DNA from: Lamellibrachia columna | Taxonomy: Eukaryota > Annelida > Polychaeta > Sabellida > Siboglinidae | DNA: 64,000 nt | NCBI GenBank assembly: GCA_963662155.1 | Contig: OY759274.1 | Span: 48,829,577-48,893,576, forward strand | Direction of reading: 5' to 3' | Shown here: positions 1 to 64,000 of the stretch, one piece after another | How the letters are laid out: the number at the start of each line of letters is the position of its first letter | Position numbering within the stretch: the first letter of the stretch is position 1 | Position numbers and translations under genes: made by a program | The notes under the pieces: model-generated | The model's input: only the letters and a program-made list of their open reading frames with translations | What the model was told of the DNA's origin: nothing | The model's database searches: none

Positions 1-117
1 TCCTGCCACCTGACAATCCCTCTTCACTCACTCGGTTATCTTCCTTTTGTTGCACATTCTTCCTTTTTCCATCTTTCTTCTTCTTACCAGCTTTCTCCCT
101 CACATTGCCGCTGCTCT

Positions 118-900
118 CCTTGTTCTCAACACCTCTGTTTTCCTTGTTTTCACTACCTCTGCTCTCCTCCTTCTCACCGTCTTTGTTCTCCTTGTTATCA
201 CCACCTCTGTTCTCCTTGTTTTCACTACCTCTGCTCTCTTTGTTCTCACCACCTCTGTTCTCCTTGTTCTCACCACCTCTGTTCTCCTTGTTTTCACTAC
301 ATCTACTCTCCTCGTTCTCACCGGCTCTGTTTTCCTTGTTCTCACAACTTCTGTTCTCCTTGTTTTCACTACCTCTGCTCTCCTCGTTCTCACCACCTCT
401 GTTCTCCTTGTTCTCACCACCTCTGTTCTCCTTGTTTTCACTACATCTGCTCTCCTCGTTCTCACCGGCTCTGTTCTCCTTGTTCTCACCACCTCTGTTC
501 TCCTTGTTTTCACTACCTCTGCTCTCCTCGTTCTCACCACCTCTGTTCTCCTTGTTCTCACCACCTCTGTTCTCCTTGTTTTAACTACCTCTGCTATCCT
601 CGTTCTCACCGGATCTGTTCTCCTCGTTCTCATCACCTCTGTTCTCCTTGTTTTCACTACCTCTGCTCTCCTTGTTCTCACCACCTATGTTCTCCTTGTT
701 CTCACCACCTCTGTTCTCCTTGTTTTCACTACCTCTGCTCTCCTTGTTCTCATCACCTCTGTTCTCCTTGTTCTCACCACCTCTGTTCTCCTTGTTTTCA
801 CTAAATCTGCTCTCGTCGGTCTCACCGGCTCTGCCCTCCTCGGTCTCACCACCTCTGCTCTCATCATTCTCACCACCTCTGCTCTCTTCTTTCTCACCCT
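118..900. repeat. 24-bp minisatellite, about 32 copies
   Basis: Tandem copies of a pyrimidine-rich 24-bp unit (ctctgttctccttgttctca plus four bases) alternate with a variant having ttttcacta in place of ttctcacca. Because 24 is a multiple of 3, frames stay open. Plus-strand frames read as hydrophobic L/V/T or F/S/L repeats. One minus-strand frame reads as a charged octapeptide like GGENKENR, open from about 985 down to a stop near 582. That stop comes from a single c-to-a change in one unit (ttttaactac instead of ttttcactac). The array could be an exon of a minus-strand low-complexity protein, but repeats of this kind give open frames by chance and I see no flanking exon. Confidence 0.9.
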
Positions 901-930
901 GCCCTATCATCATCAAAATCATATGCCTTA

Positions 931-2389
931 ACTCAATCACCTGCTCCTGCAGATATAGCATGACACCACAGCCGACTAGATGCACGCCTCAAGTTCTTTT
1001 CACAGCGAGTAACCAAGCCTACCAAGCGACTGTATCAATGCACTAACAGTAAACAATTGCAATGCAAAATAGAAAAAATACTGTCAGGACCACTGATTAA
1101 GAGGCTATATATGAGCCAGTAGGCTCCCTGTCCCAAACTCGTTGAAGGTATGATTCAAGGTATGGCTGTGTATGTGTTACGTGCCCACTGGCCACAGCGC
1201 TGCCAGTGGGCACGTAACACATTTGCTAAAATTGGTGCCGTTCTCGAATCACTCCAAATCGAAGCTTTTCAAAGTTCATTTTCACAGTCAAATATCACAT
1301 TAATCAGAATGCCTTGACACACTGTATTGCCTATCGGATTGTCCACCTCAGTATTAAAAATACGAAGTTAATTGGTGTAATATCCTTAATACATTTTCGA
1401 ACTGGATACAATCAACAAGCCTTCCCCAATGATGACAAGATACTGACATCATTAAAAACGAATTGTCCAGTAGGCATCTATGTTACAAAGGCCAACTTAG
1501 CTCTATAAACGTTCAATGTGGCTGCACCCGTATTACGAAGAAAACATTTTTATAACTCAACAGAACGTGCTAAATATTGTTTCCCATGTCAGTTCGTCAA
1601 ATCCGTTAACTCCCATTATTGTTATTCATACGTTTTCGCCAAATTGGTGAAGCAGTCCAATTTTCCGTTTCGCAAAATGCTGATTCGCTTCGCCATTGGC
1701 GAAAGGCGATCGATTAGCAGTTATTACTGTTACCTTTCTATCTACAGTACTGCAAACCTAAAACATTCAAGCAGCAAATTGTCTTATTTCATATTAAAAA
1801 ATATCTTGTATGCCACATAAACAAGAAATGAAATCTGCAATTTTTTTTTATATATTTGAGCCAAATTGATGCTACAGGGAATGTGTAAATATTGCTCCTG
1901 CCCCCCCCCCCCAATTATTTGAAAGGTTTCCTGCATGAAATGTTGCTGCAAATACTGCATGTAGCACATGAATCTTTTTAAATCGTTACAGTTTGCCTTA
2001 TTGATGACCAATGAAATTAACTGCAATGCAGAATTACAAGGAAATAAGCAACTTATTTGATTAAATGGCCGAATTAAGTAGTTGATGCCTAACCATGAAA
2101 CTATACACAAATATATATATTTAGACATTTGCATGTTTTCATAAACGATATGGCATTGCAGATAACCAGCCATATTGGTTTGCTATCAAAAAGGAATTGA
2201 TCGATATTTAGGAAAATGTGAAAAGGGTCAAGCAGTCTATCACGGACAAAGTGGAATAGGTAAAGTCAGTGGGAGATGATGTTGCCAAAAGTTTCACTGG
2301 AATTGATCTAATAAGTATACATTATCTACATCCAGGCTTTGTGAAAAAAATCTTTTCCTAGTTTTGTTGCTGTAAATATCTGAATGTCT
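931..2389. other. No gene recognised; AT-rich intergenic or intronic DNA
   Basis: Contains a 20-bp-arm hairpin (listed separately), a C12 run at 1901-1912 and short AT tracts. ORFs of 100-129 codons here are AT-rich, lack splice or start context and resemble nothing I know. Confidence 0.5.
1172..1222. repeat. Perfect 20-bp inverted repeat (hairpin)
   Basis: Left arm 1172-1191 (atgtgttacgtgcccactgg) and right arm 1203-1222 are exact reverse complements around an 11-nt loop. The arms are GC-richer than the surroundings. No T-run follows, so it is not a bacterial-type terminator. It could be a palindromic transposon remnant or a structured RNA element. Confidence 0.9.
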
Positions 2390-2742
2390 CTGCTTCACCT
2401 TCCTCCTGATCTCTTGTTGTATACAAGTGTTGATGTCTTCACCTTCCTCCTGATCTCTTGTTGTATACAAGTGTTGATGTCTTCACCTTCCTCCTGATCT
2501 CTTGTTGTATACAAGTGTTGATGTCTTCACCTCCCTCCTGATCTCTTGTTGTATACAAGTGTTGATGTCTTCACCTCCCTCCTGATCTCTTGTTGTATAC
2601 AAGTGTTGTTGTCTTCACCTTCCTCCTGATCTCTTGTTGTATACAAGTGTTGATGTCTTCACCTTCCTCCTGATATCTTGTTGTATACAAGTGTTGATGT
2701 CTTCACCTTCCTCCTGATCTCTTCTTGTATACAAGTGTTGAT
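2390..2742. repeat. 44-bp minisatellite, 8 copies
   Basis: The unit contains gtgttgatgtcttcacc followed by a copy of cctgatctcttgttgtatac. Copies are over 95% alike by eye, differing by substitutions (ccttcc/cctccc, gttgatg/gttgttg). It lies upstream of the first plus-strand exon I can see. Confidence 0.95.
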
Positions 2743-3065
2743 GCACCATTGAATGTTTCCATACTATTTTGTATAAACAAGAATAATGCAGAACTGCTTT
2801 GAAAGTTGAAAGGGCCTTTTAACTATATATAACTGGTACTGTTGTTTTTATAGTGTTTTATCATATTTTATATGTTCCCCGCTGAACATTTTATAAAATC
2901 ATATATTTTGTATGCCCTACATTTACTCTTTTATTTATAAATATACATATTTTAGATAGATCTCTACTTTGAGTAATAACGTAATGTAAAGCGCCATAAA
3001 GCACTTGGTGAATATGACGCTAAAGTTTGAATTTGTTTTATTACAATATTATATGTTATGTGTCT
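2743..3065. other. AT-rich spacer, no gene seen
   Basis: About 320 bp of AT-rich single-copy-looking DNA between the 44-bp and 34-bp minisatellites. No exon signal or element was recognised. Confidence 0.5.
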
Positions 3066-3570
3066 GTAGGCAAGTACCAATGTCTCCTTGGAATGTGCTG
3101 AAGGCAAGCACCTACTTCCACTTGGTATGTGCTGTTGGGAAGCACCTATGTCTCCTTGGTATGTGCTGTCAACAAGCACCGATGTCTCCTTGCTATGTGC
3201 TGTCAGCAAGCACCAATGTCTCCTTGCTATGTGCTTTTGGAAAGCACCAATGTCTCCTTGCTATTTACTTAGGCAAGCACAAATGTCTCCTTGCTATATG
3301 CTGTCAGCAAGCACTAATGTATCCTTGCAATGTGCTGTCGACAATCACCAATGTCTCCTTGCTATGTGCTGTCAGAAAGCATCAATGTCTCCTTGCTATG
3401 TGCTGTTGTCAAGCACCAATGTCTACTTGGTATGTGCTGTCGACAAGCACCAATGTCTCCTTGGTATGTGCTGTCGACAAGCACCAATGTCTTCTTGCTA
3501 TGTGCTCTTGGCAAGCACCAATGTCTCTTTGCTATGTGCTGTAGTCAACTACCAACATCTACTTGCTTCT
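3066..3570. repeat. 34-bp minisatellite ending at a splice acceptor, about 15 copies
   Basis: The unit reads roughly caagcaccaatgtctccttg then ctatgtgctgtcag. Each unit carries an acceptor-like tgtcag or tgtag just before caagcacc. The array runs directly into the exon whose acceptor reads ttgtag and whose first bases are gcaagcacg. The first unit near 3066 also reads ctgtaggcaagtacc. Since 34 is not a multiple of 3, all three forward frames are open over long stretches; those ORFs are artefacts. Confidence 0.92.
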
Positions 3571-3581
3571 TGTGGTTGTAG

Positions 3582-3741
3582 GCAAGCACGAAGAAAGCAG
3601 CTCAGCAGAGATCAAGAAGGTTCAGATGGAGGAACTTGCTGCACTGTTGTTTACCTCAAAAAGCTGCTTGCTCCATACCTACATGATTACGACTTCTTCA
3701 TGCAGAAAGTCAAGAACATCAAACAAACTTGGCGTACCAGT
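3582..3741 (+). CDS. Exon 1 (first visible) of an unnamed multi-exon gene; possible internal frameshift
   Basis: Acceptor ttgtggttgtag precedes 3582. A candidate donor, AGT then GTGTCT, follows 3741 and leaves phase 0, matching the next exon. In the phase-compatible frame the 3' half reads LKKLLAPYLHDYDFFMQKVK and ends QTWRTS. The 5' half looks more convincing in another frame (EIKKVQMEELAALL), so a one-base indel near 3640-3660 is suspected, either decay or an assembly error. I do not recognise the family. The 34-bp minisatellite sits immediately upstream and shares sequence with the acceptor. Confidence 0.45.
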
Positions 3742-5160
3742 GTGTCTGGGTCTGTATTTTAATTTGTTTTGCTGTTTAAGGGTGAATTCAGTTAATTCAA
3801 CGTGGGTCCAGTTGAATATAAACTAGTAGGTTGTCCGATGTCTTAATAAAAACTAAATGACACATTTGCACAAATGAGCTAGCATGTCATAGTGGATACT
3901 AGATAGGTTAGATTTTTTGCAAAATGATTTTGAAATGAGGTGAGAGAAAAATCAAATTGAGGATGGAGCTTGTCTCCCACAATTGCTGTGAGACTATCAA
4001 ATCTCTAGTTCTCCTGCTCAGGAGAACAAATCTCTCACCATATTTCTGTTGAAATTACATCATTTGCAGCCTAACAACATATTGTTAATCCCTCCCCTTA
4101 CTAATGCCTGAACAAGGCAGACCTGTCTAACCTGTGTCCTTGTGTCTTGTGTGTCGTTGACATTGTTTATAAGCCATAGACGAGCAAAGCACTGACACCT
4201 TCGGTTTCCCTATTGTCAAGTTGTCACCCACTGTAAACCAGGCTCACAGTAATCAATATACAATCCGTTAACTATCCATTGAGATAATACCTATATATAC
4301 ATCATGGTAAAAGACATATTATGTTTATGTTCACATGCAATAAATACAATGCGGCACAGGCACTGCTTGAAGAGATCTTTGGGCTAAAGGTGAATAAAAA
4401 GTTCCCAAAGAAACTGCTATAGTAGACACCATGTGGTGTTGGTGTCTGGGAAATAAACGGAAAATGGTCATTACAGCCACAAAGGAATAATGCTGGAAGT
4501 CACTGTTGGACAGGAGGTAAATATATTTATTTTTCATTACACAGTATCAAAGCCCCACTACAGTGTGACTGGACTATCAACAGTTATGTAATCGTCACAT
4601 GTAGAAATGTCTTGTGGACAGGTAGTGTGCTAAGATGTTATTAGTCCCCATAAAAGTCAGTAATGTTTTATATATAGGTGTCACAAGGCCATCTTGAAAG
4701 AAACAATTCCATTCAAATTAAACAGTTGCCTTATATTTATTGAAATGATTTTCTATGGAAAAGTAGAGGAATGTTACAGAAACATGTAATTTTCACTTTT
4801 GTCCTGCTTTTATGATTATTGCTGTCCATATAACCCTTACACAGCATCTCCACGTGAATTCAAGGTATCATGTAGGTATTGATAAGCGTTTTCACTGCAG
4901 CTTGGCAGTGATGTGCACATAGAGCACTGATGTTTACATGTTATGACATATTTACGCGTCATATATATGGCAAGACTCGAATTCTACTAGAAAATGAAGA
5001 TCTACCACTAAATATAATATGTTCATTCCTCCTTAATTATCTAGTTTGGTCATGTGATAACATTGCCTCAAGCCCTCAGCTGGTAAGCTTCCAGAAGCTT
5101 AGAATTTTATGGCAAGATATGTCATGTATTAGGCTACGTTGACTATGTTGTATATTGTAG
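3742..5160 (+). other. Intron of the unnamed gene
   Basis: About 1.4 kb between two exon-like segments. It holds a partial dispersed repeat (3848-3962) and otherwise AT-rich sequence without a recognisable gene. It ends in the acceptor tatattgtag. Confidence 0.5.
3848..3962 (+). repeat. Partial copy of a dispersed repeat also at 12.2 and 22.6-23.5 kb
   Basis: Shares gagctagcatgt, agtggatacta and the following caaattga context with 23370-23470. The fuller copies contain a conserved catccatagtcgatttaata. It is probably the fragment of a non-autonomous mobile element. Confidence 0.75.
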
Positions 5161-5283
5161 ATTGCTCCTGATGGCAGACATCTGAGTGTGGCTGGATCTC
5201 AACAAGTCACCATTTCTGTGAGCAACATGAAGAATGTGGATGTTATCATTAACAATGTTGAGCTGAACGTGGTAGAAAAACAG
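5161..5283 (+). CDS. Exon 2 of the unnamed gene, with a GC-type donor
   Basis: The 123-nt exon encodes 41 codons at phase 0 on both sides: it begins IAPDGRHLSVAG, continues QQVTISVSNMKNVDVIINN and ends VVEKQ. The acceptor is tatattgtag. The donor is CAG followed by GCAAGT, the usual form of the minority GC-AG intron class. Alternating hydrophobic and polar residues suggest beta strands of a secreted or membrane-associated protein, which is inference. The following minisatellite starts with a diverged copy of this exon's 3' end. Confidence 0.65.
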
Positions 5284-5868
5284 GCAAGTTGGATAATTCC
5301 CATGGATGACCCTTACAGCTAATCACCTAAAGTGTGTACTGAATGTGGTAGACAAACAGAGGAGTTGGATACTTTTCATGGGTTACCCTTACAACTAATC
5401 AACTAAAATGTGTATTGAATGTTGTTGGATACTTCCCATGGATGACCCTTACAACTAATCAACAAAAATGTGTATTGAATGTTGGATACTTCCCATGGAT
5501 GACCCTTACAACTAATCAACTAAAATGTGTATTGAATATTGTTGGATACTTCACATGGATGACCCTTACAACTAATCAACTAAAATGTGTATTGAATGTT
5601 GTTGGATACTTCCCATGGATGACCCTTACAACTAATCAACTAAAATGTGTATTGAATATTGTTGGATACTTCACATGGATGACCCTTACAACTAATCAAC
5701 TAAAATGTGTATTGAATGTTGTTGGATACTTCACATGGATGACCCTTACAACTAGTCAATCTAAAATATGTATTGAATGTTGTTGGATACTACCCATGGA
5801 TGACCCTTACAACTAATCAATCTAAAATGTGTATTGAATTTTGTTGGATACTACCCATGGATGACCCT
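5284..5868. repeat. 60-bp minisatellite seeded from an exon/donor junction, about 9 copies
   Basis: The unit contains ggatacttcccatggatgac and acaactaatcaactaaaatg. Units alternate partly between ttcacatgg/gaatatt and ttcccatgg/gaatgtt forms, hinting at a 120-bp dimer; one unit is 57 bp. The 5'-most copy repeats the exon end: gtggtagaaaaacaggcaag in the exon and donor, then gtggtagacaaacagaggag about 60 bp later. Confidence 0.93.
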
Positions 5869-6441
5869 CACATTCACATGGCTATGGTAGAGACAGGCCC
5901 AAGTAGGATGATCGACAACACTGAATATCTACGTAAGTGAAAGGTGCCGCCTCCCAAATGGGTGCAGGAGTATGACCACTTCATACTTGTCTGGAAAGTG
6001 AGTTCAGACAATATATCTTACATAATCAGATTCACATCTGAAAGATATAAACTCAATTATATGGTTAGTGTTTGCCAAGCAAATGATGCCGCTAATCAGC
6101 AGAACATTTCTTTCTAACAGCAATACTGGTTGTTTAGATATTCACTTTTGCATGCAGTGGGGATGATATCCTGATACTCTAATATGTACAGTCTCTATTT
6201 CTCATGGTTGTTATGAGTAATGCTATCCTTTAGTTCTACCATTTATCAAACAACTTCGAAGTCCTCCATTATACAATGTTAAAAACAAATGTGTTTAGCA
6301 TTGAAACTTCATGTTAATTAATTGGTCAGAATATGTATTAATTGTAGCAGCCAATAACTTCAAAATACACCTTGTACTTACCATTGACTAAGATGGGTTG
6401 ATGCAAGCAGAAACGATTCATATAACTTTTTTTTATTTTAG
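5869..6441 (+). other. Rest of intron 2
   Basis: No further gene or repeat recognised. It ends in a T-rich tract and acceptor ttattttag. Confidence 0.5.
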
Positions 6442-6589
6442 ACTGCCAAGAGTTTAGGCCTTTCTGATCTCTCAAATTTGAAAGATGTTTTCAACTTCAA
6501 AATTAATTCCATCAGGCTGAAGAAATTGCTCATAAGGTCGGCTTGTTAAAATCAAGACAAGCATCTTGAAAACTGTGGAAGAAATTGAG
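6442..6589 (+). CDS. Exon 3 of the unnamed gene; probable frameshift
   Basis: After acceptor ttttatttag the phase-0 frame reads TAKSLGLSDLSNLKDVFNFK then INSIRLKKLLIR and hits a stop at about 6547. A shifted frame continues with VKIKTSILKTVEEIEVGQ. The two together read like one exon broken by a one-base indel near 6535. A donor at 6536 (AAG then GTCGGC) would be phase 2 and does not fit the next exon, which needs phase 1. The exact 3' end is unresolved. Either a damaged gene copy or an assembly indel would explain this. Confidence 0.5.
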
Positions 6590-7339
6590 GTTGGACAATG
6601 TTTATTTTCAGTGGTGGCTTATTATTTATATAATATTACTGTGCTGGCTTAGTACTTCAGGAAAGTATTCTTATGAATAATTTCATGAAATATTGATTTC
6701 TGGTGCAGACGGCTAATTTATGACCAGCATAGCTGTTGTCATTATGTCTAATGTTTCCACATGAAGTCTTCTTTATCATTTTGATATACATGATATGACC
6801 AGGAGTGTTCGGACCATTCTTATTGCGAGGAGTGACATATATGCTGCAATACAGAAATGCTTGCAAACAAAATATTGAATCTGTTGAGATCAGCATTGAG
6901 TCCTGGGAATCTGTTGCAGCAGACTGCAACAACTGACAACAGGCTGTGTGGAGTGGTATCAGGAAGACAGAAAAAAGGAGAAATAAACTGTGGATGGAGA
7001 AGAGAGTCCGGGGGCCCATCAATCCCTCATTGATTGTTATCTCAAGTCTGACCCACGTAGGTAGAATATTATTGCTATATATCATACAGGTCACATATGA
7101 TATAGTATTTGTCACTATTGTTACTTTCATGCAGTTTAATATGTTTTTATTATTGCTCCCATCAATGTAATATAACACAGTTATGTTCAACACATTAAAT
7201 TGATGTTACCTTGTGTTATCAGAGCCTAACTGAAGTGTTTAGTATAGGGGTTCATACATCAATTGAGTTATTTAGAAAGTCTTACAAGGCAGTAACATGT
7301 ACTTAAAATTGACATAATGTTTTTACATTGGAAGTCTAG
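6590..7339 (+). other. Intron 3
   Basis: About 750 bp without a recognised gene. A 178-codon minus-strand ORF here is AT-rich and has no supporting context. Confidence 0.45.
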
Positions 7340-7525
7340 TTGGCAAGAACATCCTGTGTCGCTTTGACAAGACTTGCACCAGCATCAGTTGTTGTGTTGA
7401 CCTTAAGTTGTTTATCTACCAACACACATTGACCGCCTACGTCAGATATACCACCTGTAACCTGGAACTGACCATTGGCCTCAACGAGTGGACGGCCAGC
7501 TTCAACGTGTTTGAACAGGACCTCA
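7340..7525 (+). CDS. Exon 4 of the unnamed gene: cysteine-rich module
   Basis: The 186-nt exon starts after tctag (phase 1) and ends at CTCA then GTGAGT (phase 1). It reads GKNILCRFDKTCTSISCCVD, then LKLFIYQHTLTAYVRYTTC, NLELTIGLNEWTASF and NVFEQDL. Five cysteines in a C-x5-C-x4-CC spacing, with a later C and a conserved-looking W, suggest a disulphide-bonded extracellular module. Codon use and clean splice sites make this the best supported exon here. Large repeated secreted proteins of molluscs and lancelets have modules of this general look, but I cannot assign a name. Confidence 0.75.
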
Positions 7526-7859
7526 GTGAGTGATTTTACAGCAAACTTAATTTATTAATCATTTCACTCCAGTAGATACTTGTTAATATCTCACTGATAC
7601 CTTTGGGTATCATAGATGACAATAAATGAATTAAACAAATGATCTTCTGATTGTGGAGGTGCCAACAGTATCAATAATATTTATAGAAGCAAATTTGACA
7701 GATATCGGTAAAGACTGTCCATACATTGATAAAACTGTTTAGTGATTCCTTATCCATCTGCCCTTTGTCTGTTTCTTTGGATGGAAATTTGCTTAAATCT
7801 TATTACATATATGTCAGCAACATGCACATATGTATTTTGTTAATTTTCAGTAAAATAAG

Positions 7860-7951
7860 GCAATGTGAATCTTCTGAAAGAAGCCAACATATTGAGTGTT
7901 GTCCACACGAAGCTGTACCTCAAGATTGAGAAGACAAACAACATTCTGAAG
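7860..7951 (+). CDS. Exon 5 of the unnamed gene
   Basis: Begins at 7860 with GC, which completes a serine codon with the A left at 7525 (phase 1 to 1). It reads NVNLLKEANILSVVHTKLYL then KIEKTNNILK and ends at AAG then GTAACC, phase 0. The used acceptor (aaataag) lies nine bases past a better-looking ttttcag; that upstream site would bring in a stop codon. Phase agreement with exon 4 supports both exons. Confidence 0.7.
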
Positions 7952-8192
7952 GTAACCAGTTTGTTTTATGCTGGAAAATCCTACTGCTACTTTGAGTGGA
8001 CCTGAATCAAATAACATGTTGGCATTGATATAACATGACAGTTGTTGTAGTCTTATTCAGCTCCAGTGAACTTACCGAACAAATTATATAACTAGATTCA
8101 TTACAAGGATTATTTCATCCTTTCTTCACTAATAATTAATATAAGAACATTTCAACTTAGCAATAAAGGTTTTATTCTCCCAATATATTAAG

Positions 8193-9270
8193 TTTTAACA
8201 AGATTGAACAAGATTGTCATCCCAAACAACAAGTTCCAGATGGCAAGTGGAAAAGGAAGCCATTGGTTTATCTAGAGTCCAACAATTTTCTCATCTATGT
8301 GTAGCCTGCCCTTATCAGATATCTGTCAGTTCTATTTTTAAACATGCACTACTAGCATTACACACTAATTTGGCAGTTTGTTCCATTCATTTATAACCCT
8401 TTTTGAGAAAGAGTACTTTATCATGTCCAACCTACACTGCTTCTTAACTTAATGCTAATTTGTGTCCTCTGGTTATACTGCCTTGTTTAAGTTTAAAGAA
8501 CATATTTCTATCAATATCCTCATAACCGTTCACTGTTCACTGGTATCTAGTGTTGTCAAATCACATTGTAAAACACTGCTTTCTTAACTAATGTCTCTCA
8601 ATTCTGGAATAATTTTAGTTGCTCTTCGTTGTGTTCTTTCTAGCTTGTCTGTGTCCTTTTTACGATATGGCTTCATTGCCTGAATACAATATTCCAAATG
8701 TGGTCTAATTATTGATTTGTACAGGTGTACAATTAGCTATTTTTCCTTATACGTGATAGTTCTCCTAATTAGATTTCCTTTCGAAGCAGCAATCCGACAT
8801 TGCTCTGAAACTTTCATGTCACATCATCCCCCATTTTACATTCTTCGTCCATGTTTCCATGTCCTATGTGTATGCATTTACACTTCCCAAAATTGATTAA
8901 CATTGGCCATTTTTGGCCATTTAACTAATTTATTTAGATCATCCTGTAAACTTTGTTTATCTGTAACATTAGTAACCTTTCTGAATACTTTTGTATCATC
9001 TACAAATTTCAGTACTTTGCTAGATATGTCATCTTCCAAATCATTTATATATATATATATTTAAAATAGTATAGGGCCTAATACTGATCCCTGTGGTACC
9101 CCACTCAAAACAGATTTCCAGTTTGAAATCTCACCATCTACTATTACTCTCTGTCTTCTGTGTGTAAGCCACTCTTCTATCCAGTTGATTACATCATTAC
9201 ATCATGGGCTTTTAGTTTAAATTAAAAAAAAATTATGTGGCACTTTATCGAAAGTTTTCTGAAAATCTAC
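8193..9270 (-). mobile_element. Decayed CR1/L2-like LINE fragment, copy A
   Basis: Reverse complement of the element at 29.85-31.15 kb. Its 3' end at 8193 carries the short tandem tail AACAAGATT. RT-derived text is recognisable in broken frames (the VDGEISNWKS region near 9110-9150, a DFQKTFDKVPH-like stretch near 9240-9270), with many stops and indels. A short TA run at about 9045-9063 replaces the conserved FLIYIND codons. 5'-truncated near 9270. Confidence 0.85.
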
Positions 9271-9884
9271 ATGGTTGCCAAAAGTTCAGCTTACAAATAC
9301 AGCTGTAACAAAATACACGTCATCACACACTTAAACCAAAACTCTGAATAATATTTTAATTCGTTCCCTGCACTAAAACCAAATCTGGATGATTTGAGTG
9401 TTAACCAATCAAATCATATTTCGAGGCGGTACAAGCGTTTCTACGTCACATTTAAATCCCAAGATGCCATTGGAGGCGGGAGTCTTGAGTGAGTTTTGCA
9501 CTCGGCCTTTAAAGAAATTCGTCGATCAGTGAAAGAAACCGTATGGAACCATGTTTCAACTTATCCGTTATCTGATAATCCAACAAAATAATCTAGCAAA
9601 TTTTTCACTAAGATACTCACTCCTGATAAATATAACGAACCGGGTATCTGGAGCTTCACCAACAATATAAACCATAAATTACTGATTCCATATGAGTGAA
9701 ATCATGAAAAATTGAACAGTTGTGCAAAAATTAGGAGTGAATAATTATTTTCTTTCCTAAAATAATTTCTTTCACATACAATGTTATAGTATGGGGTTGA
9801 AAGTGTACCAAGGTAATAAATAGAAGATAACTTACTGCCTGGTTTTCATTATATAGGATGATGAAATATACCATTCACATTTTT
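9271..9884. other. No gene recognised
   Basis: AT-rich sequence between LINE copy A and the first copy of the 17-bp motif. No coherent reading frame or repeat match found. Confidence 0.4.
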
Positions 9885-10339
9885 GTGTCGCGTCTGTCAC
9901 ATCTATAAATCTAAGTGTCCTGCAAAATTTCCACAATGATAATTCTTTCTTTTATTTTTAGAGGTGTATTATGATGGTGGTGATAAGACAAAACAGAAAT
10001 GTTAGGTTTTCCTTTGAAACCATCGAATGATAGTGCTGACAGTGCAAAATTGTGTCCCTTTTTGAAAATCCAGTTGGAAAAGTTCCACCCAACATAATTT
10101 TTTTCATAGATTCCATTCTACAGGACAAAAAACCCTGTGTGACAGATGCGACATTAATTGTGACAGACGTGACATAAACGACAAGGTTAATCAAATTAAT
10201 CTTTATTTTCAAACTGTCTCTATACTTGGTTGGGCTGTTGGTTTACCTGATTCAAATCACTTTTTCATAAAATATGAAGAAGATTACCTTGATTAACATA
10301 GTAATACCTGGAAATCTGACTACATGTAAATTGGTATTA

Positions 10340-11483
10340 CCCAGTACCAATCTTTTCATGATGGCATTCAAAGCAGCTATCTTCCTTTCAACATGTGTGT
10401 GCTTGGGACACGTGCACTGAATACGATCACTGAACCTTGGGATCCTCACATTTGGCGGACGGAATTTCTTGAATATTGTGAACTTGTAAGGGAAGGCTTG
10501 ATTTTCATCTCACAAGATTTTGTATGCATCTTCAACTGTCATGCTCAGAAGACACTTTGCCTTGTGTTGTTTGAAAGCAGATCACACTGTTTTCCCTGTT
10601 ACAGTTCTACTAATGTCTTCTCTGAAGAAGAAATCCTGGATTCGATTCATCCATTGTGGGGATACCCTGTCTTTTCTAAATTTGGCAGTCCCAGCGAGCA
10701 TGCTAATATCCCTGTACACTTTACCTTTAGAAACATCCAGTGTTTAGCCATTTGTTTTAGATTTTCTTGTATTTTCTTTTGATCCTGAGGGCATGATTTG
10801 ATGATATTTGTCTGCCAACATCCCTGTCCATGACAATCCCTTTAAATTCTGGCATTAAACTGTTTGGTTGGTGCACTTGTTTTAACCATAATCCCACATT
10901 TCTTGTATGCTTTTCTGGAGGTAGGTGTGGCAGAGAGGATAATAGACTGAAGTGCTTCTGCTCTGTGTGTTCTGTGTTGTGGCATCCTTTCAAGTATTTT
11001 TTTCTTCCTTTTCTTCAGCTGCGTCTTCTGACAATATCCCATCATCTTCAGCACCAACAGTGTCTTCTAGCATGCTTTGCTTTACCATCCCTTTTTTCTA
11101 TCACTATCTTTTTCTTTAATCTACGATTTTTTTTACCCGTCAATTGTTTTCTACTACACTGTATAGGCCTTGTTCTGCTTCTCATATTCTCTTCTTTCAG
11201 CAGGTGTCATCAGTTTCACTTGTTTCTTTACTCCTCTCGATCTGACTGTCCTTTCCACCCATTCAGTTTTAATCTTTCTATGCTTTTACTGTCTCAGTCT
11301 CTCAACTCCTTGATGTTTCCTATTTTCCCTCTGTCATAGTTAGCCGCTTAGCATCCCAGTTCTTTTGTTGTTGTGTGGCATCCTTCTTTCAAAGTTTTCT
11401 GAATTCTCTTTTAATTTATCTCCGTTTCCTTTGGCGCTCTCTTGCCTTCAGCTTTTTCACTTCTATTGGATCAGGATGATCCA
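10340..11483 (-). pseudogene. Decayed gene of mobile-element character (basic N-terminus, CxC-x2-H motif)
   Basis: The minus strand read from 11483 starts MDHPDPIEVKKLKARERQRK, a very basic segment. It then has many stops and frameshifts, a stretch with KFRKDRVSPQWMNRIQDFFF then REDISRTVTGKTV, and finally KKFRPPNVRIPRFSDRIQCT then CPKHTHVE. The last exon could end at a GTAATA donor near 10343. The order basic region, FF-x-x-D-x-SR-x-x-x-GK, then RPPNV with C-x-C-x2-H resembles a multi-copy family seen in many invertebrate genomes that I believe is transposon-derived, but I cannot name it. No full frame survives. Confidence 0.55.
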
Positions 11484-14400
11484 TTTTGCTGTAAAAATAA
11501 AGTAATTTCCAACATGGATAGTGTAACACATTTTTTGTGTCGGGTATTCAAATATCTTTGCTACTTTGCATCATAATGATCGTTTTACAACAATGATATT
11601 CAATTCTTAATATCATCAGCTCAATCATAATATGATATCCTATTTTTTTATTTTAAAAACTTCTTATCACTAGCCATTTTGCTTAAGTTTTAGGCAAGGC
11701 AAAAAATTTAACAACTCTTCAGGTTTTTGATTTGAAAACAAAAACATTGTATTGTTCGATAACAAAGTTACATTATCTAAATGGAACTGATGGTACTTCT
11801 CCTTTGAGCCAAATTAATAATAGGGGATGGTATCATGACACTTCAAAAGCAGTACAAAATGAGTTGATTTAGAACTGATAATACAAAAAACAGATGCATA
11901 TAATTATGTTATAAACATGGTGAGGGCAGCAAAATCAGATGTACTCATTTAGCTAGTTGAGGGATCTAATATACTTCATACTTCTCCACACAAAAATGTC
12001 AAGCAAAATAGACAGATTTCTTTCATTTGTATGAATTTACTTGATAATCAGATACAGTATATACCTGTGGCTTTTTGAACAATTTACACCCTTAGATCAG
12101 ATGATTTCAGCACAGACACCTGAAAGTCTTGAGTCAACATGTGCAAAGAAAATGTTGAACAGCTAAGCTTAGAACTGCTTACTCAACTGATTTAGCCTAT
12201 CTCAGATCCGATTCTTTGGTGTCCGAATATATAGTGTATGAATAATTTATGTAACATCTGCAGTCGATTTAATAAAAACTGCCTATTTTTGTTCGAATCA
12301 TCTACAAAAAAATATTTGAATTAGATCTGGTAAGGATCAAAACAGTGGATATCCAAAATGTTAAACACTGTGTGAGTCAATGCTGATCATGGGCGTGACT
12401 TCCATCCTCTCGCCAATCACATGACAAAGTTAAAAACTATCAATTGAGGAAGCACCTTTAAGATATCTAAATATTTGGGGTTTGTCTTTTGTTTTACATG
12501 GGTAATTAGCATAATATGTAGTGCCATCTGCATAATAAAGTAACATTAACAAAACAGCTGTACACTACAACCAACTATGAATATATTGCCAGCCAATTGT
12601 TGGCAAAATTATGATGTTTGCGACAATACAATAGTGGATATTTTCCAAAGTAGGCATCTGTTAGTATTTAGTTAATAACAGGTAACATTACATGGCTCAT
12701 GTAGTTTTACTTTGTTTTAGTGTAATTTCGACCAAGAGAAAGATGGTTTATAACAGTTTAGTTTACTCACAGGTGACATCATCATGCTCATAAAGCATCT
12801 CATCTGCAACAACCCAATCTTACCATTTGAAAGTGTACTGGCCTAGTAACTGTTATTCTAAATTAGAATGTATCATACCAAAACATCTGGACATATGCCA
12901 TTTATCGTATAACTGCAAATAAAATCAATTTACTACAGCAAATTGAGCATTCTGGTACTTATGTCGCATATGTCACAGTGTGACAGGCGTGATATTTCGA
13001 GTGATGGAATTGATAAATCCTTTGCTACTTCATAACACCAACTCACTGATTAATGATTTTGTATATTTGAATTGCTAATGGTTCAAGCTGTATAGCATAT
13101 TTAAAAATATTTTTCTCCCTCTTACTTTTCTGGAAAAATAGGGTGTGACAGACGCGACATAAAGGGACGACATTTTTTGCAGTTTTCCACAAAAAAATCT
13201 GTATGACTTACAATGTTTGTTCAATTTCTTTTTTTGGAAATCAATTGAGGATGGGTTGTAAGGCAGACTTTTTTTTTAAATATTGATGTAGCCACTTACC
13301 TTTTTCTTAGACAGATTGTGATACAGCTACTGCCCAAAACTGCTGTCTCTTGAAAAACAGGTTGAGGTTCCCACCTCAATAACTCAGCAATGGGTGGGAG
13401 TACACAATTAATTTTTTTCACCTAAATATACCTTGGGGTATATATTCAACACACAAAAAAAATAAAAGGAGGCATCTACATCTTCATGTAATTTTTATTT
13501 TTACACAAAATGCCATCATCGAAAGTTTTTACATTTTTATGCAAAAATACCCCCATTTTTAGGCCCTCATATAGCTGTAGGAGAGGCAAATCTTGATGAA
13601 ACTTGCCAAAGTTGTCTTTGCTGAAAGATAAGACCATTTTTTATTCCTAACAACAATTAAAAGTGGGATATTAATCTAAACAACCAAACAGCAAAGCTCA
13701 TAAGTTTTGAAAATCAAAGTGTTCCATTTTTCGTGACTTTGCTCATATATCAAAAGGAATTCAGTTGTAACTTCACTACGGTACGGGAAAACTCTTGATT
13801 CTAGCATCTGCCCATATTTATTTATTATCGTTGTCCTGAGTCTTGCCTTTACGCAATATGACCACAACTCTTATTCTAAGGATGATTTTTTATCATATTT
13901 GTTATATACCTTTCTATAAGGCTTAATCCAGAAAGTAAATAAGATAACAATGTCACAGCGAAAGAAGTGACTTCAAACAGAGTAACCGAACGAGTGTTGT
14001 CCATGGACTATCACAGTGGTATCTGAATTTGTGACAACTTTTGTGAAAATATGAAAAATTACAGTGCAATCCATATGATAAAGTGTAATAATGTAACAAC
14101 ATTGTTGCATATTTTCAATACAAATTAAAACATGGATGTAAAAATAAAATGTTGTGACACCCACCTTGTTCCTACCCATCATTGCCACAGTGAGCGGCCT
14201 CAGCTGTTCCACTTCCACCACCTCAACTGTTCGACTTCACCTTTACCACCTTTCCAACCAACCTTTACAGAAAATAAAATCATTCCCATAGGCACTGCGT
14301 AGATCAGCATTTTCAAATCTGGCTGCAATCGTATCGTCATGTGATACCCCTTTATGGTGGCATACCAAAATCATTCCGTGAAAGCAGTCACATAAACAAT

Positions 14401-14842
14401 AACATTTGACAAACCTGAAAAATTGGAATTTACCAAAAATCCTGTTAAATGTGAAAAACTGTAAATTTCTTACAAAGTTATGCAATGTTTGATTAAAAAT
14501 CAAGCAATTTTATGAATATTAGTTTGAAAAAACTCATTAGTATATTCAAAGAGACAGTAAGCAGGATTCATTGGTTCGCAATGCTCTGGAAATCTAGTGT
14601 ACATGATCTATGATTTATCAAGTGTCAAAATCGACCTATAATTAAATTATATGACTGGTTTTCAGCTAATATTATGTCATTGTTTAGACTTGGCTGTCAA
14701 ACAAATAATAATAACTTGACAAGCAGGAGTGTTCCATAATGTGTCCACCTATAGATTGTGGTGCAACTTGATATTTGATACTTTCTCAAACAAAAAAATC
14801 CCTATTAATAGCCTGGCCCTAGCTGTTCTGTTCAGTGTTTGC
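11484..14842. other. Mostly AT-rich non-coding DNA; possible body of a decayed element
   Basis: Contains the dispersed repeat copy at 12.18-12.48 kb and three of the 17-bp motif copies. Two minus-strand ORFs of 82-86 codons (13973-14221 and 14243-14503) may be remnants of the same mobile gene, since the second has a stretch VSHDDTIAARFENADL that reads like protein, but this is weak. Confidence 0.35.
12180..12480 (+). repeat. Dispersed repeat copy (about 300 bp)
   Basis: Matches 22600-22810 and 22990-23240 over agatccgattc, tatgtaacatctgcagtcg, atttaataaaaa, aaaacagtggatatcc and gtcaatgctgatcatgggcg. Divergence is roughly 10-15% by eye. Confidence 0.85.
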
Positions 14843-14870
14843 GGGTGGGTGGGTGTTGGGAGGGAGGGGG
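14843..14870 (+). other. Strong G-quadruplex motif
   Basis: Six G-tracts of three or more within 28 bp: GGGTGGGTGGGTGTTGGG followed by AGGGAGGGGG. Loops of 1-3 nt predict a very stable parallel quadruplex. It stands alone in AT-rich DNA, upstream of no recognised plus-strand gene. Confidence 0.85.
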
Positions 14871-16268
14871 TGTTTGGAAGGGTGAGCGTTTGTTGTTGCA
14901 GCTGCATGGACTGAAATTATTCTGCGTGTCATACTGTGTTACTTCTGATGTAAACTGTTTTGCCTAAAGCCATCAGTTTTTGCCATTTTGTTTACATGCA
15001 TCAAGACAGCAATAAGTGCACATGTATTCTACATGCTTTTCAATGAATATGCTACAGGACAAAATGGCTCAAAAGGGTAACTTTTGTTTAGCAAAATCTG
15101 ATGCCGTGTGGTCTATGGCCCAAATGACCACAGGTAATGCTAGCCTAGCTAATGATGGAGATGAATCTGTTTCAGGCACAATTTTCACACTTACACTGCA
15201 TGCACAAAATAATTGTGGTGGGAGAAGCGCCTGTCACCTTCTCGTGGTTCCTACTGTGGATCACAACAGCAAACTTTGCTGTCGTGTGAACTAAGAACAG
15301 CGCGCACTGACACTATCTTGTAAATCGTCGATATTGTGTTTGTTTGTTTTATACTTAGGGGCTTCGTGCTCTGCAAAATCATATCAGTTGCTGATTCGAG
15401 ACGGTAGGTGCAAGGATTTGTGACCTTAACCTGTCTAAAGGGTATCCACTAAATATTCAACTGCTACATTATTCACACAGCTTGACGTCTAAAATGATGG
15501 TGATATGGAGTCTGTTTGTTACAAAGGAAACACATATTTGGCTTGGTTGCAGTATTGACAGTAGCAGTCCGACCCATGTTTGCTGTTGTGACCGACTATG
15601 TGCAAGGGAAACATCGCCATGTCTTCGGGATGTTTTACAACTGAGCCTCATTTGTTGTCTAGGCATTTCAAGACGTACCTCTTTGACAGGCTATACAATG
15701 TTGGTTAGTGCCACAAGGTAAAGAACATAACAAGTTACATGCTTCCTGATATGCTCTCATTGAAATTTCTTGTTTTATTCAGTGGAATAGTAGTTTTGTA
15801 TGTTATTATGCTGAATCAAACCCCTAAGAATGTAGAATATTATATTACATAACATATTAGCTGTCACACCATCGTGGGACCACTACCTGAATAAATGAGT
15901 TCACATGGACAGTACATTTTTAATTGCACATTCCAAATTTGCTTCTTTCATATTTGTATACCTTGTACAGATATACATTGGGCTTTTAGAGTCATTCTTA
16001 CAAATACCTGTCATAAGTTTTTACTTTGTCATGCTTCACGTGTTGTGTCATAAACTGTTGAATAACAACAGCAGATTATTTGTTAACAACTTCTGCTTGA
16101 AGATAGGTGTCTGTGAGGTCAGGGAATTTATCAAATCGTGGCTGTAGAATTTAGCTCATGCCTGGTCAGCCTTCTGTGTTGGAAGCTGCCACCAATCCTG
16201 AAGGACTAGTTTGCACCACTCTCAAAGTCATCCTGGCTTAGTCGTGGCAACCAAACCCCACTACTAAC
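14871..16268. other. No confident gene
   Basis: A plus-strand ORF at 15016-15294 (92 codons) contains DKMAQKGNFCLAKSDAVWSM followed by AQMTTG and a GTAATG donor-like site. It might be an exon but nothing supports it further. The stretch 15300-15440 is relatively CpG-containing for this region (cagcgcgcac, tcgtcgat). Confidence 0.35.
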
Positions 16269-16386
16269 CTCACTGGGTTCCTGTTGGATTGTAGCATCTG
16301 ATAGTTTGTGGTAACAGTGGCTGTCCTTGAAGCTGCCAACCTTCATCTTAATTCCTCCAGCAGGTAGACATTTCTCCTCAATCTTT

Positions 16387-16461
<75 letters not shown>

Positions 16462-16481
16462 TCATGTGTTGTTTCCTCCAT
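16269..16481 (-). CDS. Candidate first coding exon with a polyserine tract
   Basis: ATG at 16481 has a good context (ACAATGG). The 71-codon reading is MEETTHD, 24 serines from the CTA/AGT repeat, then RKIEEKCLPAGGIKMKVGSF and KDSHCYHKLSDATIQQEPSE, ending at GAG then GTTAGT, phase 0. The non-repeat part has ordinary protein composition and a plausible donor. The open frame also continues past the donor to 16206. No homologue recognised. Confidence 0.4.
16387..16461. repeat. (CTA)25 trinucleotide microsatellite
   Basis: A 75-bp uninterrupted CTA run. If the minus-strand exon is real, it codes serine (AGT) on that strand and would be length-polymorphic in frame. Confidence 0.97.
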
Positions 16482-16731
16482 TGTAAAATCCCAGGTAAAT
16501 CCAAGTAAAATTACTATTGAAAGTGACAAAACCGTTATCTGAATACAAAGCCGTCTAACCCACCTGAGAATCTAGATGAAAGTGACAGGAGACCAGTATA
16601 TTGCTGGGGGAGACATATTCACACTAGTGCAGCCTCCATCTGATAAGTTACATCAAAGCAGAGCAATTCGCATTATGATATAATTACTTAGCAGTTAACT
16701 TTTGTTTATTTCCGTGAATGAGACACTTGTC

Positions 16732-16983
16732 TCACCTTTCCTCAAGTCCATGTGAAGAACACACATTTATTGGGAGTTGAGAAAATCCTGGACAGGCCCA
16801 GCTGTTATCTGATATGACCTCGTGAGCTGACTTAACTCTTCCACAGGGAATGTGAGTTTCTGAGTACTCCACTAAGTAGGTTATGTAATGTTGTACAATT
16901 CGACAAGTTGAGATGTCTGGCTTTACAGTAATCCACACTTGAAGGTGATGTTTGGGTCTGTTTACATAGGTGTATTGTAGCAT
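16732..16983 (-). CDS. Possible minus-strand exon, weak
   Basis: Open frame containing VWITVKPDISTCRIVQHYIT, then VEYSETHIPCGRVKSAHEV and ending HGLEER. A good donor (AAAG then GTGAGA) follows the ER codons at about 16736. The frame is open for 83 codons but the composition is not decisive. It lies between two other minus-strand exon-like segments. Confidence 0.25.
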   Translation of the reverse strand: MLQYTYVNRPKHHLQVWITVKPDISTCRIVQHYITYLVEYSETHIPCGRVKSAHEVISDNSWACPGFSQLPINVCSSHGLEER

Positions 16984-17209
16984 AAGGTAAAGCTAGCAAT
17001 TATAATTTTCAGTATGAAAAAACAACTGGCTATATAGAATTTAATTACAGAACAGCCTCTGTCTTACAGCAAGTTACATCTCTATGGAGCCACTTTCAAT
17101 CAATAAAAACAGGCAGTATTGTGTTAGTCAAAATGTATATTTTGGTCATGCACCATTTCCAAAGTGCATGTAGCAATTCAAGGTATTTCAATGCAGTAGT
17201 AAAACTTAC

Positions 17210-17275
17210 ATTTTTCGAGAAATCTTGAATCCTTCAGATGTTTCCAAGTGTCGTCTGCCATAGTCAATCTTATTC
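17210..17275 (-). CDS. Candidate minus-strand exon
   Basis: Reads KIDYGRRHLETSEGFKISRK and then M split across a strong donor (AAAAAT then GTAAGT). The possible acceptor upstream (gaataag) is weak, so the 5' boundary is uncertain. Composition and donor quality suggest genuine coding sequence. It could belong with the exon-like pieces at 16.3 and 17.5-17.9 kb. Confidence 0.45.
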
Positions 17276-17489
17276 ACAGGTGTCAGTCAGCCGCTAGTAA
17301 GTGATGTCGTGACATGACGATTGATGTATAGCTCACAAGATTGCTGACTGACTGGCACAGTCTAAGTTATTTTTCTGTTGATGGTTTGATGTATTTTTAT
17401 CACTTGTCTGTCTGATGAAACTAAAGTAGGGGAAAATAGAAAGTTAAAATGATTGAGAAGTGTTATGTTTTCTATTTGTTTCACATGTG

Positions 17490-17905
17490 TCAAATCTACT
17501 CCCTGCTGGCATAATTGTGATCAGTAGACTTTCTTGATCGCAATGAATAAGGATGATCTTCCCTGTTTGCAGTTGGAAGTGTTGTCTTGCTGCGGTGACT
17601 ACTTGTGACCACTGGTTTAACTAGTGCTGCTGGTGTTGCTGAAGCTGGCTTTTTTTTCCTTTACGAGTAGCTGGTTTTGAATCAAGCTGACACGTCAGGT
17701 ATCAATCTTCAGGATGGTGTTTTCTTTTTGAACCAAAGTAGTTCTGTATGCGCTTTAACTTGGTATGACGGAAGTGCAGACATATTGATGATCGATGTTT
17801 GTATTGTGTCTGGTATTCCACCTCATACTGGATTTGTTTGACAGCTTTAGCGACATGCCAATCTCTCGTTATAAGACAATGTACATTCTCCAACTTGCCC
17901 AACAT
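17490..17905 (-). pseudogene. Minus-strand coding remnant broken by a stop and a homopolymer slip
   Basis: From 17905 the frame reads MLGKLENVHCLITRDWHVAK, then AVKQIQYEVEYQTQYKHRS, SICLHFRHTKLKRIQNYFGS and KRKHHPED, then a TGA. The same frame resumes YLTCQLDSKPATRKGKK up to an A8 run. After a one-base shift it continues KPASATPAALVKPVVTSSHR and NREDHPYSLRSRKSTDHNY before a stop near 17490. The lysine/proline-rich tail looks like a disordered nuclear-protein end. Either a pseudogene, or a real exon with a polyA indel and a true stop. Its 5' side abuts the LINE tail at 17906, so the original exon may have been cut. Confidence 0.4.
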
Positions 17906-20702
17906 TGTATTTTATTGTATTGTATTTTATTCAGTTCCAACAGGTCCGAAGACCCAGTAATAGGACTGATAACAAAATATTAGAACAAAACAAATAAATA
18001 ATAAAAACAGTAAGAACAATAGTTATAATAATGGTATAAAACCACACAATACTGACATTACTAACATAGCAAGCTAAGCCAGCATTATACATAGAAATGT
18101 TTTTGAACTACAAATCTGAAGGTATTGGCTCCAAAAAATATATCACAAGTGGGTTCAGTTAAATACAGTGTGTTAAAAGTAGTCACATCTATTTAAAACT
18201 GAATATTTCCTAATGTTGATTCTGGTACTGGAAATTCTGTATTTTGGATTTGTAACATAGCTACTTAATACATTTTGTTTTAACTCGTTCCATTTTGTCA
18301 ATAAAAGTACATTGCTATGGATTCCAAATAACACTGCAATACTCCAACTAGCTTCTTAGCTGAGATATATACAAAGATCGCAAATCTTGTACATAGGTAA
18401 ATATTGTGCAAACACGCTTAATAAAACCACACATCTTGAAAGCTTTAGAGACATTATGACTAATATGATCTTTAAAATCCAAATTACTCTTCAATGTGAC
18501 TACGAGATCTTTGACAGCAGTGACCCTGGGTAGAGACTGGCTTCAGATGGCATAGTCAAAAGATAAGCATTTATTTTTGTTAGTGAAAGTTATTATGCAG
18601 CATTTGTCTGCATTAAGTTTGAGCTGGGGGAGAAGCCTTGATTACCACACTTACAACAATCTGCAACAAGATCTGGCAGACAGGAGAATGGCCCACCCCA
18701 TGGACTCAGTCACTGATCATAACACTTCCCAAGAAAGGCAATCTACAGATGTGCCAAAATTACAGAACAATCAGCCTCATCAGCCACCCGAGCAAAGTCA
18801 TGTTGAAGATACTACTCAACAGACTCAAACCCTAGGCAGAAGAGATTATCGCTGAAGAACAAGCGGGTTTTCGAGCAGGACGGAGCACCAGTGAACAGAT
18901 CTTCAACCTTAGAATCCTTTGCGAGAAACACCTTCAACATCAGCAAAGCCTGTATCATGTCTTTATAGATTTCAAGAAGGCCTTTGATAAGGTATGGCAT
19001 GCGGCCCTATGGGCAACAATGAGGAAGTACAACATTGGCCCCAAGCTTGTCCGAACCATTGAACACCTATATGACAATGCCACCCGTGCAGTAATCTTCA
19101 ACAGCAGCCTAGGAGACTGGTTTCGAACAACAGTCGGAGTTCGACAAGGATGCCTACTATCACCAACGCTCTTCAACATTTTTCTGGAAAGGATCATGAC
19201 TGATGCTTTAGAAAACCATCAAGGCACTGTCAGCATTGGAGGCAGGACAATCACCAACCTTCGTTTTGCTGACGACATCGACGGCTTAGCAGGAGATGAA
19301 CAAGAACTAGTCAATTTAGTGGAGCACCTTGAAAAAACATCTACATCATACGGCATGGAGATCAGTGCCGAAAAGACCAAACTGATGACGAACAACACAC
19401 AAGGCATCAGCACAGAGGTCAAAGTTAATGGACAGAGACTTCAGACAGTAACAAGCTTCAGGTACTTGGGATCAATTATCACAGATGAGGGTTCCAAACC
19501 GGAGATACTTGCCAGGATTGCACAGACAACAGCAGCACTAACAAGGTTGAAACCCTTATGGAACGACAGAAACATCACGGTCAGTTCGAAGATAAGGCTG
19601 ATGCGCTCCCTTGTCATGTCCATCTTTCTGTACGCTTGTGAAACATGGACCCTCTCAGCAGATCTACAGAAGAGGATACAAGCCATGGAAATCAGATGCT
19701 TTCGGAAGATCTTGCGCATATCATACAAAGACCATGTTACTAACGAAGCTGTCCGCAACAAGATCAAAGAAGCCATCGGACCATATGATGACCTTCTTAC
19801 AACAGTTAAGAAGCGTAAACTGAAGTGGTACGGTCATGTATCACGATCATCTGGCCTTGCAAAGACTATCTTGCAAGGTACCGTAAGAGGGGGGAGACGA
19901 AGAGGTAGACAGGAGAAGAGGAAGGGAAGACAACATCAAAGAGTGGACAGGAATGGAGTTCGCTGACTCCCAGAGGGCTGTCGAGAACAGGGAAACGTGG
20001 AGAGAGCTGGTTAGAAAGTCATCAATGGTGCCCCAACGATCCTTACGGGTTATGGGAAAGTGAAGTGAAGTGAAGTGAAGTTTGAGGTGCGAGGTCTCAC
20101 ACCAGAGACACACCCTGTCCAGATCCTTCTCCACTAACTGACAATCGGTCACCGACGAAGTGATATTTCACATGAATCAACATGTACACCGGACAACACC
20201 GGCTTCAAGTCGAATGCTTGCCTTCGAGTACCAAACGTTGTTTTCGGTTGAGCAGGTAGGACTGCAACCATTGTATGCATTGCCCAGAATACCCATATGA
20301 TTCAAGCTTGTGAATTAATAGTGAGTGAGTGGCATACTGAGTTAGACGCTTTACTAAAGTCCAAGTAAACATAATCAACTTGTTGCTTGTTGTCAATAGC
20401 TTCAGAAATGGAGTCCAAGTAACAAGCTAGGTTAGATACTGTGCTTCTACACTTCACAAATCCGTGATGGCTGCCCGAAATTGTGTTACGCACATGGTTA
20501 TACAATGAGTCATATACCAGTTTCTCAAAAACTCTACTAAATAGTGGTAAAAGAGAAATAGGTATGTGGTTACAGACATTTCGTTTTGGCTCCTTTCTTG
20601 TACACAGGAATAACATTTGTACTATTAAAATAAGTTGGAAAAGTTCCACAGTTTAAGGGCATTAAAAAGTACAGTTAGTGGACCTGCCAATTTTGTGGCA
20701 CA
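17906..20702 (-). mobile_element. Second LINE family, 5'-truncated, split by a nested RTE-like insertion
   Basis: The minus strand has an RT fragment in 20090-20702 (VIPVYKKGAK, then PISLLPLFSRVFEKLVYDSL, DYVYLDFSKA, HHGFVKCRSTVSNLA). The downstream RT part lies in 17906-18614 (LKLNADKCCIITFTNKNKC, VKDLVVTL, LEYCSVIWNP). The text is continuous across the insertion: ETSHLKL ends on one side and LKLNADKCC resumes on the other. The 3' end near 17906 is a short A-rich tail of AATAAAATACAATAC type. Stops and frameshifts make it inactive. Confidence 0.85.
18624..20077 (+). mobile_element. 5'-truncated RTE-like retrotransposon, 9-bp target duplication AAGTTTGAG
   Basis: Target duplications lie at 18615-18623 and 20078-20086. 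The 3' tail is (AAGTG)n. The main open frame is 19019-19966 (315 codons) with the RT motifs VRQGCLLSPTLFN and, at residues 83-86, FADD, followed by GLAGDEQELVNLVEHLEKTS. Upstream text (EEQAGFRAGRSTSEQIFNLR) lies before a one-codon change in the frame near 18835. Near 19918 an extra base shifts the end relative to the copy at 28.5 kb. The catalytic aspartates survive but the endonuclease is absent, so it is dead on arrival. Confidence 0.92.
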
Positions 20703-22299
20703 TCATCTCTCAAGAGTAAATACTGTGGACTCCATCTCTCATCAGTAAATATCATGGCCTACATCTCTTATGAATAAATGCCCTGTACTCCATCTATCAT
20801 GAGTAAATGCTGTCTACACCATCTCTCTTGAGTAAAAGCTGTGTACTCCATCTCTTGTGAGTAAATGCTGTGGACTCCATATCTCGTGAGTAAGTACTAT
20901 GGACTCCGCCTCTCATGAGTAATTACTGTGAACTAGTGAAGAAGAAGAAGGGGGAACACAAATTAATAACACGGAAAAGGAGGAGAGCAACAATTGCATC
21001 TCACATGTGTAAATGCTGTAGACTCCATCAGTTGTGAGTAAATACTGGCCATTCCATCTCTTATGAGTAAATGCTGTGGGCACCACCTTCCATAAGTAAA
21101 TGCAGTGGATTGCATATCTCAACAGTAAATGCTGAGTACCCCATTTCTCAGTAATTGCAGTGGACTCCATCTCTCGTGAGTAAATACTATATACATCATC
21201 TCTCATGAGTAAATGCTGTGGACTCCATCTCTCATAATTAAATGTTGTGTACTCCATATCTCATAAGTAAATATTGTGTTCTCCATGTCTCATGAGTAAA
21301 TACCGTGTTCTCCATCTCTTATGAGTAAATTGTATGGACTCCATCTCTCATGAGTACATGTCGTGAACTCCATCTCTTATTAGTAAATGCAGCTTACTCC
21401 AACTGTCATGAGTATATGTTGTGGACTCCATCTTTCTAGAGTAAATGCTGAGTACTCCATCTCTTGGGAGTCAATTTTGTGGACTCCATATCTTGGAAGT
21501 AAGTGTAAGTGTGGACTCCATATCTTGTAAGTAAGTGTAAGTGTGGACTCCATCTCTCATGAGTAAAAGCTGTCGACTCCATCTGTCATGAGTCGATGCT
21601 GTGTAATCCATCTCTCATTAATAAATATTGTGTACTGCATCTCTCATGACTAAATGTAAATTCTTTGGACTCGTGAGTATATGCTGTTGACCCCTCATTA
21701 GAAAATGCTGTAGATTCCAACAATCATGTGAAAGTGTTATGAACTGCAACGCTTATGGGTAAATACTGTACTGTATCTCTCATGAGTAAATGCTGTGGAC
21801 TCCATTTCTCATGAGTAAATTCTGCGTAATCCATCCACCAAGAATAAATGCTATGGACTCCATCTCTCATGTGTAAGTGTCATATACTTCATCTCTCCTG
21901 ATAATATATTGTGGACTCCATCTCTCATGAATAAATGTCATGTACTTCATCTCTCTTGAGAATATATTGTGGACTCCATCTCTCATAAGTAAATGTCATG
22001 TACTTCATCTCTCTTGAGAATATATTGTGGACTCCATCTCTCATGAGTAAATGTCATGTACTTCATCTCTCTTGAGAATATATTGTGGAGTCTCATGAGT
22101 AAATGCTGTGTATGGGCTACAGGGAAAAGGGAGAGAGCAACAATAGCATATATCATGTGTAAATGCTGTGGACTCCATATGTTTTCAGTAAATGCTGTGG
22201 GTTACGTCTCTTCTTAATAAATGCTGTGGACTCCTCCTTTCATGAGTGAATGCTTTGGATGCCATCTCTTTACAGTCAATGCTGTGGACTTCATGTGTA
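20703..22299. repeat. 29-bp satellite, block 1
   Basis: Diverged tandem copies of a 29-bp unit, consensus tgtggactccatctctcatg followed by agtaaatgc. The unit contains the 8-bp palindrome ctcatgag. Non-unit spacers occur at about 20932-21000 and 22108-22145, with gaagaagaag and aaaaggaggagagcaacaat. Period 29 means three units make a 29-residue reading in every frame; those ORFs are not genes. Confidence 0.95.
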
Positions 22300-22321
22300 C
22301 ACTGCCAAAAATAATTTTCTT

Positions 22322-22570
22322 ATAAAAGAAAATATTTCTTGAAACAAGAAAATTTTCTGGAATTAAGAAAAAGTGTAGAAATTTTTTTTTCATGAGTTCC
22401 AGATATGTTATTGTCTAAGGAAATTTGTTTTAATGACGAAGATATTTCTTTCTGAAGAAAGATTTTAGATAAATATTCTTCGTGCTAATGCTTTTTCTTG
22501 AATTAAGAAAACATTTTCTTACTCAAGAAAAACATTTGAAATAAATATTCTAGATGAAAAAGTTTTTCTT
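22322..22570. repeat. Left subterminal AAGAAAA/TTTTCTT-rich region
   Basis: Many short palindromic blocks such as ttgaattaagaaaa and tttcttgaaacaagaaaa. The same style of sequence occupies 31371-31833 at the other end of the segment, supporting one element with long self-complementary ends. Confidence 0.75.
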
Positions 22571-22599
22571 GAGTTAATGCTGATTCCTCAAATGGTTCA

Positions 22600-23490
22600 A
22601 TCCACGGTGAATCCGGTTCATTTATGTCCAGATGTGTAGTGTGTGACTAGTTTATGTAACATCCATAGTCGATTTAATAAAAAATGCATATTTTTGTTCA
22701 AATCATTGAAAGAATTGACTTCGGTAGTTAGATCTAGTAAGGATTAAAACAGTGGATATCCCAAATTGTAAAAGATGTGCGAGTCAATGCCGATCATGGG
22801 CGTTTTTCAGCATTTCGATTTTCACTTCACTTAATGCTTCAACAATCAATCAAGTAATTTAATAGTTTGTCTGATGATTTCACAAAAACTACATACAAAA
22901 CTTGCACAAATGTACTAGGTAGGTTTGGTTTTTCTTAAAATTAATTTTAAATGAGACTAGCAAAAAAATCTAATTGATGCACCTTCCTCAACAGATTTAG
23001 CCTGTCACAAATCCGATTCATTTGTGTCCAAATATGTAGTGTGTGAATAGTTTATGTAACATCCATAGTCGATTTAATAAAAAATGCATATTTTTGTTCA
23101 AATCATCAAAACAATTGACTTTAGTCGTTAACTCTGTGTAAGGATCAAACTAGTGGATATCGAAAATGGTAAACGCTGTGTGGGTCAATGCTGATCATAG
23201 GCATAACCTCCATCTTCTCGCCGATCACATGACACTGTTAAAACATTTCACCAAGGAAGAAAATCGTGATATTTCAGCATTTTGATTTTCACTTCAGTTA
23301 ATTCTTGAACAAGCATTAACTAATTTAGCAGTTTGTCAGATGATTTCACAAAAACTACATAAAATATTTCACAAACGAGCTAGCATGTTGCAGTGGATAC
23401 TAGGTAGGTTTGTTTTTTTGCAGAAAATGTATTTTAAATGAGATTAGCAAAAAATCAAATTGATTAAGCACCTTTAAAAAACAATTCTTA
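22600..23490 (+). repeat. Two tandem copies of the dispersed repeat, about 390-460 bp each
   Basis: Copies begin near 22600 and 22990. Each has gtgtgaatagtttatgtaac-like text, tccatagtcgatttaata, gatcatgggc-like text, then cagatgatttcacaaaaact. They match 12.18-12.48 kb and 3.85-3.96 kb, where the family is dispersed. Confidence 0.85.
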
Positions 23491-25159
23491 CTGAAGAAAT
23501 AAATGTTAAATAAATATTCTTTAAACAACTTTTTTGCAATTTGTGCAATCAATATTTTCTTTCCACTCACAAATTTGTAATTTTATGCATATTGGTAAAG
23601 GAAACAATCTTGGCAAAGTAATAAGATGAAATGTGGCACATAATGATATGTCAACAGCAGATGTATATTAGTTGTACGTGTACAGATTGGGTGAAAGTAA
23701 TTCACCATAGAGGGGTTACACTATTGTTAGCATGTTGTTCTGTGTTAATTTGTTGACTTAATCTTCATTAATTTTGATTTATTGATAAATAATGTCTGAC
23801 TTGTCAACTGTGTGACAAGAAGGCCCTACACAGCTTTAAAACTGCCAGTGAATATAATTCAACATAAAACAGGCTTGTTATCAAATGCATGTCAATGCAA
23901 AGGACATTTTCCAGGATCACATTCAAATACAAATGTTAATGCATTATATATGCATCATAAGTATATTAGCAAAGCTACATGTTCTAATATAAGCATCATT
24001 CAATGTAATACAACTATATACACCATGGTCTTACTTAAAATGTGGATTTACAGGTCAGACAATGATTCTAAAATCTGCTGAGGATTCTGCTAACTACAGG
24101 GCACTTTTTCAAAGTCTGACAAAGAGCAAGTTTTACAATTGTATTTACAATTAATACAATGTGAATGTTAATTTTATTAATGATGAATTTATTAATGAAT
24201 TTGGGCATTTGAAATATAAAATATTTTGGGGTTGCATTCAAATACATGCTCTATGTTGAGTCTGGATTAAATTAGCTATTTAGCTATTCCACGAATAGAA
24301 CAATTGTAATGTAAATGTTTGTGGTATGCAACCAAATGCGCTGAAAATGTAACGACTGCATTTGAATGTGCATGGCTACTGCATACCATCCAAAATGTGC
24401 ATTCACATGCATTTGTATTTGTTAACAAGTCCGCTACCAAATTATATTTAATTGTAATATTACTGATTATCATTTTACTCAAATATTTTTTATATATTAT
24501 CAGATCATGATGTGAGTGAAATTTCCAACATAATTTTCGCTATTGACTCTTGGAGTAAAATATATGTTGGTTCTATTGCATTAATTATTTCTGATGGACA
24601 GGTGCTTATAAACTACTAGAGCTAGGATACAATGTAAAATATCTGATCCAAGCATAATTTACAGTAATCAAGAACACATGAAATAACAATTTATTAATCG
24701 GGTATTCAGCTTAAGTGTAATCTTTGTTCAGCACATTTTGATTTTAAAATATTGTTAGTGTGGGTGCTCTGTAAATGTATGCCTGACATGATATTTAGAT
24801 TTAGGTCAGTCTCCTATGACATAATACTTGTGACACACAGTGTGGTCTCACTGCCCCAGTGGTCTCATTAAGGGTCTGCTAATGAGGGTTATGTGAGGGT
24901 CACCAGTTAGTTTCCACATCTGGATAATCTAGTACCAGGGTGGTAGTAGAAGCTGTGCTGCTTATAGTAGGAAAGACATGATAAAGAAGACATCTGGATG
25001 ATTTGATTTGTGTCCTATTCATTCCATGAGAGAAAAGGTAAAAATGTTGTCCAGGCATATTCTTTTATAGCAGTTTGACATGTGGCCCGGCCATGCAATA
25101 AACACAGTGAGTAAATTTTGTGTGCAGCAGCCGGGCTGTTTGAAAAATGGCAGTTTGCA
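23491..25159. other. AT-rich interior of the TIR-bounded segment, no gene
   Basis: Short AT-rich ORFs only (up to 89 codons). No transposase motifs seen. Confidence 0.5.
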
Positions 25160-25294
25160 TTACTGTACTTTACTCTATCAGTAGTCCCCTCCTATAAGGT
25201 CACCCGTTCTGTAGAAGTACAATGGCTGTAATGTGTGTGTTTGTACTTTACTCTGCCAGTACTCCCCTCTTATAAGGTCACTCGATATGTAGAG
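25160..25294. repeat. 78-bp tandem repeat, left part, split by the RTE insertion
   Basis: Units start near 25181 and 25259 (gtagtcccctcctataaggt and a gtactcccctc variant). The array resumes at 28691-28790 with ctcttataaggtcacccgtt and ctgtagaggtacaagggc. The element inserted inside it. Confidence 0.85.
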
Positions 25295-28200
25295 TTGGGC
25301 AGTGGGCAGGTCCAATGGACCTGTACGGGATGGAATAAGACGCTGCCGCCCCTGCGAATCTACCATGTATGGGTAAAATACGGTGATGTTAACATGACAT
25401 CACAGGGCGGACGTCTTCCTCGATGAAGTCAACGGCCAGGACGGAAGGGCTGCAAGATGAGTTCAACGACCACGTGTTCAGGACCAAGGCGAGCCACATA
25501 TTTTTTGGTGGATATCGGCTGTGGTCAACCAGCCTGGAGAGGGATGGGCTCCGCTAGGTTGTTAATCTGCCCTAGACACACCTTGATCATGAAAACCAGT
25601 TTGAATCACATACCGGATCGGTCGCAGCCCGGGTCAGCAATGACCGCGCCACCCGCCGTACACCAGGACGGGGTGTTAAGTATGCTACTGGTGCCCCTAC
25701 CAACAAGATACGTGGAAGAAACGACATCACCATCTGCACATGGAACGTCAAGACATTGAGAGCTGCAGGAAAACTGAAAGAACTCACACATGATATGGAG
25801 AGATACAAATGCCGAGATGAGATGGAAAAGCTTTGGTGAAACATCAACCGAAGAAGGACACAAGGTCTACTTCAGTGGCAAGAAAGACAAACACGAAAAA
25901 GGCGTTGGGTTTCTTGTTCTCAAAGACATCGTGAACACTTTAATGGGTTGTTGCCCTATCTGCAGCAGGCTCATCACCATCCGCTTGAAGGCAAATCCCT
26001 TCAACATGACAGTCATACGAGTTTATGCCCCAACGTCTGATTATGAAACGCCAAAGAAAGAAAATCTTATTGTACTAGGAGACTGGAATGCAAAAGTGGG
26101 AAAGGATGCGCAGACCAACTGGCAAGACACTTGCGGACCTTTCTGCAACGTGAAAACAAATGAAAGAGGTCACAGGCTCCTCGAATTTGCAATGTACAAT
26201 GAGCTGATGCTGGCTAACACATTTGGCCCACACTAGAAGATGGACCTGGCACAGCCCAGATGGAAAACATCACAATCAGATCGACTACATATTGGGGAAA
26301 CGGCGCTTTCACACAGGAGTGAACATTGCCAGGACACGAAGCTTTCCAGGATTGATCAAGACTTGCTGATGACAACCGTCCACATTCCCCTGAAGAGGAT
26401 CAGCAAACCAAAGCAAACAAGAATCAAATTTGACACCGATAAACGTAAGGATCTTGATGTAGCAGAAGCATTCCAAGCAATGATAGGTTGGAAATGTGCA
26501 CACCTTATCATACTGGATGACAAAGATACCGACGTGAACTTGCTGACCAACACCTTCAACAAAATAGTGACCAACACAGAAGCATTCCAAGCAATGATAG
26601 GTTGGAAATGTGCACCCCTTATCATACTGGATGACAAAGATACCGACGTGAACTTGCTGACCAACACCTTCAACAAAATAGTGACCGACACAGCCAGCGA
26701 GATCCTTGGAAAACACCGGACAAAGAAACCATGGGTCACAGCAGACATCCTAAATCTCTGTGACAAAAGAAGAGAATTGAAAAGGATAAAATGTGATCCT
26801 GAAGGTGCAGCAAAATACAGAGAAGTCAACAAGAAGATCAAACAAGATATGAGAAGAGCAAAAGATAAATGGATAGCAGAACAATGCTGTGAAATTGAAG
26901 ATAGCTTGAGCAAGAACAACAGCAAGAAGGCTTATCAAATAGTGAAAGACCTGACATCAGTGAAGAAAGGGATAACTACCACTATCCAAGACAAATCAGG
27001 GAAATGCCTGACAGAAGAACAGCATATCCTCAATCGATGGACATAATACTGCTCAGAACTGTACAGCCACAACACCAACGGAGACCCAGTAGTACTAAAT
27101 TGTCCACAGACTACTGTAGAGGACGACTACCCCATTCTTCATGAGGAAGTGGAGGCTGCAGTAAAGAAAAAAGGAAAGTCTGAAAAAAGGAAAGTCAGCT
27201 GGAATTGATTACATACCAGCAGAACTGGTTCAAGCTGGGGGAGAAGCCTTGATTACCACACTTACAACAATCTGCAACAAGATATGGCAGACAGGAGAAT
27301 GGCCCACCCCATGGGCTCAGTCACTGATCATCACACTTCCCAAGAAAGGTAACCTACATATGTACCAAAATTACAGAACAATCAGCCACATCAGCCACCC
27401 GAGCAAAGTCATGTTGAAGATCCTACTCAACAACCACAAACCTCAGGCAGAAGAGATCATCGCTGAAGAACAAGCGGGTTTTCGAGCAGGACGGAACACC
27501 ACTGAACATATCTTCAACCTTAGAATCCTTTGCGAGAAATACCTTCAACATCAGCAAAGCCTGTATCATGTCTTCATAGATTTCAAGAAGGCCTTTGATA
27601 AAGTATGGCATGCGGCATGGGCAACAATGAGGAAGTACAACATTGGCCCCAAGCTTGTCCGAACCATTTAAATCCTATATGACAATGCCACCAGTGCAGT
27701 AATCTTCAACAGCAGCATAGGAGACTGGTTTCGAACAACAGTCGGAGTTCGACAAGGATGCCTACTATCACAAACACTCTTCAACATTTTCTGGAAAGGA
27801 TCATGACTGATGCTTTAGGAAACCATCAATGCGCTCTCATCATTGGAGGCAGGACAATCACTAACTTTCGTTTTGCTAACGACATCGACGGCTTAGCAGG
27901 TGATGAACAAGAACTAGCCAATTTGGTGGAGCGCCTCGAGAAAACATCTACACAATATGGCATGGAGATCAGTACCGAAAAGACCAAACTGATGACAAAC
28001 AACACGCAAGGCATCAGCACAGAGGTCAAAGTTAATGGACGGAGACTCGAAACAGTAACAAGCTTCAGGTACTTGGGATCAATTATCACAGATGAGGGTT
28101 CCAACCGGAGGTACTTGCCAGGATTGCACAGGCAACAGCAGAACTAAAAAGGTTGAAACCCTTATGGAACGACAAAAACATCACTGTCAGTTCGAAAATA

Positions 28201-28681
28201 AGTCTGATGCGCTCCCTTGCCATGTCCATCTTTCTGTACGCTTCTGAAACATGGGCCCTCTCAGCAGATCTACAGAAGAGGATACAAGCCATGGAAATCA
28301 GATGCTTTCGGAAGATCTTGCGCATATCATGCAAATACCATGTTACTAAAGAAGCTGTCCGCAACCAGATTAAACAAGCCATCGGACCATATGACGACCT
28401 TCTTACAACAGTTAAGAAGCGTTAACTGAAGTGGTACGGTCATGTATCAAGATCATCTGGCCTTGCAAAGATTATCTTGCAAGGTACCGTAAGAGGGGGG
28501 AGACGAAGAGGTAGACAGAAGAAGAGGTGGGAAGACAACATCAAAGAGTGGACAGGAATGGAGTTCGCTGACTCCCAGAGGGCTATCGAGAACAGGGAAA
28601 CGTGGAGAGAGCTGGTTAGAAAGTCATCAATGGTGCCCCAACGATCCTTACGGGTTATGGGAAAGTGAAGTGAAGTGAAAT
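25295..28681 (+). mobile_element. Full-length but dead RTE-like retrotransposon, 9-bp target duplication TATGTAGAG
   Basis: Target duplications at 25286-25294 and 28682-28690; length 3,387 bp; (GTGAA)n tail. An endonuclease start is visible as ICTWNVKTLRAAGKLKEL near 25735, then broken frames with GVGFLVLKDIV, VIRVYAPTSDYETPKKENL and VLGDWNAKVG. The linker ORF at 26240-27046 carries a 114-bp in-frame tandem duplication. The RT part (27240-28430) has AEEQAGFRAGRNTTEHIFNL and YHVFIDFKKAFDKVWHA, but the catalytic box reads FAND instead of FADD near 27871. Multiple stops and frameshifts (for example near 26234, 27046 and 28423). Most similar to the copy at 18.6-20.1 kb. Confidence 0.93.
26465..26692 (+). 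repeat. 114-bp in-frame tandem duplication inside the RTE ORF
   Basis: Two adjacent copies starting at 26465 and 26579 encode EAFQAMIGWKCAHLIILDDK and what follows, 38 residues each, with H/P and N/D differences. The other RTE copy is truncated before this point and cannot be compared. Confidence 0.9.
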
Positions 28682-28690
28682 TATGTAGAG

Positions 28691-28790
28691 GTAAAAGGGC
28701 TGTAATATGTGTGTTTGTACTTTACTGTGCCAGTAGTCCACTCTTATAAGGTCACCCGTTCTGTAGAGGTACAAGGGCTGTAATTTTTGT
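28691..28790. repeat. 78-bp tandem repeat, right part
   Basis: Continues the array interrupted by the RTE-like element, starting with gtaaaagggctgtaatatgt. Joined across the element it would give about three units. Confidence 0.8.
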
Positions 28791-29852
28791 GACATGTTTA
28801 TTTGTTGACTTTGTATCACTTGCTCCATTTTGTCATTTTATAAATTAAGTTATTGACACAGAAAAATGTTGTGACATAGAGCAGCAAGTGCAATCAAATC
28901 ACCCTTGAATAACTCCCCTTAAGAAACAATGAGGCAGGTATTATGACAAAATGATGTGACCAGTTGTCGTAATTAATTGACATTTTAAGAATTAAGTAAT
29001 GCTTTGATTTTTTATTTGGCAATGTTCTAAGTTCGAGCATGCGACCTTTTCCAGTTGGTATGTTAATAAGCTATTTGTTGCGCAGTAATTTGTAATAGTT
29101 TCATAAATTTGTTACTCACTAATTTGGGAGAAAAGATAATTAGACAGAACAGTGATATTTCAGCTGCAGTATGTAAAGTTTTGTGCACAGTGCAAATACG
29201 GTGGTCATAAGACTTGTCCAACATTGTCATTCTGAAAGTTGAAATTCGTAAAATATCGAGTTTAAGGCTGAATTTTTCTGAAGATATAGTAACTACATTC
29301 CTATTGAACTAAGAAGTCATTACAAGTATCCCTGGCAGTATACAGTAGCACTTTGGAGCTTGTCCTATAAAATAACAATTTGAAATACAGACTGTTAAAA
29401 TCACTCTCAGAAATAAAAATAAAGTAACAAAATTAATGTTTGCACACTCTGTACATACATTATCCTTCTCATTGTCATTCTTTAATTTTATGATGCACAT
29501 TTGTACGAATATATCTAGACATTCAGCAAATTTAAGCTCAGTAGTTGAGGCACCTGAAAATATAACAAGTGCGTTTAACCCTTAGCTTAGTTTTTATGCA
29601 AAGTTGTTCAGATATAACCATTTGCTAATTTGTTAAAATGTGAGGACATTCTGAGACATCACGTTTTTTAATTTCCTGAAAATTGGTTGATTTAACAAGG
29701 AATTAACTTACTGGGTATGAGAGCTGCAGACTGATTGCATGGCTGTCGCAATAACAAGTGATGCTATTGGTCACACACTCCCTTTTCTCATAATAAAACA
29801 CTACTCCATTGTCACTTGCTGCTTTATGCTGTGTCATCTTCCTCGTTAAGCA
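28791..29852. other. AT-rich DNA, no gene
   Basis: Nothing recognised. The phrase cacttgctccattttgtcat near 28818 recurs as cacttgctcccttttgtcat near 31243, on the other side of the LINE, so the two flanks may have been one duplicated stretch. Confidence 0.45.
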
Positions 29853-31147
29853 TAAATTATTAAATTAATCTCAACATGGATTCCTTAAAGCAAGGTCATG
29901 CTTAACAAATATGTTATGTTTTTTGGAAGAAATCACTAAGTGGATAGACGTGGGATCGCCAGTAGATATTATCTACTTAGATTTTCAGAAAGCTTTTGAC
30001 AAAGTGCCACATCAAAGATTGCTACTTAAATTAAAAGCCCATGGTATCGGGGATAGCATAACTGACTGGATAGAACAATGGCTGACTGACAGAAGACAAC
30101 GAGTTGTAGTAGATGGAGAAGTTTCAAATTGGAAATCGGTTTTGAGTGGGGTACCTCAAGGGTCAGTACTAGGACCTATATTATTCTTAATTTATATCAA
30201 TGACTTGGACGACAGTATAACAAGTAACGTACTGAAATTTGCGGATGACACAAAACTGTTTAGAAAGGTTAATACTGATGGTGATAAACAACATTTACAA
30301 AACGATCTAGACAGATTAGTGAAATGGTCTGAGAAATGGCAGATGCTGTTCAATTTTGGGAAATGTAAATGCCTACATACAGGACATGGGAACTTGAATG
30401 TAAACTATAAAATGGGAGATACTGTTCTGGGTACTACTGTAAAAGAAAAGGACTTAGGAGTTACAATAAGCGCTGATATGAAAGTTTCAGAGCAGTGTGG
30501 TATTGCAGCTTCAAAGGGTAATCAAATTCTTGGATTGATTAGAAGAAACATAACATACAAGGGAAAAAAGTTAATTATACCTCTTTATAAAGCAATAGTT
30601 AGACCTCATTTAGAATACTGTATACAAGCATGGAGACCATATCGTAAGAAGGATATAGATACGCTTGAACGCATACAAAGGAGAGCAACTAAAATGATTC
30701 CAGAACTGAGAGACCTTAGTTATGAAGAACGCCTGAAAGAATGTGGTTTAACAACTCTAGAGACAAGGAGGTTAAGAGGAGATCAGATTGAAGTTTTTAA
30801 GATATTGAATGGGTATGAAATTATTGATAGAAATATGTTTTTCTCACTCAAGAAGGATAGCAGAACTAGATGACATGAGGTAAAATTAGTAAAGGATCAA
30901 TGTAGATTGGACATCAGGAAGCACTCGTTCTCACAGAGGACAATAAATGAATGGAACAAATTGTCTACAGATTGTGTAACTGCTAGCAGCGTGAATATGT
31001 TTAAAAACAAGGTTGACACATATATCAGGAGGGCGGGTTATAAGTAGGTGAACATTGTTGGACTCTCGATAAGCCAATGGCTTCCTTGTCCACTTGCCAT
31101 CTGGGCCTTTGGCTTGGATGGCAAATCTTGTTAAATCTTGTTAAATC
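29853..31147 (+). mobile_element. CR1/L2-like LINE, 5'-truncated, best preserved copy (B)
   Basis: The 320-codon frame 29911-30873 holds reverse transcriptase: VDIIYLDFQKAFDKVPHQRL, GVPQGSVLGP at residues 80-89, FLIYINDL, then FADD at residues 110-113 and WQMLFNFGKCKCLHTGHGN. A single stop near 30871 (TGA where copy D has GGA) separates the C-terminal HEVKLVKDQCRLDIRKHSF region, which stays open to about 31047. The 3' end has tandem TTAAATCTTG, fitting CR1/L2-type short-repeat tails. 5' truncation leaves no endonuclease. Confidence 0.9.
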
Positions 31148-31370
31148 TGTAGAAAATATGCCATCTAAAAGGTTTTATTATGTTAAAATATGGCTTTCGG
31201 TCCCATCATTATGATAGTTCCATCATTGTGATGGCAAAAATATCACTTGCTCCCTTTTGTCATTTCACGATAGTATGTTCCTTGATAATTTATACTCTTC
31301 ATCGCAATTTGCATTTTGTGGTAAGAAAATTGTCTTATTTTCAGAAATGATTGCTGTCATGCAGTGATCA
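31148..31370. other. Short unassigned stretch
   Basis: No coding or repeat signal recognised other than the shared phrase with 28.8 kb. Confidence 0.4.
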
Positions 31371-31833
31371 GTAGTTTTTCTTTTAATAAGAAAAATATTT
31401 AAATAAGAAAATGTTTCTTATTCCAAGAAAAAGTCTTTCAGAAGGTTTTTCTTGTTTTCAGAAAAATATTCTTACTAACGTGAAACATCCAAAATGATTA
31501 CAAGAAAAATATTTCTATTAAATTGAAGAAAACATTTCTTGATTTACAAATTTTCTCGTGTGGTTCCCTAGAAAATAATTTAAGAAAATGTTCTTGCTTT
31601 TTTCTTGATTTAAGAAAATGTTTTTCTTATTTCAGAAAAAAATACATTTCTTAGATAAGACAACTTTTCTTGGATAAAGAAGAAAATATTTCTATAGCCT
31701 TCTCTTGAATTTAGAAACTATTTTCTTAAGCCAATGAAATGTTTTTATAAAATTTTCTTAAATCACGAAAGTAATTTTCTTACGTGGCTCGCTAGACAAA
31801 TATTCTTGTTTTAAGTTTTTTTTTTATTAAAAC
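31371..31833. repeat. Right subterminal AAGAAAA/TTTTCTT-rich region
   Basis: Dense, mutually inverted blocks of aagaaaa and ttttctt spaced 15-30 bp, mirroring 22322-22570. It ends in the right terminal inverted repeat at 31834-31855. Confidence 0.75.
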
Positions 31834-31855
31834 AAGAAAATAATTTTTAGCAGTG

Positions 31856-34373
31856 TAGCTATAAAATGTTGTGGACTCCATCTATCATGTGAAAATGTTG
31901 TGACCTCGAACTCTGATTGGTAAATACTGTTTGCTACTTCCCTCTTGAGTAAATGCTCTGTGTTCCATCTCTCATGAATATATGCTGTGGACTCCATCTC
32001 TCACGGGTAAATGCTGTGGCCTCCAACTCTCATAAGTAAATGCTGTGTACTCCATCTCTCAACAATAAAATCTGTGGAACCCATATCTTGAGATTCAATG
32101 CTTTGGACTGCATGAGCCGAGAGAAAATGCTGTGGAATCCACCTCTGTTGTGAAACTGTTGTTAACTCCAACTCAAATGCTGTGGGCTCCATCTTTCATA
32201 AGGAAATACCGCGTACTGCATCTCTTCAGAGTAAAAGCTACGTAATCCATCTCTCATGAGTATATACAGGGCACTCCATCTCTCAAGTATAAATGCTGTG
32301 TATTTCGAGTCAATGCTGTGGACTCCATATCTCGTAAGTGCTATTGACTCCATCTCTCCTTAGTAAATGTTGTGGACTAGTCATAAAGAAGAAGGGGAAA
32401 CATAAATCGACGATCGGTATATTTATGTAAATGTTGTGGACTCCATATTTTGTGAGTAAATGCTGTGGTTTCCATCTCTTCTGACTAAATGCTGTTTACT
32501 CTACGTCTTTTCCTTTGGATGCCATCTCTTGAGCGTCAATGCTGTGAACTCCATGGGTCGTGATAAAATGCCGTGAACTCTCAAGAGTAAATGTATACTC
32601 CATCTCCCATATCAAAATATCGTGAACTCGAAATCTTGCGAGAATATACTATTTAAGCAAGAGTAAATACTATGGACTCTATATATCAAGAGTAAATGCT
32701 GTGGACTCCATATCTTGGGAGTCAATGCTGTGTAGTCTAAATCTCGTAAGTGCTGTGGAATAGTGATGGAGAAGAAGGGGGAACAAAAATCAATGACTGG
32801 TATCATTGCCAGCCTCATTTCAGATTACAGGCAAAAGGAGAAGAGCAACATTTGCATATCTCATGTGTAAATGCGACGGACACCATATGTTGTGAGTAAA
32901 TGCTCTGCGTTCCGTCTCCTATGAGTAAATGATGTGGAGTTCACCACTCATTAGTAAATGTTGTGAACTGCATCTCTAGTGAGCAAATAATGTGAAATCC
33001 ATCTCTCATAAGTTAATGCCGTGTACTCCGTCTCTCATGAGTAAATGCCATGTACTCCTTCTCTCAAGAGTAAATGCTGTGTACTCCATCTATCATGAGT
33101 AAATGTTGTGAACTGCAAATCTCATGACTAAATGCTATGTACGGGCTACAGGGAAAATGAGGAGACCAACAATTGCATATCTCATTTGTAAATGCTGTGG
33201 ACACCATATGTTTTCAGTAAATGCTGTCGGTCCCGTCTCTTCTGGGTAAATGCTGTGGAGTTTTCCTCTCATGAGTAAATGCATTGGCCGCCATCTCTGC
33301 ACTGTCAATGGTGTGGACTCCATGTGTAGTGATACAACGCTGTGGACTCCATCTCTGATGTGAAAATATTGTGAATTCCAACTCTCATTGGTAAATACTG
33401 TGCTCCTTCTCTCATGATAAATGCTGTATGCTCCATCTCTCAATACTAAATGGACTCCATCTCTCAAAAATATATGTTATGGACCCCAGCTCTCATGTGA
33501 AAATGCTCCATATGTTGTGAGTAAATGTTGTGGACTCCACCTCTCTTGAGTAATTGCTTTGGACTCCACCTCTTTTGTGAAATTGTTGCTAATTCCAACT
33601 CTAAAGGGTAAATGTTGTGGGCTACATCTCTCAGAAGGAATTCTTGCGTACTCCATCTCTCAAAAGTAAATGCTACGAAATCCATCTCTCTTGAGTATTT
33701 ACAGTGTATTCCATCTCTCAAGAGAAATTGCTGTGTTTTCTATATGTCGGGAGTCAATGCTGTGGAATTCATATCTCTTAAATGCTGTGGACTCCTCCTC
33801 TCCTTTCTAAATATTGTGTATTAATGGTGAAGATGAAGGGAAATAAAATCGACGAAAAGTATCGATGCCAGTTCTAATGTGTAAATTGTGTAGACTCCAT
33901 ATGTTGTCAGTATACGTTGTGGACTCCACTTCTCATGAGTAACTGTTTTGGACATCTCTTGAGAGTGAATACTGTGGACGCCATGTGTCGTGGACGCCAT
34001 CTGTAGAACCCATCTCTTGAGAGTAAACCCTTTGGACTGCATCAGTCATGACAAAATGCTGTTGACGCCATCTGTCATGAATATATGCCGTGGACTCCAT
34101 CTCTCACGGGTAAATGCTGTGGCCTCCAACTCTCGTGAATAAATTCTATGTACCCCACCTCTCTTGTGAAAATGCTATCTCCAACTCTAATGGGTAAATG
34201 TTGTAGGCTCCATCTCTCATAAGGAATTCTCGCGTACTCCATATCTCAAGAGTAAATGCTACGAAATCCATATCTTGGGAGTCAATGCTGTGGACTCCAT
34301 ATCTCGTAAATGCTGCGGTGGACTCCTCCACTCTTTTGTAAATGTTGTGAGTACATGTGTATATGGGTATATG
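31856..34373. repeat. 29-bp satellite, block 2
   Basis: Resumes immediately after the TA at 31856-31857. Diverged 29-bp units with spacer segments near 32376-32415, 32760-32860, 33135-33180 and 33820-33880, of the form gatgaagaag, ggtatcgatgccag and acagggaaaa. Unit order is not obviously higher-order here. Confidence 0.93.
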
Positions 34374-35272
34374 TTTTAACAAGATTTAACAAAATTGCAA
34401 CCCCAAACAACAAGTTCCAGATGGTAAGTGGACAAGGAAGCCATTGACTTATCGAGAGTCGAACACTGTCAACTCTATTTTTAAACATATTCACAATACT
34501 AGCATTAACACAATGATTTTGTAGTTTGTTCCATTCATTTATCACTCTCTGTGAGAAAGAGTACTTTCTCATGTCCAACCTACACAGCTCCTTAACTAAT
34601 GCTGCTTTGTGTCCTCTGGTTCTACTGCCTTCTATAAGTTTGAAGAACATACATGTATTCCTGTCAACATTCTCATAACCATTCACTATTTTAAACAATT
34701 ATATTTGGTCTCCTCTTAGTCTCCTGGTCTCTAGTGTTGTCAAACCACATTGTAATAAGCGACTTTCGTAACTAAGGTCTCTCAATTCTGGAATAATTTT
34801 AGTTGCTCTTCGTTTATTCTTTCTAGCTTGTCTATGTCCTTTTTACGATATTGCCTCCATGCTTCAATACAATATTCCAAATGTGGTCTAACTATTGCTT
34901 TGTATAGGGGTACAATTAGCTGTTTCTCCTTATACATGATAGTTCTCATAATTAGCCCTAGAATTTAATTTCCTTTCGAAGCAGCAATCCCACGTTGCTC
35001 TGAAACTTTCATGGCAGCACTAAATGTTACTCCTAAGTCCTTCTCTTGTGTGGTTCTAAATAGTACAGCATCCCCCATTTTATATTCTTCGTCCATGTGT
35101 CCATGTCCTGTGCGTATTCATTTTCCCTTCCCAAAATGTAATAACATTTGCAATTTGTTTGACCATTTAACTAATTTATCTAGATCATCCTGTAAACTTT
35201 GTTTCCTGTGTATCATTAGTAACCTTTCTGAATACTGTTGTGTCATCTGCAAATTTGAGTACTGTTGATATG

Positions 35273-35352
<80 letters not shown>

Positions 35353-35748
35353 GTATAGGGCCTAATACTGAATCCTATGGTACCGCACTCAAAACAGATT
35401 TCCAATTTGAAATCTCACCATCTACTATTACTCTCTGTTTTCTGAGTGGAAGCCAGTTTTCTATACAGTTGATTACATCATTACCTATGCCATGGGCTTT
35501 TAGTTTAAATAACAATCTTTGATGTGGCACTTTATCCAAAGCTTTCTGAAAATCTAAGTAGAAAAAATTTACTGGTGCCCCGTCATCTACACACTTTATA
35601 ATTTCTTCAAAAAAACATAAGAGATTAGTTAGACATGACCTTGCTTTTAGGAACCCATGTTGAGATTTATTTATTAATTTATGTTTTACAAAGAATTCCA
35701 CCATGTGTTCTCTAATTAACATTTTGAGTAATTTACATAGAACTGATG
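34374..35748 (-). mobile_element. CR1/L2-like LINE copy C inserted in the satellite
   Basis: The 3' end at 34374 has the tandem AACAAGATTT tail. The minus strand contains HKLINKSQHGFLKARSCLTN, YLDFQKALDKVPHQRL, RQRVIVDGEISNWKSVLSAV and, at the end, a diverged NGYENVDRNTCMF region. RT is interrupted by a 70-bp TA run. Satellite continues on both sides. The insertion is younger than the local array expansion, or at least has not been copied with it. Confidence 0.9.
35275..35344. repeat. (AT)35 microsatellite inside LINE copy C
   Basis: Seventy bases of perfect AT. It stands where copy B encodes LFLIYINDL with the codons ttattcttaatttatatcaa. Confidence 0.97.
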
Positions 35749-38700
35749 TTATGTTGTGGACTCCGTCCCTCATGAATAAACACCACGTTCTCCATCTCCC
35801 ACTAGTAAATGCTGTGTACTCCATATCTCAAGAATATATGCTGTGGAAGTCATATCTAATTAGTATACGCAGTGTATTGCATCTCTCAAGAATAAATGTT
35901 GTGTATACAACCTCTAATGAGTAAATGTTGTGGACTCCATCTCTCACGGGTAAATGTTGTGAAACCCATCTCTCATTCGTAAATTATGTTTGCTACATCT
36001 CTCATGAGTATATGCTATGGACACCATCTCTGATGAGTAAATGCTGTGAATTGCATATCTCATGTGTAAATGCTGTAGACTTCATATCTCGTCAGTAAAA
36101 GCTTTGAACTCCATCCATTTAGAGTCTATGCTGTGGGCTCCATCTATATTATCTAATTTTTTTTAACTCCATTTCTTTTTAATAAAAGTTATTCACTCCA
36201 TCTCTCACGAGGGTAAATGCTATGGATTCCATCTCTTACGAGAGTAAATCCTATGGACTCCATCTGTCATAAATAAATGCCTTGTACTCCATCTGTCATT
36301 GGGTAAATGCTTTGAACTTCATCACTTAAGAGAAAATGCTGTGGATTCCATCGCTCATGACAAAATGTCATACTTCGATCTCTGAGGAGTAAATGCTGTG
36401 TACTCGATTACTCATGAGTATATGTTGTAGGACCGTGGACTCCTTATTTTTTTCAGTAAGTGTGGACACCATCTCTCACAAGTAAATGCTGTGTATCTCA
36501 TCTCTTATGAGTATATGTCGTGTACTTCTCTGAAGAGTAAATGGTGCTTAATCCATCTACCAAGAATAAATGGTGTGGATACCATAACTAATGTGTAAAT
36601 ATTTTGTACTTCATCTATCTTGAGAAGATATTGTGGACTCCATATCTCATGCTTAAATGCTGTGTACTGGCTACACAAAAAGGAGGATAGCAACAATAGC
36701 ATCTCTAATGTGGAAATGCTGTGGACTCTTTTATCAAGAGTAAATAATGTATAGTCCATATCTCGTCAATAAAAGCTGTGGAACCCATATATTGAGAGTC
36801 AAAACTTTGGACTGCATCAATCATGATAAAATGCTGTGGACGCCATCTTTCAAGAATATATGCAGTGGACTCCACATCTCACGGGTAAATGCTGTTGCCT
36901 ATAACTCTCTTGAATATGCTATATTACCCGTTTATCTTGATAAAATGTTGTTAGCTCCAACTCTGATGTGCAAATGTTGTAGGCTCCATCTCTCACAAGT
37001 AATTCTCGTGTACTCCATCTCTCAAGAGTAAATGCTATGAAATCCATCTCTCATGAGTATATACAGTGCATTCCATCTCTCAAGAGTAAATGGTGTGTAT
37101 TCCATATCTTGGGAATCAATGTTGTGGAATCCATATCTCGTAAGTGCTGTGGACTCCACCTCTCCTTTGTAAATGTTGTGGACTAGTGATGAAGGAAAAG
37201 GGGAAAACAATCGATGAAAAGTATCGATGCCAGCTCTCATGAGTAAATTATGTAGACTCCATATGTTGTGATTAAATGTTGTGGACTTCATCTCTCATGA
37301 GTAAATGCTGCTTAATCCACCTCCCAAGAATAAATGCTTTGGACACCATATCTAATGTGTAAATGTTTGGTACTTCATCTCTCTTGAGAAGATATTGTGG
37401 ACTCCATCTCTCATGAGTATATGCTGTGTACGGGTTACAGGGAATAGGTGGAGAACAACAATAGCATCTATCATTTGGAAATTATGTGGATTTCTTCTTT
37501 CAAGAGTAAACAATGTATACTCCATATCTCGTCAATAAACGCTTTGGAAAGCCATATCTTGAGAGTCAAAACTTTGGAATGCATCAGTCATGATAAAATG
37601 CTGTGGACGCCATCTCTCAAGAATATATGCAGTATACTCCATATATCACGGGTAAATGTTGTGGCCTCTAACACTCGTGAATAACTGCTATGTACCCCAA
37701 CTATCTTGTGAAAATGTTATTAGTTAAATCACTAATGAATAAATGTTGTAGGCTCCATCTCTCACAAGTAATTCTCTCGTACTCCATCTCTCAAGAGTAA
37801 ATGCTACGAAATCCATCTATCATGAGTATATACAGTGCACTCCATCTCTCAAGAGTAAATGCTGTGTATTCCATATCTTGGGAGTCAATGTTGTGGACTC
37901 TCGTAAGTGCTGTGGACTCCTCTTCTCCTTCGTAAATGTTGTGGACTAGTGATGAAGAAGAAGGGGAAAAAATCGATGAACAGTATCGATGGCAGCTCTC
38001 ATGAATAAATTATGTAGACTCCATATGTTGTGATTAAATGTTGTGGACTCCACCTCTCATGATTAATGGTTAATACTGTGGACGCCATCTGTCGGGAGAT
38101 AATTTTGTGGACTCAATCTCTCACGTGAAAATGTTTCGAACTCCAACTCTCATGTACTATGTACTCCACGTATCATGAGTAATTGCTATGGACGCCTTCT
38201 TTCATGAGTAAATGTTGTTGGCTCCGTCTCTACTTAGTAAATAGTGTGGACTAGTGATGAAGAAGAAGGGGAAACAAAAATATATGACCGGTATCGTTGC
38301 CAGCCTCACCCCGGACTACAGGGAAAGGAAGGAGCACAACAATTGCATCTCTCATGTGTAAATGCTGTGGACTCCATCTCTCGTCAGGAAAAGCTGCGGA
38401 CTCCATCCCTTCAGCGTCTATGCTGTGTACTCCATCTGTATTAAATACATTTTGTGAACTCCATTTCTTATTAGTAAAAGTTGTTCACTCCATCTCTCAC
38501 GTGTGTAAATGCTATGGACTCCATCTCTCACTAGAGTAAATCCTATGGAGTCCATCTGTCATAAATAAATGCCTTGTACTCCATCTGTCATTGTCATTCC
38601 ATCACTCATGAGAAAATGTCATGTACTCGATCTCTGAGTAGTAAATACTGTGTACTCGATTTCTCGTGAATATATGTTGTGGACTCCGTCTCTCATGAGT

Positions 38701-40269
38701 AAATACCATGTTCTCCGTCTCCCATTAGTAAATACTGTGTACTCCATCTCTCAAAAGCATATGCTGTGGAAGCCATCTCTAATGAGTATGTGCTGTGTAT
38801 GCCAACTCTCAAGAATAAATGCTGTGTATACCATCTCTAATTAGTAATTGTTGTGGACACCATCTCTCATAAGTAAATGCTGTGAATTGCACCTCTCAAA
38901 AGGAAATGTTGTGGACGCAGTCTCTAAAAAATAAATGCCGTATTCTCAACCTCTCATGAGTTACTGATTTGAACTCTCTTGAGAGTTAATATTGTGGACG
39001 CCATATGTAGGGAGAGAATGCTGTGGACTCCATCTCTCATGTGAAAATGTTGTGAACTCCAACACAAATGCTGTGGACTGATTCACTTATGTGGAGATGT
39101 TTTGAACTCCAACTATCATGTAGTAAGTACTCAGTCTCTCAAGAGTAAATGCAGTGGACGCCTTCTCTCGTGAGTAAATGTTGCTGGCTCTGTCTCTACT
39201 TAGTTAATAGTTTGGCCTAGTGTGGAAGAAGAAGGGGAAACAAAAATCAATGACCGGTATCGTTGCCAGCCTCAACACGAGCGCCAGGGAAAGGAAGGAG
39301 CGCAACTGTAGCATCTCACAAGTATAAATGCTGCGTATACCATCTCTAATGAGTAAATGTTGTGGGCTCCATCTCTCATCGGTAAATGTTCTGTACCCAA
39401 TCTTTCATTCGTAAATTCTGATGACTACATCTCTCATGAGTATATGATGTGGACACCATCTCTCATGAGTAAATGCTGTGAACTGCATCTCTCAAGAGTA
39501 AATGTTGTGTATCACATCTCTTATGTGTATATGTCGTGTAATCCTTCTCTCATGAATAAATGCTGCTTAATCCAACTACTAATAATAAATGCTGTAGACA
39601 CCATATCTATTGTGTAAATGTTTTGTACTTCATCTCTCTTGAGAAGATATTGTGGACTACATCTCTCATGAGTAAATGCTGTGTAAGGGCTACAGGGAAA
39701 AGAAGGAGAGCAACAATAGCATCTATCATGTGGAAATTCGGTGGACTTCTTCTTTCAAAAGTAAATAATGTATACTCCATTTCTCGACAATACAAGCTGT
39801 GGAACACATATATTGAGAGTCAAAATTTTAGACTGCACGAGTCGTGACAAAATACTGTGGACGCCATCACTCAAGAGTATATGCAACGGAAACTATCTCC
39901 CACGGGTAAATGCTGTGGCCTCTAACTCTTGAATAAATGCTATATTACCAATCTTTCTTGTGAAAATTATGTTAGCTCCAACTCTAATGAGAATATGTTG
40001 TGGACTCCGTCTCTCATGAGTAAATACCATGTTCTCAATCTCCAATTGGTAAATGCTGTGTACTTCATGTCTCAAGAACATATGCTGTGGAAACCATCTC
40101 TAATGAGTATATGTTGTGTATACCAACTCTCAAGAATAAATGCTATGTAAACCATCTCTAATTAGTAAACGTTGTGGACGCAATCTCTCAAAAATAAATG
40201 CCGTATTCTCCATCTCTCATGAGTAAATGCTGTGGATTCCATCTCTAATGAGTAAATGTTATGTGTTCG

Positions 40270-43200
40270 ATCTTTTATAAGTAAATTCTGTGTACTCTGT
40301 CTCTCATGAGTATATTTTGTGGAATCCATCTTTCAACAAAAATTGCTGTGGACTCCATATATTGTCTGTAACTGTGGACTCCATCTCTAATGAGTAAATG
40401 CTGTGTACCTCATCTCTCATGAGTACATGTGGTGTACTCCTTCTCTCATGAGTAAATGCTGCGTAATCCATCTATCAATAATAAATGCTGTGATCTCCAT
40501 ATATCCTGTGTAAATGTCTCTTGAGAATATATTGTGAACTCCATCTATTATGAGTAAGTGCTGTTTACGGGCTACAGGGAAAAGGGGGAGACCAAATATA
40601 GCATGTATCGTGTGTAAATGCTGTGAATCCTTCTATCAAGAGTAAATAATGTGTTCTCCATATCTTGTCATTAAAAGCCGTGGAACCCATTTCTAGAGAG
40701 TCAATAGTTAATGCAATGAAATCCATCTCTCATGAGTATATACAGCTGAACTCCATCTCTTAAGAGTAAATGCTGTGTACATCCTATCTTGGGAGTCTCT
40801 CATGTGTAAATGCTGCGGACTCCATCTCTCGTCAGTAAAACGATGGACACCATCTCTTGAGAGTGTCTGCTGTGGACTCTATCTATATTAAGTAAATTAT
40901 GTACACTACATTTCTTATTAGTAAATTTGTTTCACTCCATCTCTCATTAGAGTAAATGCTACGGACTCCGTCTCTCAATAGAGTATATGCTATGGACTCC
41001 TTCTGTCATAAATAAATTACTTCTACTCCATCTGTCATTGGTTAAATGCTGTGGACTCCATCGCTCATGAGAAAATGTCTTGAGTAAATACCATATTCTC
41101 CATCTCTCGTTAGTAAATGCGGTGTACTCCACCTCTTAAAAGTAAATGCTGTGTATACCATCTCTAATGAGAAAATGCTGTGGATTCCATCCCTCTTGGG
41201 TAAATGTTGTGATCTCCATCTCTTATTCCAGAATTCTGTTAGCTGCGTCTCTCATGAGTATAAGCTGTGGACAACATCACTCATTAGTATTTTGTGTCAA
41301 CTCCATCTTTCATAAGTAAATGCTGTCTAATCCATGTCTAAAAATTAAATTTTGTGTAAACAATATCTTATCAGTAAATGCTGTGGACTCCATGTCTTGT
41401 GAGTAAATGGTGTGGACACAATATCTCGTAAGTAATTGCGATGGACTTAACCTCTCATGAGTAATTGCTGTGGACTAGTGAAGAAAATCTTTCATTAGTA
41501 AATGCTGTGTACTCCATCTCTCATTAGTAAATACAGTGTTCTCTATTTATCGTGAGTAAATTTTGCGCACTCAATCTCTTATGACTACATATCTTGAACT
41601 CCATCTCTCATTGGTAATTGCAGTTTACTACAACTGTCATGAGTATATATTGTGGACTCCATCTTTCTTCAGTAAATGCTGTACGTCATCTCTCTTGAGA
41701 ATATATTGTGAACGCCTGTGCTGTATACGGGCTACAGGGAAAAGGAGGAGACTAAAAATATAGCATATATCGTGTGTAAATGCTGTGGACCCTTCATTCA
41801 AGAGTAAATAATGTGTTCTCCATATATCGTCATTAAAAGCCGTGGAACCCATTTCCAGAGAGTCAATAGTAAATGCAACAAAATCCATCTCTTATGAGTA
41901 TATACAGTGTACTCCATCTCTTAAGAGTAAATGCTGTGTACATCCTATATTGGGAGTCAATGCTGAGGCTCCTTAACTCGAAAGTGCTGTGGACTCCTCC
42001 TCTCCTTCATTAATGTTGTGGACTAGTGATGAAGAAGATGGGGAAAACAAAATCGACAAAAAGTATCGATGCCAGCTCTGATATGTAAATTTTGTTATGA
42101 GTAAATTTTGTGGACTCCAACTCTCACGAGTAACTGCTTTGGACTCCATATTTCTACAGTAAATGCTTTGGACTCCATCTCTTGTGAGTAAATGTTGTGG
42201 ACTCCATATCTCACAAGTAACTGCTTTGGACTCCATCTCTTGATATTGAATACTGTGTACTCCATTTCTCAATAGTAAACTCTGCTTACTCCTTATCTCA
42301 TCAGTACACCTCGTGTACTCCTTCTCTCATGAGTAAATGCTGTGGGTTTCACCTTTTTCAGTAAATGCTGTGGAAGCCACCTCTCTTACGTAAATTATGT
42401 GTACTCTGTCTCTCATGAGTATATTTTGTGGAGTCCATCTTTCAACAAAAATTTGCTTTGGACTCCATATATTGTCAGTAACTGTGGACTCCATCTCTAA
42501 TGAGTAAATGCTGTGTACCCCATCTCTCATGAGTATATGTTGTGTACTCCTTCTCTCATGAGTAAATGCTGCGTAATCCATCTAACAATAATAAATGCTG
42601 TGATCTCCATATCTCCTGTGTAAATGTCATGTACGTCATCTCTCTTGAGAATATATTGTGAACTCCACCTCTTACGAGTAAGTGCTGTTTACGGGCTACA
42701 GGAAAAAAGGAGGAGACCAAATATAGCATGTATCGTGTGTAAATACTGTGAATCCTTCTATCAAGAGTAAATAATGTGTCCTCCATATCTTGTCATTAAA
42801 AGCCGTGGAACCCATTTCTAGAGAGTCAATAGTAAATGCAACGAAATCCATCTCTCATGAGTATATACAGTGCACTCCATATGTTAAGAGTAAATGCTGT
42901 GTACACCCTATCTTGGGAGTCTCTCATGTGTAAATGCTGCGGACTCCATCTCTCGTCAGTATAACGAAGGACACCATCTCTTGAGAGTGTCTGCTGCGGA
43001 CTCTATCTATATTAAGTAAATTATGTACACTCCATTTCTTAATATTAAAATTTTGTCACTCCATCTCTCATAAGAGTAAATGTTATGTATTCCGTCTCTC
43101 AATAGAGTAAATGCTATGGACTCCATCTGTCATAAATAAATGATTTCTAATCCATCTGTCATTGGTTAAATGCTGTGGACTCCATCGCTCATGAGAAAAT

Positions 43201-46200
43201 GTCTTGAGTAAATACCATATTCTCCATCTCTCGTTAGTAAATGCGGTGTACTCCACCTCTTAAGAGTAAATGCTGTGTATACCATCTCTAATGAGAAAAT
43301 GCTGTGGATTCCATCCCTCTTGGGTAAATGTTGTACTCTCCATCTCTTATTCCAGAATTATGTTTGCTGCGTCTCTCATGAGTATAAGCTGTGGACAACA
43401 TCACTCATTAGTATTTTGTGTCAACTCCATCTTTCATAAGTAAATGCTGTCTAATCCATGTCTAAAAATTAAATTTTGTGTACACAATATCTTATCAATA
43501 AATGCTGTGGACTCCATGTCTTGTGAGTAAATGGTGTGGACACCATATCTCGTAAGTAATTGCGATGGACTTAACCTCTAATGAGTAATTGCTGTGGACT
43601 AGTGAAGAAAATCTTTCATTAGTAAATGCTGTGTACTCCATCTCTCATTAGTAAATACAGTGTTCTCTATTTATCGTGAGTAATTTTTGCGCACTCCGTC
43701 TCTTATGACTACATATCTTGAACTCAATCTCTCATTGGTAATAGCAGTTTACTACAACTGTCATGAGTATATATTGTGGACTCCATCTTTCTACAGTAAA
43801 TGCTGTACGTCATCTCTCTTGAGAATATATTGTGAACGCCTGTGCTGTATACGGGCTACAGGGAAAAGGGGGAGACCAAATATAGCATATATCATGAGTA
43901 AATGCTGTGGACCCTTCATTCAAGAGTAAATAATGTGTTCTCCATATATCGTCAATAAAAGCCGTGGAACCCATTTCCAGAGAGTCAATAATAAATGCAA
44001 CAAAATCCTTCTCTCATGAGTATATACAGTGTACTCCATCTCTTAAGAGTAAATGCTGTGTACATCCTATATTGGGAGTCAATGCTGTGGCTCCATAACT
44101 CGAAAGTGCTGTGGACTCCTCCTCTCCTTCATTAATGTTTTGGACTAGCGAAGAAGAAGATGGGGAAAACAAAATCGACAAAAAGTATCGATGCCAGCTC
44201 TGATATGTAATTTTTTTTATGAGTAAATGTTATGAGTAAATTTTGTGGACTCCAACTCTCATGAGTAACTGCTTTGGACTCCATATTTCTACAGTAAATG
44301 CTTTGGACTCCATCTCTTGTGAGTAAATGTTGTGGACTCCATATCTCACAAGTAACTGCTTTGGACTCCACCTCTTGATATTGAATACTGTGTACTCCAT
44401 TTCTCAATAGTAAACACTGCTTACTCCTTATCTCATCAGTACACCTCGTATACTCCTTCTCTCATGAATAAATGATGTGGGTTTCACCTCTTTTGAGTAA
44501 ATGCTGTGGAGGCCACCTCTCTTAAGTAAATTATGTGTACTCTGTCTCTCATGAGTATATTTTGTGGATTCCATTTTTCAAAAAAAATTGCTGTGGACTC
44601 CATATATTGTCAGAAACTGTGGACTCCATCTCTAATGAGTAAATGCTGTGTACCCCATCTCTCATGGGTATATGTGGTGTACTCCTTCTCTCATGAGTAA
44701 ATGCTGCTTAATCCATCTACCAATAATAAATGCTGTGATCTCCATATCTCCTGTGTAAATGTCATGTACGTCATCTCTCTTGAGAATATATTGTGAACTC
44801 CATCTCTTATGAGTAAGTGCTGTTTACGGGCTACAGGGAAAAGGAGGAGATCAAATATAGCATGTATCGTGTGTAAATGCTGTGAATCCTTATATCAAGA
44901 GTAAATAATGTGTTCTCCATATCTTGTCATTAAAAGCCGTGGAACCCATTTCTAGAGAGTCAATAGTAAATGCAACGAAATCCATCTCTCATGAGTATAT
45001 ACAGTGCACTCCATCTCTTAAGAGTAAATGCTGTGTACATCCTATCTTGGGAGTCTCTCATGTGTAAATGCTGCGGACTCCATCTCTCGTCAGTAAAACG
45101 ATGGAAACCATCTCTTGAGAGTGTCTGCTGTGGACTCTATCTATATTAAGTAAATTATGTACACTCCATTTCTTATTAGTAAAATTTGTTCACTCCATCT
45201 CTCATAAGAGTAAATGCTATGGACTCCGTCTCTCAATAGAGTAAATGCTATGGACTCCATCTGTCATAAATAAATGACTTCTACTCCATCTGTCATTGGT
45301 TAAATGCTGTGGACTCCATCGCTCATGAGAAAATGTATTGAGTAAATACCATATCCTCCATCTCTTGTGAGTAAATGCGGTGTACTCCACCTCTCAAGAG
45401 TAAATGATGTGTATACCATCTCTAATGAGAAAATGCTGTGGATTCCATCCCTCTTGGGTAAATGTTGTGATCTCCATCTCTCATTCCAGAATTATGTTTG
45501 CTGCGTCTCTCATGAGTATAAGCTGCGTACACCATCACTCATTAGTAAATGGTGTCAAATCCATCTTTCATGAGTAAATGCTGTGTAATCCATGTCTAAA
45601 AATTAAATTTTGTGTACACAATATCTTATCAGTAAATGCTGTGGACTTTATGTCTTGTGAGTAAATGGTGTGGACACCATATCTCGAAAGTAATTGCGAT
45701 GGACTTAACCTCTAATGAGTAATTGCTGTGGACTAGTGAAGAAAATCTTTCATTAGTAAATGCTGTGTACTCCATCTCTCATTAGTAAATACAGTGTTCT
45801 CTATTTATCGTGAGTAAATTTTGCGCACTCCATCTCTTATGACTACATATCTTGAACTCCATCTCTCATTGGTAATTGCAGTTTACTACAACTGTCATGA
45901 GTATATATTGTGGACTCCATCTTTCTACAGTAAATGCTGTACGTCATCTCTCTTGAGAATATATTGTGAACGCCTGTGCTGTATACGGGCTACAGGGAAA
46001 AGGAGGAGACCAAATATAGCATTTATCGTGTGTAAATGCTGTGGACCCTTCATTCAAGAGTAAATAATGTGTTCTCCATATATCGTCATTAAAGCCGTGC
46101 AACCCATTTCCAGAGAGTCTATAGTAAATGCAACAAAATCCATCTGTCTTGAGTATATACAGTGTACTCCATCTCTTAAGAGTAAATGCTGTGTACATCC

Positions 46201-49200
46201 TATATTGGGAGTCAATGCTGTGGCTCCATAACTCGAAAGTGCTGTGGACTCCTCCTCTCCTTCATTAATGTTGTGGACTAGTGAAGAAGAAGATGGGGAA
46301 AACAAAATCGACAAAAAGTATCGATGCCAGCTCTGATATGTAAATTTTTTTATGAGTAAATGTTATGAGTAAATTTTGTGGACTCCAACTCTCATGAGTA
46401 ACTGCTTTGAACTCCATATTTCTACAGTAAATGCTTTCGACTCCATCTCTTGTGAGTAAATGTTGTGGACTCCATATCTCACAAGTAAATGCTTTGGACT
46501 CCATCTCTTGATATTGAATACTGTGTACTCCATCTTTCAATAGTAAACTCTGCTTACTCCTTATCTCATCAGTACATCTCGTGTACTCCTTCTCTCATGA
46601 GTAAATGCTGTGGGTTTCACCTCTTTTGAGTATATGCTGTGGAGGCCACCTCTCTTAAGTAAATTATGTGTACTCTGTCTCTCATGAGTATATTTTGTGG
46701 AATCCATCTTTCAAACAAAATTGCTGTGGACTCCATATATTGTCTGTAACTGTGGACTTCATCTCTAATGAGTAAATGCTGTGTACCCCATCTCTCATGA
46801 GTATATGTGGTGTACTCCTTCTCTCATGAGTAAATGCTGCGTAATCCATCTACCAATAATAAATGCTGTGATCTCCATATCTCCTGTGTAAATGTCATGT
46901 ACGTCATCTCTCTTGAGAATATATTGTGAACTCCATCTCTTATGAGTAAGTGGTGCTGTTTACGGGCTACAGGGAAAAGGAGGAGACCAAATATAGCATG
47001 TATCTTGTGTAAATGCTGTGAATCCTTCTATCAAGAGTATATAATGTTTTCTCCATATCTTGTCATTAAAAGCCGTGGAATCCATTTCTAGAGAGTCAAT
47101 AGTAAATGCAACGAAATCCATCAATCATGAGTATATACAGTGCACTCCATCTCTTAAGAGTAAATGCTGTGTACATCCTATCTTGGGGGTCTCCCATGTG
47201 TAAATGCTGCGGACTCCATCTCTCGTCAGTAAAACGATGGACACCATCTCTTGAGAGTGTCTGCTGTGGACTCTATCTATATTTAGTAAATTATGTACTC
47301 TCCATTTCTTATTAGTAAAATTTGTTCACTCCATCTCTCATAAGAGTAAATGCTATGGACTCCGTCTCTCAATAGAGTAAATGCTATGGACTCCATCTGT
47401 CATAAATAAATGACTTCTACTCCATCTGTCATTGGTTAAATGCTGTGGACTCCATCGCTCATGAGAAAATGTCTTGAGTAAATACCATATTCTCCATCTC
47501 TCGAGAGTAAATGCGGTGTACTCCACCTCTCAAGAGTAAATGATGTGTATACCATTTCTAATGAGAAAATGCTGTGGATTCCATCGCTCTTTGGTAAATG
47601 TTGTGATCTCCATCTCTCATTCCAGATTTCTGTTTGCTGCGTCTCTCATGATTATAAGCTGTGGACACCATCACTCATTAATAAATGGTGTCAACTCCAT
47701 CTTTCATGAGTAAATGCTGTCTAATCCATGTCTAAAAATAAAATTTTGTGTACACAATATCCTATCAGTAAATGCTGTGGACTCCATGTCTTGTGAGTAA
47801 ATGGTGTGGGCTAGTGAAGAAAATCTTTCATTAGTAAATGCTGTGTACTCCATCTCTCATTAGTAAATACAGTGTTCTCTATTTATCGTGAGTAAATTTT
47901 GCGCACTCCATCTCTTATGACTACATATCTTGAACTCCATCTCTCATTAGTAATTGCAGTTTACTACAACTGTCATGAGTATATATTGTGGACTCCATCT
48001 TTCTTCAGTAAATGCTGTACATCATCTCTCTTGAGAATATATTGTGAACGCCTGTGCTGTATACGGGCTACAGGGAAAAGGAGGAGACCAAATATAGCAT
48101 ATATCGTGTGAAAATGCTGTGGACCCTTCATTCAAGAGTAAATAATGTGTTCTCCATATATCGTCATTAAAAGCCGTGGAACCCATTTCTAGAGAGTCAA
48201 TAGTTAATGCAATGAAATCCATCTCTCATGAGTATATACAGTGCACTCCATCTCTTAAGAGTAAATGCTGTGTACATCCTATCTTGGGAGTCTCTCATGT
48301 GTAAATGCTGCGGACTCCATCTCTCGTCAGTAAAACGATGGACACCATCTCTTGAGAGTGTCTGCTGTGGACTCTATCTATATTAAGTAAATTATGTACA
48401 CTCCATTTCTTATTAGTAAAATTTGTTCACTCCATCTCTCATTAGAGTAAATGCTATGGACTCCGTCTCTCAATAGAGTAAATGCTATGGACTCCATCTG
48501 TCATAAATAAATGACTTCTACTCCATCTGTCATTGGTTAAATGCTGTGGACTCCATCGCTCATGAGAAAATGTCTTGAGTAAATACCATATTCTCCATCT
48601 CTCGTTAGTAAATGCGGTGTACTCCACCTCTTAAAAGTAAATGCTGTGTATACCATCTCTAATGAGAAAATGCTGTGGATTCCATCCCTCTTGGGTAAAT
48701 GTTGTGATCTCCATCTCTTATTCCAGAATTCTGTTAGCTGCGTCTCTCATGAGTATAAGCTGTGGACAACATCACTCATTAGTATTTTGTGTCAACTCCA
48801 TCTTTCATAAGTAAATGCTGTCTAATCCATGTCTAAAAATTAAATTTTGTGTACACAATATCTTATCAGTAAATGCTGTGGACTCCATGTCTTGTGAATA
48901 AATGGTGTGGACACCATATCTCGTAAGTAATTGCGATGGACTTAACCTCTCATGAGTAATTGCTGTGGACTAGTGAAGAAAATCTTTCATTAGTAAATGC
49001 TGTGTACTCCATCTCTCATTAGTAAATACAGTGTTCTCTATTTATCGTGAGTAAATTTTGCGCACTCCATCTCTTATGACTACATATCTTGAACTCCATC
49101 TCTCATTGGTAATTGCAGTTTACTACAACTGTCATGAGTATATATTGTGGACTCCATCTTTCTACAGTAAATGCTGTACGTCATCTTTCTTGAGAATATA

Positions 49201-52200
49201 TTGTGAACGCCTTTGCTGTATACGGGCTACAGGGAAAAGGAGGAGACCAAATATAGCATATATCATGAGTAAATGCTGTGGACCCTTCATTCAAGAGTAA
49301 ATAATGTGTTCTCCATATATCGTCAATAAAAGCCGTGGAACCCATTTCCAGAGAGTCAATAATAAATGCAACAAAATCCTTCTCTCATGAGTATATACAG
49401 TGTACTCCATCTCTTAAGAGTAAATGCTGTGTACATCCTATATTGGGAGTCAATGCTGTGGCTCCATAACTCGAAAGTGCTGTGGACTCCTCCTCTCCTT
49501 CATTAATGTTTTGGACTAGTGAAGAAGAAGATGGGGAAAACAAAATCGACAAAAAGTATCGATGCCAGCTCTGATATGTACATTTTTTTATGAGTAAATG
49601 TTATGAGTAAATTTTGTGGACTCCAACTCTCATGAGTAACTGCTTTGAACTCCATATTTCTACAGTAAATGCTTTCGACTCCATCTCTTGTGAGTAAATG
49701 TTGTGGACTCCATATCTCACAAGTAACTGCTTTGGACTCCACCTCTTGATATTGAATACTGTGTACTCCATCTCTCAATAGTAAACTCTGCTTACTCCTT
49801 ATCTCATCAGTACACCTCGTATACTCCTTCTCTCATGAATAAATGCTGTGGGTTTCACCTCTTTTGAGTAAATGCTGTGGAGGCCACTTCTCTTAAGTAA
49901 ATTATGTGTACTCTGTCTCTCATGAGTATATTTTGTGGATTCCATCTTTCAACAAAAATTGCTGTGGACTCCATATATTGTCAGTAACTGTGGACTCCAT
50001 CTCTAATGAGTAAATGCTGTGTACCCCATCTCTCATGAGTATATGTGGTGTACTCCTTCTCTCATGAGTAAATGCTGCTTAATCCATCTACCAATAATAA
50101 ATGCTGTGGTCTCCATATCTCCTGTGTAAATGTCATGTACGTCATCTCTCTTGAGAATATATTGTGAACTCCATCTCTTATGAGTAAGTGCTGTTTACGG
50201 GCTACAGGGAAAAGGAGGAGATCAAATATAGCATATATCGTGTGTAAATGCTGTGAATCCTTCTATCAAGAGTAAATAATGTGTTCTCCATATCTTGTCA
50301 TTAAAAGCCGTGGAACCCATTTCTAGAGAGTCAATAGTAAATGCAACGAAATCCATCTCTCATGAGTATATACAGTGCACTCCATCTCTTAAGAGTAAAT
50401 GCTGTGTACATCCTATCTTGGGAGTCTCTCATGTGTAAATGCTGCGGACACCATCTCTCGTCAGTAAAACGATGGACACCATCTCTTGAGAGTGTCTGCT
50501 GTGGAATATATCTATATTAAGTAAATTATGTACACTCCATTTCTTATTAGTAAAATTTGTTCACTCCATCTCTCATAAGAGTAAATGCTATGGACTCCGT
50601 CTCTCAATAGAGTAAATGCTATGGACTCCATCTGTCATAAATAAATGACTTCTACTCCATCTGTCATTGGTTAAATGGTGTGGACTCCATCGCTCATGAG
50701 AAAATGTCTTGAGTAAATACCATATTCTCCATCTCTCGTGAGTAAATGCGGTGTACTCCACCTTTCAAGAGTAAATGCTGTGTATACCATCTCTAATGAG
50801 AAAATGCTGTGGATTCCATCCCTCTTGGGTAAATGTTGTGATCTCCATCTCTCATTCCAGAATTCTGTTTGCTGCGTCTCTCATGAGTATAAGCTGGGGA
50901 CACCATCACTCATTTATAAATGGTGTCAACCCCATCTTTCATGAGTAAATGCTGACTAATCCATGTCTAAAAATTAAATTTTGTGTACACAATATCTTGT
51001 CAGTAAATGCTGTGGACTCCATGTCTTGTGAGTAAATGGTGTGGACACCATATCTCGTAAGTAATTGCGATGGACTTAACTTCTCATGAGTAATTGCTGT
51101 GGACTAGTGAAGAAAATCTTTCATTAGTAAATGCTTTGTACTCCATCTCTCATTAGTAAATACAGTGTTCTCTATTTATCGTGTGTAAATTTTGCGCACT
51201 CCCTCTCTTATGACTACATATCTTGAACTCCATCTCTCATTGGTAATTGCAGTTTACTACAACTGTCATGAGTATATATTGTGGACTCCATCTTTCTACA
51301 GTAAATGCTGTACATCATCTCTCTTGAGAATATATTGTGAACGCCTGTGCTGTATACGGGCTACAAGGAAAAGGAGGAGACCAAATATAGCATATATCGT
51401 GTGTAAATGCTGTGGACACTTCATTCAAGAGTAAATAATGTGTTCTCCATATATCGTCATTAAAAGCCGTGGAACCCATTTCCAGAGAGTCAATAGTAAA
51501 TGCAACAAAATCCATCTCTCATGAGTATATACAGTGTACTCCATCTCTTAAGAGTAAATGCTGTGTACATCCTATATTGGGAGTCAATGCTGTGGCTCCA
51601 TACCTCGAAAGTACTGTGGACTCCTCCTCTCATTCATTAATGTTGTGGACTAGTGATGAAGAAGATGGGGAAAACAAAATCGACAAAACGTATCGATGCC
51701 AGCTCTGATATGTAATTTTTTTCATGAGTAAATGTTATGAGTAAATTTTGTGGACTCCAACTCTCATGAGTAACTGCTTTGGACTCCATATTTCTACAGT
51801 AAATGCTTTGGACTGCATCTCTTGTGAGTACATGTTGTGGACTCCATATCTCACAAGTAACTGCTTTGGACTCCATCTCTTGATATTGAATACTGTGTAC
51901 TCCATCTCTCAATAGTAAACTCTGCTTACTCCTTATCTCATCACTACACCTCGTGTACTCCTTCTCTCATGAGTAAATGCTGTGGGTTTCACCTCTTTTG
52001 AATAAATGCTGTGGAGGCCACCTCTCTTAAGTAAATTATGTGTACTCTGTGTCTCATGAGTATATTTTGTGGAATCCATCTTTCAACAAAAATTGCTGTG
52101 GACTCCATATATTGTCAGTAACAGTGGACTCCATCTCTAATGAGTAAATGCTGTGTACCCCATCTCTCATGAGTATATGTGGTGTACTCCTTCTCTCATG

Positions 52201-54155
52201 AGTAAATGCTGCGTAATCCATCTACCAATAATAAATGCTGTGATCTCCATATCTCCTGTGTAAATGTCATGTACGTCATCTCTCTTGAGAATATATTGTG
52301 ATCTCCATCTCTTATGAGTAAGTGCTGTTTTCGGGCTACAGGGAAAAGGAGGAGACCAAATATAGCATGTATCGTGTGTAAATGCTGTGAATCCTTCTAT
52401 CAAGAGTAAATAATGTGTTCTCCATATCTTGTCATTAAAAGCCGTGGAACCCATTTCTAGAGAGTCAATAGTAAATGCAACGAAATCCATCTCTCATGAG
52501 TATATACAGTGCACTCCATATCTTAAGAGTAAATGCTGTGTACATCCTATCTTGGGAGTCTCTCATGTGTAAATGCTGCGGACTCCATCTCTCGTCAGTA
52601 AAACGATGGACACCATCTCTTGAGAGTGTCTGCTGTGATCTCTATCTATATTAAGTAAATTATGTACACTCCATTTCTTATTAGTAAAATTTGTTCACTC
52701 CATCTCTCATAAGAGTAAATGCTATGGACTCCGTCTCTCAATAGAGTAAATGCTATGGACTCCATCTGTCATAAATAAATGACTTCTACTCCATCTGTCA
52801 TTGGTTAAATGCTGTGGACTCCATCGCTCATGAGAAAATGTCTTGAGTAAATACCATATTCTCCATCTCTCGTGAGTAAATGCGGTGTACTCCACCTCTC
52901 AAGAGTAAATGCTGTGTATACCATCTCTAATGAGAAAATGCTGTGGATTCCATCCCTCTTGGGTAAATGTTGTGATCTCCATCTCTCATTCCAGAATTCT
53001 GTTTGCTGCGTCTCTCATGAGTATAAGCTGTGGACACCATCACTCATTAGTAAATTGTGTCAACTCCATCTTTCATGAGTAAATGCTGTCTAATCCATGT
53101 CTAAAAATAAAATTTTGTGTACACAATATCTTATCAGTAAATGCTGTGGACTCCATGTCTTGTGGGTAAATGGTGTGGACACCATATCTCGTAAGTAATT
53201 GCGGTGGACTTAACCTCTCATGAGTAATTGCTGTGGACTAGTGAAGAAAATCTTTCATTAGTAAATGCTGTGTACTCCATCTCTCATTAGTAAATACATT
53301 GTTCTCTATTTATCGTGAGTAAATTTTGCGCACTCCATCTCTTATTACTACATATCTTGAACTCCATCTCTCATTGGTAATTGCAGTTTACTACAACTGT
53401 CATGAGTATATATTGTGGACTCCATCTTTCTACAGTAAATGCTGTACGTCATCTCTCTTGAGAATATATTGTGAACGCCTGTGCTGTATACTGGCTACAG
53501 GGAAAAGGAGGAGACCAAATATAACATATATCGTGTATAAATGCTGTGGACCCTTCATTCAAGAGTAAATAATGTGTTCTCCATATATCGTCATTAAAAG
53601 CCGTGGAACCCATTTCCAGAGAGTCAATAGTAAATGCAACAAAATCCAACTCTCATGAGTATATTCAGTGTACTCCATCTCTTAAGAGTAAATGCTGTGT
53701 ACATCCTATATTGGGAGTCAATTCTGTGGCTCCATACCACGAAAGTGCTGTGGACTCCTCCTCTCCTTCATTAATGTTGTGGACTAGTGTTGAAGAAGAT
53801 GGGGAAAACAAAATCGACAAAAAGTATCTATGCCAGCTCTGATATGTAATTTTTTTTATGAGTAAATGTTATGAGTAAATTTTGTGGACTCCAACTCTCA
53901 TGAGTAACTGCTTTGAACTCCATATTTCTACAGTAAATGCTTTCGACTCCATCTCTTGTGAGTAAATGTTGTGGACTCCATATCTCACAAGTAACTGCTT
54001 TGGACTCCATCTCTTGATATTGAATACTGTGTACTCCATCTCTCAATAGTAAACTCTGCTTACTCCTTATCTCATCAGTACACCTCGTGTACTCCTTCTC
54101 TCATGAGTAAATGCTGTGGGTTTCACCTCTTTTGAGTAAATGCTGTGGAGGCCAC
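40270..54155. repeat. 2,134-bp higher-order repeat of the 29-bp satellite, about 6.5 units
   Basis: A marker (ttttgcgcactc followed by tcttatgactacatatcttg) starts at 41563, 43687, 45821, 47899, 49058, 51192 and 53326. Intervals are 2124, 2134, 2078, 1159, 2134 and 2134 bp. Neighbouring copies are nearly identical by eye. Each unit carries two paralogous spacer blocks of gggctacagggaaaaggagg type and one tagtgaagaagaagatgggg block. The 2078 interval is explained by a 56-bp deletion near 47815. Confidence 0.93.
47899..49057. repeat. Recombined short higher-order unit (1,159 bp)
   Basis: Follows the normal unit up to ccgtggaacccatttc near 48190, then jumps to the second spacer block of the unit (tagagagtcaatagttaatg). 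About 975 bp are missing. The two spacer blocks share over 100 bp, giving the substrate for unequal crossing-over. Confidence 0.85.
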
Positions 54156-56275
54156 CTCTCTTGAGTAAATGCTGTGGACCCCATCCCGCATGAGTCAATA
54201 TTGTCGAATTTATCTCTCATAAGAAAAAACCGTTTACTCCATGTATGTATATAAATGTTGTGTACTCCATCTATCATGATTAAATTCATTGGAATCCATG
54301 TGAAAATATTGTCAACTCCAAATCTCGTGACAAAATACTACCTACTCCGTCTCTCATGATTAAATGCAGTGGACTCAATACCTCATAAGTAAATGCCTTC
54401 TACTCCATATATCATGAGTAAATACCGTGTCCTCCATCTCTCATGAGTAAATACTGAGTGCCCAATCTCTCAATAGTACATTCAGTGGAATACATCTCTT
54501 ATGAGTCAATTCTGTTATCTCCATCTCTCAAAATTAAATGCTGTGTACCCCATATCTCAAATGAGTAAATATTGTAAATTCCATCTCTCATTCGTAAGTT
54601 ATGTTGGTGCATCTCTCATTAGTATATGCTGTGGACACCATATCTCATGAGTAAATGCTGTGAAACCCATCTCCCAAGACTGAAGGCTGTGGACCCCATC
54701 TCCCAATATTAAATGTTATATACACAATCTGTAATGTGTAACTGGTGTGGACTCTATTTCTAATGAGTAAAGCAGTGGACTCAGTAAATTCTGTGTACTC
54801 CATCTCTAATGAATAATTTATATGATATCCAACTCTAAAGAGTAAATATCATGTACTCGATCTTCTATAAGTAAATGTTGTGTACTCGGGTATATTTTGT
54901 GGACTCCATCTCTCAAAAGCAAATGCTGTGGACTCCATATCTTGAAAGTCAATGCTATGGACTCCATATATTTTCAGTAAGAGTGGACGTCATCTATTGA
55001 TAGTCACTGCTTTCGACTGCATTAGTCGTTAGAAAATGCTGTGGACTCTATCTCTTGGAAATCAATGCTATTGTCGCCATATATTTTCATTAAGTGTGGA
55101 CTCCATATCTCATGAGTAAATGCTGTGTATACCATCTCTCCTGTGTCAATTCTGTAGAATCCCCCTGTTTTGAGTAAATACTGGCCATTCCATCTCTTAT
55201 GAGTAAATGCTGTGGGCACCTCCTGTCATGAGTAAATGCCGGGGATTACATCTCTCCAGAGTAAATGCTGTGTACCCCATTTTCAGTAATTGCAGTGGAC
55301 TCCATTTCTCGTGAGTAAATGTTGTGTGCTCCATCTCTCATTAGTAAATGCTGTGTAATTAATCTCTCATTAGTAAATACCGTGTTTTCCATTTCTCACG
55401 AGTAAATTGTGTGGACTCCTTCACTCATTGGTAAATGCAATTTACTCCAACTGTCATGAGTATATGTTGTGGACTCCATCTTTCTAGAGTAAATGCTGCG
55501 GACTCCATCTCTTGTGAGTAAATGTTGTGGACTCCGTATCTCACGAGTAAATGCTTTGGATTCCATCTCTTGACATATAATACTGTGTACTCCATCTCTC
55601 AAGAGTAAACGCTGTTTACTCCGTATGGGTTTCACTTCTTTTGAGTAAATGCTGTGGAGGCCACCTCTCATGAGTAAATGCGTTGGACCCCATCCCTCAT
55701 GAGTCAGTGCTGTGGACTTCATCTCTCAAGAGAAAAAACCATGTACTCCATGTATCTTGAGTAAATGTTGTGTACTCCATCTATCATCAGTAAATCCATT
55801 TGAAAATATTGTTAACTCCAAATCTCGTGACAAAATAGTATATGCTGTGGACACAACATCTCATGAGTAAATGCTGTGAAACCCATTTCTCTAGAGTAAA
55901 GGCTGTGGACGCCATCTCTTATGAGTAAATACTGTAATCTCCATATCTGATCAGTAAATGCTGTGTAGTCCATCTCTCAAGATTAAATGTTGTGTACACA
56001 ATCACTAATTTCTGATGAGTAAATGCAGTGGACTCCATATCACATCAGTACATTCTGTGTACTCCATCTCTCATGAGTAATTGATGTGAAATCCATCTCT
56101 TATGAGTAAATATCATATACTCGATCTTTTATCAGTTAATATTGTGTACTCGGTCTTTCATAAATATATTTTGTTGACTCCATCTCTCAAGAGAAAATGC
56201 TGTAGACTCTATATCTTGGAAGTCAATGCTATGGACTCCATATCTTTTCAGTAAATATGTGTATGTTTGTTGTAG

Positions 56276-56328
56276 ACTCCACTGGAATCACATCACGTCT
56301 TCAGACAGAAGAAGGAACTGGATAGAAG
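56276..56328 (+). CDS. Penultimate exon of a plus-strand gene
   Basis: Acceptor tttgttgtag and donor GAAG then GTGAGT frame a 53-nt exon reading LHWNHITSSDRRRNWIE, with one base left on each side. It joins in phase to the exon at 57580 (G plus AC gives Asp). It lies directly after 20 kb of satellite. It may be the continuation of the 3.6-8.0 kb gene, but exon 5 of that gene ends at phase 0 and this one needs phase 2, so another exon would be required. Confidence 0.7.
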
Positions 56329-56348
56329 GTGAGTAGATCTATTGTCTC

Positions 56349-57553
<1,205 letters not shown>

Positions 57554-57579
57554 TGTAACACGTGTGTCGTTTGTTGTAG

Positions 57580-57728
57580 ACTGGGCTGTGATAGAGTCGG
57601 TTTTGTGCCGTGGTGGTCGTAGGATGTCTGTCGGTGACGACTGTCACTGGACAGACAGGTATCACAGCCACAACCGAGTCTCGTCACACTACAGCACCAT
57701 CAAGTCATCAAGTCGCCTCTTCATGTGA
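57580..57728 (+). CDS. Terminal exon of a plus-strand gene
   Basis: After acceptor tttgttgtag, in phase with the previous exon, it reads DWAVIESVLCRGGRRMSVGD then DCHWTDRYHSHNRVSSHYST and IKSSSRLFM, stop TGA at 57726-57728. The tail is rich in serine, histidine and arginine. No family recognised. Both acceptors of this gene are the same ten bases, tttgttgtag. A polyadenylation signal follows at 57775. A diverged inverted copy of this exon and its 3' flank sits at 60.35-60.85 kb. Confidence 0.75.
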
Positions 57729-57774
57729 CACTATAATACTTCACTACATGTCAACTGTCATGTAATTATGATGT

Positions 57775-57780
57775 AATAAA
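57775..57780 (+). promoter_or_regulatory. Polyadenylation signal AATAAA
   Basis: Canonical AATAAA 47 bp after the stop codon of the terminal exon. Confidence 0.65.
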
Positions 57781-57998
57781 ATTATGTTCGACCCTTCAAT
57801 CCATAATGGACTCGTCCGTCGTACGATGATCCACAAAAAGTCGCCGTTTGTTACAATGTTTCAAACTTGTCTGGAACAAGTTCAGGGAAGGTTTCAATAT
57901 CAATTGGCAAGTTACTTTGTTCTTTCAAACGAGTGCAGGGACTGCCTCAAAGTAAATGTAATGCTAAAGTAATGACAGCAGTTCTATTTTCATGTATA

Positions 57999-58183
57999 CA
58001 ATGGAACCTCGTTAATACGGACACATTGGTTCCCAGTGTGTGTCCGGATTTTAAAGTGTTATGGTTAAATGAATCTTACAAATCAGGGGTAAATTAATGT
58101 TTTGGAAATTCCTTTCCCCTGAAATAATGTCCGTATGCCGAGTTTTCCTGATTATCTGTGTTCACATTAACGAGGTTCCACTG
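57999..58183. mobile_element. MITE, 185 bp, terminal inverted repeats CAATGGAACCTCGTTAATAC
   Basis: Ends are inverted repeats of 24 bp with three mismatches (left CAATGGAACCTCGTTAATAC, right CAGTGGAACCTCGTTAATGT when reverse complemented). TA precedes the left end; the right flank is CATA. The pattern fits a pogo/Tc1-mariner-type non-autonomous element. Confidence 0.8.
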
Positions 58184-58810
58184 CATACGAACGTAGCTTA
58201 AATGTCGTGTATTCTCTGTTGTGATTATTTTATCTGTTTCATATTTTTTTCATCACATTTTTTAGCAGTGAATATCAGTGACTGAACAAGTAGCAATAAA
58301 ACTGTACAAAGTTGGTCTGCGTGTTACTGTAGTAAAACTATATAAAGTGTGTGACAGTAGGTCTGTTAACACGGGGAAGTTGGTCCGCGTGTGATTGTAG
58401 GTCCGTTCACACGGGGAAGTTGGTCCGCGCTAACTCCACGCTTACACACCTATTCCTAAAAGGCTGTTTTTTTTCCACAGCCTATAAAGAGCCCTTCGGA
58501 AAGGCTCTACGCTCAAAATATTGATTAAAACTCATTGCCAGAGGCACCAAGTTTCCCGCTTTGGCGGTAGAACGTTTCCCCTTCAATTTGGGATAATTTA
58601 TCGGTCTACCCCTTTAGTGACGAAATCTACCACTAAACCGCAATTTCACGGTTTAAACGTTAAATGCACTCATTTCGAATCCAAACATACCAACACGTCA
58701 CATACAAGATGCACCAACATTAAGTAATATACCCTAAAGTTGACAAACAGTTCCGCCAGGAGTGAAACCCCTCTCACACTACCCCTAGTGACCGCGGGGC
58801 TTTTTGTGCA
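58184..58810. other. 3' flank, no gene
   Basis: Holds a short duplicated stretch near 58350-58430 (acacggggaagttggtccgc twice). Otherwise unassigned. Confidence 0.5.
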
Positions 58811-59404
58811 AAGTTACTTGGCACCTCTGCATAGCTACCCCGTATTTGTTCTACCATGACCTTACTTGTTGTACATAGCTACCCCGTATTTGTTCTACCA
58901 TGACGTTACTTGCTGTACATAGCTACCCCGTATTTGTTCTACAATGACCTTACTTGCTGTACATAGCTACCCCGTATTTGTTCTACCATGACCTTACTTG
59001 TTGTACATAGCTACCCCGTATTTGTTCTACCATGACGTTACTTGCTGTACATAGCTACCCCGTATTTGTTCTACCATAACGTTACTTTCTGTATATAGCC
59101 ACCCCGTATTTGTTCTACCATGACCTTACTTGCTGTACATAGCTACCCCGTATTTGTTCTACCATGACCTTACTTGTTGTACATAGCTACCCCGTATTTG
59201 TTCTACCATGACGTTACTTGTTGTACATAGCTACCCCGTATTTGTTCTACCATGACGTTACTTTCTGTACATAGCCACCCCGTATTTGTTCTACCATGAT
59301 CTTACTTGCTGTACATAGCCACCCCGTATTTGTTCTACCATGACCTTACTTGCTGTACATAGCCACCCCGTATTTGTTCTACCATGACCTTACTTGCTGT
59401 ACAT
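58811..59404. repeat. 44-bp minisatellite, about 13 copies
   Basis: The unit holds tacatagctaccccgtattt and gttctaccatgacgttactt. Variants gac(c/g)tt and agc(t/c)acc are interspersed. Unrelated to the 44-bp array at 2.4 kb. Confidence 0.95.
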
Positions 59405-60129
59405 TGCAGCCGACACGACTTGTCCAATACAAACCAGACGAATACACGTCACACGACCGTTCAACAGCAGGACGTGGCTTAATCCAGTACAAACAGTGCT
59501 GTTAGATTTATCAGTAGGGTCTGACTTTGTGCATCCCAGGATATATTATAACCTGTTGTTTCATCTACACATCAAACATATAAACAGTACGAATCATAAC
59601 ATTGTGTCCTCGTGTAGCGCCGTGATACATAATCTAACGGAGCTGGGCAGATAGGGCAGCAATCGATACTACCAACTGGTATATTGTGTGAGTGGCGGTC
59701 GGACCCACACACCAAGATCTACGTGTTAGCTCCAGCCCGGTTAGTTGAGCACGAAGGATGCGGTGTGAGCATTGTTCATTCGGTCAACAGGAATGATGTT
59801 CCACCCGAACACAAGCGTTATCATTGCAATACTTGTCACAGCAGCCCCTGGGATCGGCCGCGTGTTCTGTCAGCTCCGGGACATGGTGAGCATTACACAC
59901 GTAATATACGTGTACACGCGACACTCGGGAAGAACGGTTTCCGCTCCGGGCGACACCTACAAGGAGCGTGGGGATGTCCCTGTCCGCGACTGAGTCGTGG
60001 GCAGACGTCAACTCCAAACTGCGAAGAAATGTAAACGTGATTGTAGGACGCTGGTGTGTTCACACGTCCGACAACGCTGGAGGGAAGACGCTGCTAGAAC
60101 GGCAAGGTCATATTCTCGAAAATTGACCT
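59405..60129 (+). other. Unassigned, possibly the 5' part of the gypsy element
   Basis: GC-richer than the rest of the window and open over 116 codons at 59684-60034, with a second overlapping open frame. Composition resembles the gypsy pol that follows, but I recognise no gag, protease or LTR. Confidence 0.35.
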
Positions 60130-60352
60130 ATAAGGATATCATCAAATAGCAGCTGCAAACATTTGTGAAACGCCTATAATATCCCTGTTTGGACTTTACG
60201 ACGACGATATACTAATCGCCAGTACTAGGCACGTCGAGCAGATATCTACGACTACTATTCAAACGCTTGTCACACTACGACCTTGACCCTTAGTGATCAA
60301 CGTCGATAAGTGCATTTTCATCGTGGACGAAGTTGACTTTCTCTGACATCAC

Positions 60353-60853
60353 AGATGAAATATTCACCACAGAATAAACGACATTTTAACAACATTCGTA
60401 TCCAGTGGAACCTCATCCGGGTCCGGGTCCGGAGACCTCGGCATCCGGACATCATTGCTTCGGAAAGGAATGTCCAAACGCTAATTTACTTCGTTATTTG
60501 TATGATTCGTTTATCGGACACACACACTGGGAACCTATGAGTCCGTATTAACGGGGTTCCATTGTATACACGAAAATAAAACCGCTGTCATTTATGTTGC
60601 ACTTTGAGGCAGTCCCTGAACTTATTTGAAAGAACAAAGTTACTTGCCAATTTGTATTTAAATATTCCCCGAATTGAAGGGGTCAGACATCATTTTTATT
60701 GCATAATCATTAAATGTACAACTGACAGGTGAGATATATATTGTCATATGAAGAGGCGACGATGACTTTATCGCTTTATGGGCCTGTCGTCTGAAGACGC
60801 CCAGTTGTCGCTGTCATCGCTGTGTTTGCTGTCTTGTGACAGTCGCCACTAAA
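60353..60853 (-). pseudogene. Inverted copy of the terminal exon, 3' flank and MITE, inserted in gypsy pol
   Basis: The reverse complement of 60353-60853 aligns with about 57633-58240: part of the terminal exon (GACTGTCAC, CGCCTCTTCATATGA), a changed polyA region (GCAATAAAAATGATG), the phrase ttggcaagt(t)actttgttc and the MITE. The coding frame is broken. It is flanked by 21-bp direct repeats at 60332-60352 and 60854-60874 (gttgactttctctgacatca versus gtcgactttctcagacatca), both reading the gypsy VDFL-x-HH codons, so they look like a target duplication. Confidence 0.8.
60403..60564. mobile_element. Second copy of the MITE, carried in the inverted segment
   Basis: Ends CCAGTGGAACC and GGGTTCCATTG. 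It holds the same position relative to the flanking phrases as 57999-58183, so it came along with the copied segment rather than by independent insertion. Confidence 0.75.
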
Positions 60854-61238
60854 GTCGACTTTCTCAGACATCACGTAACAAGCGCTGGTATCACCCCCTC
60901 GAAGAACGCATCGAAACTATCCCGAATCTACCGACGTGAAAGGATTACAAACATTCTTGGAAATGATCAGCTACGCTAGAGTGGATTCGACCGTGAACTG
61001 TTGCCGGCATACCAAGCCCTACGTAATTTCCTGTATTTACTTGAAGGACGTGTTTTCCACGTCTACACCGTTGACATTGTCATCGCTATGGACGCGCCAC
61101 CTATCGTTCATCGCTAAGTTCAAAACGGACTTTCGGTGTGTACCCGGAAAGGGTGACGTAAGCGATGACGTAATCGATGACGCACAACGAATCGTCGTTG
61201 ACGAAACATCGCCAGTCTTTGCCAGAAATGGCCGTTGT

Positions 61239-61333
61239 TACCACACTGTCGACTGTCACAGGCCGGTGTTACCACACTGTCGACTGTCACAGGCCGGTGT
61301 TACCACACCGTCGACTGTCACATGCCGGTGTTA
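61239..61333. repeat. 31-bp tandem repeat, three copies, in gypsy pol
   Basis: The unit contains ccacactgtcgactgtcaca and ggccggtgtta. It lies in the RT/RNase H interval of the decayed element. Confidence 0.9.
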
Positions 61334-61556
61334 CTACCGCATTTTGGCGCGCTGGATCATGACCTGACCTGACCAGAGATCTGAACGTACAAACATGTCG
61401 ATCGTCTCACAGCAGTCTTACCGTACGTGATATAACAATTGGTAATGGCGAAGACATTATATGTGACGTGTCGACGTCCCATTGTGCCCTTTACACGGAG
61501 ACGCTGCGTTTTCGGAACAATGACGACATGTCTCATCCAGGAATACATACTACTCG

Positions 61557-62005
61557 TTTAACAAGATTTAACAAGATTTGCCATCCAAGTCAAAGGCCCA
61601 GATGGCAAGTGGACAAGGAAGCCATTGGCTTATCGAGAGTCCAACAATGTTCATCTACTTATAGCCTGCCCTCCTGAGATATGTGTCAACCTTGTTTTTA
61701 AACATATTCACGCTGCTAGCAGTTACACAATCTGTAGACAATTTGTTCCATTCATTTATTGTCCTCTGTGAGAACGAGTGCTTCCTGATGTCCAAACTAC
61801 ATTGATCCTTTACTAATTTTACCTCATGTCCTCTAGTTCTGCTATCCTTCTTGAGTGAGGAAAACATATTTCTATCAATATTTTCATACCCATTCAATAT
61901 CTTAAAAACTTCAATCTGATCTCCTCTTAATCTCCTTGTCTCTAGAGTTGTTAAACCACATTCTTTCAAGCGTTCTTCATAACTAAGGTCTCTCAGTTCT
62001 GGAAT
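61557..62005 (-). mobile_element. CR1/L2-like LINE copy D, 5'-truncated, in gypsy pol
   Basis: The 3' end at 61557 bears AACAAGATTT tandem. The minus strand is open through IPELRDLSYEERLKECGLTT, SSLKKDSRTRGHEVKLVKDQ, then DIRKHSFSQRTINEWNKLST and ends RRAGYK. Only the 3'-most 449 bp are present. It splits the gypsy integrase N-terminal part. Confidence 0.93.
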
Positions 62006-62348
62006 CTGGAGTCTACTCTGACCGAACACGAATCGTGATGTCACAGCATGGATGACATCTTTTATGTTTTGTTAACGTGCGAACATACACAGGAACGTGA
62101 CGGCCCCGCTACATCATTTCGACGTCCCTGACCGACGTTTTGATATGATTCACGTCGACATCGTAGGACACTCCCGCCGTCCTAGGACCCTCCCGCCGTC
62201 GATCAAAGCTAAGTATTTACAATCGTGGACCGGTTCACCCGCTGGTCTGATGCGATACCTGTGATTGACGCTACGGCTGTATCCAGTGCACGCGCCTTGC
62301 TAGGTAATTGGAGGTCGGGTTTCAGAGGACCGACGGAAATCACAACGG

Positions 62349-62640
62349 ACTGTGGACGACAGTTCACATCGGACCATAGACGACAGTTCACATCGGACAG
62401 TAGACGACAGTTCACATAGGACAGTGGAAGACAGTTCACATCGGACCGTGGACGACAGTTCACATCGGACTGTGACCATAATATGGTCACAGTCCGATGT
62501 GAACTGTCGTCGACGATCCGATGTGAACTGTCGTCCACGGTCCAATGTGAACTGTCTTCCAAGGTTTGATGTGAACTGTCGTCCACGGTCCGATGTGAAC
62601 TGTCGTCCACGGTCCGATGTGAACTGTCTTCCACTGTCCT
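62349..62640. repeat. 24-bp array of integrase codons, then mirrored: a palindrome
   Basis: The unit is gactgtggacgacagttcac plus four bases, i.e. the codons around DCGRQFTS of the upstream integrase. About five copies run forward to 62480; after the centre at 62481 (ccata-a-tatgg) about six run in reverse. Arms are near perfect for at least 40 bp and share unit order further out. Confidence 0.92.
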
Positions 62641-62646
62641 ATAGTA

Positions 62647-63352
62647 TAGGTGTTGTTACTGTCGCCACAGATGTGTTGTTACTGTCGCCACATACGTGTT
62701 GTTACTGTCGCCACGTAAGTGTCGTTACTGTCGCCACAAATGTGTTGTTACTGTCGCCACAGATGTATTGTTACTGTCGCCACATATGTGTTGCTACTCT
62801 CGCCACATAAGTGTTGTTACTGTCGCCTCATAAGTGTTGTTACTGTCGCCACATAAGTGTTGTTACTGTCGCCACAGATGTGTTGTTACTGTCGCCACAT
62901 AAATGTTGTTACTGTCGCCACATAAATGTTGCTACTGTCGCCACATAAGTGTTGTTACTGTCGCCACATATGTGTTGTTACTGTCGCCACATAAATGTTG
63001 TTACTGTCGCCACATAAGTGTTGTTACTGTCGCCACATATGTGTTGTTACTGTCGCCACATAAGTGTTGTTACTGTCGCCACATAGGTGTTGTTACTGTC
63101 GCCACATATGTGTTGTTACTGTCGCCACATAAGTGTTGCTACTGTCACCATATAAATGTTGTTACTGTCGCCACATAAGTGTTGTTACTGTCGCCACAGA
63201 TGTGTTGTTACTGTCGCCACATAAATGTTGTTACTGTCGCCACATAAATGTTGTTACTGTCGCCACAGATGTGTTGTTACTATCGCCACATAAGTGTTGT
63301 TACTGTCGCCACATAAGTGTTGTTACTGTCGCCACATAAGTGTTGTTACTGT
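62647..63352. repeat. 23-bp minisatellite, about 30 copies
   Basis: The unit is gtgttgttactgtcgccaca plus three bases, with taa, tat and gat endings. Three units give a 23-residue reading (MLLLSPHKCCYCRHISVVTV), which is an artefact of period. Confidence 0.95.
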
Positions 63353-63932
63353 TGGAGGTTGGCCACAGACCACACTTTCACAGTCACCCATCCCCTAAAG
63401 ACTGGCCCATTGTTGGAGGTTGGCCACAGACCACACTTTCACAGTAACCCATCCTCTAAAGACTGGCCCATTGTTGGAGGTTGGCCACATACCACACTTT
63501 CACAGTCACCCATTCTCTTAAGACTGGCCCATTGTTGGAGGTTGGCCACAGACCACACTTTCACAGTCACCCATCGTCTAAAGACTGGCCCATTGTTGGA
63601 GGTTGGCCACAGACTAAACTTTCACAGTCACCCATCGTCTAAAGACTGGCCCATTGTTGGAGGTTGGCCACAGACCACACTTTCACAGTCACCCATCCTC
63701 TAAAGACTGGCCCATTGTTGGAGGTTGGCCACAGACCACACTTTCACAGTCACCCATCATCTTAAGACTGGCCCATTGTTGGAGGTTGGCCACAGACCAC
63801 ACTTTCACAGTCACCCATCCTCTTAAGACTGGCCCATTGTTGGAGGTTGGCCACATACCACACTTTCACAGTCACCCATCGTCTAAAGACTGGCCCATTG
63901 TTGGAGGTTGGCCACATACCACACTTTTACAC
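63353..63932. repeat. 61-bp minisatellite, about 9.5 copies
   Basis: The unit includes ttggaggttggccacagacc and acactttcacagtcacccat. It begins inside a last partial 23-bp unit (ttactgttggaggttgg), so the two arrays abut without spacer. Sequence from 63933 to the window end is unassigned. Confidence 0.95.
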
Positions 63933-64000
63933 CGGATAAGTTAGAAGGTAAACGTGCTGTGAAATTGTAAAGAAAATTGTCCAGGAATCCAAAGAAAAGT

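Follow-up and report, generated by a model that had tools for sequence, protein, structure and literature searches.

The window (the whole 64-kb stretch of DNA analysed) contains an array of a 29-bp satellite that totals 24.6 kb and is bounded on both sides inside the window. The array, its insertions and the block of long tandem units that it hosts are arranged as follows:

20690..22299, + strand: 29-bp satellite, left piece of the host array
22300..31855, no strand assigned: 9.56-kb inserted element with inward inverted ends CACTGC...GCAGTG, TA on either side, and LINE copies inside
31858..34349, + strand: 29-bp satellite, second piece
34350..35750, - strand: LINE fragment (reverse transcriptase) inserted in the array, with a possible 8-bp target duplication ATGTTGTG
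35751..40278, + strand: 29-bp satellite on the left side of the block, diverged and containing older duplications of several monomers
38249..38348, + strand: a fuller copy of a non-monomer box of roughly 100 bp (box2 + box1)
40279..54162, + strand: the block (C14:48,869,855-48,883,738), seven tandem units of 2,134 bp with the fourth B sub-unit missing
54163..56262, + strand: 29-bp satellite on the right side of the block, diverged

Excision of the 9.56-kb element (22300..31855) brings back the 29-bp register of the array. The putative target duplication of the LINE fragment, ATGTTGTG, is also part of a 29-bp monomer. Of 7,985 candidates scored against the open reading frame of the LINE, 7,887 are relatives at E up to 1e-20; a single bacterial record among the 120 matches listed is probably a contamination. 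The 377 monomers flanking the block are well diverged, with a mean pairwise identity of 65%, and identity to the monomer consensus is 78% for block monomers and 79% for flank monomers. The older duplications are exemplified by 36970-37169 and 37739-37932, which are 95% identical over eight monomers. The box2 + box1 combination recurs in the flanking arrays, while its two halves are separate in the A and B sub-units of the block.

Each 2,134-bp unit consists of an A sub-unit (about 1160 bp) and a B sub-unit (about 975 bp). The sub-units, all on the + strand, are:

40279..40567: B0, end part of a B sub-unit, 14 bp short relative to the other copies; left block end
40568..41727: A1, 1160 bp
41728..42691: B1, 964 bp
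42692..43851: A2
43852..44826: B2, nearest copy B5 (98.5%)
44827..45985: A3
45986..46962: B3, 977 bp
46963..48063: A4, with a 58-bp (two-monomer) deletion
48064..49222: A5, C segment first B-type, then A-type; remainder nearest A1 (97.8%)
49223..50197: B5, nearest copy B2
50198..51356: A6
51357..52331: B6
52332..53490: A7
53491..54162: B7, initial 672 bp of a B sub-unit, stopping at the phase where B0 starts

In 35.7-56.2 kb, identical 20-mers are most often 2134 bp apart (2,747 pairs). The marker TTTTGCGCACTC is located at 41561, 43685, 45819, 47897, 49056, 51190 and 53324, without an eighth site in the 64-kb window on either strand. An earlier sequence-only reading had reported these seven occurrences correctly, apart from placing each 2 bp too far to the right. 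It had also described them as mostly exactly 2,134 bp apart, which holds for three of the six intervals (2124, 2134, 2078, 1159, 2134 and 2134 bp). The interval of 2,078 bp contains the two-monomer loss in A4, and that of 1,159 bp corresponds to the loss of one B sub-unit. Aligning the block ends to complete units moves the limits from 40270-54155, as first proposed, to 40279-54162. The resulting length of 13,884 bp compares with 14,938 bp for 7 x 2,134, and the missing B4 and small deletions explain the gap within a few bases. The units run head to tail in a constant register and the block ends at the same phase on both sides. The interpretation as a higher-order repeat of the 29-bp satellite is supported by sub-units that are 94.7-98.5% identical, as against 65% among flank monomers. 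The proposed "about 74-mers" agree with the unit length (2134/29 = 73.6 monomers), except that the unit also holds non-monomer boxes.

The monomer itself is a dispersed minisatellite. Minisatellite monomers range from about 10 to 60 bp; here, the 29-bp monomer forms a 24.6-kb array, and its consensus has 1,837 matches dispersed in the assembly at up to 2 mismatches. Among other arrays of the monomer, those in L010 (C6) and L013 (C15) each span about 8 kb, and L009 carries one of about 2 kb. The passage of PMC8122249 that deals with minisatellites describes arrays of 0.5-30 kb and a euchromatic location. A search for the unit in other scaffolds, which the sequence-only reading had advised, recovers the monomer but confines the junction and the A-specific box to the block: allowing up to 2 mismatches, the inner junction is found at 5 sites in the 880-Mb assembly; the box is found at 7 sites with up to 3 mismatches, and all of these sites lie within the block. 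An exact 37-base monomer probe had no match in viral contigs and an exact 29-base probe none in prokaryote genomes, two collections from which records of the window's own genome, or of genomes near it, may be excluded. A literature search found no paper containing any of three strings of the monomer; the phrase "29-bp satellite" appears in one paper, PMC9498087, on Toxoplasma subtelomeres.

Identities among copies range from 94.7% to 97.8% for A and from 95.9% to 98.5% for B (B0 left out), with 118 variable sites in A and 84 in B. About 80% of the minority states are private to one copy (96/120 in A, 67/86 in B), and each A copy has 6-23 private states, each of the six long B copies 3-15, and B0 6. 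Gap events are few: A has three, two of 1 bp and one of 58 bp, and B has seven of 1-14 bp, not counting the truncated ends of B0 and B7. Long tandems of nearly identical units are easily misassembled, and an assembler might have multiplied one or a few units. We consider this very unlikely, since each copy carries its own substitutions at the sites above, gap events are rare relative to substitutions, unlike the indel-heavy errors expected of reads, and different flanks are joined in register at the two block ends.

The variable sites are evenly distributed along the unit (P 0.23 and 0.46), and they are equally frequent at consensus monomer columns (116/1,514) and at non-consensus ones (27/351). 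With A rooted from position 226 onward by two C6 paralogues (split support of 1.000 for the C6 pair versus the seven A copies), 66 derived sites are private and 17 are shared; at 4 sites the outgroup state is kept by one copy alone, and 3 sites are unpolarised. The differences in the block appear to accumulate as in unconstrained DNA, and no activity is evident from the sequence. Transitions and transversions among private states number 65:98 (counting the B-type states of A5), a ratio lower than the 188:172 in six dispersed repeat pairs here (P 0.011), which counts against the explanation favored below. The mutual conflict of some shared states counts against it as well, and indicates either more exchange than described here or repeated mutation.

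Several observations indicate that the copies have not been entirely independent. B2 and B5 exclusively share 11 sites, A1, A2 and A5 have 7 sites in common, and A5 is a B/A hybrid. The states shared by A1/A5 and by B2/B5, together with this hybrid, imply that some exchange postdates the amplification. They would also be expected if ongoing concerted evolution maintained the likeness of the units, and the share of private states by itself is compatible with such steady turnover (P 0.16 and 0.27). We nevertheless regard this as improbable. Every copy carries private states (joint P from simulation, 0.003 for A and 0.03 for B, for a statistic picked after the data were seen and with A and B not independent), and, A5 excepted, the A- and B-specific states in the C segment are mostly kept separate. 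Copying from other monomers left little sign in a donor-match test (P 0.07 over all events and 0.03 when restricted to changes not directed toward the consensus). An apparent monomer-level gene conversion, in which private states pointed toward the 29-bp consensus more often than expected (30 vs 10.3, or 27 vs 9.1), was rejected as an alignment artefact: once the monomer column was read from copies bearing the majority base, the excess shrank to 10 vs 7.4 expected (P 0.18). Neighbouring private states are hardly clustered, with 13 pairs within 5 bp (9.6 expected) and 27 within 15 bp (27.1 expected). Of the "recent homogenisation" suggested earlier, then, some exchange remains, while the bulk of the variation points to one amplification, with mostly private divergence of the copies since then.

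The hierarchical organization had been likened to centromeric-type satellites, and hierarchical repeats are indeed known at centromeres. The hierarchy is confirmed; the array, however, is small and bounded (24.6 kb), in contrast to the long, up to megabase arrays of centromeric satellites, and the CENP-B-box core motif has no match in the window on either strand. The CENP-B box is not required by all centromeres. The contig is 49.3 Mb long, with the block 0.38 Mb from one of its ends. The location between candidate exons of a gene is not supported: in a Pfam scan of 20 ORFs, the only domain above its family cut-off was RVT_1, the LINE reverse transcriptase (3 ORFs), in a scan that short exons could escape. 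An exon-like stretch is present at 56276-56328. Searches of the window for RNA genes gave neither a tRNA nor an Rfam hit reaching the gathering score. Antisense ORFs of up to 117 aa occur in the block, with related ORFs in the protein database; one such frame, of 109 aa (117 aa in B1), runs through all but one of the six long B copies, the exception being B7, where it is cut short and 90 aa remain. An antisense protein was rejected, as the changes in this frame comprise 2 synonymous, 19 non-synonymous and 1 stop, where synonymous changes make up 19% of all those possible. A constrained element within the unit was likewise rejected, since no cold spot for variants was seen. A functional array, whether a centromeric satellite or a repeat belonging to a gene or an antisense protein, is therefore most improbable given its size and bounds, the lack of a CENP-B-box core match in the window and of a variant cold spot in the unit, the kinds of change in the antisense frame, and RVT_1 as the sole domain among the 20 ORFs.

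The ends of the block are informative about its origin. When the B5 example of the inner junction is aligned with the flanks, its left side agrees with the right flank at 39/40 positions and its right side with the left flank at 39/40, compared with 24/40 and 28/40 for the opposite pairing. Because both ends lie at one unit phase and the 29-bp register is kept, the founding breakpoints are still readable. The same-phase ends, the B-to-A switch in A5, the mostly private and unconstrained variation, and the junction unique in the assembly are best explained by a local higher-order repeat within a dispersed 29-bp minisatellite, which probably arose by one past amplification followed by a few exchanges. 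The single local amplification is suggested by the mostly private derived changes after C6 rooting, their even distribution along the unit, and their lack of constraint.

The block would have begun in an old, worn array of 29-bp monomers, in which a common segment C (about 250 bp, from box1) became the start of both A and B. Monomers 2,134 bp apart may then have mispaired in the 29-bp register at a shared AGTAAAT, so that unequal exchange doubled the 2,134-bp stretch. On the resulting long and near-identical tandem, in-register exchanges could have produced seven copies in a short time. Later, a B/A crossover inside C would have deleted B4, another exchange may have dropped two monomers from A4, and a further one may have given A5/B5 sequences resembling those of A1/B2. 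Sister-chromatid or meiotic exchange as the agent, as well as the order of events from the origin of C to the seven copies, are inferred. With just 7 bp of exact homology at the founding breakpoint, template switching during replication is another way in which the block could have been seeded.

It is possible, though doubtful, that a single misaligned event between two monomers about 74 apart gave rise to all seven units in one step, through a circular or re-replicated template, after which turnover stopped except for a few exchanges. In one form of this scenario, to which we likewise assign a low probability, the 2,134-bp stretch would have left the chromosome as a circle, rolling-circle replication would have turned it into a concatemer, and this would have been reinserted in register. 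This would account for the star-like relations with private states in every copy, and closure of the circle by recombination of the same two monomers would yield identical junctions; rolling-circle copying with reinsertion is a proposed route for satellites, according to a passage of PMC8122249. However, it requires reinsertion in the exact place and phase, both of which in-register exchange supplies for free, and the B/A switch in A5 shows that exchange does act at the block. Overall, the block looks like a product of ordinary repeat growth that has been preserved unusually well.

Higher-order repeats have been studied mainly in centromeres, where copies are already very numerous and turnover has gone through many rounds. 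Since centromeric repeats are observed so late, their start must be modelled. The low copy number (seven), distinct flanks, readable breakpoint phase, rooting paralogues on a second contig of chromosome size and apparently unconstrained changes make the block a usable natural example of how higher-order repeats begin and of sub-unit loss by crossover; it leaves knowledge of centromeres or genes unchanged.

The block resembles minisatellites in monomer size, array size and its many dispersed arrays, and differs from them in its long higher-order block and shared non-monomer box. The NBPF 3-mer higher-order repeats (Olduvai triplets) of human are likewise tandem amplifications outside centromeres, with units of about 1.6 kb in genes, in contrast to the non-coding 29-bp monomers here. 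Dispersed short satellite-like arrays are also formed by the central repeats of Helentrons in Crassostrea gigas (PMC7492417), whereas the sole element ends found at the present array belong to an insertion into it. As in the alpha-satellite higher-order repeats of primate centromeres, many diverged monomers make up each unit and the units are far more alike than the monomers: an excerpt of PMC8122249 gives about 70% identity within alpha-satellite units and 97-100% between them, and the corresponding values at the block are 65% for flank monomers and 94.7-98.5% for sub-units. The block differs from alpha satellite in its seven copies and its dispersed family, and a centromeric role is hypothetical here. 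With a monomer of 29 bp rather than about 171 bp, its unit contains about 74 monomers, compared with 59 in what PMC11276891, by its title, describes as the largest unit of primates, and is far shorter in bases than that 59-monomer unit.

All seven places at which the sequence-only reading had located a recurring marker were borne out, with an offset of 2 bp, and the marker is absent elsewhere in the window. From left to right, the intervals between markers are 2124, 2134, 2078, 1159, 2134 and 2134 bp. The unit is a dimer of sub-unit A (~1160 bp) and sub-unit B (~975 bp), which were cut at a box (in most copies CGGGCTACAGGGAAAAGGAGGAG). Numbered from left to right, the copies occur in the following order:

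40279-54162, block: B0 (end), A1, B1, A2, B2, A3, B3, A4, A5, B5, A6, B6, A7, B7 (start)

Identity is 94.7-97.8% among the A copies and 95.9-98.5% among the B copies (B0 excluded). The first ~250 columns are common to A and B (86-96% identity per 50 columns for the pair A3/B3), beyond which the two sub-units are unlike.

The satellite that hosts the block spans 20.69-56.26 kb of the window, or 24,614 bp without its two insertions:

22300-31855, element of 9.56 kb in the satellite, with inverted, inward-facing ends CACTGC...GCAGTG and TA at either side
34350-35750, LINE fragment, the second interruption of the satellite

Taking out the first element, which itself contains LINE copies, brings the satellite back into its 29-bp register. 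This satellite/element junction is also present in P0139, a satellite ORF of a different contig (85% identity over 136 residues). A non-monomer box, roughly 100 bp long, recurs along the array, either entire or as halves. The whole array was split into 852 monomer pieces, 475 in the block and 377 in the flanks, the latter with a mean pairwise identity of 65%. Block and flank monomers alike match the 29-bp consensus at 78-79%; being equally far from it, the block represents worn monomers duplicated wholesale rather than refreshed ones. The flanks also carry older multi-monomer duplications (after thinning, 22 pairs of 8-monomer stretches exceed the highest value in 20 permutations), indicating that the process that made the block was active before.

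Both ends of the block lie at the identical phase of the unit. Alignment with the B copies shows the left flank meeting the unit at AAGTAAATT (position 40279) and the right flank departing from it past CTCTT (position 54162). The inner junction is the unit breakpoint inside the block (here derived from B5). Its left side agrees with the right flank at 39/40 positions, and its right side agrees equally well with the left flank (39/40); the opposite pairing gives 24/40 and 28/40. At the breakpoint, the flanks have AGTAAAT exactly in common, and 54 of the 80 surrounding bases are alike, a likeness at the level of monomers. Such ends would be left if two monomers at a distance of 2,134 bp had mispaired and exchanged once and the block had then grown in register.

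Several features distinguish individual copies. A5 begins with B-type states and switches to A-type inside the ~250-column common segment, which we read as a crossover that deleted B4 and produced the 1,159-bp interval. A4 lacks 58 bp. Eleven sites are exclusive to B2 and B5, five to A1 and A5, and another seven to A1, A2 and A5. These sites, together with the A5 switch and the A4 loss, indicate that later exchanges took place but were few. The other states found in more than one copy number 12 in A and 8 in B and are partly in mutual conflict.

Most minority states are private to one copy (96/120 in A, 67/86 in B). A genealogy of steady turnover is not rejected by the private share alone (P 0.16 and 0.27). 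It is rejected when this share is combined with the lowest number of private states in any one copy (P 0.003 and 0.03), a joint statistic that was picked after the counts were seen, with A and B linked and the partial B0 excluded. Two relatives on contig C6, 89-93% identical to A, served as outgroup from position 226 of A onward. With sites of more than two states excluded, 66 A sites are private derived, 17 shared derived and 3 unpolarised; at 4 sites, one copy alone keeps the outgroup state. In the tree, the C6 pair is separated from the seven A copies with a support of 1.000, and the sole well supported group within A is A1, A2 and A5 (0.989). Judged from these sequence patterns, we read the copies as the probable product of a single amplification, followed by independent drift and few exchanges.

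No sign of function was seen in the sequence of the block. Variable sites are evenly distributed along A (P 0.23) and B (P 0.46), and the longest invariant runs are 49 and 57 columns, where 49 and 55 are expected at random. Private changes are as frequent in consensus columns (116/1,514) as in non-consensus ones (27/351). In the antisense ORF, two changes are synonymous, 19 are non-synonymous and one is a stop, with synonymous changes making up 19% of all possible ones. The ratio of transitions to transversions among private states of the block is 65:98, lower than the 188:172 in dispersed repeats of the window (P 0.011; six of the seven pairs measured, the 44-bp pair excluded).

In the window, a Pfam search of 20 ORFs gave only RVT_1 above the cut-off, in 3 ORFs, and one more match, weak and under its cut-off. 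A 53-bp exon-like stretch (56276-56328), with AG upstream and GT downstream, was noted by eye with no other support. The 24-bp tandem repeat at 111-898 (81% matches) fits better at 72 bp (89%) and is a second, smaller higher-order repeat. Inverted arms at 57634-58237 and 60351-60849, 71-74% alike and separated by ~2 kb, are possibly another transposable element.

The assembly comprises 880 Mb in 30 contigs, 20 of which were sized (C1-C15, 46.6-72.7 Mb; C16-C20, <43 kb). The window corresponds to C14:48,829,577-48,893,576, which places the block 0.38 Mb short of that contig's end. Across the assembly, there are 1,837 matches to the monomer (≤2 mismatches; control 0), 5 to the inner junction (2 mismatches allowed) and 7 to the A-specific box (3 mismatches allowed). 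Counts from the DNA search of genomes, in which just the top candidates are scored, are lower bounds. The first monomer matches, which are those listed, fall on 11 contigs, both in the interior and near contig ends, whereas every match to the junction and the A-specific box is within the block. Thus, the monomer is common and the block local. Related arrays were found at:

C6, ~15.7-17.7 and 25.2-33.5 kb from the start
C15, 29.79-29.80 Mb
C1, at base 1 (positions 1-2300)

One of the C6 arrays has its own repeats at 58-bp (two-monomer) offsets, the other at 4.1-4.4 kb. Pieces of C6 at ~18.4-25.2 kb, inside its first 26 kb (L009-L010), are collinear with window positions 9788-20184, in the end region of C14, at about 91-96%, indicating that the surroundings of the satellite are partly duplicated between chromosomes. 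C1, the largest of the sized contigs, starts inside the satellite and its first 100 bases contain no telomere repeat; the array may therefore extend past the assembly. The starts of C4, C9, C10, C13 and C15 (L025, L030, L031, L034 and L036) have, by eye, a subtelomere-like sequence in common, and CCCTAA repeats occur at the starts of C3, C5 and C11. A protein database yielded 68 satellite-like ORFs (E≤0.01; 1,975 candidates scored), three of them the window's own and the species possibly mixed; their source contigs have 35 distinct sizes, which further supports dispersal of the monomer. The block is an ordinary higher-order amplification, well preserved, in a dispersed minisatellite.
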